This document shows, in pieces, positions 1 through 64,000 of a stretch of DNA of 64,000 nt (its first letter is position 1; every line of letters begins with the position of its first letter). This stretch comes from Blastococcus saxobsidens (lineage in GTDB: Bacteria > Actinomycetota > Actinomycetes > Mycobacteriales > Geodermatophilaceae): contig NZ_POQT01000002.1 in NCBI RefSeq assembly GCF_002938435.1, forward strand, positions 62,001 through 126,000, given 5' to 3'. Made by a program: the position numbers and the translations under genes. The notes beneath the pieces were generated by a model. The model was not told where the DNA came from. It ran no database searches and saw nothing but the letters and a program-made list of their open reading frames with translations.

Positions 1-2699
1 ACGGCATAGGCCAGCTCCAGATGTGCAGCGACGTACTCGGGCGGCAGTGTGAGACGGCGACCCTCGCCCTCTCGATGCACCCACAGCGTGCCGTCACTAC
101 GAACCTCATCGACGACCAGGCGGTCACGGTTGGCCAGGGGCCGGCCCCGCTGGTCCTTGATGCCATGGCTGTTCCGCCGGGCCTGAACGATGTCGCCGGC
201 AGACGCAAGAGCGCCATTGCCCAACTCGACGGTGCGGGCGTGATCGACACGGCCAAGTTCGACGAGCTCGGCCCTCGCTCGCATGGCAAGCGATGCTGCT
301 TCCTCGGCCGTGGCCGCCACCATGATCGACGTCTTGCCTTCGAGGGTGTCGATCAGCCAGGAGTCATAGACCCTGGTCATGGCCTCAGCAGGGCTCTCCG
401 CTTCAACGACTCGACCGTGGCGGTCGTACAGCTCGAGCACAGAGGCATCGCCATCACGCAGTCGAAGCGAGGCCTCCCGCTCCCACTTGGCACTGAAGCG
501 ACGAACGTCGGTGAGATCGCTGATGGCGCCCTCTCGGCGCAGCTCAGCGTCACTGGCCAGGAACGCCAGCACCCCACCGGCCTCGACGGCGGCGATCTGG
601 CGGTGGTCGCCGGTGAGGAGCACCTTTCCGCCCACGGCCTCGACCATCTTCGTGACCGCGGCGAGCTTGGCCGTATCGGCCATACCGGCCTCGTCGACGA
701 TGACGAGGGCCCCGGGCGCGAGTCTCATCTCGTTGTCACTGGGCCGCGCTCGCCCGGAGCTGAGGCGGCCGATACCGGCCAGCCAGGCGTCGATGTTCCA
801 TGAGGTCTGCACGCCTTCGGCTCGGAGCACCTTGGCCGCCGCCTCACTGAGTGCCAGGCCTATGACCGGAGCACCCTTGGCGGCCCGCTCCCACGCGCTC
901 GCGATGTGGCCGACCGTGTAGGACTTGCCGGTTCCGGCTGGGCCGATGAGCACCTCAAGGCTTCGCCGAGACGAGAGCACGGCGCTGAAGGCCGCCGCCT
1001 GGTCCTCGTAGAGGCCGGCGTCGAGGGCAAGAGCGACGGCGGTGTCCCGCTCGATCCCCGGGGCAGCGAAGGCGCGGGCAAGCCCGCTCAGGTACTCCTC
1101 TCGTGCCAGCTGCTCGGCACCGACGTAGATGGCGTCACGGGGTGCGCTGTAGACCGAGCGCCCGTCCGGTGCCCGGAGCTCTGCTGGCACGCCGACGTCG
1201 ATAACGCTCTGCGGCGTGATGCGCTCAATGCCCGAACGCACACAGGCGCTCTCGACGAGGCCTTCGAGCAGCGCCTGATAGCCACCGATCGTCATGCCTC
1301 GGGGAAGGTTGGCTGGCAGCGCTTGATCGATGGCGGCCGCCAAGTGGTGCTCGTTGAAGCTGGTCCGCTTCTGCGTCAGCGTCTCGATCGCCTCGGACAC
1401 GACGGCGTCTTGGTCGATCGCGTCGCCGGCCAGAGCCTCCTCGGAGAAGCGGCGGGCATCCCGGGCAACCGCCTGGTGGACCTCGCTCAGCGATGCGCCC
1501 CGAGCCTTGAGCGAGGTCTGCTGCCACTGCGCCACCTGGTCCTCACGGACGAGGTGCTTGTCGGACTTGGGGCGGCGAGTCGAACGCTGGATGTACTTGT
1601 GCTGCGCGTCTCGATGGCGAGCAGTCGGAGCGAAGCCGTTGGTCTCTTCCCAGAGCCGCGCCCACTCGTCCAGGCGAGCTTCGATCGAAGCGCTGCGGGT
1701 TGAGAAGTCCTTGCACACTCCCTCTTCGACAGCGGCAATCCGGCGAGTTCCATCAGGGTTCTTCTCGTAGCGAAGACCCAGCTTGTCTCGTCCGACCAAC
1801 TCTTGAGCACGACTGGCGACGGCAGCGAGGAACGGAACGGCGCCATAGAGCTGCTTGCCGTCGAGAGCGTGGTACTTGCCCGTTGCATCAAGGGCTCGGT
1901 TCAGCACAAGCACATGGGCGTGATCGTGCATCTCGCCATCTCGGTTGGTGTGGTGGCGATAGGCAGCCACGACCAATCCGTCAGCAGCCATGCGCTTGCC
2001 AGTCGACTCCCCGGCGACCTTCTTGCCATGCGCTCCAACACGGGTGTAGGCGAGCGTCTCGGCGACGTCGGCCATGGCCCGTGTGGCCGCTGTCAGTGCC
2101 TCCTCGTATGCCGCCGAGGCGAAGTCGTCGCCGGCGGCATCGGCGGCAGCATGGGCCACCGACCAGTCCTTGCCCGAGGTGTAGGTCATGTCGAGGTACT
2201 TGACGTTGCGCCGCGTCGAGCGGGTGGCCTCGACGGCGATCGACTTCAGTTCTTCGGGTGTGACGCCCGGCGCAGCGCTCGCCACGAGGTCGAGCGCACG
2301 GGCTCGGGTGAACTCAGCCAGGCGCGTGCCGTCCGTGTCCCGAAGGGCGTCCTTGGCGTCGGCGACGACGGCGGCCGGAACCGTGATGCCGTGACGCTGG
2401 GCGGCTCGCAGCACAAGATCGCCGCCGGCGGCGAAGTTGGACTGCGCCCGGCCGAGAGCCTCGCCGGTCGTCGGATGACTCAAGTTGGCGAAGACCCGGT
2501 TGGAGATGTCATCGGTGACTTCGCTACCGACAGTGAGCCCCAGAGCCTCCAAGCCGCGGCCGAGCAACACCCCCGGGGGCTCCCCCGAGGCGACCGCCTT
2601 GGAGTAGTAGCCGCGCTCGCGGGCGGCCTCCAAGGACTCCTTGACTTCGCGCTTGTAGTAGTCAGGGGTCGATCCGCTTGCGATCGAGACCTGCCCCAT
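1..2699 (-). CDS. MobF-family (TrwC/TraI-like) relaxase-helicase, 3' end beyond the window
   Basis: Reading the minus strand from ATG at 2699 gives one open frame of about 899 codons with no stop before base 1, so the C-terminus is missing. The protein opens with MGQVSIASGSTPDYYKREVK and has further tyrosines (RGYY) about 12 residues on, the layout of the MobF catalytic tyrosines. Around residues 250-265 it has the HUH-type metal site (MHDHAHVLVLN). A second half resembles RecD-like helicases: Walker A GPAGTGKSYT near residue 584 and Walker B LVIVDEAGM near residue 665. Proteins of this family nick oriT, bind the 5' end and unwind the DNA for conjugative transfer. An in-frame TAG lies 12 nt upstream of the ATG, so the start is well fixed. 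It is divergent from the coupling-protein gene, as is common around oriT. Confidence 0.93.
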   Translation of the reverse strand, partial: MGQVSIASGSTPDYYKREVKESLEAARERGYYSKAVASGEPPGVLLGRGLEALGLTVGSEVTDDISNRVFANLSHPTTGEALGRAQSNFAAGGDLVLRAAQRHGITVPAAVVADAKDALRDTDGTRLAEFTRARALDLVASAAPGVTPEELKSIAVEATRSTRRNVKYLDMTYTSGKDWSVAHAAADAAGDDFASAAYEEALTAATRAMADVAETLAYTRVGAHGKKVAGESTGKRMAADGLVVAAYRHHTNRDGEMHDHAHVLVLNRALDATGKYHALDGKQLYGAVPFLAAVASRAQELVGRDKLGLRYEKNPDGTRRIAAVEEGVCKDFSTRSASIEARLDEWARLWEETNGFAPTARHRDAQHKYIQRSTRRPKSDKHLVREDQVAQWQQTSLKARGASLSEVHQAVARDARRFSEEALAGDAIDQDAVVSEAIETLTQKRTSFNEHHLAAAIDQALPANLPRGMTIGGYQALLEGLVESACVRSGIERITPQSVIDVGVPAELRAPDGRSVYSAPRDAIYVGAEQLAREEYLSGLARAFAAPGIERDTAVALALDAGLYEDQAAAFSAVLSSRRSLEVLIGPAGTGKSYTVGHIASAWERAAKGAPVIGLALSEAAAKVLRAEGVQTSWNIDAWLAGIGRLSSGRARPSDNEMRLAPGALVIVDEAGMADTAKLAAVTKMVEAVGGKVLLTGDHRQIAAVEAGGVLAFLASDAELRREGAISDLTDVRRFSAKWEREASLRLRDGDASVLELYDRHGRVVEAESPAEAMTRVYDSWLIDTLEGKTSIMVAATAEEAASLAMRARAELVELGRVDHARTVELGNGALASAGDIVQARRNSHGIKDQRGRPLANRDRLVVDEVRSDGTLWVHREGEGRRLTLPPEYVAAHLELAYA

Positions 2700-3266
2700 G
2701 GCCGGACGCTAGCGGCGGGGACGCCCTGCGCAAAACCCAGCCCACATTGGAATGCATGAGTCCCAGAGGGTCTTGGCGCTTCGCAGTTGCAGCCGCACGG
2801 GGCGCCACGAGTGCTCAGTCGTCACAGGGTCGCCGTCAGCGACCCACTACACAGAGTCACTTTCTGTAGTCCCGCTTGAGGAACCACAGAACCGTGGCTC
2901 ACCGTCCGGGTGGAAGAACCCGGGATCTCGTAGCGCCGGCGATAACGGTTCGGTCTGGAGGCCCAGGCCCCGCCGCTCACCCACCGTGGCGAGGCTCAGA
3001 TGACTTCAGCGTGCCTCGGACCTGCGCGGTTGTATCCGCGCCGGCCGTCCAACGCCGTGTCGTCACGAGCGCATCCGTAAGCCCCCCGTCTACGCACGGT
3101 AACTTTTCGTCCTCCTCGTGTCCTCCTCGTGCCTCACCTCCCGGGGTGAGGGCTGCTGTCGGACCACCCCCCGCCGTACCTAGCGTCCCGTCCCTCATCA
3201 GTTCGAGTGACACAGGCCCACCGGCTCACCGACGCCGGCGAGGCCAGGGACAACAGGGGGACTTCC
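2700..3266. promoter_or_regulatory. 567-bp divergent intergenic region; candidate oriT and promoters
   Basis: No gene is seen between the divergent relaxase and coupling-protein genes. Visible structure includes a perfect 7-bp stem (GGGTCGC/GCGACCC, 2827-2845), a 7-bp stem CCTCACC/GGTGAGG (3132-3151) and an 11-bp tandem repeat TCCTCCTCGTG at 3110-3131. Relaxase genes usually lie beside their oriT, so this is the most likely place for the nick site. The assignment is positional inference: I do not recognise a known nic sequence. Confidence 0.45.
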
Positions 3267-5159
3267 GTGACGACGCTTCAGGTGGACCAGCTCAACGGCA
3301 TCGACTGGCTCGACCAGCACCCGGACCCGTGGCTGGGGCTGCTTGACCGGTACCTGGCAGGGCCGTGGGCACAGAAGCGCCTCTGGCTCGGAGTGCGCCA
3401 CGACGTCGCCGGCAACGTCGAGCCAGTCTTCAGCGAGCCCGAGCGCAACGTCCTGTGGCTCGGTGCTCCCAAGGTCAACAAGACCCATGGAGGCTTGGCT
3501 CCCCAGGCAATTGCCTGGAACGGCCCTGCCGTGATCATGAGCGTGAAGCCGGACCTCGCCTATGCAACAGCGCTGCATCGAGCGCGCTACGGCGGAACGA
3601 TCTGGCACCTCGATCCCACTGGCGGAAAGTTGATCCCTGGAGCCGTTGAGGGACGCTGGTCGCCGATCGAGATGGCCGACAGTTGGGGTGGGGCTCAGCG
3701 TGTTGCCGCGGGCCTGGCCGGCGCTGGAACGCGTGACACCCAGTCAGGGAACAACGCGAAGTTCTGGGAAAGCCTGGCCGGGGCCTACATGGCCGTGCCG
3801 CTCCTTGCCGCAAAGCTTGCGGGCAAGGACATGCGCTTCGTCCTCAGCGTCATCAACGGCGTCGAATCGGCTATTGACGAGCTCGAGCAGATCCTTGGCG
3901 ACACCGATACCGACGACGCTCGCGCCGCGCTTGAGAAGTGGACGTCGCTCTCGGCCATGACCGGAGCGATCAAGGACTCGATCGTGGTCACGTCGAGTCA
4001 GGCGCTGAACATCTACGACCGGGGCGAGACTCTCGAACGGTCGTTGGAGCCGAACATCGACCCTTACGACTTCGTGAGCGGCGGGCGCAACGAGGTGAAC
4101 TTCTGCGCCACCGAACGAGACGGCGAAGTGGGCCTGGCCAACATGGGTGTCACCAGGCCGAGCGGCGTCCCCGTTACCGGCCAGTACCCGACGCTCTACA
4201 TCACAGCCTCGACCGGCGACGCCGAGGACGCCCAGGCGATCATGCGAACGATCATTCGCCAGTTCTGGGACGCCTGTCGGCGCCTTCACGAGGAAGACGT
4301 CGAGGCCGGCGTTCGAGACCGCCGACCGCTGCTGTTGATCTGTGACGAACTGACGAACCTGGCGCCGGACCCGGCCTACCCCTCGATCGTCAGCCAGTGC
4401 GTGGACCAGGGCATGGTCATCGCTTCGGGCATCCAGGACCTTGGCCAAGTCGAGAGCCGCTTCGGCCGGGACGGCGAAACGTTCCTGACGCTCCACAACG
4501 AGGTGCTGATCTTCCCGGGGATCAAGAACGAGAAGACCCTCAGCACGATTTCGAACATCTTGGGCAAGCGGTGGGTGAAGTTCGAGACCCAGACTCAGTC
4601 AGGAGGCGCCGATCCCGCCAAGACCGGCTGGTCCATCTCGGAGTCGTGGCACGAGACGCCCCACGTCCCCATCGACCAGGTGCGCGACGGCCTGCCCTCG
4701 GCCCCAGGTGCGGTGCTCCGGCTGCCGCCGACGGGCTTCGAGTACATCTACCCCTCACCCGTTTACCGATCCAAGCCATGGCCCCGGATGGTCGTCACCA
4801 CGCTCGAGTGGTTCCTGAGGCGCTCGGCACACGACACCGGGCCGGCGTTCCTCCTTCCCGTCCCCGAGCTGGATCGCAAGGACTCGGCGGGCAACTACCT
4901 CCTAGCGATCACCCAACGCGACGGCGACGAGCTCCTAGACCGCTACATCGCAGCGGCCAACGCCTTCACGAAGATCGCAGGCGCCGCCTACGACCAAGGC
5001 GAGTCACCCGAAGATCGCTGGTTCCCCGACGAGGAACAAGAGCCCGACGACCCGGACCAGGACGGCGGCGCCAGCGAGGGCCCAGCGGGCGACGGCGGGG
5101 CCAGCACCGACTCTCGTCCCGGCGACGACCCGATCGAGCCCGAGGAGCCCCAGCCGTGA
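3267..5159 (+). CDS. VirD4/TraG-TraD-type conjugative coupling ATPase
   Basis: A 630-aa protein that would recruit the relaxase-DNA complex to a secretion channel. The GTG at 3267 is preferred over GTG 3207 because a GGGGG purine tract sits about 6 nt upstream. The nucleotide-binding loop reads LWLGAPKVNKTHGG (about residues 65-78), with Asn where Walker A normally has Gly before Lys-Thr. This is followed by the typical VIMSVKPDLAYAT and HLDPTG segments. Walker B is LLLICDELTNLAP (about residue 355) and the TraM-recognition-like region QDLGQVESRFG follows. No N-terminal membrane helices are present, unlike classic VirD4, so membrane attachment may need a partner, perhaps the next gene. The C-terminus is an acidic, Pro/Gly-rich tail. 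It overlaps the next gene by 4 nt (GTGA). Confidence 0.85.
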   Translation: MTTLQVDQLNGIDWLDQHPDPWLGLLDRYLAGPWAQKRLWLGVRHDVAGNVEPVFSEPERNVLWLGAPKVNKTHGGLAPQAIAWNGPAVIMSVKPDLAYATALHRARYGGTIWHLDPTGGKLIPGAVEGRWSPIEMADSWGGAQRVAAGLAGAGTRDTQSGNNAKFWESLAGAYMAVPLLAAKLAGKDMRFVLSVINGVESAIDELEQILGDTDTDDARAALEKWTSLSAMTGAIKDSIVVTSSQALNIYDRGETLERSLEPNIDPYDFVSGGRNEVNFCATERDGEVGLANMGVTRPSGVPVTGQYPTLYITASTGDAEDAQAIMRTIIRQFWDACRRLHEEDVEAGVRDRRPLLLICDELTNLAPDPAYPSIVSQCVDQGMVIASGIQDLGQVESRFGRDGETFLTLHNEVLIFPGIKNEKTLSTISNILGKRWVKFETQTQSGGADPAKTGWSISESWHETPHVPIDQVRDGLPSAPGAVLRLPPTGFEYIYPSPVYRSKPWPRMVVTTLEWFLRRSAHDTGPAFLLPVPELDRKDSAGNYLLAITQRDGDELLDRYIAAANAFTKIAGAAYDQGESPEDRWFPDEEQEPDDPDQDGGASEGPAGDGGASTDSRPGDDPIEPEEPQP

Positions 5160-5812
5160 CCCGCTCCGAGGACTACGACGACTTCTACGCCCAGCCGCTC
5201 GGCCAACCGGCCCACAACAACCCTCACGGGCATGCCGAAACACGGCCCGGCTTCGCCTCGGGGGTCTCGGCTAGCGATCAGGTGCACCAACAGGGGCCGA
5301 CGCTGGTGGAGCCGACGTACGGCTATGCCGGCCTGGTCAAGCTCGCCAATCCTCTACAACGCCTCGGGGTCTTCGTCATCGACTTCTTCGGTCGCATCGG
5401 GCTACCCGTGGCCGCGGTGTCCATCGTGGCGCCCCGATTCGTGCCGCTCACAGCCCTCGAGGTCTGGGCGGCGACGTTCGCCTTCGCTGCCCTCATGACG
5501 ATCGCGATCAACTTCGAGGAGGACGGCGTGAGCATGGGTTGCTGGGCCATGGGTGTGCGCCCTGTGCACGCCGTCAACGCTCGAGGCCGGCACGGCGTGG
5601 CCGCTGTCCACTGGACCAGGCTCATCGGTCACGACGTCCTGGCTGTCCTCGACGCCTTGCTCTGGCCGGTCCTCCTCCTGCGAGTGCTCCTCACCAAGAG
5701 CCATCAGACGCTGGCTGACTCCTGGACCCACGTGGTCTTCGTTCCCTTTGACCGACGCACCGGCCCTGAGCTGCTGCCTAAGAAGGAGCAGACGTGGCGG
5801 CTCATGGCATAG
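5156..5812 (+). CDS. RDD-family integral membrane protein of the mobile element
   Basis: 218 aa, starting at GTG 5156 inside the stop of the coupling-protein gene, so the two are translationally coupled. The first roughly 60 residues are hydrophilic. After that come hydrophobic segments around FVIDFFGRIGLPVAAVSIVA and LEVWAATFAFAALMTIAI, then a conserved-looking GCWAMGVRP and a late TM pair (LAVLDALLWPVLLLRVLL). The N-(T/S)-x-R-D-like arrangement and late LADSWTHVVFV segment resemble RDD proteins. Its function is unknown. Position suggests a membrane partner of the soluble coupling ATPase. No N-terminal signal peptide is evident. Confidence 0.7.
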   Translation: MTRSEDYDDFYAQPLGQPAHNNPHGHAETRPGFASGVSASDQVHQQGPTLVEPTYGYAGLVKLANPLQRLGVFVIDFFGRIGLPVAAVSIVAPRFVPLTALEVWAATFAFAALMTIAINFEEDGVSMGCWAMGVRPVHAVNARGRHGVAAVHWTRLIGHDVLAVLDALLWPVLLLRVLLTKSHQTLADSWTHVVFVPFDRRTGPELLPKKEQTWRLMA

Positions 5813-5862
5813 GGCGCGAACGACCCACCGTCGATGACCATCCAGCCCGAGGGGAGCAAGGC

Positions 5863-6099
5863 ATGACTGAGGCCAGCACCCCGCCGTCGGAAAGGGCTGG
5901 CCCCCACCAGCGTCGCCTCTCCCCGGTGCTCATGGACTGCAAGGCTGCTGGCGAGTACACGGGCTTTGGCGAGCGGTACATGCGTCGCCTGGTCTTCGAG
6001 AAGCGCATCGCCTACGTGAAGGTGGGGCACATGGTGCGCTTCGAGCGAGCCACACTCGACAAGTTCATCGAGGACCACCGGGTCGACCCGACGACCTAG
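5863..6099 (+). CDS. xis: Excisionase-like helix-turn-helix DNA-binding protein
   Basis: 78 aa from ATG 5863, chosen because a GAGGGGAGCAAGG ribosome-binding site precedes it; an upstream start at 5794 would overlap the RDD gene. The core LMDCKAAGEYTGFGERYMRRLVFEKRIAYVKVG splits into a winged-HTH pattern (recognition helix ERYMRRLVFEKR, wing AYVKVGHMVRFE) followed by LDKFIEDHRV, the MerR/Xis-type excisionase fold. Such proteins bend DNA and steer integrase toward excision. It is the last gene before tRNA-Lys. In actinobacterial elements an integrase gene normally follows; none is present here. Confidence 0.75.
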   Translation: MTEASTPPSERAGPHQRRLSPVLMDCKAAGEYTGFGERYMRRLVFEKRIAYVKVGHMVRFERATLDKFIEDHRVDPTT

Positions 6100-6108
6100 C
6101 GCTGCACT

Positions 6109-6147
6109 GACAGAGGCTCACGGCTCTCCCGGCCGTGGGCCTCTGTC
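6109..6147 (+). terminator. Hairpin terminator after the excisionase-like gene
   Basis: Inverted repeat GACAGAGGC-TCACGGC / GCCGTGGGCCTCTGTC, about a 15-bp interrupted stem, starting 9 nt after the stop codon. There is no T-run, which is usual in high-GC actinobacteria. Confidence 0.7.
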
Positions 6148-6239
6148 ATGCGGGTGGCGAAACCGTGAGAAAAATGGGGGACGACGCCTTCTCAGCCATG
6201 ACTAGCCGCCAACGACTTGCCGTTGGCCAGCATGTTCAG

Positions 6240-6285
6240 TGGGCCCCGTGGGAATCGAACCCACAACCCGCGGATTAAAAGTCCG
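6240..6285. other. Probable attachment site (tRNA-Lys 3' half) of the mobile element
   Basis: The element's last gene and terminator stop about 90 nt from the 3' end of tRNA-Lys, the classic integration target. The core is presumed to be the T-arm and anticodon-arm half of the tRNA. The partner att copy would be beyond the left edge, so the boundary cannot be checked here. Confidence 0.4.
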
Positions 6286-6312
6286 CTGCTCTGCCAGTTG
6301 AGCTAGAGGCCC
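6240..6312 (-). tRNA. tRNA-Lys (anticodon TTT)
   Basis: 73-nt cloverleaf on the minus strand. The acceptor GGGCCTC pairs with GGGGCCC, the discriminator is A, and CCA is not encoded. The anticodon loop CTTTTAA gives TTT and the T-loop GTTCGATTC is intact. Its 3' end faces the mobile element. Confidence 0.95.
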
Positions 6313-6418
6313 GGGACGTGGACGACCGGCCGGACGACGCGACGTCCGGGCCCACATGACCCGGGGGAAGGGTACTGCCGGGGCTCCGGCTCCACGGCCC
6401 GACGCGGCACCGCCGGCG

Positions 6419-7051
6419 TCAGAGCTCCCCCACGCCCCGGACGGCCAGGGAGACCGCCAGCGCGACCATGACGACGGCGATGGTCGCGTCGAGCACGCGC
6501 CAGGCCGCCGGACGGGCGAACACCGGCCGGAGCAGCCGGGCACCGAAACCCAGGCCGGTGAACCAGACGGCACTGCCGACGGCCGCGCCGGCGGCGAACT
6601 CCCACCGGTGCGCCCCGTAGGTGGAGGCCATCGAACCCAGCAGCACGACGGTGTCGAGGTACACGTGCGGGTTGAGCCAGGTCAGCGCCAGGCACGTGCC
6701 GACGGTCGCCGCCAGGCCGGCCCGCACCCCGCCGGCGTCCGGCAGGAGGGCCCCGGGGCGCATCGCCCTCCGCGCGGCGAAGACCCCGTAGGCGAGCAGG
6801 AACGCCGCCCCGGCGAAGCAGACGACCGGGATGAGCCAGGGCACCCGCGACAGCGCTGCACCGGCACCCAGCACCCCGGCGGCGATGAGCAGGATGTCGG
6901 AGAGCGCGCACACCGCCACCACCGCGGCCACGTGCTCGAGGCGGAGCCCCTGCCGCAGGACGAAGGCGTTCTGGGCGCCGATGGCGACGATCAGCCCCAG
7001 GCCCAGGGCCAGCCCCGAGGCGACGGCGACCAGCGCCGGAGTGGTGAGCAC
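6419..7051 (-). CDS. LysE/ArgO-family basic amino-acid exporter
   Basis: 210-aa, six-helix membrane protein with the family's N-terminal GLGLIVAIGAQNAFVLRQGL signature, followed by ALSDILLIAAGVLG and TWLNPHVYLDTVVLLGS. The last is the diagnostic NPxxYLDT region of LysE/ArgO. The family exports lysine and/or arginine in exchange for ions, protecting cells from basic-amino-acid overload. It is divergently paired with a LysR-type regulator 71 bp away, the same arrangement as lysE-lysG of Corynebacterium. The start is GTG. Arginine versus lysine preference cannot be read from the sequence. Confidence 0.9.
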   Translation of the reverse strand: MLTTPALVAVASGLALGLGLIVAIGAQNAFVLRQGLRLEHVAAVVAVCALSDILLIAAGVLGAGAALSRVPWLIPVVCFAGAAFLLAYGVFAARRAMRPGALLPDAGGVRAGLAATVGTCLALTWLNPHVYLDTVVLLGSMASTYGAHRWEFAAGAAVGSAVWFTGLGFGARLLRPVFARPAAWRVLDATIAVVMVALAVSLAVRGVGEL

Positions 7052-7122
7052 GGGTCCAGACGCTAGGAACCTCCGGATCCTCAGTCCAGCTCAACATTCT
7101 CATCGAGCGTTAGCGTTGCTTC
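7052..7122. promoter_or_regulatory. Divergent lysE-lysG promoter region
   Basis: 71 bp between divergent genes. It contains the AT-richer stretch CAACATTCTCATC...GTTAGCGTTG, a CAAC/GTTG dyad that is a reasonable LysR-type binding site by position. No clear -10/-35 was identified. Confidence 0.45.
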
Positions 7123-8013
7123 ATGGACCTCGACCTCGCCCAGCTGCGCGCGCTGGACGCCACCGTCCGCGGCGGCACCCTGGAGGCCGCCGCCCGCGCC
7201 CTGCGCGTCACGCCGTCGGCGATCAGCCAGCGGCTGCGGGCCCTGGAGGTCGCGACCGGCCGGATCCTGCTCGTCCGGTCCAAGCCGGTGCAGCTCACCG
7301 GCTCCGGCCAGGCGGTGCTGCGCCTGGCCCGGCAGGTCGACCTGCTCACCGCGGACGTCGCCCGCGAGCTCGGCGGGGATCCGGCCGGACCCGAGCACGT
7401 GCCCATCCTGCCGATCGCGGTGAACGCCGACTCCATGGCCACCTGGGTGCTGCCCGCCCTCGCGCCGCTGGCCGGCGAGGTCGGCTTCGACCTGCACCGG
7501 GAGGACCAGGAGCACACCAGCGCCCTGCTCCGCGCCGGCACGGTCATGGCCGCGGTCACCGCCGACGCCGATCCGGTCCCCGGCTGCACCTCCACCCCGC
7601 TGGGTGGCATGCGGTACCGGCCGATGGCCACCCCCGCCTTCGCGCGGCGGTGGTTCCCGGCCGGCCCGACACCCGAGGCGCTGGCCCACGCACCCGTCGT
7701 CGTCTTCGACCGCAAGGACGACCTGCAGCACCGCTGGCTGCAGGCGCACGCCGGCCGTGACGCCGCCCCGCCGGCGCACTTCGTCCCCGCCTCGGCGGAC
7801 TTCGTCGCCGCCGTCACCCTCGGCCTGGGCTGGGGCATGGTGCCCGACCTCCAGGCGCGCGGGGACGCCGCGCACCTCGTCGTCCTCGATCCGGCGGCGT
7901 CGGTGGACGTCGTCCTGCACTGGCAGCAGTGGCGGCTCCGCTCGGCCACCCTCGACCGGGTGCGCGAGGCCGTGCTGGCCGGCGCCGGCCGCGAGCTGGA
8001 CCCCGTCGCATGA
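7123..8013 (+). CDS. lysG: LysR-type regulator of the LysG/ArgP subfamily
   Basis: 296 aa. The N-terminal winged HTH (MDLDLAQLRALDATVRGGTL, then AARALRVTPSAISQRLRALE) has the helix pattern of LysG/ArgP regulators. The C-terminal co-inducer domain continues to the end (GWGMVPDLQA motif around residue 240). Homologues sense Lys/Arg/His and activate the adjacent exporter. Divergent adjacency to the LysE-type gene makes that role very likely here. Confidence 0.88.
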   Translation: MDLDLAQLRALDATVRGGTLEAAARALRVTPSAISQRLRALEVATGRILLVRSKPVQLTGSGQAVLRLARQVDLLTADVARELGGDPAGPEHVPILPIAVNADSMATWVLPALAPLAGEVGFDLHREDQEHTSALLRAGTVMAAVTADADPVPGCTSTPLGGMRYRPMATPAFARRWFPAGPTPEALAHAPVVVFDRKDDLQHRWLQAHAGRDAAPPAHFVPASADFVAAVTLGLGWGMVPDLQARGDAAHLVVLDPAASVDVVLHWQQWRLRSATLDRVREAVLAGAGRELDPVA

Positions 8014-8201
8014 CGTGACCGTGCCCACACCGCCGCCCCCCGGAGCAGGCTTTCCGACCGGCGGTGCATCCTTGATCGGTCGCGCACGTGGGTACCGGTG
8101 ACGTAGCTCATAGCCCGCAGGGCACATGCAGGGGCACCCGTGAGCCGACCATCGATGGAAGGCGCCGCAGCGCCCCGCCCAGCACCGCCAGAGAGGCAGA
8201 C

Positions 8202-9704
8202 GTGACTTCCGAGCGCAGCGCAGTTCCGGACAGCGCGAACCCCGACGTCGTACTCGTCGGGGCCGGCATCATGAGCGCGACGCTCGCCCAGCTGCTGAAG
8301 GTCGTCGCCCCCAACTGGAGCATCGCCGTCTTCGAGTCCGGCAGCGCCGTCGCGGGCGAGAGCTCCGGCCCCTGGAACAACGCCGGCACCGGGCACGCCG
8401 CCCTCTGCGAGCTCAACTACACGCCTGCCGACGAGAACGGCCGTGTGGACCCGACCAAGGCCGTCACCATCAACGAGCAGTTCCAGGTCTCCCGCCAGTT
8501 CTGGTCGCACCTCGTGCGCAACGGGATGACCGGCTCCCCCAAGGACTTCATCTCCCCGGTCCCGCACCTGAGCTTCGTCACCGGCGAGAAGGGGCGCAGC
8601 TACATGTGCGCCCGGCACTCCGCGCTCGCCGCCCAGCCGCTGTTCGAGGGCCTCCAGTACACCGAGGACCACGCCACGATGGCCGAGTGGCTGCCGCTGA
8701 TGATGGAGGGCCGCGACCCCGAGCAGATCGTCGCCGCCACCCGCTCGGACGCCGGCACCGACGTGAACTTCGGCGCGCTCACCCGCCTCATGCTCGACGA
8801 CGTCGCCCCCAAGGGCGTCAACGTCTACCTCGACCAGCGCGTGCAGGAGCTGGAGAAGGAGTCCGACGGCCGGTGGAAGGTCACTGTCCGTGACACCGGC
8901 TCCGGTGAGGAGATCTCCGTCCGCGCACGGTTCGTCTTCGTCGGCGCCGGCGGTGGCGCCCTTCCGCTGCTGCAGAAGGCCGCGATCCCCGAGATCCGCG
9001 GGTTCGGCGGCTTCCCCGTCAGCGGCCTGTTCCTGCGCACCCGCTCACCGGAGCTGGTCAGCCGGCACCAGGCCAAGGTCTACGGCCAGGCGGCCGTCGG
9101 CGCCCCGCCGATGTCGGTGCCGCACCTGGACCTGCGCCTGATCGACGGCGAGTACTCGCTGCTCTTCGGCCCCTACGCGGGCTTCTCGCCCAAGTTCCTC
9201 AAGGCCGGGTCGATGTTCGACCTGCCCAAGAGCGTCAAGCCCAACAACCTGGGCTCGATGCTCGGGGTCGGCCGCACCGAGCTGGCGCTGACCAAGTACC
9301 TCATCGGCGAGCTCCTCCAGAGCCGCGGCGCCCGGCACAAGACCCTGACCGGCTTCGTGCCCACCGCCGAGCAGGACGACTGGGACATGGTCACCGCCGG
9401 TCAGCGCGTGCAGGTCATCAAGCAGGACCCGAAGACCGGCAAGGGCGTGCTGCAGTTCGGCACCGAGCTGATCGTCGGGAGCGACGGCAGCATCGCCGGC
9501 CTGCTGGGCGCCTCCCCCGGTGCCTCGACCGCCGTCGCCGCGATGCTCACCCTGCTGGAGCGCTGCTTCCCCGAGCGCGTCGATGCCTGGCGCCCGCTGC
9601 TGCAGGAGGCCATCCCCTCCTACGGCCGCTCGCTGGCCACCGACACCGCGCTGCTGGCCCAGGTACGGGCCGACACCATGCAGACCCTGGAGCTGAACGG
9701 CTGA
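8202..9704 (+). CDS. mqo: Malate:quinone oxidoreductase
   Basis: 500 aa, the usual length. GTG 8202 is preferred because a GAGAGG site lies 5 nt upstream and because the FAD-binding segment (NPDVVLVGAGIMSATLAQLL) starts about 16 residues in, as in Mqo. Further family segments are GESSGPWNNAGTGHAALCELNYTP near residue 50 and the C-terminal FGTELIVGSDGSIAGLLGASPGAST. The enzyme is a membrane-associated flavoprotein that oxidises malate to oxaloacetate and passes electrons to menaquinone, feeding the TCA cycle and respiratory chain. It is monocistronic, followed by a strong hairpin. Confidence 0.96.
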   Translation: MTSERSAVPDSANPDVVLVGAGIMSATLAQLLKVVAPNWSIAVFESGSAVAGESSGPWNNAGTGHAALCELNYTPADENGRVDPTKAVTINEQFQVSRQFWSHLVRNGMTGSPKDFISPVPHLSFVTGEKGRSYMCARHSALAAQPLFEGLQYTEDHATMAEWLPLMMEGRDPEQIVAATRSDAGTDVNFGALTRLMLDDVAPKGVNVYLDQRVQELEKESDGRWKVTVRDTGSGEEISVRARFVFVGAGGGALPLLQKAAIPEIRGFGGFPVSGLFLRTRSPELVSRHQAKVYGQAAVGAPPMSVPHLDLRLIDGEYSLLFGPYAGFSPKFLKAGSMFDLPKSVKPNNLGSMLGVGRTELALTKYLIGELLQSRGARHKTLTGFVPTAEQDDWDMVTAGQRVQVIKQDPKTGKGVLQFGTELIVGSDGSIAGLLGASPGASTAVAAMLTLLERCFPERVDAWRPLLQEAIPSYGRSLATDTALLAQVRADTMQTLELNG

Positions 9705-9724
9705 CGCGAGAGCGTTGCCTGCAC

Positions 9725-9768
9725 CGCGCGGAGGGGCCGGTCCCGACCGGGACCGGCCCCTCCGCGCG
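9725..9768. terminator. Bidirectional hairpin between mqo and a small gene
   Basis: Near-perfect inverted repeat (CGCGCGGAGGGGCCGGTCCC and its complement, small loop) filling the gap between two convergent stop codons (9704 and 9769). It can terminate both transcripts. Confidence 0.85.
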
Positions 9769-9867
9769 TCACAGCACGTCGAGGACCAGCAGCAGCACCA
9801 GCGTGAGCAGCGCCGAGATCAGGAGCGAACCCAGGCAGCCGAGCCGGCTGCTGAAGAGGAAGAACAT
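9769..9867 (-). CDS. 32-aa single-helix membrane micropeptide
   Basis: ATG 9867 to TGA 9769 encodes MFFLFSSRLGCLGSLLISAL followed by LTLVLLLVLDVL. It has a short polar N-terminus with one cysteine, then one hydrophobic helix. From memory, similar very short proteins (MxFxFSxRLGCLGSLLxS pattern) are common in actinobacteria, which is why I call it real despite its size. The gene ends exactly where the mqo terminator hairpin begins, so it has its own boundary. Function is unknown. A GTG directly upstream (9870) could equally be the start. Confidence 0.6.
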   Translation of the reverse strand: MFFLFSSRLGCLGSLLISALLTLVLLLVLDVL

Positions 9868-10131
9868 CACCCGGTCGTGCCCAGCGGCCCCTCGGGCGCA
9901 CACACTGTGTGCCGGGCGTCACCCCTGCACCCGCCGGACCACCCGTTCAGGGGATCGCGGACGGCTGCGGCGGTTACGTACGGTCATCGTCGTTCCGGTC
10001 GGATGCTCCACCACGTCCTCCGTCCGCCGCATCGTCCGCCCCAGCGCCCCGGCGCCCCGGCGGGTACGACCCCGGCCCGGCTGACCCGTTCCCCCCGGGG
10101 CAGCCGGGCCGGCTTCTTGCCGGGGCGGACG

Positions 10132-11001
10132 TCACGCGCCGCCGCACACCCGTCGCACGAGGTCCCCCAGCGCCACGCGGAGGGCGTCGTCCACCGGCAG
10201 GTCGACGACGACGGGCGAGGCGTCGCCGATCGCGACCTCCAGCGGGAAGACGTAGGGCTGCTTGGTCTCCGTGAGCACGTGCGGCTCGCACGTCGCCGGC
10301 CGAAACGTGAGGGGCACGGCCGTGGCTCCGGCGTCCGCCTCGAGCCGTGCGGGCAGTTCCCCAGCCTCGACGTCGACCAGCACGCTCCGGCCGATGCGCC
10401 CGACCGTCAGCGGCTCGTCCCCGCCCGTGCGGCGCAGCGCGAGCCGCCCGGTGAGCTGCTCCTCACCCGCCTCCAGGACGGTCACCGCGAGTTCGGCCAC
10501 CGCGGCAACCGCCTCGCCCGCGCACTCCTGGGCGTGCACCCGCGCGGGCACGTCGCCGGTCAACGGCACGGTCACCTCCTCGGCCGGGCCGTCCCCGCGG
10601 ACGACGGCGAGCCGCGCGGCCGCCGGCTCCGGCGCGACCGCGCAGTCCGGCCGGCCGTACGGCGCCGGAAGATCGATCACCCGGCCGCGTACGAACTCCG
10701 CCGTCACCGGCGTGGGCGGCAGCGGGGCGAGGCCGGGCACCGCGAGCGCCACCGCCCGCACGCCGAACGGCTCGTTCCCGGTGGCGGTGATCCGCACCTG
10801 GAACCGGCCACCCACCGCCTCGTCGGTGCGCAGCAGCACCGCCTCGGCGGCGATCCCCGGCGCCGGCGGCAGGGACGGCGAGGAGGACGACGTCGAGAAG
10901 GACGACGGCGAGGACGCACGCTCCCCGTCCGGTGCGCCGGGCGACGTGGCGCAGGAACCCAGGGCGAACGGCAGCGCCACCAGCACCGCCGGCCGCCGCA
11001 T
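10132..11001 (-). CDS. Putative secreted lipoprotein, unknown function
   Basis: 289 aa. The N-terminal signal MRRPAVLVALPFALGSC ends in a lipobox-like LGSC (Cys17), followed by a Ser/Pro-rich linker to about residue 45. Two cysteines in the mature part (GRPDCAV, AQECAGE) and one near the C-terminus may form disulfides. No family recognised. Its start is 42 nt downstream of the Rieske gene's stop on the same strand, so the two may be co-transcribed. Confidence 0.65.
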   Translation of the reverse strand: MRRPAVLVALPFALGSCATSPGAPDGERASSPSSFSTSSSSPSLPPAPGIAAEAVLLRTDEAVGGRFQVRITATGNEPFGVRAVALAVPGLAPLPPTPVTAEFVRGRVIDLPAPYGRPDCAVAPEPAAARLAVVRGDGPAEEVTVPLTGDVPARVHAQECAGEAVAAVAELAVTVLEAGEEQLTGRLALRRTGGDEPLTVGRIGRSVLVDVEAGELPARLEADAGATAVPLTFRPATCEPHVLTETKQPYVFPLEVAIGDASPVVVDLPVDDALRVALGDLVRRVCGGA

Positions 11002-11043
11002 GGCCCGGCAGCCTAGGACCGCCGGGCCCGCGGCGGCAGAGCC

Positions 11044-11919
11044 TCAGCGGTGCCGGCTGGGGACGCGCGCCATGACGTGGCCCGCCTCCATACGGACCTC
11101 GAGCTTCTCCTGGGGGTTGGCGGCCGGGCCGCGGCGGGGCTCGCCGTTGTCGAGGTCGAAGGCCGACCCGTGCCACGGGCAGACCAGGCACTCCGAGCCA
11201 CGCACGGTCTCCACGGTGCCCTCGTCGAGCGGTCCCGACAGGTGCGAGCAGGCGGCCACGAAGACGTCGACCCGCCCGCTGCGACGGATGACGGCCAGCG
11301 GCACCGCCATGCTGCCGCCCTTGCCGGAGCGCATCGCCGGGCGCCCCTCCGGCAGGTCGTCGAGCGGCCCGAGGTCGAGCCAGTCGGTCGACAGGGCGCG
11401 CACGGCCGTCGCCGCGTGGGAGGCGCCGGAGGACTGGGCGTAGGACATGTGCCCGCCGATGGCCGCCGAGCTCCCGGCGAGGCCCAGACCGCCGTAGGAC
11501 AGCAGCCGACCGAGGCCGCCGCGCCCCGCGCCGCGCGCGACCAGCGATCCCACGTACAGCCCGAGAGCGGCGGTGTTCAGCACCGCGTGCAGGGCGCCCA
11601 GGCGGCGGACACCGGTCCCCTGCTCCGACCAGTCGGCCGCGCCCGAGAGCGCGGCGGGCACGGCGGCGGCCACGCCGGCGCCGATCAGCACCGTGGCGGC
11701 CGGCCGCAGCCGCGGAACGGCGTCGAGGAGGCCGGCGGACACCCAGCTGCCCACCGGGACCTGCACGAGGACCGGGTGGAGGGGGTGCCCCAGCCAGGTG
11801 CCGTGCAGGACGTCCTTCACGGCGCTGGGCATGCCCTGCACGGCGCGCCGGGCCGGCTCCATGGCCTTGTCGACGGCCGACACGTCCGCGATGCGGTCCA
11901 GGAAACCCATGAGGCTCAT
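11044..11919 (-). CDS. DUF2231 membrane protein fused to a Rieske [2Fe-2S] domain
   Basis: 291 aa. The N-terminal half (GTWLGHPLHPVLVQVPVGSW, then several hydrophobic helices to about residue 165) matches DUF2231 membrane domains. The C-terminal half is a Rieske ferredoxin-like domain with both cluster motifs, CSHLSGPL (C-x-H) and CLVCPWHGSAFDL (C-x2-H). All four ligands are intact. It is probably a membrane-anchored electron-transfer protein; partner unknown. The start ATG at 11919 has a further in-frame Met (MSLM). Confidence 0.85.
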   Translation of the reverse strand: MSLMGFLDRIADVSAVDKAMEPARRAVQGMPSAVKDVLHGTWLGHPLHPVLVQVPVGSWVSAGLLDAVPRLRPAATVLIGAGVAAAVPAALSGAADWSEQGTGVRRLGALHAVLNTAALGLYVGSLVARGAGRGGLGRLLSYGGLGLAGSSAAIGGHMSYAQSSGASHAATAVRALSTDWLDLGPLDDLPEGRPAMRSGKGGSMAVPLAVIRRSGRVDVFVAACSHLSGPLDEGTVETVRGSECLVCPWHGSAFDLDNGEPRRGPAANPQEKLEVRMEAGHVMARVPSRHR

Positions 11920-12060
11920 GGCCGCCCCCTACCCCCGACCGCGCGGCTCGACTCACGACCGCGGCTGCGGACTCACAGGCAACGGTGAGCAAGGACACGG
12001 GTGGATCCCAGTGACGACCGGCATGTTCAGGCGTGACAGGGGTTATGCCGGAGAGGAGCC

Positions 12061-12627
12061 TTGACCCTGCTCACCCACGACGACCCGTCCGACTGCCGAA
12101 GGATCCCCGTGACCAGCCCGTCCCTGCTCCGCCGCGGCCACGCCGCCGACGCGTTCGGCGACCTGTCCCGGGCCACGGCGCGATGGGCGCAGGACACCGC
12201 CCCCCGGCTGACGACGCGACTGGGCCGGGACGACACCACGGCGCAGTTCCTGCGCTTCGTGCTCGTCGGCGCCGTGACCACGGCGGTCTACGCCCTCCTG
12301 TTCGTGACCCTGCGCGGCGGCGGCTACCTGCCCGCCCACCTGGTGGCGACGGGCGTCTCCACGGTGCTGGCCAACGAGCTGCACCGCCGGCGGACGTTCC
12401 GGGCCGAGGAGCGCGTGCACTGGTTGACCGCCCAGTGGGAGGCCGGCGGCGTCACCGTCCTCGGTCTGCTGGCGACGAGCACGGCACTGGGCCTGCTGGA
12501 GGCGCTGACCGAGACCGCGCACCTCGGCCTGCAGATCGCGACCGTCGCGGTCGTCACGGGGTTCATCGGGCTGATGCGTTTCCTCGCGCTGCGCTGGATC
12601 TTCCGTCCCGCCACCACCTCGGGCTGA
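12061..12627 (+). CDS. GtrA-family four-helix membrane protein
   Basis: 188 aa from TTG 12061 (GAGAGGAG 5 nt upstream). GTG 12109 with AAGGA upstream is an equally good start and would remove 16 residues. From about residue 60 the GtrA pattern appears: FLRFVLVGAVTTAVYALLF, ANELHRRRTF and a final GLMRFLALRWIFRP. These proteins help move lipid-linked sugars or polysaccharide precursors across the membrane. No glycosyltransferase is adjacent. Confidence 0.8.
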   Translation: MTLLTHDDPSDCRRIPVTSPSLLRRGHAADAFGDLSRATARWAQDTAPRLTTRLGRDDTTAQFLRFVLVGAVTTAVYALLFVTLRGGGYLPAHLVATGVSTVLANELHRRRTFRAEERVHWLTAQWEAGGVTVLGLLATSTALGLLEALTETAHLGLQIATVAVVTGFIGLMRFLALRWIFRPATTSG

Positions 12628-12673
12628 TCGCGCCGCGCTGAGGACCGGGCCGGTCAGCGATAGCCTTGCCCGG

Positions 12674-14218
12674 GTGACCGAGCCGAGCCCGCGCCGTTCC
12701 CCGTGGCCCGGCCACGCCCGCCGGGCCGGCCGGTGGGCCGCCCGCATCGGCCTCGCACTGGGCGGCGCCCTCGTCGCCGTACTGCTGTTCGCCCGCACGG
12801 ACGCCGCGATCGGGCCGTTCGACGCGAGCCTGGCGTTCCGGCCGGCGGGCGGCGGCGCCCAGGTGTCCGTGCCGCCGCTGGGCGCCCTGGCGGTCGACGT
12901 GTACGACGGGCCGCTCCGCCTCGACGTCGCCCTCCAGCGGGTGGACCAGGACCGGGCCCAGGCCCTGGCCAGCGACCCGGTGAAGCTCGCCGGCGTCGTC
13001 GACCGGGTGACGGAGGACCTGCAGGGCGCGGTCGTCCGCCTCGTCTGGCTGACGGCCTTCTGGGCCCTCGCCGGAGGCGCGCTCACCTCCTGGGCGGTGC
13101 TCCACCGCCGCCGGGAGCCGCTGATCGCCCTCGGCCTCACCACGGCCGTGCTCGCCGGCACCGGGACGGTCGCGGCGGCCACCTGGCGCCCCGAGGCGCT
13201 CTCCCAGCCGACCTACACCGGCCTCCTGGTCAACGCCAACAGCCTGATCGGCAGCGCCGAGGACATCGTCGCCCGGTTCGACGCCTACCGGGCCTCCCTC
13301 GAGGACCTGGTGTCCAACGTCGGCACGCTCTACGCCACGCTCTCCGCCCTGCCGGCACCATCGGAGACCGACACGGTGGCACTGCTGCACGTGTCCGACA
13401 TCCACCTCAACCCGGCCGGCTTCGACCTCATGGAGCAGGTGGCCGAGAAGTTCGCCGTCGACGGGGTCCTGGACACCGGCGACATCACCGACTGGGGGAG
13501 CGAGCCGGAGAACCGCCTGCTCCCGTCCGTGAGCGACCTCGAGGTGCCCTACGTCTTCATCCGGGGCAATCACGACTCCGCCGTCACCGCGGCCCTGCTG
13601 GCGGCGCAACCGAACGTCACCGTGCTGGACGACTCGGACGTCACCGTCGCCGGCATCCGGATCGTCGGGACCCCCGACCCCCGGTTCACCCCCGACAAGA
13701 GCACCGGCGACGACGACGCCGGCCCCGAGGTCCTGATCGAGTCCGGCGAGGAGCTGGCCGAGGTGGCGGCCGATCTGGACACCCCCGCGGCGGTGGCGCT
13801 GGTGCACGACCCCAAGCAGGCCCCGCCGTTGGACGGCATCGTCCCGCTCGTGCTGGCCGGGCACACCCACGACCGGGACGTGTCGGTCCTGGACGGGGGC
13901 ACCCGCCTGATGGTGCAGGGGTCCACGGGGGGCGCCGGGTTGCGCGCCCTGCAGGGCGAGTACCCCGAGCCGCTGACCTGCACGGTGCTGTACCTGGACC
14001 CGGACACCGGGGCCCTGCGGGCCTACGACGAGATCACCCTCGGTGGTCTGGGCCAGACCGACGTCACGGTGCAGCGGACGCTGCTCCCCGTCGCCGCCGG
14101 TGGCGGCAGCGCGGAGGGGGAGGACACCACCGACGGCAGCGTCCCCCAGGACGGCGTCCCGCAGGAGGGCGTCGGGACGACGGGCCTCCCTTCGGCGCCT
14201 TCCTCCCCGCCCGGGTGA
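12674..14218 (+). CDS. Membrane-anchored calcineurin-like metallophosphoesterase
   Basis: 514 aa from GTG. There is a signal-anchor helix at about residues 24-42 and a second hydrophobic pair around 120-170. The soluble catalytic domain has all dinuclear-metal motifs: HVSDIHLN (DxH), DTGDITDWG (GDxxD-like), RGNHDS (GNHD), ALVHDP and LAGHTHDR (GHTH). The Ser/Asp/Gly-rich C-terminus is probably disordered. It likely acts outside the membrane on a phosphodiester. Substrate is unknown. It lies 46 bp after gtrA and 23 bp before a lipoprotein gene, all co-directional. Confidence 0.86.
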   Translation: MTEPSPRRSPWPGHARRAGRWAARIGLALGGALVAVLLFARTDAAIGPFDASLAFRPAGGGAQVSVPPLGALAVDVYDGPLRLDVALQRVDQDRAQALASDPVKLAGVVDRVTEDLQGAVVRLVWLTAFWALAGGALTSWAVLHRRREPLIALGLTTAVLAGTGTVAAATWRPEALSQPTYTGLLVNANSLIGSAEDIVARFDAYRASLEDLVSNVGTLYATLSALPAPSETDTVALLHVSDIHLNPAGFDLMEQVAEKFAVDGVLDTGDITDWGSEPENRLLPSVSDLEVPYVFIRGNHDSAVTAALLAAQPNVTVLDDSDVTVAGIRIVGTPDPRFTPDKSTGDDDAGPEVLIESGEELAEVAADLDTPAAVALVHDPKQAPPLDGIVPLVLAGHTHDRDVSVLDGGTRLMVQGSTGGAGLRALQGEYPEPLTCTVLYLDPDTGALRAYDEITLGGLGQTDVTVQRTLLPVAAGGGSAEGEDTTDGSVPQDGVPQEGVGTTGLPSAPSSPPG

Positions 14219-14241
14219 GCGCGCGGCCCTAGGCTGCGGGC

Positions 14242-14562
14242 ATGTCGACGACCCGCGCCGCCCGCCTGGCCGGCGGCCTGCTCGCCGGCGGCCTCCTGCT
14301 GACCGGCTGCTCCTTCACCTCAGAGAACGTCTCCTGCTCGGGAGGGTCCTGCTCGGTGACCCTCACGGGCGACGGCGCCCAGGCGGAGATCCTGAACACC
14401 ACGCTCACCTTCGGCGGGGTCCAGGACGGCAGGGCCACCCTCAGCGTGGGCGGTGCCAGCGTCTCCTGCGGCGAGGGCGAGAGCGTGTCCGCAGGCCCGC
14501 TGCAGCTGGCCTGCTCCGGCATCACGGAGGACTCGGTGGAGCTCACCGCCAGCGTGAACTGA
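14242..14562 (+). CDS. Small secreted lipoprotein
   Basis: 106 aa. The signal LAGGLLAGGLLLTGC ends in a canonical lipobox (LTGC), then a short Cys-containing beta-rich domain (five further cysteines). No family recognised. Same strand and 23 bp behind the metallophosphoesterase, so possibly one transcript. The last codons lie inside a 17-bp tandem duplication that continues past the stop. Confidence 0.65.
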   Translation: MSTTRAARLAGGLLAGGLLLTGCSFTSENVSCSGGSCSVTLTGDGAQAEILNTTLTFGGVQDGRATLSVGGASVSCGEGESVSAGPLQLACSGITEDSVELTASVN

Positions 14563-14578
14563 CCGCCAGCGTGAACCG
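14545..14578 (+). repeat. 17-bp tandem duplication across a stop codon
   Basis: ACCGCCAGCGTGAACTG at 14545 is followed directly by ACCGCCAGCGTGAACCG at 14562. The first copy contains the end of the lipoprotein gene (ASVN stop); the second is untranslated. Confidence 0.85.
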
Positions 14579-14587
14579 GGCTCCGGC

Positions 14588-15211
14588 TCAGCCGGCGTGG
14601 GCGACCTCGACGACCAGGCGCGTGGGCCCCTCCAGCAGATATGCCCGGAACGGCCGCGCGGCCCGAGCTCCGATGAACGCCGACGTCACACCCTCGTACG
14701 TACCCGCGAACACGACCTCCGTGACGCTGCCGGTACCGGCAGCGGTCAGCGGGGCCTCGGCGGCATATTCCTCGACGCCGGTGTCATAGGGATATCCGGC
14801 GCCGGAGATGCGTACCTGCAGGATCACGTCGCCGGCCACCGGCACGGGGGCGCCGCTGCCATCCTGAGTCGCCTCCTCCACGTACCGGACGTCCCAACCC
14901 GGTGACCCGGCACCCCCGAGCTCGAACACCACCCGGTCGAACCCCGGCTGGGCCGCCAGGCGAACAGCACCGACGGTCAAGCGAGCGTCCTCCGACGGCT
15001 CGGCGGTGCCCGGCTCGGTGTCGCCGCGAAAGCTCGACACCGGAGCTTCGCTCTCCGCCTCGGTGGTGGGTGCGCTGGAGTTCGAGCTGCTGCTGGAGAC
15101 CGCTCCACCCGTCGAGGCCGCCGTGTCGGAACGCCCCTCCCCGGCACAGCCGGTGAGCAGGGTCAGCGAGGCGAGCAGGGCCGGAAGGGCGAGCCGTCGA
15201 ATGGAGGACAC
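14588..15211 (-). CDS. Secreted lipoprotein with AMIN-like domain
   Basis: 207 aa from GTG 15211. The start was placed so that the signal SSIRRLALPALLASLTLLTGC (lipobox LTGC) is N-terminal; longer upstream starts would bury it. A Ser/Thr-rich linker precedes a beta-rich domain with GFDRVVFELGGAGSPGWDVRYV and a terminal PTRLVVEVAH, the pattern of actinobacterial AMIN-like lipoproteins. It is likely cell-envelope associated; ligand unknown. Convergent with the preceding lipoprotein gene. Confidence 0.75.
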   Translation of the reverse strand: MSSIRRLALPALLASLTLLTGCAGEGRSDTAASTGGAVSSSSSNSSAPTTEAESEAPVSSFRGDTEPGTAEPSEDARLTVGAVRLAAQPGFDRVVFELGGAGSPGWDVRYVEEATQDGSGAPVPVAGDVILQVRISGAGYPYDTGVEEYAAEAPLTAAGTGSVTEVVFAGTYEGVTSAFIGARAARPFRAYLLEGPTRLVVEVAHAG

Positions 15212-15293
15212 GGGGCCAGCCTCGCATCTGGAACCCCCCGGTAAGAGGAGGCGCGGGGGCATGTATTGTTCTCGCTGCCCCCGGCGAACGAGA

Positions 15294-15366
15294 GCCCTCA
15301 TCGTCTAGCGGTCCAGGACGCCGCCCTTTCAAGGCGGTAGCACGGGTTCGAACCCCGTTGGGGGCA
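15294..15366 (+). tRNA. tRNA-Glu (anticodon TTC)
   Basis: 73 nt. The acceptor GCCCTCA pairs with TGGGGGC, the discriminator is A, the anticodon loop CTTTCAA gives TTC, and the T-arm GGGTTCGAACCCC is intact. First of three clustered tRNA genes. Confidence 0.95.
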
Positions 15367-15382
15367 CGATGCACCACAGCAA

Positions 15383-15456
15383 GGCCCTGTAGCGCAGTTG
15401 GTTAGCGCGCCGCCCTGTCACGGCGGAGGTCGCGGGTTCGAGTCCCGTCAGGGTCG
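15383..15456 (+). tRNA. tRNA-Asp (anticodon GTC)
   Basis: 74 nt. The acceptor GGCCCTG pairs with CAGGGTC, the discriminator is G, and the anticodon loop CTGTCAC gives GTC. It lies 16 nt after tRNA-Glu. Confidence 0.95.
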
Positions 15457-15479
15457 CTCTCCGGTGGAGCCACCGGGAG

Positions 15480-15553
15480 GGGCAGGTAGCTCAGTTGGTA
15501 CGAGCGCTCGCCTGAAAAGTGAGAGGTCGGCGGTTCGACCCCGCCCCTGCCCA
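15480..15553 (+). tRNA. tRNA-Phe (anticodon GAA)
   Basis: 74 nt. The acceptor GGGCAGG pairs with CCTGCCC, the discriminator is A, and the anticodon loop CTGAAAA gives GAA. Last of the Glu-Asp-Phe cluster, which is typical of actinobacteria. Confidence 0.95.
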
Positions 15554-15563
15554 CCCTCTGCGA

Positions 15564-15592
15564 ACGGGCTCGGCGCGACGCGCCGGGCCCGT
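15564..15592. terminator. Hairpin terminator after the tRNA cluster
   Basis: ACGGGC-T-CGGCGCG / CGCGCCG-G-GCCCGT stem, 10 nt after tRNA-Phe and 10 nt before the convergent stop of the glycosyltransferase-like gene. Confidence 0.75.
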
Positions 15593-15601
15593 CGTCGCAT
15601 C

Positions 15602-16639
15602 TCAGGACCAGCTGCGGTCCGCCGCCACCTGCGCGTAGACCTCGGCGTGCACCTGCCGCACGGCGGCCCGCTGCTCGGCCCGCCAGGCCCGGTCGGCCGG
15701 ACGAGGCATCGGGCGGGCCAGGGAGGCACCGATCGCCGCGGTGAGCGACACGGCGTCCAGCCCGTCGCGGTCGTCGTTGCCGTAGGTCACGACCTCCGAC
15801 CACTGGTGGGCGAACCAGCCACAGCTCGGCGCCACCACCCGCGTGCCCACGTCCCGGCAGATCTCCAGGTCCCGCGAGTGCGTGCCGCACCGCTCGGGGA
15901 GGACGGCGACGTGCAGCTGCTGCAGCTGGGCGACCCAGTCCGCGGTACCGAAGCGGACCAGCTCGAGCCGGCCGCCGTCGGCCAGCTCGACGATCGCGGG
16001 GTCCAGGGCGGGCGCCTCCGCCTCCTCGACGAGCACGCGCAGCCGCCCGCCACCGGACACCGCACCGGAGAGCGCCGCCCGCACCAGCCCGACCGGGTCG
16101 GGCACCGCGGCGGACGCCTCTCCGACCCGCACACCCACCAGCCCGCGCTCGGCACCCAGCTCGGGGTCCGCCGCACAGATCGATGGGTGCGCGACCACGA
16201 TGGCGGTCCGGCCGTACCGCTCGGCGATGTCGTCGGCCGCCCCCGGCGTCAGCGTCAGCACCACCTCGGCCGTGGCCAGCACGGCGGCCACGGCGCCGTC
16301 GCGCCCCCCGGCCGGCGCGCCCGCAGGATCCCGCAGCTGGTGCACCGTGACGACCAGCGGGACGCCGAGGCGCTGCAGCGCCTCCGCCCACGGCTCCATG
16401 GCCGCATCGTCCAGGTGGCCGTGACCGGCGTGCAGGTGCACCACGTCGAGGTCGCGGGTGTGCGCCGTCAGGTGGGCGATGTCGAGCCAGGGGCTGCCCT
16501 GGTCGTCGCCCCCGAGACGGGTCACGCCGTCCGGGAGGACCGCGTCGACGTAGGGATCACGGTGCGGGATGGTGACCACCCGGACGCCTGCGCCCAGGCC
16601 TTCGGGCAGCCCGGCGTCCGGGGGTTGTGCGGGGCTCAC
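15602..16639 (-). CDS. Putative glycosyltransferase (GT-B-like), unknown acceptor
   Basis: About 345 aa from GTG 16639. This start is chosen because the residues just after it (GLGAGVRVVTIPHRDPYVDAV) resemble a GT-B N-terminal Rossmann strand, while upstream codons are Arg-rich non-coding-like. It contains LDVVHLHAGHGHLDD and GVPLVVTVHQLRDP, the N-domain pattern of glycosyltransferase family 4 proteins, and a late CRDVGTRVVAPSCGW resembling the donor-binding region. No classical EX7E is obvious, so the assignment is moderate. Confidence 0.6.
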   Translation of the reverse strand: MSPAQPPDAGLPEGLGAGVRVVTIPHRDPYVDAVLPDGVTRLGGDDQGSPWLDIAHLTAHTRDLDVVHLHAGHGHLDDAAMEPWAEALQRLGVPLVVTVHQLRDPAGAPAGGRDGAVAAVLATAEVVLTLTPGAADDIAERYGRTAIVVAHPSICAADPELGAERGLVGVRVGEASAAVPDPVGLVRAALSGAVSGGGRLRVLVEEAEAPALDPAIVELADGGRLELVRFGTADWVAQLQQLHVAVLPERCGTHSRDLEICRDVGTRVVAPSCGWFAHQWSEVVTYGNDDRDGLDAVSLTAAIGASLARPMPRPADRAWRAEQRAAVRQVHAEVYAQVAADRSWS

Positions 16640-16802
16640 GCGGCGGTGCGTCTCCTCGTGCGGTCGAGCTTCGCGACAGCACGGTGTCGCTCGACGTCCT
16701 GGGACCCGGCTGGTGGTCGAACCGGTTCTGGGCTCGCTACCCCGCCGGATCGGCGCCCAACCCGTGAGCAACTCCATCGTGTGAGGCGGCGTGTCGCTCC
16801 GG

Positions 16803-17546
16803 TCACCGACCTCGGGCGCCGGACCGGCGGGCAGTGGCGTAGGACGGCTCCCGGAAACGGGCCAGCGGCCCGTCCGGCACCAGCCCGGGCGGCGCGTTGC
16901 GGACGGCGTCGAAGCGCATAGCGGTGTCCAGCCGGTCCTGCGCAGCGGTGCTGTACAGCCGGGCGAAGGGCCGCCACGCGCCCCTCCCGACGGCCGCGGC
17001 GAGGGTGAACGCCAGCACCCGGTCCGACGCCGCCCCGGCCACCGGCCCGGGGTCGGACGAGCCCCCCGACGTGGCGGGCAGCGCCGCGATCCGGATCGGA
17101 CCGGCCGCCGACGAGTACGCCATGATCGAGCCGTAGGTCACCTCGGCGCCGATGCGCGGCAGCGGTACCAGCCGGCCCCAGGCACCGCGGCCCGTGCTCG
17201 AGAGCAAGAGGTCCACCGGCGCGTCGTCGCTGCCCAGGCGGATCGCGAGGCCGAGGACGTCGGGCAGCGGCGCGGGCAGCCCGGCTCCACGGGACAACCG
17301 CACCACGACCGGCTCGGTGCGCACCTCGTCCAGCCAGGGCACTCCGAGTCCCGGCGTCGCGCCGTGCCGCTCGAGCACCGCGTCGAAGACCGCCCCGCGC
17401 GGGTGCATGGGCCTGCCGCCGCGCCAGCGCGCCACGGCGCCCAGGGGCACGGCAACCGCCCTGCCGGCAAGCTCCGCCAGATCCGCCACGACGTCCTCCA
17501 GGTCTCGGACGGGCGGCGTACCCGGACCGACCGGACGGCTATGCAC
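16803..17546 (-). CDS. Conserved hypothetical, possibly catalase-like fold
   Basis: 247 aa. The arrangement resembles the small actinobacterial proteins often labelled phosphodiesterase or catalase-like: RPMHPRGAVFDAVLERHG, VVVRLSRGAGLPAPLPDVLG, a middle IRIAALPA, and C-terminal APPGLVPDGPLARFREPSYA. I base this on memory of the pattern; haem ligands cannot be identified. No operon partner. Confidence 0.55.
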   Translation of the reverse strand: MHSRPVGPGTPPVRDLEDVVADLAELAGRAVAVPLGAVARWRGGRPMHPRGAVFDAVLERHGATPGLGVPWLDEVRTEPVVVRLSRGAGLPAPLPDVLGLAIRLGSDDAPVDLLLSSTGRGAWGRLVPLPRIGAEVTYGSIMAYSSAAGPIRIAALPATSGGSSDPGPVAGAASDRVLAFTLAAAVGRGAWRPFARLYSTAAQDRLDTAMRFDAVRNAPPGLVPDGPLARFREPSYATARRSGARGR

Positions 17547-17711
17547 CGGCCTCGGTGGTGGGCAGCGTCACGCCTCCGGGCCATCTGGCGAGTCCTGCTG
17601 TTACCGGTGGGACGGAAGCCGATCCGGTGGGCGAACTGTGCGCATGTCGACCGGGATGTCGGTGAAGATCTGCCGGGTGACACGGACCAGTCCGCGCCCT
17701 ACGTTGAGTGC

Positions 17712-17930
17712 ATGCTCTCGACACTCCTGGTCATCGGCGGTGTGCTGGTCGGTCTGCTCGTGCTGCTGGCCGTGATCGTGAGCCTCAGTGCCCGGCCGGC
17801 CACGGCCACCCGCACGACCCCTGGCGGCACCCGCACGCCGGTCTGGGCCGCCGACGCCGGCCGCCCGCACCCCGACGCCTGGTCGGCACCCGTCGCCTCC
17901 ACGACGAGCGAGATGCCCGCCGTCCGCTGA
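17712..17930 (+). CDS. Small single-pass membrane protein
   Basis: 72 aa from ATG 17712: an N-terminal helix LVIGGVLVGLLVLLAVIVSL followed by a Thr/Pro-rich polar tail. Function unknown. It is convergent with the GMC oxidoreductase gene 13 bp away. Confidence 0.5.
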   Translation: MLSTLLVIGGVLVGLLVLLAVIVSLSARPATATRTTPGGTRTPVWAADAGRPHPDAWSAPVASTTSEMPAVR

Positions 17931-17943
17931 TGTCCTGCGGCGG

Positions 17944-19464
17944 TCAGCCGCCGTCGGTCATCAGCTCGGCCCCCCGCTCCCCCACCAGAACCGCCGTCGC
18001 CGCCGGACCCCGGCTCGGGACCCGCGGCAGCACCGCCGTGTCGGCGACCCGCAGCCCGTCGACCCCCCGCACCCGCAGCTCCTGGTCGACCACCGCCCCG
18101 GGGTCGGACTCCGGCCCCATGCGCGCCGTCCCGGACAGGTGCACCGCCGTGGTCAGCCGCTCCCGGATCCAGCGGTCCAGCGCGGCGTCGTCGCGCGGCA
18201 GCTCCGCGGGCTCGCCGAACTCCCCCAGCGCCCGTGCCGCCAGCAGTTCCGCCGCCAGCCGGACCCCGGCACGCATGCGCGCGGCGTCGGCCGCCTCGGC
18301 GAGGTGCCGGTACTCCACCAGCGGTGAGCTGCCGGGCGCACCGTCGACCAGGGTGAGCCGGCTCGTGCCCTCGGTGCGCTGCAGTCCGACGCCCACCTCG
18401 ACCGGCCGGCCGGGCGCCGGGCGGCCGGTCATGACCTGGGCGAAGGGCGCCAGCCAGGGCAGCACCTCCAGGTCCCCGGGGACGGTGGCGCCGTCGGACG
18501 TGGTGTGCAGGACGCCGTGCAACGGTGCCTCCCCCGGCCCGGCCGGAACGCCGTCGCGCGGGCTGAACGGCAGGTAGACCAGCGGGTGGTCGGTGCCGCC
18601 CTCGCCGACGCCCGGCGCGTCGACCAGCACCTCGATGCCGGCCGCCCGCAGCCGCTGCGCCGGACCGATGCCCGACAGCAGGAGCAGGTGCGGCGAACCC
18701 ACCGCACCGGCGCAGAGCACCACCTCGGCGGCCCGGACGTCGCCGGCCGACGTCCGGACGCCGACCGCCCGTCCCCGCTCGAGGAGGACCTGCAGCACCT
18801 GGACGCCCCCGCGCACCGCCAGCCCCGGGTGCCCGCGGCGCGGGGCGAGGTAGGCGTCGGCGGCGCTGATCCGCACGCCGTCCAGGACGTTGCGCGGCAC
18901 CGGCCCGTACCCCGGGAGGCCGCCGGCGTTCTTGTCCGGCTCCTCGGGCATCCCGAGCTCCGCGGCCGCGGCCGCGAACGCGTCGGCGAGCGGGGACCCG
19001 CCCGCCGGCCGGGCCACCGGTACCGGCCCGTCGGCGCCGTGCCCCGGCCGGTCCCCCACGTCGCGGTCGCTCTCCAGGCGGACCAGCGCGGGCAGCAGCC
19101 GGTCCCAGGCCCACAGGTGGTTGCCCGCGGCGGCCCAGCCGGCCGCGTCGTGCGGCGTCGGCCGGATGAAGTACCCGGCGTTGGTGGCGCTCGATCCACC
19201 GACGACCCGCCCGCGGGGCACCCGGAGGGTGCGCCCGTCCGGCAGCAGGCCGGGCAGGTCCCAGTTCGCGGGATGGCCGGGGACCGCCGCCCGCAGCGTC
19301 GTCGCGTCCCGCAGGTCCTCGGGGACGTCGGACGCCCGCGGGTGGTCGGCGCCGGCCTCGAGCAGCAGCACCCGCCGTCCGGCGTCGACCAGCCGGGCGG
19401 CCAGCGCGCAGCCCGCCGTCCCGGCCCCCACCACGACGACGTCCCAGCCGCCGTCCTCAGCCAT
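17944..19464 (-). CDS. GMC-family FAD-dependent oxidoreductase
   Basis: 506 aa. An ADP-binding fold is at the N-terminus (WDVVVVGAGTAGCALAARLV). GMC signature 1-like GRVVGGSSATNAGYFIRPTP lies near residue 85 and signature 2-like GAVGSPHLLLLSGIGPA near residue 245. The C-terminal VHLSGTARMG and SRGPAATAVLVGERGA segments supply the active-site His region. The family oxidises alcohols, choline or similar substrates. It is the last gene of a three-gene overlapping operon with a ligase and a MBL hydrolase, so its substrate may be linked to an acyl-CoA pathway. Mycofactocin-dependent MftG is related, but no mft genes are present. Confidence 0.85.
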   Translation of the reverse strand: MAEDGGWDVVVVGAGTAGCALAARLVDAGRRVLLLEAGADHPRASDVPEDLRDATTLRAAVPGHPANWDLPGLLPDGRTLRVPRGRVVGGSSATNAGYFIRPTPHDAAGWAAAGNHLWAWDRLLPALVRLESDRDVGDRPGHGADGPVPVARPAGGSPLADAFAAAAAELGMPEEPDKNAGGLPGYGPVPRNVLDGVRISAADAYLAPRRGHPGLAVRGGVQVLQVLLERGRAVGVRTSAGDVRAAEVVLCAGAVGSPHLLLLSGIGPAQRLRAAGIEVLVDAPGVGEGGTDHPLVYLPFSPRDGVPAGPGEAPLHGVLHTTSDGATVPGDLEVLPWLAPFAQVMTGRPAPGRPVEVGVGLQRTEGTSRLTLVDGAPGSSPLVEYRHLAEAADAARMRAGVRLAAELLAARALGEFGEPAELPRDDAALDRWIRERLTTAVHLSGTARMGPESDPGAVVDQELRVRGVDGLRVADTAVLPRVPSRGPAATAVLVGERGAELMTDGG

Positions 19465-20770
19465 CGGCGAGGCCGAGCGCCACAGGCAGGTCCAGGCGTC
19501 GGACCTTGCCGGTGGAGGTGCGCGGCAGCTCGGCCAGCGCGTGCAGCGCCTTGGGCCGCTTCGTCGGCGCCAGCCGCTCCCGCGTCCAGGTGGTCAGCTC
19601 CGCCGGATCGGCGTCGCCCACGTAGGCCGCCACCACGCGCTGCCCCCAGTCGGGGTCGGGGACGCCGAACACCGCGCTCTCCACGACCCCGGGGTGGGCG
19701 TCGAGGACGGCCTCCACCTCCGCCGGATAGACGTTGACCCCGCCGGAGATGACCAGGTCCTCCCGGCGACCGTCGAGCCACACGATGCCGTCGTCGTCGA
19801 TCCGGCCGAGGTCGCCGACGGTCACCCGGTCGTCCCGCCAGGCCGCCGCCGTCTTCTCCGGAGCCCGCCAGTACTCGAACCGGGCCCAGCGGGGCACGGC
19901 GCACCACAGCTGGCCCCGCTCGTCGGTCTCCAGCCGCCGGCCCGGCCGGGCCCGGCCCACGCTGCCGGGGGAGGCCAGCCAGTCCTCCGGCGAGCAGACG
20001 GTGAACTGCGCCTCGGTGGAGCCGTAGAACTCCCAGACGCTGCCGTCGGGCAGCGCCTCGAGAACCGCCCGCTTGAGCGGCTCGGGGCAGGGTGCGCCGG
20101 CGTGCACCAGCCGGCGGAAGCAGGACCAGTCGACGCCCCCGTGCGCGAGCAGCCGCTGCAGGTGGGTGGGCACGCAGAAGGTGCTGGTCGGCCGGAGCGT
20201 GCTGATCGCCGACGCGGCCCGGTGGACGTCGAAGGCGCCCGGCAGCAGCACCTCTCCCCCGGCCAGCAGGGCGTGGACGGCGAAGCGCAGCGGCGCGCTG
20301 TGGTGCAGCGGCGAGAGCACCAGGTGCCGGTCACCCGGGCCGAAGCCCCACAGCTCGATCTCCTCGGCGGCCAGGGCACGGGCGTCGGCCGGCGCCAGCA
20401 CGCCGGACCAGACGCCCTTGCGCCGCCCGGTGGTGCCCGACGTGTAGTGCATCGGCCGGGCCAGCGGCACGTCGGCGAGGTCGGCCTCCTCCTCGCCCAG
20501 CAGGCGAGCCGGGTCCGCGCCCACGTCCAGCCCCGGGTCGGCGTCCTCGGCCAGCGCGGCGCGCTCGTCGGCGGGCAGCGCCGGGTCCAGCACGACCGGC
20601 ACGATGCCCGTGCGCAGGGCGCCGAGCACGACCGCCAGCAGCTCCGGTGACGCCGTCGCCGAGACCAGCAGCCGGTCACCGGAGCGCAGACCGGCGGCGG
20701 TGAGCGAGGCGGCCGCGCGCCGCTGGTCGCGCTCGCTCCCCGCGCTGGTGACCAGCGGGACGTCGCTCAT
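19457..20770 (-). CDS. Short acyl-CoA synthetase / AMP-dependent ligase
   Basis: 437 aa from ATG 20770, shorter than the usual 500-600 because the N-terminal lobe is abbreviated. Adenylate-forming motifs are intact: P-loop MHYTSGTTGRRKGV (about residue 105), FYGSTEAQF, VGDLGRID...WLDGRREDLVISGGVNVYP, and the catalytic lysine region LPRTSTGKVRR. It activates a carboxylate to an acyl-adenylate and probably a CoA thioester. It overlaps the MBL gene upstream (ATGA) and the GMC gene downstream by 8 nt, indicating tight coupling. Confidence 0.85.
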   Translation of the reverse strand: MSDVPLVTSAGSERDQRRAAASLTAAGLRSGDRLLVSATASPELLAVVLGALRTGIVPVVLDPALPADERAALAEDADPGLDVGADPARLLGEEEADLADVPLARPMHYTSGTTGRRKGVWSGVLAPADARALAAEEIELWGFGPGDRHLVLSPLHHSAPLRFAVHALLAGGEVLLPGAFDVHRAASAISTLRPTSTFCVPTHLQRLLAHGGVDWSCFRRLVHAGAPCPEPLKRAVLEALPDGSVWEFYGSTEAQFTVCSPEDWLASPGSVGRARPGRRLETDERGQLWCAVPRWARFEYWRAPEKTAAAWRDDRVTVGDLGRIDDDGIVWLDGRREDLVISGGVNVYPAEVEAVLDAHPGVVESAVFGVPDPDWGQRVVAAYVGDADPAELTTWTRERLAPTKRPKALHALAELPRTSTGKVRRLDLPVALGLADG

Positions 20771-21645
20771 GCCGTGCGCACCCTCTCCGCCGGGCCCAGC
20801 ACGACGCGGCCCTCGACGGCGAGCTTGTCCAGCGTGGCGCGGGTGGACTGGGCCGCCGCCGGCCACACCTCGCGCGGCACCTGCGCATAGACGGTGGCGA
20901 CGAGCTGGTCCACGGTGGCGGCGCCCGCCGCCAGGGCGTCCAGCAGCTGCTGCTCCCGCTGCGCCCGGTGGGCCAGGTAGAAGTCGAGCACCGCGCCGGG
21001 GTCCTCGGTCAGCTCGGGGCCGTGCCCGCAGTACAGCGCGCTGGGGCCCAGGTCGTGGACGCGGCGCAGCGACTCCAGGTAGGCCACGACGTCGCCCTCC
21101 GGGTGCGTGACCACCGACGTCCCCCGGCCCAGCACGTGGTCACCGACCAGCACGGCGCCGGACTCCAGCCGGAACGCGAGGTGGTCGGCCGTGTGCCCGG
21201 GGGTGGCGACGACGTCGATCGCCGTCCCGGCCAGGGACAGCCGCTCCCCCGGTTCCAGCACCCGCCCGCCGGGGCCGGCGACCGCGGGGCTGCCCGCGGC
21301 CACGGGCGCGCCGAAGCGCTGCCCCCAGGGCAGGGCCGCCTCCGCGTGGTCCCCGTGATGATGGGTGACGAGGACGGCGACGCAGCGGGCACCCCGCGCC
21401 CCGAGCGCGGCCTCCACGGCGGCGAGGTGCGCAGCGTCGTCCGGCCCGGGGTCGACGAGCACCGCCTGCCCGTTGCCCGGCGCACCGACGACGTAGGTGT
21501 TCGTGCCGTCGAGCGTCATCGGCGAGGGGTTGGGCGCCAGCACCCGGGTGACCAGGGGCTCGAGGTCGGCGGTGCGCGGCAGGGCACCCAGGGCGGGCAG
21601 GCCCCAGCCGGTGCGGGGATCGGGCAGCGCGGTCACGGCCCGCAC
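20767..21645 (-). CDS. MBL-fold hydrolase (LACTB2/glyoxalase II-like)
   Basis: 292 aa. The metal-binding motif THHHGDH lies near residue 94, followed by VVATPGHTADHL, VGDHVLG and YCGHGP. The N-terminal TLDGTNTYVVG is typical of the LACTB2-like branch, and a winged-helix-like C-terminal region (AQSTRATLDKLAVEGRV) follows. First gene of the operon with the AMP-ligase and GMC oxidoreductase. GTG 21645 or GTG 21636 could start it. Likely a thioester or phosphodiester hydrolase. Confidence 0.85.
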   Translation of the reverse strand: MRAVTALPDPRTGWGLPALGALPRTADLEPLVTRVLAPNPSPMTLDGTNTYVVGAPGNGQAVLVDPGPDDAAHLAAVEAALGARGARCVAVLVTHHHGDHAEAALPWGQRFGAPVAAGSPAVAGPGGRVLEPGERLSLAGTAIDVVATPGHTADHLAFRLESGAVLVGDHVLGRGTSVVTHPEGDVVAYLESLRRVHDLGPSALYCGHGPELTEDPGAVLDFYLAHRAQREQQLLDALAAGAATVDQLVATVYAQVPREVWPAAAQSTRATLDKLAVEGRVVLGPAERVRTA

Positions 21646-21695
21646 GCTAGCGTCGCTGCCACCTCTCCGCGCCCCCGGTGGCTAGCCTGCCGGGC

Positions 21696-22181
21696 ATGCG
21701 CCGTTCCCTCTCCGCATACCGCACCGGCCTGTCCGTGGCCGCAGCGCTCACCCTGCTGACCGCTTGCGGAGGCTCCGACGGGGGGAGCTCTGCGACCGGC
21801 ACACCGACCACCGCGGCAGCGAGGTCGCAGTTCTGCACGCAGGCCGCCAGCATCCAGGAGCGGCTGGGGGCCACGGCCAACGGTGTGTCCGATCCGACGG
21901 AGCTCCCCCAGGTCCTGCGGCAGGCAGCCGACGAGATCCGGGCGATCGATGCGCCCGAGGAGATCGAGGCGGACTGGAACGCGCTGGCCGACGGGGCGCA
22001 GCGGTTCTCCGAGGCCATCGCCGGCATCGACTTCCAGGACCCGGACGCCCTGGCCACCCTGGAGCAGCAGCTCACCCCGGTGCAGCAGGGGCTGGCGACC
22101 GCCTCGACCAACGTCGAGGACTACCTGCGCGACGGCTGCGGCATCGACGTCCCGACCGGCACCGCCACGCCGGGCGGCTAG
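21696..22181 (+). CDS. Secreted lipoprotein, helical
   Basis: 161 aa from ATG 21696. The signal peptide SVAAALTLLTAC carries lipobox LTAC. The mature part looks helical (QFCTQAASIQERLGATANG, ADEIRAIDAPEEIEADWNAL) with a terminal DGCGIDV. No family recognised; resembles many short actinobacterial solute-exposed lipoproteins. Divergent from the MBL operon. Confidence 0.65.
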   Translation: MRRSLSAYRTGLSVAAALTLLTACGGSDGGSSATGTPTTAAARSQFCTQAASIQERLGATANGVSDPTELPQVLRQAADEIRAIDAPEEIEADWNALADGAQRFSEAIAGIDFQDPDALATLEQQLTPVQQGLATASTNVEDYLRDGCGIDVPTGTATPGG

Positions 22182-22190
22182 CGCGCGTCT

Positions 22191-22253
22191 GGAACGCCCC
22201 CCTGCAGGGGCCCGGCGCGAGCGTGCGAGCGCTGGGGGGCAGGGGGTCCTTCT
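22191..22253 (-). repeat. Stop-anchored GC-rich repeat, copy A
   Basis: On the minus strand it starts 2 nt after the M23 peptidase TGA with AAGGACCCCCTGCCCCCC, then CGCTCGCACGCTCGCG and a closing arm CCCCTGCAGGGGGG. Shares AAGGACCCC and CTCGCACGCTCG with copies B and C (27835 and 28346). Can fold and probably terminates transcription. Confidence 0.7.
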
Positions 22254-23624
22254 TCAGCCGCCGCAGCCGCCGAGGTAGATCCCACGGGCGTTCAGCCACG
22301 GCACCGGGTCGACCTGCCCGCCGTACATGGCCCCGTTCGGGTGGACCTCGAAGTGCAGGTGGGGTCCGGTCGACTGGCCGCGGTTGCCGACCTGCGCGAT
22401 CTGCTCCCCCGCCGCGACGCGCTCGCCCTCGCTGACGAAGTAGCGGTTGATGTGGCCGTACACGGTGACCGAGCCGTCGTCGCCCTCGACGTAGACGGCG
22501 AGGCCGAAGCCGGTGGCCGGACCGGCCCGGCGCACGACGCCGTCGGTGGCCGAGTAGATCGGCGTCCCGAGCGGGGCGGCGATGTCCACGCCGCCGTGCA
22601 GGGCGCCCCACCGCCAGCCGTAGCAGCTGGACACCCGGCCCGACGTCGGCTTCGCGTAGCCGGAGGCGGCCTGCCCACCGCCGCCGCTGCTGCCCTCGGA
22701 CCCATCGCCGCCGCCGGAGTCGGCGCGCGCGGCTGCCGCCGCGGCCTCGGCCTCCCGGGCTGCGCGCTCGGCCGCTGCCCGCGCCGCGGCCTCCTCGGCC
22801 TCCTTCTGGGCCACCCACTGGTCGTGCGCGTTGCGTGCCCCCTGCAGCTCGAGCAGGTGGATCTCCGCGGCCTTCAGCTGCTCCTCGTACGCCGCCTTCT
22901 GGGCGTCGACCTCCGCGTAGGCGGCCTGCTGCGCCGCGAGCTGGGCGTCGGCCGCTGCCTTGGTCTCCTCCGCCGACGCCTCGGCGGCGGCCCGCTCGTC
23001 CCGGGCGGCGCGGGCCGTGGACTCGGCGTTCGCCTGCCGGATCTTGGCGACCTCCAGCGTGCCGAGCACGTCGAGCTCGTTCTGCGCGACGTAGTCCAGC
23101 ATCGCGGCGCGCTGGATCAGCTCGGCCGGTCCCCGGGCGTCGAGCAGCGCCGCGGAGCTGGCCAGCGTGGAGCCCTGCATGTAGCTGTCACGGGAGAACA
23201 GCGCGATGCGCGCCTCGGCCCTGGCGACCTCGTCGGCCGCCGCCTGCAGATCCGCGGCGGCCTGCGCGGCCGCGGCCTGCGCCATCTCCAGCGCCTCCTT
23301 GGCCGCCTCGTAGGCGGTGCCGGCGGCCTCGGCCTGGACGCCGACCCGCTCCAGCTCGGCCTCGGCGCCGGCGAGCAGCCCGAGGAGCCGGCCCACCTCC
23401 GCGGCGGCGGCGTCCTTGCTGCCCTGGGCCGCACCCAGCTGGCTGTCGGTGGGGTTCGGCGGAGGTGGCGGCAGGGCTCCCGCCGGTGACGCGGTGCCCA
23501 GGAGGACGGCGCCGACCGCCACCCCGGCGAGGGTGGCGCGCAGGGCACGGGACGAGCGGCGCGTGACACGCCGGCGGATGCCGGCCCACGGGGTCAGCGG
23601 TCCGGTCGGACGGCGCTGGTGCAT
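22254..23624 (-). CDS. Secreted M23 (LytM-like) endopeptidase with coiled coil
   Basis: 456 aa. A Tat/Sec-like signal (RRVTRRSSRALRATLAGVAV... ending in PAGA) is followed by a long Ala/Glu-rich coiled coil (about residues 65-300) and a Gly/Ser linker. The C-terminal M23 domain has HGGVDIAAPLGTPI, VYGHINRYF and GPHLHFEVHPNG, which supply the zinc ligands. Such proteins cut peptidoglycan cross-links or activate amidases during division. The zinc ligands look complete, so it may itself be active. Monocistronic; its stop abuts repeat copy A. Confidence 0.9.
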   Translation of the reverse strand: MHQRRPTGPLTPWAGIRRRVTRRSSRALRATLAGVAVGAVLLGTASPAGALPPPPPNPTDSQLGAAQGSKDAAAAEVGRLLGLLAGAEAELERVGVQAEAAGTAYEAAKEALEMAQAAAAQAAADLQAAADEVARAEARIALFSRDSYMQGSTLASSAALLDARGPAELIQRAAMLDYVAQNELDVLGTLEVAKIRQANAESTARAARDERAAAEASAEETKAAADAQLAAQQAAYAEVDAQKAAYEEQLKAAEIHLLELQGARNAHDQWVAQKEAEEAAARAAAERAAREAEAAAAAARADSGGGDGSEGSSGGGGQAASGYAKPTSGRVSSCYGWRWGALHGGVDIAAPLGTPIYSATDGVVRRAGPATGFGLAVYVEGDDGSVTVYGHINRYFVSEGERVAAGEQIAQVGNRGQSTGPHLHFEVHPNGAMYGGQVDPVPWLNARGIYLGGCGG

Positions 23625-23776
23625 GACTCGCTCCCTGGGGAAGAGGGTGGGGCGTTGAGCCCAGCGAGAGTCGCACCGTCACCAGCTGTCACAAAGGCAA
23701 CACGCGGAACACGTGCCGCGCCGCGATGAGAACGGTCAGTGGCTGTCTCGTGGCCGTCGGCTTGTCGACACGGGGC

Positions 23777-24571
23777 TCAGCCGCCCGGGCGCTCCAGCTC
23801 GTGCGCCAGCGCGTCGAGCTCCGCCCCACCGGCCATCAACCGGATCAGCTCGTCGCGACCGATGTCGGCCTTCGCGAACTCGCCGAGGCTGCGCCCCCGG
23901 TTGAGCACGAGGAAGCGGTCGCCCACCGGATGGGCGTGGTGCGGGTTGTGCGTGATCAGGACGACGCCGACGCCGCGGTCACGCGCCTGCGCCACGTAGC
24001 GCAGCACCACGCCCGCCTGCTTGACGCCCAGAGCGGAGGTGGGCTCGTCGAGGATCAGCACCCGGGCGCCGAAGTGGACGGCCCGCGCGATGGCCACCGA
24101 CTGGCGCTCCCCGCCCGACAGCGTGCCGACGGGCTGGTCGGGGTCGCGGATGTCGATGCCCATCGCGGCCAGTTCCCGCCGGGTGACGTCCTTGGCCCGG
24201 CCCGCGTCGAACCGGCGGAACGGCCCCCAGCCCTTCGTCGGCTCCGCGCCCAGGAAGAAGTTCCGCCAGACCGCCATCAGCGGGATCATCGCCAGGTCCT
24301 GGAAGACCGTGGCGATGCCGGCGTCCAGCGCCTCGCGAGGGGAACCGAAGGTCACCGGCTCGCCGTCGAGCAGCAGCCGGCCGCGGTCGGGCCGGTGCAC
24401 GCCGGAGAGCACTTTGATGAGCGTGGACTTGCCGGCGCCGTTGTCACCGAGCACGCACGTCACCTCGCCCGCGCGCACCGTGGTGCTGATGCCGTCCAGG
24501 GCGGTGACCGATCCGTAGTCCTTGCCGACGTCGCGCAGCTCGAGCAGCGGCGTGGTGGGCGGGCGCGTCAT
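23777..24571 (-). CDS. Sugar ABC transporter ATP-binding protein (single ABC domain)
   Basis: 264 aa from ATG 24571, overlapping the permease stop (ATGA). Walker [11 protein letters not shown]-loop VFQDLAM, signature [14 protein letters not shown], Walker [11 protein letters not shown] and H-loop THNPHH are all intact. Only one ABC domain is present, as in FrcA-type systems, rather than the double RbsA type. Powers import with the next two genes upstream. Confidence 0.92.
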
Positions 24572-25626
24572 CGGCGGGCCGCCTCGGCGTAGCGGCGGAC
24601 CAGCCGGTTGGTCAGCACGGCGAGCAGGAGCATCGCGCCGAGGAAGAAGTAGAACCAGTCCGCGTCCCACCGCAGGTACGGGATGCCGAGCTGCGTCATG
24701 CCGAAGATCAGTGCGCCCAGCGAGGCGCCGATGGCCGAGCCGAACCCGCCGGTGAGCAGGCACCCGCCGATCACCGCGGCGACGATGTAGATGAGCTCCT
24801 GGCCGATGCCGGTGTTGGCCTGCACCGAGGTGAGCCGCACGGCCAGCGTCGTGCCGACGAACCAGGCCGCGCCCGCCGTCGTCATGAACAGCGCGATGGT
24901 CGTGCGGCGGGCCGGCACGCCCACGTTCCGCGCGGCCACGTCGTCCCCGCCGGTGGCGAACACCCAGTTGCCGAACCGGGTGCGCAGCAGCACCCAGGTG
25001 GCCAGTGCGGTGAACAGCAACCACCAGAGGACGGCGACCCGGACCTCGGCACCCAGCACGCCCACACGGGAGGCGAACACCCACTCCGCGGCCGCGTAGC
25101 CGGGGACGTCGTCGATACCGCCGACGGTGACCGTGCCGGTGAACAACTTCGTCAGCCCCAGGTTCAGGCCCTGGAGCATCAGGAACGTGGCGAGCGTGAT
25201 GATGAAGCTCGGCAGCCCGGTGCGGGTCACCAGCCAGCCGTTGACGAAACCGATCGCCAGCGCCAGCAGCAGCGCGACGCCGATGGCCACCCACAGGTTC
25301 TGCCGCAGCTGCGTGGCCACGACGCCCACGGTGAGCGCGGTCGTCCCGACGAGCACGCCGGCCGACAGGTCGAAGTGCCCGCCGATCATCAGCAGCGCGA
25401 CCGCGACCGCCATGATCCCCAACGTCGACGCGGGGTCCAGCCAGTTGGCGATGCCACGCGGCGAGCGGAACGTCTCCGACTGCACCGCGAAGAACGCGAA
25501 GACCACCACGGCGCCGATCAGCGCGCCGAGCTCCGGCGTGACCAGCAGCCGGCGGAGCGGGCCGGGCGCCGTCAGCCGCTCGTCCGAGCGCCGGCCGGCC
25601 GGCGCGGTGGCCTCCCGGGTGCTCAG
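24568..25626 (-). CDS. Sugar ABC transporter permease (ribose/fructose type)
   Basis: About 352 aa with 8-10 hydrophobic helices. Typical BPD_transp_2 segments are [20 protein letters not shown] near residue 75 and [20 protein letters not shown] near residue 125, with the late [24 protein letters not shown] find no ATG, GTG or TTG in frame near the expected N-terminus. The best candidate is CTG at 25626, whose last two bases overlap the binding-protein stop (CTGA), giving [11 protein letters not shown]. The start is therefore uncertain by tens of residues. Middle gene of a binding protein-permease-ATPase operon. Confidence 0.85.
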
Positions 25627-26615
25627 CGCGTACCGGCCGAGGCCAGGTCGGCGATCTCGTCGACGTTGTCGGCGTCGACGATGCCCGGGCCGGTGAGGAC
25701 CGGCTGCCCACCACCGACGGTGTTCAGGTTCTGGGCGTAGAGCTTGAGCATCACGACCGGCAGGTAGCCCTGCTCGTACTGCTGCTGGTCGACGGCGAAG
25801 GCGATGTCGCCGGCCTGGATGCCGCTGATGACGTCCGCGTTGAGGTCGAACGTCGCCACCTGCGCGTCGGAGCCGGCGTCGGTGGCCGCCTCGACCGCCA
25901 CCGCCGCCACGGCCGAGTTCAGGGTGAGAACGGCGTCGATCGCGGCGTCCCCCTGCAGCTGGGAGGCGATGGCCGACTGCGCGCCCGGCAGGTCGTTGAC
26001 GTCCACCTGGAGCGGGGTCACCTCGGCGCCCAGGCCCTCGGAGGCGCCGGCGCACCGTTGCTCGAGGCCGATGTTGCCGGCCTCGTGCACGACGCAGAGG
26101 ACATTGGTCGCGCCCGACTCCGCCAGCTGCTGCCCGGCGCCGCGGCCGGCGATCGCCTCGTCCTGCCCGACGTGGCCGATGGCGCCGAACTCCGCGGACC
26201 GCTCGCCACCGGAGTTGATGGTGATGACCGGGATGCCGGCCGCCACCGCGCCCTCGATCGACTCCTGCAGCGCGTCCGGGTTGGCCATCGAGACGACGAT
26301 GCCGTCGGCTTGCGAGTTCACCGCCGCATCGATCAACTGCGCCTGGCGCTGGGGGTCCCCGTCGCTCTGGTAGTCGACGTCGATCCCGAGGTCCTCCCCC
26401 GCCTGCTCGGCGCCGTTCTGCACCACGTCCCAGAAGGCGTCGCCCGCCGAGCCGTGGGTGATGACCGAGAAACTCAGGTCGCCGCCGGCGGAGGTGCCGC
26501 CACCGCCGCTCCCGCCGTCGCCGCCGTCCGAGCCGCCACCGCCGTCGGTCGTGCACGCGGCGAGCAGGAGCGGTGCGGCCACGGCGAGTGCCAGCAGTCG
26601 CTTCGGTGCGGGCAT
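25623..26615 (-). CDS. Sugar ABC transporter substrate-binding lipoprotein
   Basis: 330 aa from ATG 26615 with a strong AGGAGG site. The lipoprotein signal [15 protein letters not shown] (lipobox LAAC) precedes a Gly-rich linker. The periplasmic-binding fold type I follows: [54 protein letters not shown] and [19 protein letters not shown]. These resemble ribose/fructose/inositol-binding proteins. Sugar identity cannot be deduced. First gene of the transporter operon. Confidence 0.9.
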
Positions 26616-26633
26616 GGGGGGTCCTCCTGTGCT

Positions 26634-26651
26634 CGCGGGCGCTCGCCCGCG
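26634..26651. promoter_or_regulatory. 8-bp perfect hairpin in the sugar-transporter leader
   Basis: CGCGGGCG-CT-CGCCCGCG, 19 nt upstream of the binding-protein start, in the divergent region before the dehydrogenase gene. May be an operator or attenuator; no LacI-type gene is nearby. Confidence 0.4.
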
Positions 26652-26769
26652 CGATCGGTCTGCCCCAGGATCATGCCCCTCCCCCTGGTGCCCGGCCGTG
26701 AAGAGGGGCCCCACCGGCGCCGTCTCCTCCGTCCGGGCGACAGCCGGACGGCGTTCTAGGCTCCCTGTC

Positions 26770-27834
26770 GTGGACGTCCTGGGTTCCGGTCATGAGCAGG
26801 TCGTGTTCTGCAGCGACGCCGAGTCGGGGCTGAGGGCGATCATCGCGATCCACTCGACCGCCCTGGGCCCGGCGCTGGGCGGGACGCGCTTCTACCCCTA
26901 CGCCAGCGAGGACGCCGCGGTCGCGGACGCGCTGCGGCTGTCGAAGGCGATGTCGTACAAGAACAGCCTCGCCGGGCTCGACCTGGGCGGCGGCAAGGCG
27001 GTGATCATCGGGGACCCGCGCACGGACAAGACCGAGGCGCTGCTGCGCGCCTACGGCCGGTTCGTGGAGTCGCTCGGCGGGCGCTACCTGACAGCCTGCG
27101 ATGTCGGCACCTACAACGCCGACCTCGACGTGGTCGCCCGGGAGACCCGCTACGCCCACGGCCGCTCGGAGGCCTACGGCGGCTGCGGCGACTCCTCGGT
27201 GCTGACCGCCTACGGGGTCTTCCAGGGGATGCGCGCCGCGGCCCAGCACTGCTGGGGCTCCCCCTCGCTGGCCGGCCGCACCGTGGCCGTGGCCGGCGTC
27301 GGCAAGGTGGGCTCCTGGCTCGCCGGGCACCTGGTCGACGACGGCGCCGACGTCGTGGTCACCGACGTCGACCCGGCGGCCGTGGAGCGGCTGCAGGCCC
27401 GGTTCCCGCAGGTGCGCGCCGTCGAGGACACCGCGGCGCTGGTGCGCACGCCGCACGACGTCTACGCGCCGTGCGCGCTGGGCGGGGCGCTGGACGCCGA
27501 CACCGTCGCGGCGCTCCCCGCACGGGTGGTCTGCGGCGGCGCCAACAACCAGCTGGCCACCGCCGAGATGGCCGGCCGCCTGGCCGAGCGCGGCATCCTC
27601 TACGCGCCCGACTTCCTGGTGAACGCCGGCGGCGTCATCCAGGTGGAGGACGAGCGGCACGGCTTCTCCTTCGCCCGCGCCCAGTCGAAGGCCTCGGGCA
27701 TCTTCGACGTCGCGCTGCGGGTGTTCGAGCTCGCCGACGCCGAGGGCATCTCCCCCGCCGTGGCGGCCGATCGGCTGGCGGAGGAACGCATCCGGACGGT
27801 GGGCCGGCTGGCCACGATCCGGCTCCCGCGCTGA
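26770..27834 (+). CDS. Leucine/valine dehydrogenase (Glu/Leu/Phe/Val family)
   Basis: 354 aa from GTG 26770. Signature region [10 protein letters not shown], then [26 protein letters not shown] with the catalytic lysine, and [13 protein letters not shown]. The NAD Rossmann region [18 protein letters not shown] and a late CGGANNQL follow. It oxidatively deaminates branched-chain amino acids to 2-oxo acids, supplying branched precursors for fatty acids. Divergent from the sugar transporter. Its stop codon is immediately followed by repeat copy B. Confidence 0.9.
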
Positions 27835-27890
27835 AAAAGGACCCCGTCCGCCCCACCCCTCGCACGCTCGGGGCGGTGCCCTGGACGGGG
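27835..27890 (+). repeat. Stop-anchored GC-rich repeat, copy B
   Basis: Begins at the first base after the dehydrogenase TGA: AAAAGGACCCCGTCCGCCCC, then ACCCCTCGCACGCTCGGGG and a closing GGACGGGG. The outer CCCCGTCC/GGACGGGG pair forms a stem enclosing a second stem (CCCC...CTCGGGG). Terminator-like. Confidence 0.75.
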
Positions 27891-28029
27891 CCGCGGGGGA
27901 GGCCGTGTGCCCGCCGCGGATCGGTGTCGTAATGTTGTCCGAGACATAGTCACTCAGTCGGGGTCGCCACGCGGGCCGCATCAGCCGCTTGGCTGGTCCA
28001 CCGCACTCCGTAACGAGGGGGTCGAGCCG

Positions 28030-28254
28030 ATGGGGCGCGGCCGAGCGAAGGCCAAGCAGACACGCGTGGCCCGTGAGCTCAAGTACAGCTCACCGAACAC
28101 CGACCTCACCGCGCTTCAGCGCGAGCTGGCCGGTTCGTCGTCGACCTACACCGCGCCTCCCGCGGCGGACGACGACGACGAGGACGAGGACGACACGTAC
28201 GCCGATCGTTGGGCGGACGACGACTCCGACGACGACTGGGCGGCCAGCCGCTGA
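28030..28254 (+). CDS. DUF3073 family protein
   Basis: 74 aa from ATG 28030: MGRGRAKAKQTRVARELKYS at the N-terminus and an acidic DDDDEDEDDTYADRWADDDS tail, the recognisable DUF3073 pattern found throughout actinobacteria. Function unknown. Monocistronic, with a strong hairpin 22 nt after the stop; convergent with purM. Confidence 0.88.
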   Translation: MGRGRAKAKQTRVARELKYSSPNTDLTALQRELAGSSSTYTAPPAADDDDEDEDDTYADRWADDDSDDDWAASR

Positions 28255-28275
28255 CCGGCCGCTCCTCCGTCTGAC

Positions 28276-28317
28276 CACCACGACACCGCGGCCCTCCGGG
28301 GCAGCGGTGTCGTGGTG
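28276..28317. terminator. Strong hairpin terminator after DUF3073 gene
   Basis: 14-bp perfect stem CACCACGACACCGC / GCGGTGTCGTGGTG with a 14-nt loop. Confidence 0.88.
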
Positions 28318-28345
28318 CTGCCACCTGCGCGGCATCCCTCCGTCA

Positions 28346-28399
28346 GACCCGTCCGGAGGCTCACCCCGAGCCTGCGAGGGGTGAGGGGGACGGGGTCCT
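28346..28399 (-). repeat. Stop-anchored GC-rich repeat, copy C
   Basis: On the minus strand it begins at the first base after the purM TGA: AGGACCCCGTCCCCCTC, then ACCCCTCGCAGGCTCGGGGT and a closing GGACGGGTC. Same architecture and same position relative to a stop codon as copies A and B. Confidence 0.75.
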
Positions 28400-29470
28400 T
28401 CAGTCGCGGTAGGAGCCGGTGAGCTCGGCGGCCGGGGCGCCGGCGTCGGACCGCTCCTGCAGGCTGCCGGCGATCCACGCGGGCACCCCCCGCGCGGTCA
28501 GCAGCTGGACGGCCGCATCGGCGTGCTCGGGCGCGACCGCGGCGACCATGCCGACGCCGCAGTTGAAGGCGCGCTCGGATTCCGCGCGCGGCACCCCGTG
28601 CTCCTCCATGAGGCGCACGGCGGCCGGCAGCGCCCAGGTGCCACGGTCGAGTACGGCCTGCAGCCCGTCGGGCACCACGCGGGCGGTGTTGCCGGCCAGC
28701 CCGCCACCGGTGATGTGCGCGTAGGCGTGCACGCCCTCGACGCCCAGCTCCCCCACCAGCGCGAGGCAGTCCAGGGCGTAGATCCGGGTGGGCTCGAGCA
28801 GCTCGTCGCCCAGCGGGCGGTCCAGCCCGGCGGGGATGGCGGTGAGGTCCAGCCCTGCGGAGGAGACGACACGGCGGACCAGCGAGTAGCCGTTGGAGTG
28901 GAAGCCGGAGGAGGCCATCGCGATCACCGCGTCGCCGGCCCGCACCCGCTCCGGGCCCAGGACGGCGTCGGCCTCGACGACCCCGACCGCGGTGGCGGCG
29001 AGGTCGTACTCGTCGGCGTCCATGAGGTCGCCGTGCTCGGCGGTCTCACCACCCACCAGGGCTGCGCCGGCCTGGGTGCACCCGGCGGCGATCCCGGTGA
29101 CGATGGCGGCGATCCGCTCCGGGACGACCTTCCCGCAGGCCACGTAGTCCTGGAGGAACAGCGGCTCGGCGCCGCAGGCGACCAGGTCGTCGACGACCAT
29201 GGCCACCAGGTCGATGCCCACGGTGTCGTGGCGGTCCAGCTGCCGGGCGAGCGCGATCTTCGTGCCCACGCCGTCGGTGGAGGAGGCCAGCAGGGGCTTG
29301 CGGTACTTGGCCGCGTCCAGGGCGAACAGCCCGGCGAAGCCGCCCAGCCCACCGACGACCTCGCGGCGGTTGGTCTTCTCGACCGCCGCCCGCATGAGCG
29401 TCACGGCGCGCTCGCCGGCGTCGATGTCGACGCCGGATGCGGCGTAGGTCAGCTCCGGACGGTCGCTCAC
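28400..29470 (-). CDS. purM: Phosphoribosylformylglycinamidine cyclo-ligase (AIR synthetase)
   Basis: 356 aa from GTG 29470. Key segments: TYAASGVDIDAGERAV, LLASSTDGVGTKIALA (ATP/Mg site), IDLVAMVVDDLVACGAEPLFLQDY, GGETAEHGD and HITGGGLAGNTARV. Catalyses ATP-dependent closure of FGAM to AIR, step 5 of purine synthesis. Its GTG overlaps the purF stop (GTGA), so the two are translationally coupled. Ends at repeat copy C. Confidence 0.97.
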   Translation of the reverse strand: MSDRPELTYAASGVDIDAGERAVTLMRAAVEKTNRREVVGGLGGFAGLFALDAAKYRKPLLASSTDGVGTKIALARQLDRHDTVGIDLVAMVVDDLVACGAEPLFLQDYVACGKVVPERIAAIVTGIAAGCTQAGAALVGGETAEHGDLMDADEYDLAATAVGVVEADAVLGPERVRAGDAVIAMASSGFHSNGYSLVRRVVSSAGLDLTAIPAGLDRPLGDELLEPTRIYALDCLALVGELGVEGVHAYAHITGGGLAGNTARVVPDGLQAVLDRGTWALPAAVRLMEEHGVPRAESERAFNCGVGMVAAVAPEHADAAVQLLTARGVPAWIAGSLQERSDAGAPAAELTGSYRD

Positions 29471-31005
29471 GGCCGCCTCAGCGCGTCCTCGGCGCCGCCG
29501 GGCACCGCCGCCGTCCCGGCCTGCTGGCCGGTCCACCCGGTGACCGCCCGCTGGCCGATGCCCTCGAGCACGTGCTTGCCCAGCACCTCGGGAGCGCCCA
29601 GGTCGATCGGGTACTCGCCGGTGAAGCAGGCGGTGCACAGCCGGTTGCGCGGCTGCTCGGTGGCCGCGATCAGCTCCTGCTCGGAGACGTAGCCCAGCGA
29701 GTCGGCGTTGATCGAGGCACGCACGCCGTCGATGTCCAGGCCGTTGGCGATCAGCTCCGCCCGGCTGGCGAAGTCGATGCCGTAGAAGCAGGGCCACTTC
29801 ACCGGCGGGGAGGCGATCCGCACGTGCACCTCGACGGCGCCGGCCTCGCGCAGCATCCGGATGAGCGCCCGCTGGGTGTTGCCCCGCACGATCGAGTCGT
29901 CGACGACGACCAGCCGCTTGCCGCGGATGACGTCGCGCAGCGGGTTGAGCTTCAGCCGGATGCCGAGCTGCCGGATCGTCTGGCTGGGCTGGATGAACGT
30001 GCGGCCCACGTAGGAGTTCTTGACCAGGCCCAGGCCGTAGGGGATCCCGGACGCCTCGGCGAAACCGACCGCCGCCGGAGTCCCGGACTCGGGCACCGGG
30101 ATGACCAGATCGGCCTCGGCCGGGTGCTCCTTGGCCAGCCTGCGGCCGATCTCCACGCGGGCGGCGTGCACGCCACGGCCGGAGATCGTCGTGTCGGGGC
30201 GGGCGAGGTACACGTACTCGAAGACGCAGCCCTTGGGCTCGGCCGGGGCGAAGTGCTGGCTGCGCAGCCCGTTCTCGTCGATGGCGATGAGCTCGCCGGG
30301 CTCGACCTCGCGGACGATCGAGGCACCGACGATGTCCAGCGCCGCCGTCTCGCTGGCCACCACCCAGCCGCGCTCCAGCCGGCCGAGCACCAGCGGGCGC
30401 ACCCCCTGGGGGTCGCGGGCGGCGTAGAGCGTGTCCTCGTCCATGAAGGTGAGGCTGAAGGCGCCCCGCAGCTGCGGGAGCACCTCCATGGCGGCGGCCT
30501 CGACCGACAGATCCGGGCGGGCCGCGATCAGCGCGGTGATGAGGTCGGAATCGTTGGTGGCGAGGAACGCGCCGGCGACGCCGTCGTCGGCTGCCTTCAC
30601 GGCCAGCTCGGCGGTGTTCACCAGGTTGCCGTTGTGGCAGAGCGCCAGGCCGGTGCCGGCCTCCGTCGTCCGGAACGTCGGCTGGGCGTTCTCCCAGGTG
30701 GAGGCGCCGGTCGTCGAGTACCGGGTGTGGCCGACCGCGAGGTGGCCGCGCAGGCTACCGAGGGTCGCCTCGTCGAAGACCTGGCTGACCAGCCCGAGGT
30801 CCTTGAAGACGACGACCGAGGCGCCGTCGGAGACGGCGATGCCGGCCGCCTCCTGCCCCCGGTGCTGCAGGGCGTACAGGCCGAAATAGGTCAACTTCGC
30901 GACCTCTTCGCCCGGCGCCCAGACGCCGAAGACGCCGCAGGCGTCCTGGGGCCCCGGGGACTGGGGATCGAGGTCGTGCGTCAGCCGTCCATCACCACGG
31001 GGCAC
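29467..31005 (-). CDS. purF: Amidophosphoribosyltransferase
   Basis: 512 aa from GTG 31005. A short propeptide-like N-terminus precedes the catalytic Cys in DACGVFGVWAPG (about residue 21), so the Ntn-type glutaminase nucleophile would be exposed after processing. The phosphoribosyltransferase signature RLVVVDDSIVRGNTQ and cluster-type cysteines near the C-terminus (WPCFYGIDF, RLCTACFTGEYP) suggest the Bacillus-like [4Fe-4S] class. Commits PRPP to purine synthesis. Confidence 0.96.
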   Translation of the reverse strand: MPRGDGRLTHDLDPQSPGPQDACGVFGVWAPGEEVAKLTYFGLYALQHRGQEAAGIAVSDGASVVVFKDLGLVSQVFDEATLGSLRGHLAVGHTRYSTTGASTWENAQPTFRTTEAGTGLALCHNGNLVNTAELAVKAADDGVAGAFLATNDSDLITALIAARPDLSVEAAAMEVLPQLRGAFSLTFMDEDTLYAARDPQGVRPLVLGRLERGWVVASETAALDIVGASIVREVEPGELIAIDENGLRSQHFAPAEPKGCVFEYVYLARPDTTISGRGVHAARVEIGRRLAKEHPAEADLVIPVPESGTPAAVGFAEASGIPYGLGLVKNSYVGRTFIQPSQTIRQLGIRLKLNPLRDVIRGKRLVVVDDSIVRGNTQRALIRMLREAGAVEVHVRIASPPVKWPCFYGIDFASRAELIANGLDIDGVRASINADSLGYVSEQELIAATEQPRNRLCTACFTGEYPIDLGAPEVLGKHVLEGIGQRAVTGWTGQQAGTAAVPGGAEDALRRP

Positions 31006-31182
31006 GGGTCGAGCGTACCGGCGTCCGCCACGGCACCGTGCGGGAATCGGGTGGACCGCGTCACCCCCGGGCACATCGGGCCTGCTCGGGCAGGGGTCCG
31101 ACGCCCGCAGACGGTCCGGCGGGAACCCCAGGAGCCCCGCGTGCGTCGGGGACCGCCTGTCGCCGTCCTCCGGAGGTCCGCC

Positions 31183-31838
31183 GTGCCCGCTCCGCTCGCC
31201 GCTCTCGCCCCGCTCCCGGACGTCCCCGATCAGGCCGAGCGGCTGATCGCCCTCGGGGTGCACGATCTCGCCGGCCTGCGCCCGGCCGAGGTGCGTGCCA
31301 CCGCGGAAGCCCTCGAGCCCGGGGCGCTCCTGGTCGTCCATCCCCGGCTCGCTGCGCCGTCCGCGCTCGCGCCGCTGCTCGAGCTGAACGGCAGGCCCGG
31401 CTTCGTCGTCGCCGACATGACCGACGTCGATGCCTTCGGACCGGTGGAGCCGGTGGTCGTGCCCGACGGCCCGGTCTACGGCGTCACCGGCCTGGACCGC
31501 GGCGACGACATGCGGAACCGGAGCCCGGACGAGGCGCTGCCGGCGCTCCTCGCCGCGGGCCGGACGCCGCTGACCCTCGCCGAGGGGATCCACTGGCTGC
31601 TGCAGTGCCCCGGCGTGCTGACCCGCAACGCCTGCTTCATGACTCTCGGTTCGCGCCTGCCCAGGCCCGGCGGGCGCCTGGACTCCCGCACCCCGGCGCT
31701 CTGGATCAGCAACGGCACCGGCCGCGACGGGCGGGAGCGGCGCGGCGCGGCGCGCCCAAGGTGGGCTGGTGCTGGGCGGGGAACCGGCACAGCTGGCTCG
31801 GTTTCGCCTCGGCCGAGAGCCGCCGCGCGCTCGGCTGA
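31183..31838 (+). pseudogene. DUF5701-family gene with a 5-nt frameshift near its 3' end
   Basis: GTG 31183 (GGAGG site 6 nt upstream) opens a frame reading VPAPLAALAPLPDVPDQAER through LDSRTPALWISNGTGRDGRE, matching DUF5701 as I recall it. At about 31740-31757 the sequence CGGCG is tandemly expanded. The expected continuation APKVGWCWAGNRHSWLGFAS, ending at the TGA 31836-31838, is in another frame. Without the shift it would be about 217 aa. It may be a true pseudogene, a phase-variable tract or an assembly error. Function of the family is unknown. Confidence 0.7.
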
Positions 31839-31842
31839 CGCA

Positions 31843-31901
31843 GGCATGGGAAGCGATACACCCGTTTCGGCCGTCAGAACAGGTGTATCGCTTCCCATGC
31901 C
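31843..31901. terminator. 20-bp perfect inverted repeat between convergent genes
   Basis: GGCATGGGAAGCGATACACC at 31843-31862 and its exact complement at 31882-31901, with a 19-nt loop. It sits between the DUF5701 stop and the MBL-hydrolase stop, so it can terminate both. Its lower GC differs from the other terminators here and it may be a small mobile repeat. Confidence 0.75.
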
Positions 31902-31908
31902 CGGGGCG

Positions 31909-32517
31909 TCAGCCGACGGTGCGCAGCTCCGCGGCGATCGTGGTGTCGTCGCCGTGCCCGGTCCGGACCACGGTGTCGCCGTGCAGGCTGAACAGCTGGG
32001 AGCGGATCGAGTTCAGGATCGTGGGGTGGTCGCTGAAGCTGCGGCCGGTCGCCCCCGGTCCCCCGCAGAACAGGGTGTCGCCGGTGAAGACGGTGTTCAG
32101 GTCGGCCGCGTGCAGGCACGTGCTGCCCGGCGAGTGGCCCGGGGTGTGCAGCGCGACGATCCGGGTGCCGGCGACGGTGAACCGGGTGCCGGGCTGCAGG
32201 TCGCGGTCGGGCTCGCTGGCGGCGTGCGTCATGTCCCAGAGCATCCGGTCGGCGCTGTGGAACCAGATGGGCGCGCCGGTGGCGTCCCGGAGCGCGGGCG
32301 CGGCGGTGATGTGGTCGTTGTGCCCGTGGGTGAGCACGATCGCGACCACCTTCCGGCCGCCGATCGCCTCGACGATGGGGGCGGCGTCGTGCGGTGCGTC
32401 GATCACCAGCACCTCGTCGTCGTCCCCGACGAGCCAGACGTTGTTCTCCACGTCGAAGTCCTGCCCGTCCAGGGAGAACACGCCGGGGATGACGACCTTG
32501 TCGATGCGGGCGGCCAT
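31909..32517 (-). CDS. MBL-fold hydrolase coupled to mscR
   Basis: 202 aa from ATG 32517, overlapping the mscR stop (ATGA). The metal motif THGHNDH lies near residue 54, followed by ALHTPGHSPGST, FTGDTLFCGGPG and a final RTGHGDDT, the glyoxalase II-like pattern. In mycobacteria a similar MBL gene follows mscR, so it probably hydrolyses an S-acyl-mycothiol thioester (for example S-formylmycothiol). That is inferred from the pairing. Confidence 0.88.
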   Translation of the reverse strand: MAARIDKVVIPGVFSLDGQDFDVENNVWLVGDDDEVLVIDAPHDAAPIVEAIGGRKVVAIVLTHGHNDHITAAPALRDATGAPIWFHSADRMLWDMTHAASEPDRDLQPGTRFTVAGTRIVALHTPGHSPGSTCLHAADLNTVFTGDTLFCGGPGATGRSFSDHPTILNSIRSQLFSLHGDTVVRTGHGDDTTIAAELRTVG

Positions 32518-33602
32518 CAGAACACCACCACGGAGCGCAGGACCTCGCCGGCGTGCATCTTGGAGAAGGCGGCCTCGACGTCGTCCAGGCCGATGGTCTC
32601 GCTGACGAAGGCGTCGAGGTCGAAGCGGCCCTGCAGGTAGAGGTCCACGAGCATCGGGAAGTCCCGGCTGGGCAGGCAGTCGCCGTACCAGGAGGACTTC
32701 ACCGCCCCGCCGCGGCCGAAGATCTCGATCGCCGGCAGGGTGATCTCCATGCCCGGTGTCGGGACGCCGACCATCACCACCCGCCCGGCCAGGTCGCGGG
32801 CGTAGAAGGCCTGCTCGAACACCTTGGGGTGGCCGACGGCGTCGATCGCCACGTCGACCCCGAACCCGCCGGTGAGCGCCTTGATCGCCTCGACCGGGTC
32901 GGTGCCGGCGGAGTTGACCGTGTGCGTGGCACCGAACTTCTTGGCCCACTCCAGCTTGGTGTCGGAGATGTCGACGGCGATGATCGTGCTCGCCCCGGCC
33001 AGCTTCGCCCCGGCGATCGCGGCGTCCCCGACGCCGCCGCAGCCGAACACCGCCACGGTCTCCCCGCGCTGCACCGCCCCGGTGTTGATGGCCGCGCCCA
33101 CCCCGGCCATCACACCGCAGCCCAGCAGCCCGGCCGAGGCCGGCGGGGCGGCCGGGTCGACCTTGGTGCACTGCCCGGAGTGGACCAGCGTCTTCTCCGC
33201 GAACGCGCCGATGCCCAGCGCCGGGGACAGCTCGGTGCCGTCGGCCAGCGTCATCTTCTGCGCGGCGTTGTGGGTGTTGAAGCAGTACTGCAGCTGCCCC
33301 TTGCGGCAGGCCCGACACTCCCCGCACACCGCGCGCCAGTTCAGCACCACGTAGTCACCGACGGCGACGTTGGTGACCCCCTCGCCGACCGCGGACACCA
33401 CACCGGCCGCCTCGTGGCCGAGCAGGAACGGGAACTCGTCGTTGATCCCGCCCTCGCGGTAGTGCAGGTCGGTGTGGCAGACCCCACAGGCCTGCACGTC
33501 CACGACCGCCTCACCCGGACCCGGATCGGGCACCACGATCGTCTCCACGCTGACCGGCCGACCCTTGCCGCGGGCGACCACGCCACGCACCTCGTATGCC
33601 AT
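32517..33602 (-). CDS. mscR: S-(hydroxymethyl)mycothiol dehydrogenase / MSNO reductase
   Basis: 361 aa, zinc-dependent medium-chain dehydrogenase. Catalytic zinc region [13 protein letters not shown] and GHEAAG, structural zinc cysteines [15 protein letters not shown], and the NAD fold [20 protein letters not shown]. The [12 protein letters not shown] region and RSVVVF ending are typical of MscR. It detoxifies formaldehyde bound to mycothiol and reduces S-nitrosomycothiol. It marks the host as a mycothiol producer (Actinobacteria). First gene of a two-gene operon. Confidence 0.92.
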
Positions 33603-33806
33603 GGTCCGAGCCTAAGGGGGTGTCCCTGCAGCGGCTCGGGCGCTACATTTGCGTCACGTCCTGTCACTCGCCGATCACCGTGCGAGTTTCGCGCGCGTGA
33701 TAGCGCCGAAAAGACGTACTGTGCCACCCGATCGCGACCCACATCACAGGGCGCGTCCCGGTTGTGGCCGTCCGGCCGCCGGTTCCCGTCCCCGGAGGTT
33801 GTCCTC

Positions 33807-35225
33807 GTGGCAGTACCCAGCTTCCTGGCCCGCGAGCGCATCGTCGCTCGGCCAGGCTTCAACCGCTGGCTGATCCCGCCGGCGGCTCTCGCCGTGCATC
33901 TGAGCATCGGCCAGGCGTACGCGACCAGCGTCTACAAGGTGGCGCTCGTCGAGCACTTCGACGCCAGCCTCACCGCGATCGGCATCATCTTCTCGATCGC
34001 CATCGTCATGCTCGGCCTCTCGGCCGCCGTCTTCGGCACCTGGGTGGACCGCAACGGCCCCCGCGCCGCCATGTTCACCTCGGCCGTGTTCTGGGTGTCC
34101 GGCTTCCTCGTCGGATCCCTCGGCATCTACACCTCGCAGCTGTGGCTGCTCTACCTCGGCTACGGCGTCCTCGGCGGCATCGGCCTGGGGATCGGCTACA
34201 TCTCCCCGGTCTCCACGCTGATCAAGTGGTTCCCCGACCGCCCGGGCCTGGCCACCGGCATGGCGATCATGGGATTCGGTGGCGGCGCGCTGATCGCCTC
34301 GCCGCTGTCCCGCCAGCTCATGAACTGGTACGACCCGGGCTACGACCCGGCCGTGGTCGGCACCGTGCCCAGCGGCAACGCCGTCGCGGGCCTGTTCCTG
34401 ACCCTCGGCCTGCTCTACCTGGCCTTCATGATGTTCGGCGCCTTCATCATCCGGGTGCCGGCCGCCGACTGGCGCCCCGCCGGCTTCGACCCCTCGACGA
34501 TCAAGGCCAAGTCCCTGGTCACCACGGAGAACGTGTCGGCCAACAACGCGATCAAGACCCCGCAGTTCTGGCTGCTGTGGACGGTCCTGTTCTGCAACGT
34601 GACCGCGGGCATCGGCATCCTCGAGCAGGCCGCGCCGATGATCCAGGACTTCTTCCGCAACGGGGAGACCTCCACGGTCCTCGCCGCCACGGCCGCCGGC
34701 TTCGTCGGACTGCTCTCGCTGTTCAACATGGCGGGCCGGTTCGTGTGGTCCTCCACCTCCGACTACATCGGTCGCAAGCCGATCTACATGGTCTACCTGG
34801 GCGTCGGCATCGTGCTGTACGTCGTCCTGGCGACCCTGGGCAGCACGGCGACCTGGATCTTCGTGCTCACCGCCGCGATCATCATCTCCTTCTACGGCGG
34901 TGGCTTCGCGACGGTTCCGGCCTACCTGCGCGACCTGTTCGGCACCTACCAGGTGGGCGCCATCCACGGCCGCCTGCTGACCGCCTGGGCGGCCGCCGGT
35001 GTCGTCGGGCCGCTGATCATCAACGGCGTCCTCGACTCGCGGGGCACCCCGGGTCAGCTCGTCGCCGGTGACTACCGGCCGGCGCTGTTCATCATGGTCG
35101 GCCTGCTGGCCGTCGGCTTCATCGCGAACCTGCTCATCAAGCCGGTGTCCGAGAAGTACTTCGAGCCGAAGGCCACCGACGCCCCCACCGCTGCCGCAGC
35201 CCCCGAACGGAGCACCGTCCGATGA
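33807..35225 (+). CDS. Oxalate/formate antiporter-type MFS transporter (OFA family)
   Basis: 472 aa from GTG 33807 with GGAGG upstream. Twelve-helix MFS pattern; N-terminal RWLIPPAALAVHLSIGQAYA, ISPVSTLIKWFPDRPGLATG and GRFVWSSTSDYIGRKP are characteristic of OFA/OxlT-like porters. Substrate unknown (oxalate, formate or another monocarboxylate). The last 4 nt overlap a 49-aa membrane protein gene, which appears to be its small subunit. Confidence 0.88.
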   Translation: MAVPSFLARERIVARPGFNRWLIPPAALAVHLSIGQAYATSVYKVALVEHFDASLTAIGIIFSIAIVMLGLSAAVFGTWVDRNGPRAAMFTSAVFWVSGFLVGSLGIYTSQLWLLYLGYGVLGGIGLGIGYISPVSTLIKWFPDRPGLATGMAIMGFGGGALIASPLSRQLMNWYDPGYDPAVVGTVPSGNAVAGLFLTLGLLYLAFMMFGAFIIRVPAADWRPAGFDPSTIKAKSLVTTENVSANNAIKTPQFWLLWTVLFCNVTAGIGILEQAAPMIQDFFRNGETSTVLAATAAGFVGLLSLFNMAGRFVWSSTSDYIGRKPIYMVYLGVGIVLYVVLATLGSTATWIFVLTAAIIISFYGGGFATVPAYLRDLFGTYQVGAIHGRLLTAWAAAGVVGPLIINGVLDSRGTPGQLVAGDYRPALFIMVGLLAVGFIANLLIKPVSEKYFEPKATDAPTAAAAPERSTVR

Positions 35226-35371
35226 GCACCCCCGCATCCACGAGCGCCAACCAGCAGCAGACCCACACCCCCGTGGGGCTGATCGCCTTCGCGTGGACCC
35301 TGGTCGGCGTCCCGCTGGCCTACGGGCTCTACAACACCGTGAAGGCGGCCAGCGCCCTCTTCGGCGGCTGA
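35222..35371 (+). CDS. MFS transporter small subunit (49-aa membrane protein)
   Basis: ATG 35222 overlaps the MFS stop (ATGA) and the frame ends at TGA 35369-35371. A polar Ser/Thr/Gln-rich start precedes one helix (PVGLIAFAWTLVGVPLAYGL) and a short YNTVKAASALFGG tail. Such short proteins directly after OFA-type MFS genes are annotated as transporter small subunits. The strict overlap supports stoichiometric translation. Confidence 0.8.
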   Translation: MSTPASTSANQQQTHTPVGLIAFAWTLVGVPLAYGLYNTVKAASALFGG

Positions 35372-35388
35372 TCCGCACCACGGCAGTC

Positions 35389-35428
35389 CACTGCGCCCCG
35401 TCCGCTCTCCAGCGGGCGGGGCGCAGTG
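35389..35428. terminator. Hairpin terminator shared by convergent genes
   Basis: CACTGCGCCCCG / CGGGGCGCAGTG 12-bp outer stem with an additional CCGC/GCGG inner stem, directly adjoining the TAG of the sterol-carrier-like gene. Confidence 0.88.
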
Positions 35429-35812
35429 CTATCTCAGGGGTCGCAGCGGCAGGACCGCCCCCAGGTCCGCACGGTTGCCGCTGGCGCTGACCCGACCCTC
35501 GGCGACGGCGTCACCCCAGGACAGCGCGCCGGTGACCAGCCGCAGCCAGGTGGCGGCGTCGGTCTCGACGACGTTGGGCGGTGTGCCCCGGGTGTGCCGC
35601 GGGCCCTCGATGCACTGGACGGCGACGTGCGGGGGCACCCGGACCTCCACCGAGCGCCCGGGCACCTGCTGGGCCAGCCAGCGCGCACTGGTCTTCACCG
35701 CCGCGCCGACCACCGCCCGCGGCGGCTGCTCCGCCTCCCCGGCCAGCCAGGCGCGCACCGGGTCAACCGCGGCCCGCAGGTCCTCGGCCGGGATCGGGGC
35801 CTGCCCTGCCAC
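35429..35812 (-). CDS. Sterol-carrier-like protein beside purL
   Basis: 127 aa from GTG 35812. [40 protein letters not shown] and [19 protein letters not shown] are typical of the short actinobacterial sterol carrier (SCP2-fold) family usually located next to purL. Ligand and role unknown. It begins 11 bp after the purL stop and is presumably co-transcribed. Confidence 0.8.
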
Positions 35813-35823
35813 GGGTGACCGCC

Positions 35824-38169
35824 TCAGCTGGTCGGGACGGTGCCCGCCGGGACGGTGCCCACGGCGACCTCGGGCGACCCGAACAGCGCCGGCAGCGTGG
35901 CACTCCAGGCCGCGCGCAGCTCGGCGAGCGGGAGCTCGAGCAGGCCGTCGACCACGAGTGCCTCCCCGCCGGTCGCGCCGAGTTCCGTCACCGACACCCC
36001 GGCCCACTGGGCCGTCGTCTTCACGCCGCCCGGGTCCGACGTCGTGACGACGACGCGGGCGGTGGACTCGCTGAACAGCGCGGTGAAGGGGTCCTCGCCC
36101 AGCTGCAGCCGGGCACCGACGTCGTACCGCAGCGCGGACTCGGTCAGCGCCTGCGCCAGACCGCCGTCGGCGAGGTCGTGCGCCGAGCTGACCAGGCCCT
36201 GGCCGGCCAGCGCGGCCAGCAGGTCGCCCAGCGCCCGCTCGGCCCGCAGGTCGACCGCCGGTGGGCGGCCGCCGAGGTGCCCGTGCACGACCGACGCCCA
36301 CGCCGAGCCGCCGAACTCGGCCTTCGTCCCACCGAGGAGCAGGACCGTCTCCCCCGCCGTCCGCCAGCCGGAGGGCACCCGCTTCCGGACGTCGTCGTGC
36401 ACGCCCAGGACGCCGATGACCGGCGTCGGGTTGATGGCGACGTCACCGGTCTGGTTGTAGAGGCTCACGTTGCCGCCGGTGACCGGCAGCCCCAGCTCGC
36501 GGCAGCCGTCGGCCAGGCCGCGCACGGCCTCGGCGAACTGCCACATGACCTCGGGGTTCTCCGGGGAGCCGAAGTTCAGGCAGTTGGTCACGGCCAGCGG
36601 CCGGGCGCCGGAGACGGCGACGTTGCGGTAGGCCTCGGCCAGGTTGAGCTGGGCCCCGGCGTACGGGTCGAGGCGGGCGTAGCGACCGTTGCCGTCCAGC
36701 GACAGGGCGATGCCGCGGTTCGACTCCTCGTCGATGCGGATCACGCCCGCGTCGTCGGGCTGTGCCAGGACGGTGTTGCCGCGGACGTAGCGGTCGTACT
36801 GCTCGGTGACCCACGTCTTGTCCGCGCCGTCCGGGCTGCTGACGACGGCGAGCCAGTGCGCCTGCAGCTCCGGGCCGGTGGTGGGGCGCGGGAGGCGTCC
36901 GGCGTCGTCGGCCTGCAGGGCGTCGAGGTCGGCCGGGCGCTGCATGGGCCGCTCGTACACCGGGCCCTCGTGGGCGACGGTGCGCGGCGGGACGTCGACG
37001 ATCCGCTCGCCGTGCCAGTCGACGGTGAGCCGGTCGCCGTCGGTGACCTCGCCGATCACGGTGGCCAGGACGTCCCACTTCCGGCAGACGGCGAGGAAGG
37101 CCTCGACCTTGCCCGGCTCGACGATCGCGCACATGCGCTCCTGCGACTCGCTCATCAGGATCTCGGCCGGGGTGAGCGTGGAGTCGCGCAGCGGGACGGC
37201 GTCCAGGTCGACGTGCATGCCGCCGGTGCCGGCGCCGGCCAGCTCGCTCGTGGCGCAGGAGAGCCCGGCACCGCCGAGGTCCTGGATCCCGGTGACGAGG
37301 TCCTGGGCGAAGATCTCCAGGCAGGCCTCGATGAGCAGCTTCTCGGTGAACGGGTCGCCCACCTGGACGCTGGGGCGCTTGGCCGGGCCCTCGGCGTCGA
37401 ACGTCTCGCTGGCCAGCACGCTCACGCCGCCGATGCCGTCGCCGCCGGTGCGGGCGCCTAACAGGATGACCTTGTTGCCGGCCCCCTCGGCCTTGGCCAG
37501 GTGGACGTCCTCGTGCTTCATGACGCCGACGCACAGCGCGTTGACCAGCGGGTTGCCCGCGTAGCAGTCGTCGAAGACCAGCTCGCCGCCGATGTTGGGC
37601 AGGCCCAGGCAGTTGCCGTAGCCCCCGACGCCGGCCACCACGCCCGGCAGGACCCGCGCGGTGTCGGGGGCGTCGGCGCGGCCGAACCGCAGGGAGTCCA
37701 TGACCGCGATCGGGCGGGCGCCCATGGTCAGGATGTCGCGCACGATGCCGCCGACCCCCGTGGCCGCACCCTGGTAGGGCTCCACGTAGCTCGGGTGGTT
37801 GTGGCTCTCGACCTTGAAGGTGACCGCGTAGCCGTCGCCGACGTCCACGACGCCGGCGTTCTCGCCGATGCCCACGAGCAGCGCGTCGCTGTGCGGGAGG
37901 TCGCCGAACCGGCGCAGGTGCACCTTCGAGCTCTTGTAGGAGCAGTGCTCGCTCCACATGACCGAGTACATCGCCAGCTCGGCGGTGGTGGGCCGGCGGC
38001 CGAGGATGTCCTTGATGCGGGCGTATTCGTCGGCCTTGAGGCCCAGCTCGGCGAAGGGCTGCTCGTCGTCGGGGGTGCTCGCCGCCAGCTCGACGGTGTC
38101 CAGTCGGGAGGCGAGACGCCCCGGACCCGTGTCGAGCTCGGAGAGGCCTGCGGTTGCTGACTCGCTCAC
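35824..38169 (-). CDS. purL: Phosphoribosylformylglycinamidine synthase large subunit
   Basis: 781 aa, the size of the small-type PurL that works with PurQ and PurS. Segments: [38 protein letters not shown] (ATP and FGAR binding), [19 protein letters not shown] and [13 protein letters not shown]. Uses ATP to amidate FGAR to FGAM. GTG start overlaps the purQ stop (GTGA). Confidence 0.97.
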
Positions 38170-38837
38170 GCGTTGACGACCGCCTTCAGGACGCTGGTGA
38201 AGAAGCCCAGGCCGTCGGTCGACGGCCCGGTGAGGTCCTCGATCGCGTGCTCCGGGTGCGGCATGAGGCCGACCACGCGCCCGTTCTCGCTGGTGACGCC
38301 GGCGATGTCGCGGGAGCTGCCGTTGGGGTTGCCGCCCGCGTAGCGGAACACCACCCGGCCCTCGCCCTCCAGGCGGTCCAGGTCGGCGTCGGAGCCCACG
38401 TAGCGGCCCTCGCCGTTCTTCACCGGGATGAGGATCCGCTGGCCCTCGTCGAAGTCACGGGTCCAGGTGGTGTCGGCGCGCTCGACGACGAGCATCTGGT
38501 CGCGGTTGCGGAAGTGCAGATGGCTGTTGCGGGTCAGCGCGCCGGGCAGCAGGCCCGCCTCGCAGAGCACCTGGAAGCCGTTGCAGATGCCCAGCACCGG
38601 CAGGCCCTGCTTCGCGGCGGCGACGACGTCCTGCATCAGCGGCGAGCGGGCGGCGATGGCGCCGGCGCGCAGGTAGTCGCCGTAGGAGAAGCCGCCGGGG
38701 AGGACGACGGCGTCGACGTCCTCCAAGTCGTGGTCGCCGTGCCACAGCACGACGGGCTCACCGCCGGCCAGGCGCACCGCGCGTGCGGCGTCGACGTCGT
38801 CCAGGGAGCCCGGGAAGGTGATGACACCGATGCGCAC
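38166..38837 (-). CDS. purQ: FGAM synthase glutaminase subunit
   Basis: 223 aa class I glutamine amidotransferase. Nucleophile loop [23 protein letters not shown] contains Cys (about residue 86). The His-Glu of the triad lie in [12 protein letters not shown]. Supplies ammonia to PurL. Lies 11 bp behind purS. Confidence 0.97.
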
Positions 38838-38848
38838 AGCGGTCTCTC

Positions 38849-39088
38849 TCAGTCGGTGGTGAGGTGCAGCTCGACGTCCTCGATGACCGGGTTCGCCAGC
38901 AGCGTCTGCGCGATCTGCTCGAGCTCCGCCCGGTCCGGCGTCCCGTCGACCTCGAGCACGAAGTGCTTGCCCTGGCGGACGCTCCGGATGGAGTCGTGGC
39001 CGAGCCGGCCGAGTGCGCCGAGCACCGCCTGCCCCTGGGGGTCGGAGATCTCCGGCTTCAGGACGACGTCGACGACCACTCGGGACAC
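38849..39088 (-). CDS. purS: FGAM synthase PurS subunit
   Basis: 79 aa from GTG 39088: [20 protein letters not shown] and [20 protein letters not shown] are the PurS pattern. The dimer bridges PurQ and PurL. Starts the purS-purQ-purL-SCP transcript, downstream of the first GATCTCGG hairpin pair. Confidence 0.95.
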
Positions 39089-39163
39089 GCCGACGAGCGT
39101 ACCGGGGCCGCCGCGACGCTTCCGGTGACCCTGCTCTCCCTTGGCTGCTCCTCCCGCCCGGCC

Positions 39164-39225
39164 TGCCGAGATCCCGCGATCTCGGCAGTTCACCGCCCTC
39201 GATGCGCCGAGATCACGGGATCTCG
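39164..39225. repeat. Paired GATCTCGG hairpins, copy 1
   Basis: Hairpin 1 TGCCGAGATC-CCGC-GATCTCGGCA (39164-39187) and hairpin 2 CGAGATC-ACGG-GATCTCG (39208-39225). The second ends at the base next to the DUF559 stop codon. Loop sequences of the two hairpins are near complements, so the pair could also fold as one large stem. Confidence 0.85.
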
Positions 39226-40131
39226 TCACAGGCGGAGGGCGCCGCGCACCTCGCCGACCATGGCTTCGGCCCGCCCCAGGGCGTCGGCGGACGTGTACCG
39301 GAGCACCGTCCAGCCGGACGCGACGACCGCGTTCTGCCTCCGCGCATCACGCACGAAGACATCCCGCTCCCGATGGATGTCGCCGTCGAACTCGACGATC
39401 ACCCGGTGCGCGGGCCAGGCGAAGTCCGCGCGAGCGATGAACTCCCCCCGCGGGCCCCGGAGGACGAACTGCAACTCGGGCGCGGGCAGTCCGGCGTCGT
39501 GGAAGATCCACCGGACAACGGACTCCATGGGTGACTCGGCGCGCGGGTCGGCCAGCGGCAGCGCCGCCCTCGCCCGGGCGCAGCCGCGTCCGCTCGGGCG
39601 ACGTCGGAGCTGCTCGGCAAGGTCGGCGACGGGCGTGAGCTTGCCCACGATCTGGTCCGTGACGGCGAGCAGCGCCGCCGGCTCGAGAACGGCGGCCAGG
39701 TCCCGCCACGTCCGTGCGGGACCGGTGACCGGATGCGCCCTGCGCTCCACGCACTCGTCCGGCGCCAGCTCGAGCCGGTGCACGCGTCGGTCCGACCGGC
39801 TTTCGGCCCGGCCGCCGTCGCCGGGGACGATCAGGTCGACGCGGCGGTCCGCCCGGTCCACTAACGGGATCTCGACGCCCCACAGCTCTGCGGCGGACCG
39901 GTGGCTGATCACGGCTCCGGCCGGCGCGGTCATCAGCACGGCGGCCGCCCGAGCCGCGACGTCGTCCGCCATCGACCGCGGCAGGTACGTGTCACGGGAC
40001 AGACGAACGAGCCCCCCGCCGCGCAGCTGGCGGTCGTCCATGCCGGCGGCCCTGGCCCCCGCACGGGTGACGGGGCCGAGGAGGTGGACGGGAGGACGAC
40101 GGCGTTGCGGCACCCGGGCAGCCTCACGCAC
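39226..40131 (-). CDS. DUF559 / Vsr-like nuclease-fold protein with AbiEi-like N-terminus
   Basis: About 301 aa. The N-terminal third (LGPVTRAGARAAGMDDRQLR, GLVRLSRDTYLPRS, VISHRSAAELWGVEIP) resembles the AbiEi-type winged-helix half. The C-terminal third has FIARADFAWPAHRVIVEFDG and a following RQNAVVASGWTVLRYT, the DUF559 PD-(D/E)xK-like core (D, E and Q/K positions present). Such proteins are abundant in actinobacteria with unknown function; a defence or repair nuclease role is possible. The gene interrupts the purC/purS spacing and is bracketed by direct copies of a hairpin pair. Confidence 0.75.
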   Translation of the reverse strand: MREAARVPQRRRPPVHLLGPVTRAGARAAGMDDRQLRGGGLVRLSRDTYLPRSMADDVAARAAAVLMTAPAGAVISHRSAAELWGVEIPLVDRADRRVDLIVPGDGGRAESRSDRRVHRLELAPDECVERRAHPVTGPARTWRDLAAVLEPAALLAVTDQIVGKLTPVADLAEQLRRRPSGRGCARARAALPLADPRAESPMESVVRWIFHDAGLPAPELQFVLRGPRGEFIARADFAWPAHRVIVEFDGDIHRERDVFVRDARRQNAVVASGWTVLRYTSADALGRAEAMVGEVRGALRL

Positions 40132-40161
40132 GTCCAGGTCTCGCCGCTGGCACTATCCACA

Positions 40162-40229
40162 GCCCTGCCGAGATCCCGTGATCTCGGCAGGGCGAGCCCC
40201 CTGAAGCGCCGAGATCACGGGATCTCGGC
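40162..40229. repeat. Paired GATCTCGG hairpins, copy 2
   Basis: Hairpin 1 GCCCTGCCGAGATC-CCGT-GATCTCGGCAGGGC (40162-40193) and hairpin 2 GCCGAGATC-ACGG-GATCTCGGC (40208-40229), 10 nt downstream of the purC stop. Same order and orientation as copy 1, so the two copies are direct repeats on either side of the DUF559 gene. Confidence 0.88.
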
Positions 40230-40239
40230 AGGAAAGGGG

Positions 40240-41097
40240 TCAGGAGAAGGGGCGGCCGGTGAGCTTCTCGTAGGCCGTGACGTAGCGCTCGCGGGTAGCG
40301 GCCACGACGTCGTCCGGGAGCTCCGGCGGCTCCGATCCCCGGTCCCAGCCGGACGACGTGAGCCAGTCGCGCACGAACTGCTTGTCGTAGGAGGGCTGGA
40401 CGGCACCCGGCGACCACGTCTCGGCCGGCCAGAAGCGCGAGGAGTCGGGGGTGAGCACCTCGTCGCCGAGCACCAAGCCATCGCCGGCCAGGCCGAACTC
40501 GAACTTGGTGTCGGCCAGCACGATCCCGGCGTCGCGGGCGATCTCCGCACCCCGCCGGTACAGCGCCAGGGTCAGCTCGCGCAGCTGGTCCGCCCGCTCC
40601 GCCCCGACCAGCGACACCACGCGCGGGAAGTCGATCGGCTCGTCGTGCTCGCCGATCTCCGCCTTGGTCGACGGCGTGAACACCGGCACGGGCAGCTGCG
40701 AGCCCTCGACCAGCCCCGCCGGCAGGACGACGTCACGGATGGAGCCGGTGCGCTCGTACTCCTTGGTGCCTCCGCCGGAGAGGTACCCGCGGGCCACGCA
40801 CTCCACCGGCAGCATCTCCAGCCGCCGCACGAGCATCGCCCGGCCGGCGACCTGCGGCGGCACGTCCGCGGCGCCGACCAGGTGGTGGGTGGCCCCGAAG
40901 GACTCCAGCACCGGCGTCAGCTGCTCGAACCACCACACCGACAGCTGGGTGAGCACCCGCCCCTTGTCCGGGATCGGCGTGGGCAGCACCCAGTCGTAGG
41001 CCGAGATCCGGTCGGAGGCGACCAGCAGCAGCCGGTCGCCGCCGGCGTCGTAGATCTCCCGCACCTTGCCGCGGGCGACGAGCGGGAGGTCGATCAC
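40240..41097 (-). CDS. purC: SAICAR synthase
   Basis: 285 aa from GTG 41097. RGKVREIYDAGGDRLLLVAS, SDRISAYDWVLPTPIPDKG, PVECVARGYLSG and VLADTKFEFGLAGDG are diagnostic. Joins aspartate to CAIR with ATP. GTG overlaps the purB stop (GTGA). Followed by the second hairpin pair. Confidence 0.97.
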   Translation of the reverse strand: MIDLPLVARGKVREIYDAGGDRLLLVASDRISAYDWVLPTPIPDKGRVLTQLSVWWFEQLTPVLESFGATHHLVGAADVPPQVAGRAMLVRRLEMLPVECVARGYLSGGGTKEYERTGSIRDVVLPAGLVEGSQLPVPVFTPSTKAEIGEHDEPIDFPRVVSLVGAERADQLRELTLALYRRGAEIARDAGIVLADTKFEFGLAGDGLVLGDEVLTPDSSRFWPAETWSPGAVQPSYDKQFVRDWLTSSGWDRGSEPPELPDDVVAATRERYVTAYEKLTGRPFS

Positions 41098-42401
41098 GAC
41101 AGCGCGGCCAGCCGGTCGAAGAGCGGCCCGAGGTTGGCCACGTACTGCTCCGGGCGGCAGATCTCCTCCAGCCGGGCCTCGTCCAGCGTCACGCCGGACG
41201 ACGTCGCCCGCGCGCGCAGCGTCTCCCGGAACGGCGTGCCGCTGTTCCACGTCTCCATCGCCGCCGTCTGCACCAGCGCGTAGGCGTCCTCGCGGGAGAG
41301 GCCGCCCTCGACCAGCTCCAGCAGCACCGAGGAGGTGTAGATCAGCCCGCCGGTGGACTCCAGGTTCGCCCGCATCCGGTCGGCGTCGACCACCAGGTTC
41401 TCCACCAGGCCCGCCGTCAGGTGCAGCAGGTAGTCGGTGGTGATCGCCGCGTCGGGCAGGAACACCCGCTCGGTGGAGGAGTGCGAGATGTCGCGCTCGT
41501 GCCAGAGCGGGATGCCCTCCATCACCGGCACGATCGCCGCTCGCACCACGCGCGCCAGCCCGGCGATGCGCTCGGAGCGGATCGGGTTCTTCTTGTGCGG
41601 CATCGCGCTCGAGCCCTTCTGGCCCGAACCGAACGCCTCCGACAGCTCCCGCACCTCGGTCCGCTGGCCGTGCCGGACCTCCAGCGCGATCGCCTCGCAG
41701 ACCGTCGCGATGATCGCCAGCGCCGAGACCCACTCGCTGATGCCGTCGCGCAGCACCACCTGGGTGGAGGCGTCCGCGGGCCGCAGCCCCAGCGCCTCGG
41801 CCACCGTGGTCTCCACCGCCGGGTCGATCAGCGAGTAGGTGCCGACGGCGCCGGAGATGGCCACGACACCGACGGCCTCCCGTGCCGCCCGCAGCCGGTC
41901 GCGGGACCGGGCGGCGGCGAAGGCGAGGTCGGCGACCCGGTGACCCCAGACGACCGGCTCGGCGTGCACGCCGTGCGTCCGCCCCACCCTGATCGTCGAG
42001 CGGTGGGCCAGTCCGTGGTCGCGCAGCGCGGCCACCAGCCGGTCGGCCTTGGCCAGCAGCACGTCGGTCGCGTCGGTCAGCTGCACGGCCAGCGCGGTGT
42101 CCAGCAGGTCCGACGACGTCATCCCGTGGTGCACGTAGGCGGCGGCCGAGCGCGGCTCGGTGTTGTCGGCCCACGCGGTGAGGAAGGCGATGACGTCGTG
42201 CTGCGTCGTCTCCTCGATCTCCGCGACCCGCTCCGGGGTGGGCGGCGGCGCGTTGCGCACCGGCTCGACGACGTCGCCCGGGACCCGGCCCGCGGCCGCG
42301 TGCGACTCCAGGACCAGCGTCTCGACGCGGCACCACAGCTCGTACTTGTGCTGGTCGCTCCAGACCCGGCCCATCTCGGGGAGCGTGTAGCGCTCGATCA
42401 T
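41094..42401 (-). CDS. purB: Adenylosuccinate lyase
   Basis: 435 aa from ATG 42401 (AGGCGG upstream; GTG 42419 would add six residues). Family signature SEAFGSGQKGSSAMPHKKNP is complete, with TSSDLLDTAL and RTHGVHAEPVVWG supplying the other active-site residues. Cleaves SAICAR and adenylosuccinate, releasing fumarate. First gene of purB-purC, divergent from the AI-2E family gene. Confidence 0.97.
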   Translation of the reverse strand: MIERYTLPEMGRVWSDQHKYELWCRVETLVLESHAAAGRVPGDVVEPVRNAPPPTPERVAEIEETTQHDVIAFLTAWADNTEPRSAAAYVHHGMTSSDLLDTALAVQLTDATDVLLAKADRLVAALRDHGLAHRSTIRVGRTHGVHAEPVVWGHRVADLAFAAARSRDRLRAAREAVGVVAISGAVGTYSLIDPAVETTVAEALGLRPADASTQVVLRDGISEWVSALAIIATVCEAIALEVRHGQRTEVRELSEAFGSGQKGSSAMPHKKNPIRSERIAGLARVVRAAIVPVMEGIPLWHERDISHSSTERVFLPDAAITTDYLLHLTAGLVENLVVDADRMRANLESTGGLIYTSSVLLELVEGGLSREDAYALVQTAAMETWNSGTPFRETLRARATSSGVTLDEARLEEICRPEQYVANLGPLFDRLAALS

Positions 42402-42502
42402 GCGGGTACCGCCTGCCACTGCTCAGCTCGTCGCGCCACGGGGACATCCTCCCGCAGGGCTAGCGTGATCACGAACCACCCCTACTTTCGCGGAGGTACG
42501 CG

Positions 42503-43924
42503 ATGCGGCGCCGGGCCAGCGCCCTCCTCGGCCGTGCCCGCGAGCGGATCCGCACCGCCCGCGAGCACGACCCGCACGCGTGGCCGGAGCGGCACCACCC
42601 CCGGGCGCCCGACACAGGGCACGACGGGCCGGACGACGAGCCGGACGACGGGTTCCACGAGGACCCCGACGACGACGCGCGGCCGCCCCTCGGCAGCCCC
42701 GAGCCCGGCGCACCCGACCTCGACGGGGTGCTCGGCCCCGGCGGCGTGAGCGGACCGCCGGAGGGTGGCCGGCCCCAGCGCCGCCGCGAGCGGGAGCGCG
42801 CCCTGCCCGGCGGCCCGCGCACCCGCATCGAGGACGGCGTGCCCACGGCCCTGCGCACGGCCGCCGCGTGGTCCTGGCGGCTGCTGGTGGTGCTCGCCGG
42901 GCTCTACGTGCTGCTCGCCGGGATGGCCTCCGTCGCCGTCGTCGTCGTCCCGGTGATCGTGGCCCTGCTGCTGGCCGCGCTGCTGCAGCCCGGCGCCGCG
43001 GCCATGGTGCGCCAGGGCTGGCCCCGCTCCTTCTCCGCGCTGACGATGCTCGTCGTCGGCCTGGGCGTGGTCTCCGGGATCATCACGCTCGTCGTCCAGC
43101 AGGTCAGCACCGGCTTCGGCGACCTCGCCGCGCAGGTCAGCGAAGGCCTGGGGCAGGTGCAGAGCTTCGTCGTCCGCACCTTCCCGATCACCCGTGGCCA
43201 GCTCGACGACGCCGTCGCCCAGGCGCAGGAGACCCTGGTCGCCAACCAGGACACCATCGCCTCGGGCGCCATCACCACCGCGGCCACCGTCGGGGAGGTG
43301 TTCGCCGGGCTCGTCCTGGCGCTGTTCACGCTCTTCTTCTTCCTCAAGGACGGCCGCTCGATCTGGCTCTGGGTGGTGGGCCTGTTCCCCGCCGACTCCC
43401 GCGCCTACGTCGACGAGGCCGCGCGGCGGGCCTGGCGCACCCTGATCAGCTACGTGCGGGCCACCGTGGCCGTGGCGATGGTCGACGCCATCGGCATCGG
43501 CATCGGGCTGGCGGTCCTCGGGGTGCCGCTGGTCATCCCGCTGTCCGCGCTGGTCTTCCTGGGCGCCTTCATCCCGATCATCGGGTCTTTCCTCGCCGGC
43601 ACGGTGGCCGTGCTGGTGGCGCTGGTCGCCGTCGGCCCGATCAAGGCGCTGATCGCGCTGGCGGTCGTCATCGCCGTCATGCAGCTGGAGGGGCACGTCC
43701 TGCAGCCGCTGCTGCTGGGCCGCGCCGTGCACGTGCACCCGCTGGCGGTGGTGCTGGCGATCGCGGCCGGCCTGCTGATCGGCGGGATCTTCGGCGCGTT
43801 GATCGCCGTCCCCACGGTCGCCTGCGTGAACGTCGCCGGCACCTACCTGAGCCGGCGGCACGAGGGGCCCCGCCCGCCCGAGCCCCGGCCCGAACGGGCC
43901 CCGCCGGTGGTCAGCGCCGGCTGA
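42503..43924 (+). CDS. AI-2E family (PerM/TqsA-like) membrane transporter
   Basis: 473 aa. The first roughly 115 residues are charged and proline-rich (disordered), then a typical PF01594 core begins: helices at LLVVLAGLYVLLAG and VIVALLLAALLQPGAA, the long soluble loop, FTLFFFLKDGRSIWLWVVGL, and final VHVHPLAVVLAIAAGLLIGG. The family exports autoinducer-2, other small molecules or sodium. Substrate unknown. Monocistronic. Confidence 0.85.
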   Translation: MRRRASALLGRARERIRTAREHDPHAWPERHHPRAPDTGHDGPDDEPDDGFHEDPDDDARPPLGSPEPGAPDLDGVLGPGGVSGPPEGGRPQRRRERERALPGGPRTRIEDGVPTALRTAAAWSWRLLVVLAGLYVLLAGMASVAVVVVPVIVALLLAALLQPGAAAMVRQGWPRSFSALTMLVVGLGVVSGIITLVVQQVSTGFGDLAAQVSEGLGQVQSFVVRTFPITRGQLDDAVAQAQETLVANQDTIASGAITTAATVGEVFAGLVLALFTLFFFLKDGRSIWLWVVGLFPADSRAYVDEAARRAWRTLISYVRATVAVAMVDAIGIGIGLAVLGVPLVIPLSALVFLGAFIPIIGSFLAGTVAVLVALVAVGPIKALIALAVVIAVMQLEGHVLQPLLLGRAVHVHPLAVVLAIAAGLLIGGIFGALIAVPTVACVNVAGTYLSRRHEGPRPPEPRPERAPPVVSAG

Positions 43925-43936
43925 CGTCGTCCGCGT

Positions 43937-45226
43937 TCAGCCCTCGACGGGCGCGATGCGGCCCTCGACGGCGGCCAGCGCGATGTCGGTGCGCCAGTGC
44001 GCGTCGGCCAGCCGCACCCCGGCGACCCGCTCGTAGGCGGCCTGGCGGGCGGCGGCGAGGTCCTCGCCCACCGCGGTCACCGCCAGCACCCGGCCGCCGG
44101 CCGAGACCACGGTCCCGTCGGCGGTGAGCGCGGTGCCGGCGTGCAGCACGCCGTCGCCGTCGGCCCCCGTGATCGGATCACCCGTCCGCGGCGCCGCCGG
44201 GTAGCCCGGCGCGGCCACCACGACGGTGACCGCGGCCCCGGTGCGCCAGCGCAGCGGCGGGTGGTCGGCGAGCGCGCCGGTGGCCGCGGCGTGCAGCAGC
44301 CCGCCCAGCGGCGTCTCCAGCAGGGGCAGCACCACCTGGGTCTCCGGGTCGCCGAAGCGCGCGTTGAACTCCACCACCCGCACCCCGCGCGAGGTCAGGG
44401 CCAGCCCCGCATAGAGCAGGCCGCTGAACGTCTCACCCCGGCGGGCCATCTCGTCGACGGTGGGCTGCAGGACCGTCGCCAGGACCTCCTCCACCAGGCC
44501 GGGGGGCGCCCAGGGCAGCGGCGCGTACGCGCCCATGCCGCCGGTGTTGGGGCCGGCGTCGCCGTCGTCGCGGCGCTTGTGGTCCTGGGCCGGCACCAGC
44601 GGCAGCACGGTGGTCCCGTCGGTGACGGCGAACAGCGACACCTCGGGCCCGTCCAGGTACTCCTCGACCAGCACCGACCCCCCGGCGTCCAGCACGGAGC
44701 GGCCGTGGGCGACGGCGGCCTCCCGGTCCCCGGTGACGACGACACCCTTGCCCGCGGCCAGGCCGTCGTCCTTGACGACGTACGGGGCGCCGCCGGTGGC
44801 CGCCGCGACCTCGTCGAGCGCGGTCTCCAGCTCCGCTGCGCCGCCGACGGCCCACGAGCGGGCGGTGGGGACGCCGGCCGCGGTCATGACGTGCTTGGCG
44901 AAGGACTTGCTGCCCTCGAGCTGGGCGGCCTGCGCGGACGGGCCGAAGCAGGCGATGCCCGCGTCGCGCACGGCGTCGGCCGCCCCGGCCACGAGGGGCA
45001 CCTCCGGCCCGATGACGACGAGGTCGGCCCGCCAGTCCCGCGCCAGGCCGGCGACGGCGTCGGGATCGGAGAGGGTCGGCGCCGCACCACTCTCGGGCGG
45101 TGGGGCGATCACCTGCGTCCCCGCATTCCCGGGTGCGCACGCGAGGGCGCTCACCGCGGGGTCGGACTGCAGAGCCACGCACAGGGCGTGCTCCCGGGCA
45201 CCGGAGCCGATCACCAGCACGCGCAC
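43937..45226 (-). CDS. purD: Phosphoribosylamine-glycine ligase (GAR synthetase)
   Basis: 429 aa from GTG. ATP-grasp enzyme: [49 protein letters not shown] and [14 protein letters not shown] signatures complete. Second step of purine synthesis. Convergent with the AI-2E gene (12 bp gap) and divergent from the glycerophosphodiesterase. Confidence 0.97.
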
Positions 45227-45469
45227 GAGCGGCGACCCTACCGACCCCGGCCGGCGGAGGTCCGCGGGAACCGGGGAGGAGGTGCGTCCGGCTGCGAGAC
45301 GGACGGGTTCCAGCGATGGTCACGACGGGCCCGAACCCCAGCAGTCCCAGACACATCAGGTGATTTGGACCACATTTGTCCTGAAGCGTCGCAGGTCAGG
45401 AAGACGGACTACTGATCGTGCGCAATCAGTTCCCTTCAGTTCGCCCCCGATTCATCCGATTCCTGTGTT

Positions 45470-46498
45470 GTGGACGCCATGCGCGCGACCGAGTCGCTGG
45501 CCACCAGGCCCGCGACACGCCTTCCCCGGCCCGTCGTCATCGGACACCGCGGAGCCCCGGCCTACCGGCCGGAGCACACCGCGGCGAGCTTCGAGCTGGC
45601 CATCGACCTCGGAGCCGAGCTGATCGAGCCCGACGTGGTGGTCAGCCGCGACGGCGTGCTCGTCGTCCGGCACGAGAACGAGCTCTCGCTGTCCACGGAC
45701 GTGGCCGAGCACCCGGAGTTCGCCGACCGCCGCACCCGCAAGGAGGTGGACGGGCAGCTCTGCACGGGCTGGTTCACCGAGGACTTCACCTACGCCGAAC
45801 TGCGCACCCTGCGCTCGGTCGAGCGGATGCCGGCGCTGCGCCCGACCAACACCGCCTACGACGGCCGGTTCGGCATCCTCACCCTCGCCGAGGTCGTCGA
45901 GCTGGCGCGCTGCCGCTCGACCGCCGACCGGCAGGTGCGCGTGCTCGCCGAGCTCAAGCACCCCGAGTGGTGGGACGCCCTGGGCATGCCGATGGCGGAG
46001 CTGGTCTCCGCCGAGCTGCGCCGGCTCGGCGCGGACCGCGCGGACGGCACGGTCGTCGTCCAGGCCTTCGACCCCGCCGTGCTGCGCGACCTGCGTGCCC
46101 GCCTGGGTGACGGCAGCCCGCAGATGGCCCAGCTCGTCGACGACACCCGCACCGGGGACGCGATGGTGACCCCGTCGGGCCTCCGCGAGATCTCCACCTA
46201 CGCGCAGGCGATCGCGCCGAGCCGGGAGCGGGTGCTGGCCAGCGCCGCCTCCGCTCCGCGCACCAGGCACCTGGTCGCCCAGGCGCACGCCGCCCAGCTC
46301 GCCGTCTACTGCTGGACGCTGCGCGCCGAGAACGCCTACCTGCCGGAGCACCTGCGTCGCGGCGACTCGCCCAGCGACCTCGGCGACGCCGTCGGCGACG
46401 CGCTGCAGCTGCTCGCGCTCGGTGTCGACGGGCTGATCACCGACTCCCCCGACCACGCCGTCCGCGCGCGGACCGCGCTCACCGCCCAGCTGGTCTGA
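45470..46498 (+). CDS. Glycerophosphodiester phosphodiesterase
   Basis: 342 aa from GTG 45470 (ATG 45479 also possible). GDPD motifs: VIGHRGAPAYRPEHTAASF (catalytic HR and E), LIEPDVVVSRDGVLVVRHE (metal Glu/Asp and second catalytic His) and terminal GVDGLITDSPD. No signal peptide, so probably cytosolic. Its neighbour across the island scar is a purA remnant, suggesting the ancestral order purD-GDPD-purA. Confidence 0.92.
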   Translation: MDAMRATESLATRPATRLPRPVVIGHRGAPAYRPEHTAASFELAIDLGAELIEPDVVVSRDGVLVVRHENELSLSTDVAEHPEFADRRTRKEVDGQLCTGWFTEDFTYAELRTLRSVERMPALRPTNTAYDGRFGILTLAEVVELARCRSTADRQVRVLAELKHPEWWDALGMPMAELVSAELRRLGADRADGTVVVQAFDPAVLRDLRARLGDGSPQMAQLVDDTRTGDAMVTPSGLREISTYAQAIAPSRERVLASAASAPRTRHLVAQAHAAQLAVYCWTLRAENAYLPEHLRRGDSPSDLGDAVGDALQLLALGVDGLITDSPDHAVRARTALTAQLV

Positions 46499-46610
46499 GT
46501 AGCGACGCTCAGCGCGGCCGGCGTCGAGCGCGGGGCGGGGAGCTGCCCGCGGGGGCATGGCCGCTGCGGACCGGGGACCGCTTCGGCCGCGGCGGGCGGC
46601 GGAGCTCCGT

Positions 46611-46725
46611 TCAGTCGATGACGTGATGGACGACGACATCCTCGTCGCGCCCGGGGCGCACGCCGGTCACGCTGACCACGGCTCCCGAGAGCTCTCCGGA
46701 CGCCGCACGCAGGTATCCACCCACG
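46611..46725 (-). pseudogene. Degenerate copy of the purA 3' end (island boundary)
   Basis: The minus-strand reading ends GELSGAVVSVTG, then VRPGRDEDVVVHHVID and stop. This matches the intact PurA C-terminus ([12 protein letters not shown], then [16 protein letters not shown]). At DNA level it starts with a 14-bp identity (CGTTCAGTCGATGA at 46608 and 62440) and continues at roughly three-quarters identity with a 1-nt indel. Too short to be functional. It is a direct repeat of the functional gene's end, 15.8 kb away. Confidence 0.8.
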
Positions 46726-47163
46726 GTGAGGTCGTCGACCTGGCCTGCTCCCGATCGACGGACGGACGATAGCTTCGGGTCTCGGCCGAACTCGAGCATT
46801 CCGGCTGGTCCGCCGAGCAGGGACTGCCCGTGGCGGAGGCCGGTCAGCGAGGAGCTCCGCCGACCCGGGGCGACGCACGAGCAGGGGCCGGTCATGCTCC
46901 AGTCGTCCGAGCTCGTCGTTCTGCGCCGATTCGCGGCTCGGCCAGCGTGAGCACGGACCGCAGGCGGACACCTGGTGGACGACTCCGCCGAGGGCGACCG
47001 CAGGGTGATCCCGGCCCCGCAGCGGAAGCCTTTCCCCTGCGCACAGGGGCCGGTCCGCTCGGCCGGCGATACCCCTGGACCGGTGTCGCCGCCGTGTCCA
47101 GCAAGCTCTCCGCGGCCACGGGGTCGCGAGAGCGACCCGCTCCACGCCGCACGGCGGACCGCG
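46726..47163. other. About 440 bp with no recognisable gene
   Basis: Open frames exist on both strands but are Arg/Pro-rich shadows with no family similarity that I recognise. Probably degraded sequence at the island's left end. Confidence 0.5.
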
Positions 47164-47241
47164 CACACCGGCGCCGACCTGCTCACCGACAGGCAACGCC
47201 AGCGCCTGACGGCGCTGTGCGCCGCCAGGAACCACCTGCGG
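47164..47241 (+). pseudogene. Possible ISL3-type transposase fragment
   Basis: A 26-residue stretch, HTGADLLTDRQRQRLTAL plus CAARNHLR, resembles the linker region of ISL3-family transposases (LLTDxQxxRLxALF). No more of that protein is seen on either side, and the reading frame differs from the next fragment. Confidence 0.35.
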
Positions 47242-47246
47242 GCACC

Positions 47247-47640
47247 GTCCTGGATCTGGACGACACGATGCGAGAGACCCACGGCTACGCCAAGCAGGGC
47301 GCCGGCTACGGCTACAACAAGGTCAAGGGCCTCAACGCGCTACTGGCCACGATCTCCATCCCGATCGCGGCGCCGGCAATCGGCGCCGCCAAGCTGCGCA
47401 AGGGCGCGGTCAAGTCCGCCCGCGGAGCGGGGAAGCTGCTGGGCGAGGCGCTGGGCACTGCCCGGGCCTGCGGCGCCGGCGGCCCCGATCGCAGCGGGCT
47501 GGTGCTGGTGCGCGCAGACTCGGCGTTCTACTGCCACGACGTCATCGCCGCCGCCAGCCGCGGTGGGGCCCGGTTCTGGATCACCGCCCGGATGGGCGCC
47601 GCGGTGCGCAAGGCGATCGCCGCCATCGATGAGTCGGCGC
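47247..47640 (+). mobile_element. IS1380-family transposase internal fragment
   Basis: Translates as VLDLDDTMRETHGYAKQGAG, YGYNKVKGLNALLATISI, LRKGAVKSARGAGKLLGEAL, GLVLVRADSAFYCHDVIAAA and RFWITARMGAAVRKAIAAID. This is the central catalytic part of IS1380-type DDE transposases (D in DLDDT and RADSAF). The N- and C-terminal thirds and any terminal inverted repeats are missing, so it is a dead remnant. Confidence 0.75.
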
Positions 47641-48281
47641 TCCGTGCGGCGGTTGCGGCTGCACCTGCCCCGCGACCGGCCGTGGGAACACGCCTGGACC
47701 CCGCTGTTCGGCGCCACGCTCGGCCCACCGGCAGCGGCCTGACCCGACCACCGCCCTACCGGGCCCGACCGGAGACCGACCGTGGAAGAGCCGGACAGAG
47801 CGGCGGCTGATCCACGCCCCGATCAGGCAATCAAGATCGAATCATGGACCGGCGGACGCGACCACCATCGATGGTGGATCGAGGCTGGAGCCGGTGGCTT
47901 CCGCCCCCGGCTGCACAGCAATTGCGAAGAGCCGTGACACCTCCGTCGTGGACGGGCCGAGGAAATGCTTGGAGAATGCACCCCGAATTGCTCGGGAGCC
48001 TGCTTTATTTGATTGATTGCTGCGGCGCCGGCGTCGTTTGCCGTATTCCTCGCGCTTCTGCGCCTCCCGACCGTGCGCCGTGCGCCGAGCGGCCGAAGCC
48101 CCGGTCGGGCACGGACGGTGCGACCGAGGCAATGATGTGGGCCCCCGGCGGACCACCCCTGTGACCCAGGCAATAAAATGGTCCCAGGACGTGCTGGTTC
48201 TCACAGGCCAGAGCGCAGATAATCCACAAAGAAGCGCCTATGCTAAGTGCCAGGACTTAACGAAAGCATCAAGCGAGGAGA
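47641..48281. other. 641-bp region without a recognised gene
   Basis: More AT-rich patches than surrounding DNA (for example GCTTTATTTGATTGATTG near 48003). Overlapping open frames on both strands look non-coding. The last about 80 bp presumably hold the promoter of the 68-aa gene. Confidence 0.5.
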
Positions 48282-48488
48282 ATGAAAGTGACCAGCACCA
48301 CCGGCATCCACGGGCAGACCACTATCGCTACCTGGCCTCAGACCCAGTGGCCTCGGATGCAGCGGGCGCTCGCCGGCCAGGTCGCCCTCGTCCGCAGCGC
48401 GATGGCCGCCGCCCACGCTTACGAGTACGCCCGGACCGACGCGGCACGGCGTCAGGTCATGGCCGACTTCATCGGGAGCGTTCGCTGA
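48282..48488 (+). CDS. 68-aa hypothetical protein
   Basis: ATG 48282 with GAGGAGA upstream, a good ribosome-binding site. The sequence (MKVTSTTGIHGQTTIATWPQ, then ALAGQVALVRSAMAAAHAYE and DFIGSVR) looks helical and amphipathic with two Trp. No family recognised and no signal peptide. It is the only plus-strand gene in the island and is convergent with the decarboxylase-like gene. Confidence 0.5.
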   Translation: MKVTSTTGIHGQTTIATWPQTQWPRMQRALAGQVALVRSAMAAAHAYEYARTDAARRQVMADFIGSVR

Positions 48489-48516
48489 GCTGACGCGTCC
48501 CCAGCGATGGCGCTCG

Positions 48517-49494
48517 TCAGACATAGGCCGGCGGGTTCTCCAAGGTCGCCGGGTGGAACAACTCCTCCGGGGTGAGTGCCCGCGAGGCCACCCCCTGCTC
48601 CAGCGCATAACGCAAAAACGTCTGCAGCGTGTGGGCGTTGCTGTCGTCGAGGCCGTAGTGCCACGGGTCCGGGCCGAGCAGGGCGCGCTCCTCCTCCTGA
48701 AGCGCCCGGAGCCAGGCGAGGCTCACCGTCCGCGGGTCCTGCAACCGACGCATGGCCGTGGCCTTCGCCGCGTCGAAAGCGTCCATGAGGTTGCGCGGTA
48801 GCCATGGGTACCGCTCGGCCACGTCGGCACGGATGGCGACAACGTGCATGATGGGGAAGATTCCCGTACTGCGGTAGTAGTCCTGCTCGGCCTGGCGCGG
48901 ATCCGGGAAGATCCGGCGGATCGTCGGTTCCCCCGCCAGCACGGGCCCGGGCAGTTCCGGATAGATCAGGCCCGCGACGTCCCCATTGACGCACCCGTTG
49001 ACGACGTCCTCGCCGGGGGTCACCGTCTCGAGGCTCAGCCCGGGCGGCAGCTCCAGGGGCACGTCCTCGCCGTCCTGGGCGATCCACCGGACCGCGGTGA
49101 GGTCCATGCCGTGGTGTTCGGCGAGGATGCCGCGCAGCCAGACCCCGGCGGTCGTCTGCCAGCTGCGCACGCCGACGGTCCGACCGGCGAAGTCCGCGGC
49201 CTCGGTGACCCCTGCAGCCGCGGACACGAAGGCGTAGCCGTGCCGGAACCGGCGGTGCGGAAAGACCGGGATGGCGACGAGGTCGTCCTCTCCGCGGCTG
49301 CGCTTGGCGACGAAGGACCCCAGGGACATCTCGGCGATGTCGAACTCGTGGTGCTTGAGCATCCGCCAGTGGCGCTGCGGAGAGGGGTAGGTCATCGTCA
49401 CGAGGTCGACGCCCTTCGGCGTGACGACACCGTCGACCAGTGGTCGAGTGATGTCGTAGTCACCGCAGGCCATCACGAGCCGTACTGTGCTCAC
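48517..49494 (-). CDS. 4,5-dihydroxyphthalate decarboxylase-like protein
   Basis: 325 aa from GTG 49494, overlapping the ferredoxin-subunit stop (GTGA). VRLVMACGDYDITRPLVDG, HHEFDIAEMSLGSFVAKRSR, IPVFPHRRFRHGYAFV and GVRSWQTTAGVWLRGIL follow the Pht5/4,5-DHP-decarboxylase pattern, a periplasmic-binding-like fold used as a cytosolic enzyme. No signal peptide, consistent with an enzyme rather than a binding protein. Last gene of the FAD1-large1-small1 transcript. It probably decarboxylates a hydroxylated aromatic or heteroaromatic acid; substrate unknown. Confidence 0.75.
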   Translation of the reverse strand: MSTVRLVMACGDYDITRPLVDGVVTPKGVDLVTMTYPSPQRHWRMLKHHEFDIAEMSLGSFVAKRSRGEDDLVAIPVFPHRRFRHGYAFVSAAAGVTEAADFAGRTVGVRSWQTTAGVWLRGILAEHHGMDLTAVRWIAQDGEDVPLELPPGLSLETVTPGEDVVNGCVNGDVAGLIYPELPGPVLAGEPTIRRIFPDPRQAEQDYYRSTGIFPIMHVVAIRADVAERYPWLPRNLMDAFDAAKATAMRRLQDPRTVSLAWLRALQEEERALLGPDPWHYGLDDSNAHTLQTFLRYALEQGVASRALTPEELFHPATLENPPAYV

Positions 49495-50015
49495 TGGTGA
49501 ACTTCCTCGGGAGTCGTCGCGGTGTCGTCGGTCGGTCCGGAAACCAGCCGCTCCAGGGCCTCGCGGACCTGCGGATAGGAACCGCAGCGGCAGAGATTGC
49601 CCGCGAGTTCGTCGACCAGGTGGTCGACGGACGCTTCGGGGTCGCGGTCGATGGCGGCCTGGGCGGCCAGTGCCATGCCCGGGATGCAGTACGAGCACTG
49701 GAACGCCCCGGCGTCGACGAAGGCCTGCTGCGCCGACGAGATGGCCGAGCAGCTCGTGGCCGCAAGACCTTGCGGGGTGGTCACCTGCCGCCCCTCGGCC
49801 ATGACGGTCAGCAGCAGGCACGAACTCACCGCGTCCCCGTCGAGGAGCACCGTGCACGTGCCGCACACCCCGATGCCGCAGCAGTAGCGCACGCTCGTCG
49901 TTCCGCAGCGGTCGCGGAGCGTCTCCAGCAAGGTCTCGTCCGTGCGGACATCGAAGGCGCGGGTCCGGCCGTCCACCGCTACCTCGACGGGCCTCGACTC
50001 AGTTCTTTCGGTCAT
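49491..50015 (-). CDS. Molybdenum hydroxylase 1, [2Fe-2S] subunit
   Basis: 174 aa from ATG 50015, 17 nt inside the large-subunit gene. The plant-type cluster motif CCGIGVCGTCTVLLDGDAVSSC is abbreviated here as CGIGVCGTC...SSC, and the second cluster appears as FQCSYCIPG and GNLCRCGSYP. All eight cysteines are present. Passes electrons from the Mo site to FAD. Partner of the two genes upstream. Confidence 0.92.
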   Translation of the reverse strand: MTERTESRPVEVAVDGRTRAFDVRTDETLLETLRDRCGTTSVRYCCGIGVCGTCTVLLDGDAVSSCLLLTVMAEGRQVTTPQGLAATSCSAISSAQQAFVDAGAFQCSYCIPGMALAAQAAIDRDPEASVDHLVDELAGNLCRCGSYPQVREALERLVSGPTDDTATTPEEVHQ

Positions 50016-52290
50016 CGGCTTGCTTCTCCCGGAGGGCTCGGAGAACCTTCTCGGCCGTGACGGGCAGGTCCCGGATCCGTACGCCCACGGCGTCGTGCAC
50101 GGCGTTGGCGACGGCGGGCGCCATGGGCGGCACCGTGCTCTCGCCGATCCCGTGCGGCTCGGCGTCCGGGTCGGCATCGCTGAGCACGGTGCTGCTCGTC
50201 AGGGGCACGTCGAGCAGCGAAGGAATCTGGTAGTCGGAGAGGTTCGGGTTGATCATCTGCCCGGCCTCGTAGAGGGTCTCCTCCATCACCGCCTGCCCGA
50301 GGCCGAACAGCATGCCGCCCTCGATCTGCTTGCGGGCTCGTTCGGCATCGATGAGGCGGCCGGCGTAGGTTGCGCCGTGCGCCCGCAGGACGTGCACCCG
50401 GCCGGTCTCGGTGTCGACCTCGACCTCCACACCGACCACTCCCTGGTGGAAGTGCACGCTCACGTTCCCCTGACTGGTCTCGGGGTCCAGCCGGCCGGCA
50501 CCCGGCGGGGTCTCGTAGCGGCCGGTGCCGACGAGTTCCCCGGCACCCGAGCTGCGCACCACGTCGGCGTAGGTCATCCGCTGGGCAGGATCGCCAGGCG
50601 AGCTGACGCAGCCGTCGCGGTGCACGACCTGGTCAGGGGTGATGCCCCAAGGCTGAGCGACCTGCTGGGCGATGCAGGCGCGCAGGTCCGAGGCCGCACG
50701 TTCGACGGCGAGCCCCGTAGCGAAGGTGGTCCGGCTGGAGCTCGTCGTCTGGTCGAACGGTGTCCAGCCGGTGTCCGGCCAGGAGACCGACACGTCCTCT
50801 GCAGGCATGTCGAGACGGCGGGCCGCCATCTCGGCCAGGGAAGCCGCTGCTCCCTGGCCCATCTCCACCGCGCTCGTCCGCACTGCCACCTGCCCCTCGG
50901 CGTCGACCTGGACCTGTGCCTCCGAGCGGGTCGGCGTGCGCGTCGTCTTCAGGACGGCCGCGACGCCGCGTCCGCGCCGGCGGGTGCGGGTGCGGGTGGA
51001 GGAAGTGGGCGGCGCGTCGGCGGTCAGCGCGTCGTCGACGGCGGTGAGCAGGTCCACGTAGTGCATCTCGTGCATGACGTCGCCGGTGGCGAAGGCGTCG
51101 CCGTCGCGCAGGAGGTTGCGCCGACGCCACTCCACCGGATCCACGCCCAGCTCGGCGGCGATCTCGTCGGCGGCGCTCTCGTGGGCCCAGCAGACCTGCC
51201 CGGTCATCGCGCCCCGGAACGGCCCGGTGGGAACGGTGTTGGTGTAGCGGGCCACCGAGCGGGCCAGCACGTGCGGGATCCGGTACGGCCCGGGCGAGCG
51301 GATCATGCCGGTGCGGCTGGACCGTGGCGTCTGGAGCGCGTAGGCGCCGGAGTTCCAGACGATGTCTATGATCCGCGCCACCAGCAGGCCGTCCTCGTCG
51401 ACACCCGTCGTCATGGTGACGGTCGCGGCGTGCTTGGACGCGCTCTGGAAGACTTCGTCGCGGCGCAGCTCCATGCGGACCGGCGCCCCGACAGCGCGGG
51501 AGGCCAGCGCGACCAGCCCCTCCAGCCGGAGGTCGATCTTGGAGCCGAAGGCCCCGCCGAGGCTGTCTCCGCGCACCCGCACCCGGTCGGGATCGAGCCG
51601 GAACATGGTGGCCAGTCGCTGTCGCACCACATAGGGGGACTGCGTGCCGGTCCACACCTCCAGCGAGCCGTCGGGCAGCCAGGCGCCGGTCGCGCTGTGC
51701 GGCTCCATCGGCACGTGGTTCTGGGCCGGGGACGTGTAGGTGGCCGTGTGCACGTGTGCGGCGGTTGCCATGGCCCGCTCGGCGTCGCCGTGCACCAGGG
51801 TCCACGTACCGCTGTCGTTGTTCGGCCACTCGTCGTGAAGTTGCGGCGCGTCCGGCGCACCGGCCAGCACCGGATCGACGACGTGGGGCAGCTCCTCGAT
51901 GTCCACCCACACCTGGGCGGCCGCCGCCTCCGCGGTAGCGCGGGAATCGGCGATGACCAGGGCCACCGGCTCACCGACGTAGCGCACCTTCCCGATGGCC
52001 AGGACCGGCTGATCGGCACGGTTCTCCCCGTACCACGGTGAGATCCCGTCGTCCGCGGCGACGTGCGAACCGTCGATGACCGCCACGACTCCGGGCACGG
52101 CCAGGGCGTCGGCGGCGTCGATGGAGGTGATCCGACCGTGGGGGGCGACGCTGCGCACGGCGACGGCGTGCAGCGTGCCCTCGATCCGCCGGTCCACCGC
52201 GAAGGTGAACGTGCCGCGGACGCGGTCGACGGCATCGCCGACGGCGCGCCGCGACAGCGGCGCCGCGCCCGGGTTCAGTGCGGGACTCAC
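49999..52290 (-). CDS. Molybdenum hydroxylase 1, molybdopterin (large) subunit
   Basis: 763 aa from GTG 52290 (GTGA overlap with the FAD subunit). Xanthine-oxidase-family landmarks: KVRYVGEPVALVIADS, QNHVPMEPHSATGAW, RGDSLGGAFGSKIDLRLEG, GPFRGAMTGQVCWAHES, SAVEMGQGAAASLAEMAARR and the catalytic glutamate motif PHGIGESTVPPMAPAVANA. The CO-dehydrogenase loop (AYxCSFR) is absent, so it is not CoxL. Likely hydroxylates an N-heteroaromatic or aldehyde substrate. Needs Mo-cytosine or molybdopterin cofactor; no maturation gene is nearby. Confidence 0.92.
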   Translation of the reverse strand: MSPALNPGAAPLSRRAVGDAVDRVRGTFTFAVDRRIEGTLHAVAVRSVAPHGRITSIDAADALAVPGVVAVIDGSHVAADDGISPWYGENRADQPVLAIGKVRYVGEPVALVIADSRATAEAAAAQVWVDIEELPHVVDPVLAGAPDAPQLHDEWPNNDSGTWTLVHGDAERAMATAAHVHTATYTSPAQNHVPMEPHSATGAWLPDGSLEVWTGTQSPYVVRQRLATMFRLDPDRVRVRGDSLGGAFGSKIDLRLEGLVALASRAVGAPVRMELRRDEVFQSASKHAATVTMTTGVDEDGLLVARIIDIVWNSGAYALQTPRSSRTGMIRSPGPYRIPHVLARSVARYTNTVPTGPFRGAMTGQVCWAHESAADEIAAELGVDPVEWRRRNLLRDGDAFATGDVMHEMHYVDLLTAVDDALTADAPPTSSTRTRTRRRGRGVAAVLKTTRTPTRSEAQVQVDAEGQVAVRTSAVEMGQGAAASLAEMAARRLDMPAEDVSVSWPDTGWTPFDQTTSSSRTTFATGLAVERAASDLRACIAQQVAQPWGITPDQVVHRDGCVSSPGDPAQRMTYADVVRSSGAGELVGTGRYETPPGAGRLDPETSQGNVSVHFHQGVVGVEVEVDTETGRVHVLRAHGATYAGRLIDAERARKQIEGGMLFGLGQAVMEETLYEAGQMINPNLSDYQIPSLLDVPLTSSTVLSDADPDAEPHGIGESTVPPMAPAVANAVHDAVGVRIRDLPVTAEKVLRALREKQADDRKN

Positions 52291-53150
52291 GCTGCTCCCC
52301 CGTCCCCGGCAAGCTCCAGCAGGCTGCGACGCACCTGTACCCGGACCATCTCCCGTCGGTACCAGGCCGAGCCGCGGTGGTCGTCGATCGGGTCGACCAG
52401 CATCGCGTACTCCTCGGCGACCTCCTGGGCCACCTGCTCGTCGAGCGGCCGACCCAGCGCCGCCCGGGTGACCTCCGGCCAGCGCTGCGGGATCGCGGCG
52501 ACGGCGCCGAGCACGACCTCCAGGGAGGCGAGCACGCCGTCCTGCAGACGTGCCGCGGTTGCCACTCCCACGCATGGGCGGTCCTCGGCCGACCGGCTGC
52601 AGAACTTGGTGTAGGACGCGTGGCTCCCCGGGCCGGCGGCCGGGACGTGCACCGCAGTGACCACCTCGCCGGTGCGCAGATCGGTGGTGAAGAAGTCGGT
52701 GAACATCTCCGCCGCCGGCACGATGCGCGCCGCCGTGCCGTCATCCACCTCGACGGTCGCGCCCAGGGATACCAGCACAGAGGGAGGGTCGGATGCGTAG
52801 TCGGACTCGGCCACGTTGCCGCCCGTCGTGGCCTGATTGCGGATCCGCGCGTTGCCGACCACGCCGGCGGCCGAGGCGAGACTGGGGGCGAGCTCCCGGA
52901 CGTGTGCAGAACGGGCCACCGCCGACAGCAGTACGCCGCCGCCGATCCGCAGGCCCGTCTCGGTGCGGCGCACCTCCCGCCAGCCGGGTACATCGGTCAC
53001 CCCGGTGAGGGAGATGAGATGCGTGGGGAAGATCAGCCGCTGCTGCAGCATCAGGACGACGGCGGTGCCGCCGCTGATGAACTTGGCGTCCTCGTGCTCG
53101 CGCGCCAGCGCGGCGGCTTCGCCGAGAGTCTCAGGTCGGAGGAACTTCAC
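52287..53150 (-). CDS. Molybdenum hydroxylase 1, FAD subunit
   Basis: 287 aa from GTG 53150. VKFLRPETLGEAAALAREHE is the normal N-terminus of the family; longer upstream starts exist without a better ribosome-binding site. FAD motifs KFISGGTAVVLML and NARIRNQATTGGNVAESDYA are present. First gene of operon 1, about 100 bp downstream of a candidate operator. Confidence 0.9.
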   Translation of the reverse strand: MKFLRPETLGEAAALAREHEDAKFISGGTAVVLMLQQRLIFPTHLISLTGVTDVPGWREVRRTETGLRIGGGVLLSAVARSAHVRELAPSLASAAGVVGNARIRNQATTGGNVAESDYASDPPSVLVSLGATVEVDDGTAARIVPAAEMFTDFFTTDLRTGEVVTAVHVPAAGPGSHASYTKFCSRSAEDRPCVGVATAARLQDGVLASLEVVLGAVAAIPQRWPEVTRAALGRPLDEQVAQEVAEEYAMLVDPIDDHRGSAWYRREMVRVQVRRSLLELAGDGGAA

Positions 53151-53230
53151 CGCGAAGTGCCCGCGTTCGCCGGCGGTGAGAGCCGGGACCGGCGGAAGCC
53201 ACCCATGCCTGCCCTCCCGCACCGCGTGCC

Positions 53231-53250
53231 GTATACGTCCGTATGCATAC
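53231..53250. promoter_or_regulatory. Candidate operator 1 (GTATAC-GTCC-GTATGCATAC)
   Basis: An AT-rich, partly palindromic 20-mer in very GC-rich DNA, in the 122-bp gap between the two molybdenum-hydroxylase operons, 81 bp upstream of FAD1. Shares GTATGCA and a neighbouring GTAT with sites at 60993 and 62237. Confidence 0.5.
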
Positions 53251-53272
53251 TAGTGGCCATCCTTCCCCGGCA

Positions 53273-55435
53273 CTAGCCCCCCGGCTCGCGTGGCGGTGCG
53301 GACTCCGGTCCGGTCTGCCGGAGCCGCGCGTGCACCGCCTCCGCCGAAAGGGGAAGCTGCTGGAGCCGCACGCCGCTGGCACGGGCGACGGCGTTGGCGA
53401 TGGCCGGCGCGACTCCCAGGTTGCCGAACTCCCCCACCGCCTTGGCCCCGTACGGGCCGGTGCCCGATTCGCCTGCCACGGACACGATGCGCAGGGGAGG
53501 CACGTCGGGCGACGTGGGCAGCTTGTAGTCGCCGAGCGTGCCGCACATGATCTGGCCGCCCTCGACCGGCAGCTCCTCCATGAGCGCTCCGCCGAGCCCG
53601 TAGACGAAGCCGCCTTCCAGTTGACCCCGGTGTGCCAGGGGACTGATCACCGTTCCGGTGTCTGCGGCCAGGACCGCCTCGACGACGCGGATCTGGCCCG
53701 TTTCCTCGTCCACCTCGACCTCCACCGCGAGCGCCCCGTAGGCGCCGCAGTCCTCGTCCGCCGGTGCCACCACCTCCTGCGCCACCTCGACCGGGAACAC
53801 CGCCCCAGGTTCCGCTATGAGCCGCGACAGCTCGGTCGCGGCGAGTCGCGTCGCCTCACCGAGGACCCGGGTCACCCGGCTGGCTCCGGCCCCGGAATCG
53901 AAAAGAGCCTCCGCGGTCGGTTGCTGGACGACCTCCACCTGCCGCTCCGGGATGCCCATCGTCGCGGCCGCGACCCGCGCGATCATCGTCACCGTGCCGC
54001 CGCCCTGGTCGGCCGCTCCCGTGATCACCTGGATGCGGTCCGGGCTCAGCGCCCGCATCACCACGCCGCCTCTCCCGGTGCCGCCCTTCCGGCGGTAGAG
54101 GGCGACCCCCACTCCGCGACCCGGCGAGCGGACACCGGACCAGTCGATCCCGTCAGCGGCCCGTAGGAGGACCTGGTCGATGACCGCTGCCGTCTCGCTG
54201 GGATCCTGCCCTTCCGTCTTCCCACCGGCCAGGTTCTTCCGCCGCAGCTCAACGGGGTCGATCCCCAGCTCGCTCGCGATCATGTCGACGTGGGATTCGC
54301 CCGCGAAGATGGCCTGCACGTCCCCCGGAGCACGCATGTGCCCGCCGGGCGCCGCGTTCGTGTAGACCGCGGTGAGCCGGTGGTGAGTGGCGGGGACGGA
54401 GTACGCGGACATGGTGTCCACGCCACCGTGGGGAACGAGATGCGCGTTCGCCTTCGCCGCCCCGTAGGCCCCACCGTCGAACAGCACCTCGGCCGAGTGC
54501 GCGACGAACGTGCCGTCCCGTGTGACCCCGGTGCGAAGGGTGAGCTCGGTGGCGTGCCGGGGGGCCGTGGAGCTCAGGTCCTCCAGGTAGGACATGATCG
54601 AACGCACCGGCCGCCCGGTCTCGCGCGCCAGGTAGAAGCAGACGTACTCGTCGAGCGAGAAGCCCTTCCCCCCGAAATCCCCGCCGATGAACTTGTTGTA
54701 GACGACGATCTTGTCCACCGGGTGACCTGTGGCGGCGGCCATCTGCTGCCGGAGGCCGAACGGGGCCTTGTTGGTCGAGATCACATGGCAGACGTCGTCG
54801 TCGAACCAGACGATCGCCGCGTGGGGTTCGATGTAGCCCTGATGCTGCCGAGGGGTCCGGAAGGTGTGCTCGAAGACGTGGTCCGCCCGGCCGAAGGCGG
54901 CTGCCAGCTCCTCGGCCCCGGCGCCGACAACCAGTTCGCCCTGGATGTTCGGATGGGCAGGAGCGTGACGGGCGCCCTGCACGAGCCGGTACGCCTCGGC
55001 TTCGGGATGGAGGACCGGCGCGTCGGGCGTCGTGGCCAGGCGCGGGTCGAGCAGCGTCGGCAACTCCTCGTACTCCACGTCGATGAGTCGCACCGCCTCC
55101 TCCGCTGCCTGGCGGGTGTCGGCGGCCACGGCGGCGACCCGCTGCCCCATGAACCGGACCCGGTCCGACGCGAGCACAGGCATGTCGCGGAGCTGACGTC
55201 CGTAGCGCACGTCCCCGATGTCCGCCGCCGTGAGCACCGCACGGACCCCCGGGACCTGCTCGGCTGCCGTCGTGTCGATCCGCACGATCCGGGCATGCGC
55301 GACGCCGCTCCCGAGACAGGCGGCATGGAGTTGCCCAGGGAGGGCGTGGTCGGCTGTGTACCGGGCGTGGCCGGTCACCTTCAGGGGCCCCTCGTGCCGG
55401 ACTTCAGGGATCGCGAAGGGCAGGTTGGTGGTCAC
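53273..55435 (-). CDS. Molybdenum hydroxylase 2, molybdopterin (large) subunit
   Basis: 720 aa from GTG 55435 (GTGA overlap with FAD subunit 2). Landmarks: GHARYTADHALPGQLHAACL, RVRFMGQRVAAVAADT, GYIEPHAAIVWF, NKFIGGDFGGKGFSLDEYVC, GHMRAPGDVQAIFAGESHVD, TGAADQGGGTVTMIARVAAA and the catalytic Glu motif AKAVGEFGNLGVAPAIANAV. Clearly diverged from large subunit 1, so this is a second enzyme and not a recent duplicate. No CoxL-type loop. Substrate unknown. Confidence 0.92.
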   Translation of the reverse strand: MTTNLPFAIPEVRHEGPLKVTGHARYTADHALPGQLHAACLGSGVAHARIVRIDTTAAEQVPGVRAVLTAADIGDVRYGRQLRDMPVLASDRVRFMGQRVAAVAADTRQAAEEAVRLIDVEYEELPTLLDPRLATTPDAPVLHPEAEAYRLVQGARHAPAHPNIQGELVVGAGAEELAAAFGRADHVFEHTFRTPRQHQGYIEPHAAIVWFDDDVCHVISTNKAPFGLRQQMAAATGHPVDKIVVYNKFIGGDFGGKGFSLDEYVCFYLARETGRPVRSIMSYLEDLSSTAPRHATELTLRTGVTRDGTFVAHSAEVLFDGGAYGAAKANAHLVPHGGVDTMSAYSVPATHHRLTAVYTNAAPGGHMRAPGDVQAIFAGESHVDMIASELGIDPVELRRKNLAGGKTEGQDPSETAAVIDQVLLRAADGIDWSGVRSPGRGVGVALYRRKGGTGRGGVVMRALSPDRIQVITGAADQGGGTVTMIARVAAATMGIPERQVEVVQQPTAEALFDSGAGASRVTRVLGEATRLAATELSRLIAEPGAVFPVEVAQEVVAPADEDCGAYGALAVEVEVDEETGQIRVVEAVLAADTGTVISPLAHRGQLEGGFVYGLGGALMEELPVEGGQIMCGTLGDYKLPTSPDVPPLRIVSVAGESGTGPYGAKAVGEFGNLGVAPAIANAVARASGVRLQQLPLSAEAVHARLRQTGPESAPPREPGG

Positions 55436-56298
55436 GTGGCGCTCTCCGAGACGAGTCGCTGGAGCAGTCTGCGCGTGCTGATGCGGGCCATCTCCCGCTT
55501 GTAGTCCCCCGACCCGCGTGCGTCGCTGACCGGGTCGAGAGCCTCGGGAACCAGGTCGGCGGCGGCGGCGAGACCGGCGACGTCCGTACCGCCGCCGACC
55601 AGAGCGGACTCGGCCTCGCGGCACCTCTGGGGTGTCGATCCTCCCCCTGCCACCGCGATGCGCGCCGTGTCGATGCACCCGTCGACGACCGTCAGTCCGG
55701 CCGCGACCGAGATCGTCGCGTAGTCGTCCTGGGTCCGAGGCAGGAACTTGAGATAGCCCGCGATCACCCCGAGCGACGCCGGGGGGAGGTGGACCGAGGT
55801 GAGGATCTCGTCCGGGTCGACGACCGTCTCGAAGAAGTCGACGAACAGTTCGGCGACAGGGACCTCCCGCGTCCGCGTGGGCCCGGTGAGCCGCGCGACG
55901 GCGTCGTACACCATCAGCATCGGCGGCAGGTCCTGGCTCGGGTCGGCGTGGACGAGAGTCCCGCCGACCGTGGCCTGGTTCCGGATCCGCACCGTCGCCA
56001 CCTGGTGTGCCGCCTCGGCCAGTCCCGGGGCCAACCTGCGCACCGGCGGGATGGTCTCGACCTGCCGGAGCGTCGCCATGGCACCGAGCGTGATCCCGTC
56101 CCCGGAGTTCCCCTCGATGCCGCAGAGTTCCGGCACGCCGGCGAGCCCGACGACGTGCTGGGGCTCGGCCAGGCCGAGCCGTGCGAGCGTCATGAGCGAC
56201 GTGCCACCCGCGAGGATCGCGCCGTCCTCGCCGAGATCGGCGATGAGCTGGGCAGCCTCTGCCACCGTCCCGGGCCTGTGGTACCGGAACGGGCGCAT
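55432..56298 (-). CDS. Molybdenum hydroxylase 2, FAD subunit
   Basis: 288 aa from ATG 56298, overlapping the ferredoxin subunit stop. MRPFRYHRPGTVAEAAQLIA N-terminus; FAD motifs GAILAGGTSLMTLARLGLAE and VRIRNQATVGGTLVHADPSQ. C-terminal KREMARISTRRLLQRLV is typical. Carries electrons to the final acceptor. Confidence 0.92.
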   Translation of the reverse strand: MRPFRYHRPGTVAEAAQLIADLGEDGAILAGGTSLMTLARLGLAEPQHVVGLAGVPELCGIEGNSGDGITLGAMATLRQVETIPPVRRLAPGLAEAAHQVATVRIRNQATVGGTLVHADPSQDLPPMLMVYDAVARLTGPTRTREVPVAELFVDFFETVVDPDEILTSVHLPPASLGVIAGYLKFLPRTQDDYATISVAAGLTVVDGCIDTARIAVAGGGSTPQRCREAESALVGGGTDVAGLAAAADLVPEALDPVSDARGSGDYKREMARISTRRLLQRLVSESAT

Positions 56299-56789
56299 CA
56301 GTCGGACTCCCCCTGGCCGGCCTTGGCGGCCTGGAGGACGGCGGCGACGATGGAGTAGTAGCCGGTGCACCGGCAGAGGTTGCCCGTCATCCACTCCCGG
56401 ACCTCCTCGGCTGCGGGGTCCGGGCATTCGCGGAGGAGGGCCGTCGCCGCGACCACCTGCCCCGGTGTGCAGATGCCGCACTGGAAGCCGCCGCACTCCA
56501 TGAATGCGGTCTGGACCGGCGTCAGTGTGCCGTCCTCCGCCGCGAGCCCCTCCACCGTCGTGACCGCGCGTCCCTGGACCATTCCGACGGGCACGATGCA
56601 GGACGACATCAGTTTCCCGTCGACCAGCACGCTGCACGCGCCGCAGACGCCTACTCCGCAGCCCTCCTTGGCCCCGGTCAGTGCCAGATCCTCGCGCAGC
56701 ACCTCCAGCAGCGAGCGCGAAGGGGCGGTGGTGACCTCCTGGGAGATCCCGTTGACGGAGAGGGTGATTCTTTCGCTGGTATCGGACAA
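56298..56789 (-). CDS. Molybdenum hydroxylase 2, [2Fe-2S] subunit
   Basis: 163 aa. TTG 56789 is the likely start because AGGAAGG lies 8-10 nt upstream and the next residues (SDTSERITLSVNG) are the normal N-terminus. Both clusters are complete: CGVGVCGACSVLVDG...SSC and CGGFQCGICTPGQ...GNLCRCTGYY. Lies 44 bp after the amidohydrolase-like gene. Confidence 0.92.
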   Translation of the reverse strand: MSDTSERITLSVNGISQEVTTAPSRSLLEVLREDLALTGAKEGCGVGVCGACSVLVDGKLMSSCIVPVGMVQGRAVTTVEGLAAEDGTLTPVQTAFMECGGFQCGICTPGQVVAATALLRECPDPAAEEVREWMTGNLCRCTGYYSIVAAVLQAAKAGQGESD

Positions 56790-56833
56790 CTGGGTCTTCC
56801 TTCCTAGCGCCGGACGACGCGGCGAACGCTTCG

Positions 56834-57550
56834 TCAGGAGGCGTCCAGGATTGCTGGTTCATCGCTGCGGAGCAGCGCACAGCCCTGCTCGACATCGACG
56901 ACGGTGGCGTACTTGAGGTGCATGTCGAACAGGCTCGCCTTGTGGGAGAGCGGACTGCGGTCGAACGTGGCGTCCTCGACCACGACGACGTCGAACCCGA
57001 GCGAGTAGGCGTCGACGACCGTGGCTCGGACGCACCCACTGGTTGTCTCGCCGCACACGACCAGCGCATCGACCCCTGCCCGGCGGAGCACCGTGTCGAG
57101 CGTCGTGCCGAAGAACGCGCTCGCACGGTCCTTCGCGATGACGACCTCTCCATCGACCGGGGTCAGCGGGTCGACGATGCGGTCGGCCCAGTCCGCCGGA
57201 AGGCCTTCGCTGCCGGCCGCGATGGAGGTGAGCGCCCGCAGCGTCGTCGTGGCGGCTGCTACGCCGGCGACCGTGTGGATGACGGGCACTCCTGCGGTCC
57301 GGGCGGTGCCCAGCAACGCGGTGAGCCCGGGCAGCGCGTCCCACGCCACGGAACCGCAGCTGGCGGGCGCCTCGGCGATCGCCTCGGCCAGCGGCGCCGG
57401 CCGCGTGCCGAACGCGCGGTTGTACAGGTCGATCATCACCAGGGCGCGCCTGCCCCGCACGGGACGGGGACCGGCATACCCGCGCGCGACCAGGCGCTCC
57501 TCGTCACCGAGCACGTCGTCCCAGCAATGCTCCGTACCGTTGGTCCTCAC
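56834..57550 (-). CDS. Isochorismatase-family amidohydrolase (maleamate/N-carbamoylsarcosine type)
   Basis: 238 aa from GTG 57550, sharing one base with the TAG of the permease gene. The catalytic triad is visible: Asp in RRALVMIDLYNRAFG, Lys in GEVVIAKDRASAFFGT and Cys in VVCGETTSGCVRATVVDA. The N-terminal WDDVLGDEERLVARGYAG extension is typical of the N-carbamoylsarcosine/maleamate amidohydrolase branch. It probably removes an amide nitrogen during breakdown of the imported compound. Confidence 0.82.
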   Translation of the reverse strand: MRTNGTEHCWDDVLGDEERLVARGYAGPRPVRGRRALVMIDLYNRAFGTRPAPLAEAIAEAPASCGSVAWDALPGLTALLGTARTAGVPVIHTVAGVAAATTTLRALTSIAAGSEGLPADWADRIVDPLTPVDGEVVIAKDRASAFFGTTLDTVLRRAGVDALVVCGETTSGCVRATVVDAYSLGFDVVVVEDATFDRSPLSHKASLFDMHLKYATVVDVEQGCALLRSDEPAILDAS

Positions 57551-59706
57551 TACAGCGGGACGTCGAGCAGGACGACGAACAGTCCGTAGAGGAAGGCCCA
57601 CGACCCCAGTGTCACCAGCACGCTGCGCAGCCAGCTCTCTCGAGCGAGCAGCCGGAGGAAGAACAGCAGGGCCACCGGGATCGCCACCACGAAGCCGACC
57701 AGCCAGGCCAGCGCGACGAAGCCCACGGCCCACAGCCCGAAGGCGGTCTGCCTCAGCAGGACCTGCCGGCCGGACATCTCTTGCTCCTCCTCCTGCTCGG
57801 CCGCCAGCTCGGCTGCCTGCGTCCGGGTACGGGCCTCCTCCAGCACCGATGTGTGGCCGGTCGTGGCGGCGGCCGGATCGACGGTCACCGGATCCGGGGA
57901 GGGCGCACTCACCGCCCGCTGGCGGCGTCCGCCGGTGACCGACACGAGCGTGGAGCGGATCCGCACTGCAGCCCCGGGCAGCGCATCGAGGAAGAGTTGC
58001 AGGGTCAGTGCCCCGACCACGGGGATGCCGATCAACAGCGGCATCGTCGCCGCCTCGTTCTCGATGTCGAACGCCTGGACGACGATCGCCGCGGAGAACA
58101 CGAGCAGCAGGGCGTCGAAGATGATCCGGCCCGGCTGACGGGGCGCGCTGGCCAGCTCCTCGTCGTCCTCACCTTCCACCGAGGCGCGCTCCGCCGACCG
58201 TGCCCGCCGATATGCCTGCCAGGCGGCAAAGAGGAGGACGAGGGCGCAGACCGTGACCAGGACCGCCGAGATGGGTCGGGTCAGGAGCGGCATGGGCGAG
58301 CCGAAGGTGGCCACCATCTGGTAGTAGGACCGCTCGACCAGCTCGCCCAGGACCAGAGCGATGATGAGCGCCACGCGAGAGAAGCCGTACCGGCGCATGG
58401 CATAGCCGACGTAGCCGAACACCAGGGCCACGACGACGTCGAGGATCTCCAGCCCGATCGTGTAGGACCCGACCAATGCTGCTACCGCGATCAGCGGGGT
58501 GAACAGGCCGGGCCTCAGCGCCGTGAGCTTCGTCGCGTACCGCGCCACCGCATAGACCACGATGGGGGCGACGAACTTGGCCGCGACCATGCCGATGACG
58601 AGGGTGTACACGAGGTCGATGTGCTCGATCATGAGGGTCGGGCCGGCTGGGATGCCCTGCATGATCAGCGCCCCGAGCAGGATCGCCATCCCGACCGTTC
58701 CGGGGATGCCGAAGGCCACGGTCGGCAGGAGTGATCCGCCCTCCTTGGCATCGTTCGCCGATTCCGCGGCGATGACGCCTTCCACGGCGCCCTTGCCGAA
58801 CCGTTCCGGCGTCCGTGAGGACTGCTTGGCGTGCGAATAGGCGAGGAAGCCGGAGACGGCACCGCCCACGCCGGGGATCACGCCGATGACCGTGCCGATG
58901 ATCGACGCGCGGATCACGAGGAACCAGTGCCGGAAGGTGACTCGCACGCCCTCCCAGAAGGTCACCGGCTCGGACTTGTCCGCGAGCACCCGCGCGACGT
59001 GCGTGTCCGCCGCGCCCTGCTCGGCGATGCTCGTGCCCTTGCCGAAGAGCGCGAGCACCTCCGCACCGGCGAAGAGGCCGATGAGGACGGGGACGATGTT
59101 GACGCCGTCCCAGAGGTAGAACTGGTCGAAGGTGAAGCGCGGGCTGCCGGTGATCGGCTCCAGCCCGACGAATGCCAGCAGGAAGCCGACGGCTGCGGCC
59201 GCGAGCCCTTTGAAGGTGTTGCGGTCGGTGATCACGGCGATGACCGTCAGGCCGAGGATCGCCATCATCAGGAACTCGGGATAGGAGAAGGAGAGCACCA
59301 GGCTCTGCGCCGGCGGGATGAGCGCCAGCAGCACGGCAGTGCCGAACAACCCGCCGAGGACGGAAGCTGCGGTGGCGGCGCCGATGGCGGCGCCGGCCCG
59401 GCCCTGTTTGGCCATCGGATAGCCGTCGAACGTGGTGGCGGCGTTCTCGGGAGAGCCGGGGGTGTTCACGAGGATCGAGGTGAGCATTCCCCCGAAGCCG
59501 GCCGGGCTGTATGCGGCGATGAGGAACAGCACCGCGTCTTCGGGGTCCATGGTGAAGCTGATCGGGATGAGCAGCGCCAAGGCGACCGATCCGGCCATGC
59601 CGGGGAGGAAACCGATCAGCATGCCGAACAGCACGCCGGCCACGAGCAGCACCGGATTCGGCCATGCCATCAGGACCGACACCGCGCCCAGCAGTCCGTC
59701 GATCAT
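57550..59706 (-). CDS. TctA-TctB fusion, tripartite tricarboxylate transporter permease
   Basis: 718 aa. Residues 1 to about 500 are a full TctA: VLFGMLIGFLPGMAGSVALA, YSPAGFGGMLTSILVNTPGS, GVIPGVGGAVSGFLAYSHAK and AFGIPGTVGMAILLGALIMQ. After an acidic linker (EGEDDEELAS) four hydrophobic helices form a TctB-like domain (IIFDALLLVFSAAIVVQAFD ... FGLWAVGFVALAWLVGFVVA), with a charged Glu/Gln-rich loop between helix pairs. Normally TctA and TctB are separate proteins. Imports a carboxylate delivered by Bug-type TctC using the proton or sodium gradient. Confidence 0.9.
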   Translation of the reverse strand: MIDGLLGAVSVLMAWPNPVLLVAGVLFGMLIGFLPGMAGSVALALLIPISFTMDPEDAVLFLIAAYSPAGFGGMLTSILVNTPGSPENAATTFDGYPMAKQGRAGAAIGAATAASVLGGLFGTAVLLALIPPAQSLVLSFSYPEFLMMAILGLTVIAVITDRNTFKGLAAAAVGFLLAFVGLEPITGSPRFTFDQFYLWDGVNIVPVLIGLFAGAEVLALFGKGTSIAEQGAADTHVARVLADKSEPVTFWEGVRVTFRHWFLVIRASIIGTVIGVIPGVGGAVSGFLAYSHAKQSSRTPERFGKGAVEGVIAAESANDAKEGGSLLPTVAFGIPGTVGMAILLGALIMQGIPAGPTLMIEHIDLVYTLVIGMVAAKFVAPIVVYAVARYATKLTALRPGLFTPLIAVAALVGSYTIGLEILDVVVALVFGYVGYAMRRYGFSRVALIIALVLGELVERSYYQMVATFGSPMPLLTRPISAVLVTVCALVLLFAAWQAYRRARSAERASVEGEDDEELASAPRQPGRIIFDALLLVFSAAIVVQAFDIENEAATMPLLIGIPVVGALTLQLFLDALPGAAVRIRSTLVSVTGGRRQRAVSAPSPDPVTVDPAAATTGHTSVLEEARTRTQAAELAAEQEEEQEMSGRQVLLRQTAFGLWAVGFVALAWLVGFVVAIPVALLFFLRLLARESWLRSVLVTLGSWAFLYGLFVVLLDVPL

Positions 59707-59821
59707 CGGCGGGCCCCCACCCGGGAACGCGCTGGACCGAACTGCGGACGCTCAGAGGGAATGATCATCGCCTTCTCCATCGCATCAGGCACTCACCTGT
59801 CGGGGCCACCACGGTGGGGTC

Positions 59822-59851
59822 GGGGCCCGCACCGGTGGAGGTGCGGGCCCC
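59822..59851. promoter_or_regulatory. Intra-operon hairpin between tctC and tctAB
   Basis: Perfect 12-bp stem GGGGCCCGCACC / GGTGCGGGCCCC, 6-nt loop, 7 nt after the binding-protein stop. Probably a partial terminator or RNA stabiliser that yields more binding protein than permease. Confidence 0.7.
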
Positions 59852-59857
59852 GGTCGC

Positions 59858-60910
59858 TCAGCCTGCCGCTTCCTCGAGCACGTCCTCGTACTCGGCGAAG
59901 GTCTCCACCGTGTTCGACACGAACTCCGCGGCCTCTTCGCCGCTCGCCGGCACGACACGCAGGTCGGACTCCTCGGCCAACTGGAGGAACTCCTCGTTCT
60001 CCAGCGTGTTCATCAGCGCCTCCTCGAGAGGCTCGGCGATGCAGTCCGGAGTGCCCGGGGCGGTCACCAGGACGCGGTGCTGCTCCAGGACGTCGGCCAG
60101 CTCGGGGTGCCCCGTCTCGGCCGCCGTCTGGACGCCCTGCAGCTGTTCGTAGCCGACCAGCTCGGGCGTGATCTCCTCGGTGCCGAGGTAGAGGATCGGC
60201 TTCACCTCACCGGCCTCCATGAAGGGCAGGATGCTGCTGAGCGAGGCCACCGCGACGTCGGAGTCGCCGCGGCGGACCGCCAGGACGACATCCGAGGTGC
60301 CCTCGTGGAGGATGTACTCGGCCTCCACGCCGTACGCGTCGTAGGTGATGGTCTCGATCGGTGAGATGTCCTGACCCGCGTGCTTGACCGGACCGGCGGC
60401 GACGAGGTCCTCGATCGTCTCGATGTCGGAGTCCGCCGCGACCACGAACACCTGCGGGTCGGCGGTCGTCTGCCCGAGGTAGGCGAGGTTGGTCACGTCG
60501 AACCCCTCCTCCACGTTGCCGAGGATCTGGTTCACCGCGACATAGCCCGGTTCGGTGAACACCAAGGTGGTGCCGTCGGGCTCGGCCGAGTACACCGTGT
60601 TGATCGCGCGCATGCCACCACCGCCGGGCTGGTTCTCCACACGGACCGCAGCCTCGCCGCCCAGCTCCTCCTCGAGGAACGGGGCCAGCAACCGCGCCCA
60701 CGCGTCGAACCCACCGCCGGCGGAGTAGGGGACCAGCAGCGTGACGTCCTCGCTGGGGTAGTTCTCGCACGCCGCCGGGTCACCCTCGGCCTGCGCGCCT
60801 CCTGCGCCGCTGTCGTCACCGCAGGCGGCGAGCGAGACCGGTAGCAGTGCCGCGGCCGCCAGAGCCGCCAGTCTGCCGGGACGGAGATGCCGTGCCTTCG
60901 TGCTGCTCAT
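59858..60910 (-). CDS. Bug-family (TctC) substrate-binding lipoprotein 1
   Basis: 350 aa. Lipoprotein signal LAALAAAALLPVSLAAC (lipobox LAAC). Bug-type fold: DVTLLVPYSAGGGFDAWARL (first ligand loop), VRVENQPGGGGMRAINTVYS and TTLVFTEPGYVAVNQILG. Delivers a carboxylate to TctAB. Clearly homologous to the next binding protein, sharing PYxAGGGFDAWARLLAP and LHEGTSDxVLAVRRGD. Confidence 0.9.
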   Translation of the reverse strand: MSSTKARHLRPGRLAALAAAALLPVSLAACGDDSGAGGAQAEGDPAACENYPSEDVTLLVPYSAGGGFDAWARLLAPFLEEELGGEAAVRVENQPGGGGMRAINTVYSAEPDGTTLVFTEPGYVAVNQILGNVEEGFDVTNLAYLGQTTADPQVFVVAADSDIETIEDLVAAGPVKHAGQDISPIETITYDAYGVEAEYILHEGTSDVVLAVRRGDSDVAVASLSSILPFMEAGEVKPILYLGTEEITPELVGYEQLQGVQTAAETGHPELADVLEQHRVLVTAPGTPDCIAEPLEEALMNTLENEEFLQLAEESDLRVVPASGEEAAEFVSNTVETFAEYEDVLEEAAG

Positions 60911-61210
60911 GTGCGCACTCCCGCTGTCGTTGAGCCGTTCACTGGACTCGCGTGCAGGTCGGCGTTCCGATGGTCAGCCGGTTCATGTTCACGTGTATCC
61001 ACCTGCATACGCGCAAGAGTGAAGCGGAACACACCGCGGCGGTCAACCGCTGCATGCGTACCGAGACTGAACCGGGACATGGGGCGGGCCCGGCCGGGAC
61101 AGGCGGCCGCGTTGCGCTGCTCGAGGAACATCGACCGGCCGCGGGCCGGCCCCTGGGAGGGCAACCGCCACGCATCCCCCCTCGTGCTCGTGCCGGCGAG
61201 TGCGGCTCGA
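60911..61210. promoter_or_regulatory. 300-bp intergenic region between the two tctC genes
   Basis: No gene seen. It carries candidate operator 2 and a second GCATGCGTAC-like element near 61053, both about 80-145 bp upstream of tctC1, so the main promoter of the tctC1-tctAB-hydrolase-hydroxylase 2 transcript is probably here. Confidence 0.5.
60993..61012. promoter_or_regulatory. Candidate operator 2 (GTGTATCCACCTGCATACGC)
   Basis: Reverse complement reads GTATGCAGGTGGATACAC. It shares GTATGCAG with operator 3 and GTATGCA with operator 1. 83 bp upstream of the tctC1 start. Confidence 0.5.
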
Positions 61211-62218
61211 CTACGAGACCGCCTCCTCGAACAGCGCCTTGTACTCGGTGAAAACGTCGAAGGAGTCGGCGACCTGCTGCTGGATCTCATCGGCAGGTGC
61301 GTGGTCGATCACGAGGTCCGCCTCCCGGGCCTTCGCCTGGAATTCTGGATCGGCCAGCACGTCCTCGAAAGCATCGGCGAACGTCGTCTTGATGCATTCC
61401 GGGATGTTCGGAGGCGCGGACACTGCCCGGGCATATTGAAGAATCTTGTCCAGCTCCGGCTCCCCCTCGTCAGCAGCGTTCGGCACGCCCTCGAGGAATT
61501 CGCTGCCCGGCACGTCCGACGCCGGTTCCTCGCCGATGTAGAAGATCGGCTTCACCTGGCCTGCCTCGAGATATCCGAGGACACTGCTGAGCGAATTGGC
61601 GGCCAGGTCGGCGTCGCCCCGCCGCACGGCGAGGACGGAGTCGGACGTCCCCTCGTGGAGCACCGGTGTCGCCTCGACACCGAACTCTGCCAATGCGATG
61701 ACCTCCGTCGTCTCGGCGCCCTCGACGGCGAAGTTCACCGGCGCCTCCGCCAGATCGTCGACGTTGCCGATGGCGGACTCCGCAGCCACGTAGAAGACGT
61801 GCGGGTCGGTCGTGAGCCGGCCGAGGAAGGTCATCTCCCTCATGTCGAAGCCCTCTTCCGTGCGCCCGATGATCTGGTTCAGGGCCATACTGCTGACGTC
61901 GCTGATGAGGATGGTGGTCCCGTCCGGTGGCCCGGAGTACACCTGGTTCACCCCTCGCATGGAGCCGCCACCCTCGATGTTCACGACCCGCACGGCAGCG
62001 TCTCCGGCGAGACGGTCCTCGAGATAGGGCGCCAGGAGCCGGGCCCAGGCGTCGAAGCCACCGCCCGCTCCGTACGGAACGACGAAGTCGATGTCCTCCG
62101 ATGGGAAATCTGCGCATTCGTCCGCGGCTGCCGAGGTGTCCGACTCGCCTTGTCCACACGCGACCGTCAGCAGGAGGACGGATGCCAGAGCTGCGAGTCT
62201 GGTACCAGGCAAGACCAC
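61211..62218 (-). CDS. Bug-family (TctC) substrate-binding lipoprotein 2
   Basis: 335 aa from GTG 62218. Lipoprotein signal TRLAALASVLLLTVAC (lipobox TVAC). IDFVVPYGAGGGFDAWARLL and VRVVNIEGGGSMRGVNQVYS are the Bug ligand loops; the second differs from the paralogue (EGGGS instead of QPGGGG), hinting at a different ligand. Separated from tctC1 by 300 bp and with its own operator-like site, so it may be a separate transcript. Codon use is less GC-biased than core genes. Confidence 0.88.
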   Translation of the reverse strand: MVLPGTRLAALASVLLLTVACGQGESDTSAAADECADFPSEDIDFVVPYGAGGGFDAWARLLAPYLEDRLAGDAAVRVVNIEGGGSMRGVNQVYSGPPDGTTILISDVSSMALNQIIGRTEEGFDMREMTFLGRLTTDPHVFYVAAESAIGNVDDLAEAPVNFAVEGAETTEVIALAEFGVEATPVLHEGTSDSVLAVRRGDADLAANSLSSVLGYLEAGQVKPIFYIGEEPASDVPGSEFLEGVPNAADEGEPELDKILQYARAVSAPPNIPECIKTTFADAFEDVLADPEFQAKAREADLVIDHAPADEIQQQVADSFDVFTEYKALFEEAVS

Positions 62219-62442
62219 GGGAACCCCTCAGGTCATCGTATGCAGCCGTATGGCGACCGAGTGAAACGCATCTCACCTGGGACGTCAACGGCGATACGAA
62301 GACGCCGACTGCCGCACATGTGCGTCAGCCTCCGCAGCAATTCCAGCGACGAGAGACCGCGCCGGGATGCCGTCCGATCGACCCGCCGGTAGCTCCGGTG
62401 ATCACACCAGGAGGGGTGCACGACCTGCTGCGGCGGCCACGT
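62219..62442. promoter_or_regulatory. Promoter region of tctC2 and right boundary of the island
   Basis: No gene. Contains candidate operator 3 and a perfect 12-bp palindrome CGCACATGTGCG at 62313-62324. It ends at the 14-bp sequence (62440-62453) that is duplicated at the island's left end. Confidence 0.5.
62237..62253. promoter_or_regulatory. Candidate operator 3 (CGTATGCAGCCGTATGG)
   Basis: Lies 19 bp upstream of the tctC2 GTG. Matches operator 1 as GTATrC-nnCC-GTATG over most positions and shares GTATGCAG with operator 2. Confidence 0.5.

Positions 62443-64000
<1,558 letters not shown>

Follow-up and report, generated by a model that had tools for sequence, protein, structure and literature searches.

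The window, which is the whole 64,000-nucleotide stretch of Blastococcus saxobsidens DNA that was analysed, carries a run of eleven genes on one strand at positions 48517-62218, and the question is what such a set could do. The component types are known and their assembly is unusual. Our preferred answer, which we consider about evenly balanced between right and wrong, is that the genes form a catabolic operon of mosaic make-up, gained by horizontal transfer, which acts on a mono- or dicarboxylate of an N-heteroaromatic ring, probably pyridine. The gene content, the insertion, the modules and the phylogenetic placement are direct observations.

All eleven genes lie on the minus strand, with BugA first and DHPdec last, and every gene named in the original prediction was found at its place and on this strand. 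The genes had been described as nearly all overlapping, which holds for six of the ten junctions and fails for the other four, where gaps of 44, 122, 151 and 300 bases separate the neighbours. As had also been noted, the genes called within the operon show neither a ring-cleavage oxygenase nor a regulator, and no ring-opening hydrolase is seen there. None of the ten operon proteins scanned reaches an NCBIfam equivalog cut-off. The interval 61900-62700 shows no sigma-70 promoter-like or terminator-like site, which is weak evidence at such GC.

The operon opens with an importer. BugA (61211..62218; PF03401, E 1.4e-8) and BugB (59858..60910; outside the Pfam scan and assigned from PDB matches) are solute-binding proteins of the TTT type and are 48% identical to each other. 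They are followed by a membrane importer in which TctA and TctB form a single 718-aa protein (57550..59706; PF01970, 1.8e-127; PF07331, 31.3 bits with a cut-off of 29.1). Together, the TctA, TctB and TctC/Bug components are assigned, from their families, to a tripartite tricarboxylate transporter; an importer with two Bug proteins had been predicted and was confirmed, with TctA and TctB fused in one chain. The best PDB match of BugA is an unnamed TTT protein, 25hk, and the next is the terephthalate-binding TBP. BugB matches TBP (E 7e-18), 7ndr, which we take to be TphC (8.5e-16), and Bug27 (2.7e-13). The nearest solved binding proteins with a named ligand are terephthalate binders. Elsewhere, the TTT solute-binding proteins Bug27 and Bug69 bind quinolinate with KD values of 136 and 70 nM, as given in PMC11452294.

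The centre of the operon encodes two molybdenum hydroxylases. The first consists of FeS1 (56298..56789; PF01799, PF00111), FAD1 (55432..56298; PF00941, E 7e-44) and the large subunit L1 (53273..55435; 720 aa), and the second of FAD2 (52287..53150, with an alternative GTG start at 53222; PF00941, E 7e-42), the large subunit L2 (49999..52290; 763 aa) and FeS2 (49491..50015). Both large subunits contain Ald_Xan_dh_C, MoCoBD_1 and MoCoBD_2 above the Pfam cut-offs, and each is paired with its own FAD_binding_5 subunit and its own Fer2 plus Fer2_2 subunit, also above cut-off. A C-terminal Glu is conserved in each (E669 in L1, E717 in L2) and is presumably the catalytic Glu of the xanthine oxidase family; the cluster cysteines are present in both 2x[2Fe-2S] subunits, where we assume that particular ones serve as [2Fe-2S] ligands. 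By these sequence features both enzymes are classed as three-subunit molybdenum hydroxylases of the xanthine oxidase family. They are complete and divergent, as had been proposed, with L1 and L2 only 31.7% identical. An XdhC_CoxI protein for maturation of the Mo-cofactor is encoded in the genome.

In two stretches of MoCoBD_2, L1 falls short of L2 by about 43 residues. A damaged L1 was considered and ruled out: about 35 of these residues are absent from the orthologs in the genomes G028 and G194 as well. Because the orthologs share most of the gap, the short MoCoBD_2 is characteristic of the subfamily and no sign of a broken gene. Neither large subunit scores as a member of a named group. When compared with equivalogs for xanthine dehydrogenase, 4-hydroxybenzoyl-CoA reductase, CO dehydrogenase, aldehyde oxidoreductase and glyceraldehyde dehydrogenase, the best bit scores (408.8 for L2 and 403.5 for L1) fall below the respective cut-offs of 780 and 994.55, and against PDB sequences each of them matches several characterised groups about equally well.

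The last gene, DHPdec (48517..49494), belongs by homology to the 4,5-dihydroxyphthalate decarboxylase family and is a predicted decarboxylase. Among PDB entries it matches 9jp7, which was deposited under the name 4,5-dihydroxyphthalate decarboxylase, with E 5.3e-63 over residues 3-319. Of 58 columns with a conservation of 90% or more, 56 retain the majority residue, the exceptions being F61 and F102, and R44, E50, E55, R81, H85, R121, E143, H217, K244, D276, Y280, N286 and Q300 are identical in 32 of 32 rows, a set in which the window gene appears twice. An AlphaFold model built with eight sequences has a mean pLDDT of 51, too poor for use. The protein could instead be a binding protein with no decarboxylase activity, as weak NMT1 and phosphonate-binding similarity in two relatives from the G009 island might suggest, together with the RefSeq names on plasmid matches, where many relatives are called "ABC transporter substrate-binding protein". 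We regard this as very improbable given the match to 9jp7 and the conserved columns; in addition, a Pfam scan of DHPdec gives no match at E<=1e-3 and no signal peptide is seen by eye.

Is DHPdec then an enzyme of phthalate breakdown? The tree places it in a clade separate from the Rieske-linked, phthalate-type clade (99/90 and 97/95 vs 97/93), and the only Rieske-like motif in the window is 37 kb away, so that it lacks both the placement and the neighbouring Rieske gene of a phthalate-pathway enzyme. A Mo-hydroxylase large subunit occurs in the stretches of 6 of the 9 rows of its clade (the window included, and one of the six with the hydroxylase at 14 kb) vs 0 of the 24 other rows, which represent 16 loci, eight of them contributing two rows each. 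A Rieske protein shows the reverse pattern (0/9 vs 17/24). The 33 rows come from loci picked for fetching with long flanks and are a subset of the DHPdec matches; of eight short loci-only matches and others from the same survey, most are outside the tree. The genes of the relatives were called by a simple codon-usage script and some of their names were assigned by eye. Four members of the clade from Xanthobacteraceae/Rhizobiales (L058-L061) have putative hydantoinase genes, recognised by eye, in the same locus, and three of the four have a Mo-hydroxylase; this gene content fits N-heterocycles and hydrolytic ring opening. The closest relative, from B. aggregatus (63%), adjoins an FAD monooxygenase, and the fetched stretch around it contains no Mo-hydroxylase. 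DHPdec homologs occur in 22 of 112 genomes (23 before a 58-residue fragment in G068 was dropped), and a contig scan with short peptide patterns, a method that can miss relatives, gave seven loci.

Iso (56834..57550; PF00857, E 1.2e-34) lies between the importer and the first hydroxylase and is, judged by its domain and its triad of D41, K140 and C173, an isochorismatase-type cysteine hydrolase; the triad had been predicted to be intact. It stays below the equivalog cut-offs for RutB (73 of 378 bits), BiuH (62 of 370) and nicotinamidase (33 of 174). Its best PDB match is the N-carbamoylsarcosine amidohydrolase 26st (1.5e-25) and the second is 3ot4/3uao (3ot4, 7e-23), presumably NicF of Bordetella. 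This second match is what would favour a nicotinate-type route, in which a dihydroxypyridine is first cleaved by an oxygenase and Iso then serves as the amidohydrolase for maleamate. In the operon, however, we recognise no gene for a dioxygenase or a maleate isomerase and none of the NicA/NicB type, and Iso accompanies the importer and not ring-cleavage genes: it adjoins TctA/TctB/Bug genes in 12 of the 12 family genomes where it is present at E<=1e-45, a threshold chosen after seeing the scores, in the gap from 9.2e-48 to 3.9e-38 (at 1e-20, 48 of 112 genomes match). Because Iso travels with the importer, the analogy to a late maleamate step, which the original prediction had drawn, is weak, and we rate such a route as most improbable.

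The same neighbourhoods suggest that Iso could act first, on an imported aromatic or heteroaromatic carboxamide (phthalamate-like), with the resulting acid then hydroxylated and decarboxylated. The constant pairing with the importer speaks for this order, as do Rieske, LigK-like and phthalate-clade DHPdec genes in the Iso stretches of six of the 12 genomes (G004, G005, G009, G021, G024 and G028, the Rieske of G028 being only a 60-residue piece at the edge of the fetched stretch) and of G970. On the other hand, the substrates of the nearest solved relatives of Iso whose activity is named are N-carbamoyl or ureido amides, which they hydrolyse; it is difficult to find a role for Mo-hydroxylases if the acid is benzenoid; and three of the 12 genomes (G019, G023 and G038) have no DHPdec homolog. 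We consider this order unlikely. The Rieske/LigK islands that hold Iso and the importer look benzenoid. Among nine other plasmid contexts of Iso relatives that were opened, none contains a Mo-hydroxylase.

The operon has been inserted between two household genes, purA and a GDPD gene. Among 20 fetched congeners, 18 have these two side by side or separated by a single gene; the window has between them the operon and, on the GDPD side, a likely transposase remnant (DDE_Tnp_1_4; 46830..47810, plus strand; PF13701, 34.0 bits with a cut-off of 34.7). The median GC3 (0.898 vs 0.966) was also counted toward insertion, and the two borders have no 11-mers in common.

The operon is put together as a mosaic of three modules, each of which recurs apart from the others: importer plus Iso, FeS-FAD-L1, and FAD-L2-FeS-DHPdec. 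G028 has the first two on separate contigs; its L1 ortholog (69%), with FeS1 (72%) and FAD1 (69%), is beside a P450, and that stretch contains neither DHPdec nor Iso. The third recurs as a unit in one other genome, an Actinophytocola MAG that keeps FAD2-L2-FeS2-DHPdec in the same order at 56-61% (FAD2 56%, L2 60-61%, FeS2 57%). Close matches to the large subunits are rare. L1 (P0002) is found at E<=1e-110 in 3 of 298 genomes of the order and at E<=1e-120 in 1 of 394 of the class, and L2 (P0001) at E<=1e-130 in 3 of 298 of the order and at E<=1e-140 in 3 of 297 of the Actinophytocola family; these counts include the own genome or G712, and with two to three first-look candidates scored per genome they may miss weaker matches. 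With every candidate scored at E<=1e-60, L1 is present in G028 and the own genome and absent from G712 (Actinophytocola), G001 and G970. A single conserved module, as originally proposed for the seven functions, is rejected on this rarity and on the separate occurrence of the modules in the genomes examined.

Such a mosaic could instead be an island of independently acquired scavenging modules, sharing one operon and acting on different substrates, with no linear pathway. Each of the modules is found elsewhere, in another genome or on another contig, with the remaining two missing, as on the separate contigs of G028, and no other genome among those examined has all three. Against this, the eleven genes share one strand with six overlapping junctions, and homologs of Iso and DHPdec occur together in 9 of the 12 Iso-bearing family genomes, in 8 of the 9 on the same contig and within 50 kb. 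We hold such an island to be somewhat unlikely. Separately, the G028 L1 ortholog, with no DHPdec or Iso in its stretch, leaves room for the two hydroxylases to act in different pathways.

The catabolic operon that we prefer would work as follows, where we infer every substrate and the order of the steps. Import of the acid would, from the family function, fall to the TctA-TctB fusion together with both Bug proteins. Water-derived hydroxylation is the chemistry of the Mo-hydroxylase family, and both enzymes would add such oxygen at ring carbons activated by the nitrogen. DHPdec, from its homology and its pairing with L2, may remove a carboxylate activated by the new hydroxyl. Pyridines with two hydroxyl groups exist as lactam/imide tautomers, whose ring hydrolysis can open, and therefore a ring-cleavage oxygenase would not be needed; a ring-opening hydrolase, if required, would be encoded outside the operon. 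Iso would release the nitrogen as ammonia, from an open-chain amide or from an imported amide. In favour of this operon we count the complete enzymes, the L2-DHPdec unit, the company that the DHPdec clade keeps with Mo-hydroxylases and putative hydantoinases, the ligands of the related binding proteins, the XdhC_CoxI protein and the insertion. Against it we count that no ring-opening hydrolase or regulator is seen in the operon, the neighbours of the B. aggregatus relative and of the G028 L1 ortholog, the benzenoid-looking islands with Iso and the importer, and the plasmid contexts of Iso relatives. Import, hydroxylation and decarboxylation of an N-heteroaromatic acid survive from the original prediction as the best reading, while its nicotinate-like maleamate step and its single module do not; the link between hydroxylase and decarboxylase is strengthened by the L2-DHPdec unit and by the clade's association with Mo-hydroxylases.

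How does this compare with known systems? The isonicotinate/citrazinate pathway comprises two Mo-dehydrogenases, a citrazinate hydrolase and a cis-aconitamide amidase, and in Mycobacterium sp. INA1 it reportedly runs via citrazinate and cis-aconitamide. Compared by its general description, it resembles the route proposed here in its two successive Mo-hydroxylases, its lack of a ring-cleavage oxygenase, its final amide hydrolysis and its actinobacterial host; it differs in that the operon has a decarboxylase and no recognised citrazinate hydrolase. The nicotinate (nic) pathway also joins a Mo-hydroxylase to an isochorismatase-type amidohydrolase, but no dihydroxypyridine dioxygenase, isomerase or monooxygenase is recognised in the operon, and no dihydroxypyridine ring-cleavage dioxygenase among the ORFs of 44000-64000 or by Pfam in the operon. 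The phthalate 4,5-dioxygenase pathway uses the same decarboxylase family, but the operon has no Rieske dioxygenase or dihydrodiol dehydrogenase and DHPdec is outside the Rieske-linked clade; TTT systems serve other phthalate isomers, according to PMC13040137. The lum cluster of Nocardioides simplex, for lumichrome/riboflavin catabolism, is an actinobacterial system for heterocycle breakdown with a xanthine-oxidase-type enzyme, a decarboxylase and hydrolases, but its single-chain LumJ, ThDP decarboxylase and Rieske and extradiol dioxygenases, as described in PMC12746152, are all absent from the operon. Riboflavin/lumichrome catabolism was rejected, as the enzyme set differs. Variovorax plasmid clusters hold a Mo-hydroxylase, a Bug protein and an Iso relative (38-41% identical) together, but have one hydroxylase, an FAD monooxygenase and an IclR regulator, with DHPdec absent from the stretch. 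No matching cluster was recognised in the open-licence PMC literature, to which this statement is confined.

A more specific version, which we put forward as rather improbable, is that a pyridine dicarboxylate whose two carboxylates are neighbours, such as pyridine-3,4-dicarboxylate, is broken down independently of oxygenases, via citrazinate to cis-aconitate. Here, L1 and L2 would hydroxylate C2 and C6, and the DHPdec-clade enzyme would decarboxylate the resulting dihydroxy diacid, which resembles phthalate, to give 2,6-dihydroxyisonicotinate (citrazinate). Hydrolysis would then open the citrazinate ring, and deamidation by Iso would yield cis-aconitate, which would enter the citric acid cycle.

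A decarboxylase family whose annotation points to phthalate, or reads "ABC transporter substrate-binding protein", splits into a Rieske-associated and a Mo-hydroxylase-associated clade, and for the latter we know of no assigned substrate. If the citrazinate reading is true, this clade would be a new class of heteroaromatic decarboxylase. The operon offers a compact, testable system in which N-heteroaromatic acids would be degraded with no ring-cleavage oxygenase, of relevance to pyridine-type pollutants and to pyridine-dicarboxylate plastics monomers. It is also an example of three modules brought together in one catabolic operon, which a single lineage carries as an insertion at one site of its chromosome.

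The operon comprises eleven co-directional genes on the minus strand (62218 to 48517), which encode BugA and BugB (solute-binding proteins of a TTT importer), a TctA-TctB fusion (the membrane importer), Iso (an isochorismatase-type amidohydrolase), FeS1-FAD1-L1 and FAD2-L2-FeS2 (two Mo-hydroxylases, L being the large subunit) and DHPdec, a protein of the 4,5-dihydroxyphthalate-decarboxylase family. Neighbouring genes overlap, by 1-17 bases, at six of the ten junctions, and gaps of 44-300 bases separate the rest. In both Mo-hydroxylases the domain set is complete, and the cysteines of the clusters and the conserved C-terminal Glu are in place. As L1 and L2 are only 31.7% identical, they are not recent copies. 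The MoCoBD_2 domain of L1 (53273-55435) is approximately 43 residues shorter than that of L2, and approximately 35 of these residues are also absent in orthologs. This short domain (by approximately 35-43 residues relative to L2-type enzymes) is a trait of the L1 subfamily, common to compared genomes G028 and G194. The original prediction was correct as an observation, and the combination of functions is real. The protein families are known and the assembly is a new variant; none of the ten proteins scanned (all except BugA) reached an NCBIfam equivalog cut-off.

The operon can be divided into three modules: M1, the importer and Iso; M2, FeS1-FAD1-L1; and M3, FAD2-L2-FeS2-DHPdec. Iso is present at E<=1e-45 in 12 of 112 Geodermatophilaceae genomes, and TctA, TctB and Bug adjoin it in all 12 loci, of which one is that of the window, where TctA and TctB are fused, and eleven are from relatives. 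The M1 of the eleven relatives is 39-43% identical to that of the window in TctA and 26-31% in Bug. M2 occurs on contig C33 of G028 (FeS1 72%, FAD1 69%, L1 68-69%), next to a P450 (PF00067) and apparent branched-chain-type ABC genes; this genome has M1 on a different contig, and a phthalate-clade DHPdec. M3 was found in conserved order on a 6.3-kb contig of an Actinophytocola MAG (56, 60, 57 and 61% for FAD2, L2, FeS2 and DHPdec). In addition, G001 has M1 and a DHPdec at 63%, and G712 (Actinophytocola) has M3 plus a 41% Iso relative in a separate cluster. L1 was not found at E<=1e-60 in G001, G712 or G970, and the three modules were found together in no other genome examined.

The operon is flanked by purA upstream and by a GDPD gene past its far end. 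The genus, that of Blastococcus aggregatus, has 22 further genomes; the region 3' of purA was fetched from 20 (all but G013 and G022), and in 18 of these purA and GDPD are adjacent (nine) or separated by one called gene of 316-344 aa (nine). Two called genes separate them in G016, no GDPD match was found downstream of purA in G019, and none of the 20 has a match to an operon gene 3' of purA. The interval between purA and GDPD spans approximately 16 kb in the window and contains, besides the operon, what is likely the remnant of a transposase (PF13701, 34.0 bits versus a cut-off of 34.7). The median GC3 of the eleven operon genes is 0.898, whereas 25 further called genes of the window with high scores have a median of 0.966 (Mann-Whitney p 6.8e-5). 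An insertion specific to this lineage is thus the best reading of the operon, which was most likely transferred.

Water-derived hydroxylation of ring carbons beside nitrogen is established for the Mo-hydroxylase family. A 2,6-dihydroxypyridine is the tautomer of an imide whose ring can be opened by hydrolysis, which would account for the absent ring-cleavage oxygenase. Isonicotinate is reportedly broken down by such a route in Mycobacterium sp. INA1, where two Mo-hydroxylases give citrazinate, which leads via cis-aconitamide to cis-aconitate; no paper on this route was found in the open literature. Breakdown of an N-heteroaromatic acid, as originally predicted, remains the best supported general reading.

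Binding of quinolinate by the TTT binding proteins Bug27 and Bug69 is described in PMC11452294, and slight stabilization of TphC by 2,5-pyridinedicarboxylate in PMC8556258, so that proteins of this type can have pyridine dicarboxylates as ligands. For a phthalate oxygenase of Rhodococcus erythropolis, PMC13040137 reports activity on quinolinate and cinchomeronate.

In addition to those of Variovorax EBFNA2 and the SRS16 Mo cluster, nine plasmid contexts of Iso relatives were inspected. In five of the nine, the neighbours include dihydroorotase-family enzymes (L077, L082), aconitase (L082), isocitrate-lyase-type enzymes (L079, L080, L082, L084) or MmgE/PrpD proteins (L077, L079, L084). These neighbours hint that the products are tri- or dicarboxylates after cyclic-amide opening. 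The remaining four have no such neighbours, and none of the nine stretches has a Mo-hydroxylase, which is present in the Iso-relative context of two Variovorax plasmids.

DHPdec homologs occur in 22 of the 112 family genomes (23 counting a fragment in G068). Nine genomes have both Iso and DHPdec, versus 2.4 expected (p 1.4e-5), and in eight the two lie 5-46 kb apart on the same contig, the ninth (G096) being fragmented. Against a link between the two, three Iso genomes (G019, G023, G038) are without a DHPdec match and 13 DHPdec genomes are without Iso at E<=1e-45. In the stretches fetched from six genomes with both (G004, G005, G009, G021, G024, G028) there is an island that encodes a Rieske oxygenase (96-98% identical to the G009 one; G028 shows just 60 residues of it, at the stretch edge), a LigK-type aldolase (82-93%; in G009 it exceeds the NCBIfam cut-off), a phthalate-clade DHPdec, an Amidohydro_2 protein and an EutA-like protein. 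G970, from another search, has the same set minus EutA within its fetched stretch. The island is approximately 45 kb (L108-L109 in G009, L110-L112 in G024, L113-L115 in G021, L118 in G005, L031/L119 in G004, L030/L067 in G028) and also holds a ferredoxin, PanB-like protein, cupin, FAD monooxygenase, TTT importer, Iso and DHPdec-family proteins. EutA (PF06277, E 2.9e-108 in G009) is odd inside an aromatic-type island.

A second large catabolic cluster lies on contig C15 of the window's own genome (L028, L029; approximately 50-90 kb), with two further Mo-hydroxylases, a DHPdec homolog (44%), TctA, TctB and Bug, and an NMT1-type ABC importer, ThDP enzyme, MmgE/PrpD, F420-type genes and cupin; apart from BLAST matches, its contents were assigned by eye. 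In L068 (Actinophytocola MAG) and L054 (G329), a Mo-hydroxylase adjoins, by eye, UbiD/UbiX-like genes, CoxG and an alpha/beta hydrolase; the logic is that of the operon, with a decarboxylase of another class; L068 additionally has an Iso relative (41%) and, by eye, an ABC importer.

The window DHPdec matches PDB 9jp7 (E 5.3e-63). Among 32 family rows, two of which are the window gene, 58 columns are conserved to at least 90%, and in 56 of them the window DHPdec carries the majority residue. A maximum-likelihood tree of 33 rows places it with B. aggregatus and Actinophytocola (support 99/90), in a nine-row clade (97/95) apart from a 16-row clade that holds the phthalate-type proteins (97/93). 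A Rieske motif protein is in the stretch of none of the nine versus 17 of the 24 others (p 3.0e-4), in some cases 13-30 kb from DHPdec. The sole Rieske-like motif of the window is in a 291-aa protein (11044-11919) distant from the operon, 37 kb from DHPdec. In the Rieske cluster of L042 (Massilia sp. WG5 plasmid), an annotated nadC (quinolinate phosphoribosyltransferase) lies two genes 3' of 4,5-dihydroxyphthalate decarboxylase.

L058-L061, from Xanthobacteraceae/Rhizobiales MAGs, combine DHPdec-clade genes with hydantoinase-like HyuA/HyuB in one locus, next to DHPdec in L059-L061 and approximately 4.6 kb off in L058. They also hold M24-type peptidase-like genes and NMT1-type binding proteins, and three of the four have a Mo-hydroxylase within 10 kb (all named by eye).

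A Mo-hydroxylase large subunit is in the stretch of six of the nine window-clade rows (window, L056, L058, L059, L061 and, 14 kb off, the copy on C15 of the window's own genome) versus none of the 24 others (Fisher p 7.6e-5). Both this count and that of Rieske motif proteins use rows that are partly interdependent (L059-L061 are closely related and the 24 come from 16 loci) and whose flanks are unequal in length, being cut short in L057 and L060. The B. aggregatus DHPdec has no Mo-hydroxylase within its fetched stretch. This Mo-hydroxylase-associated clade of the DHP-decarboxylase family is the most interesting general result.
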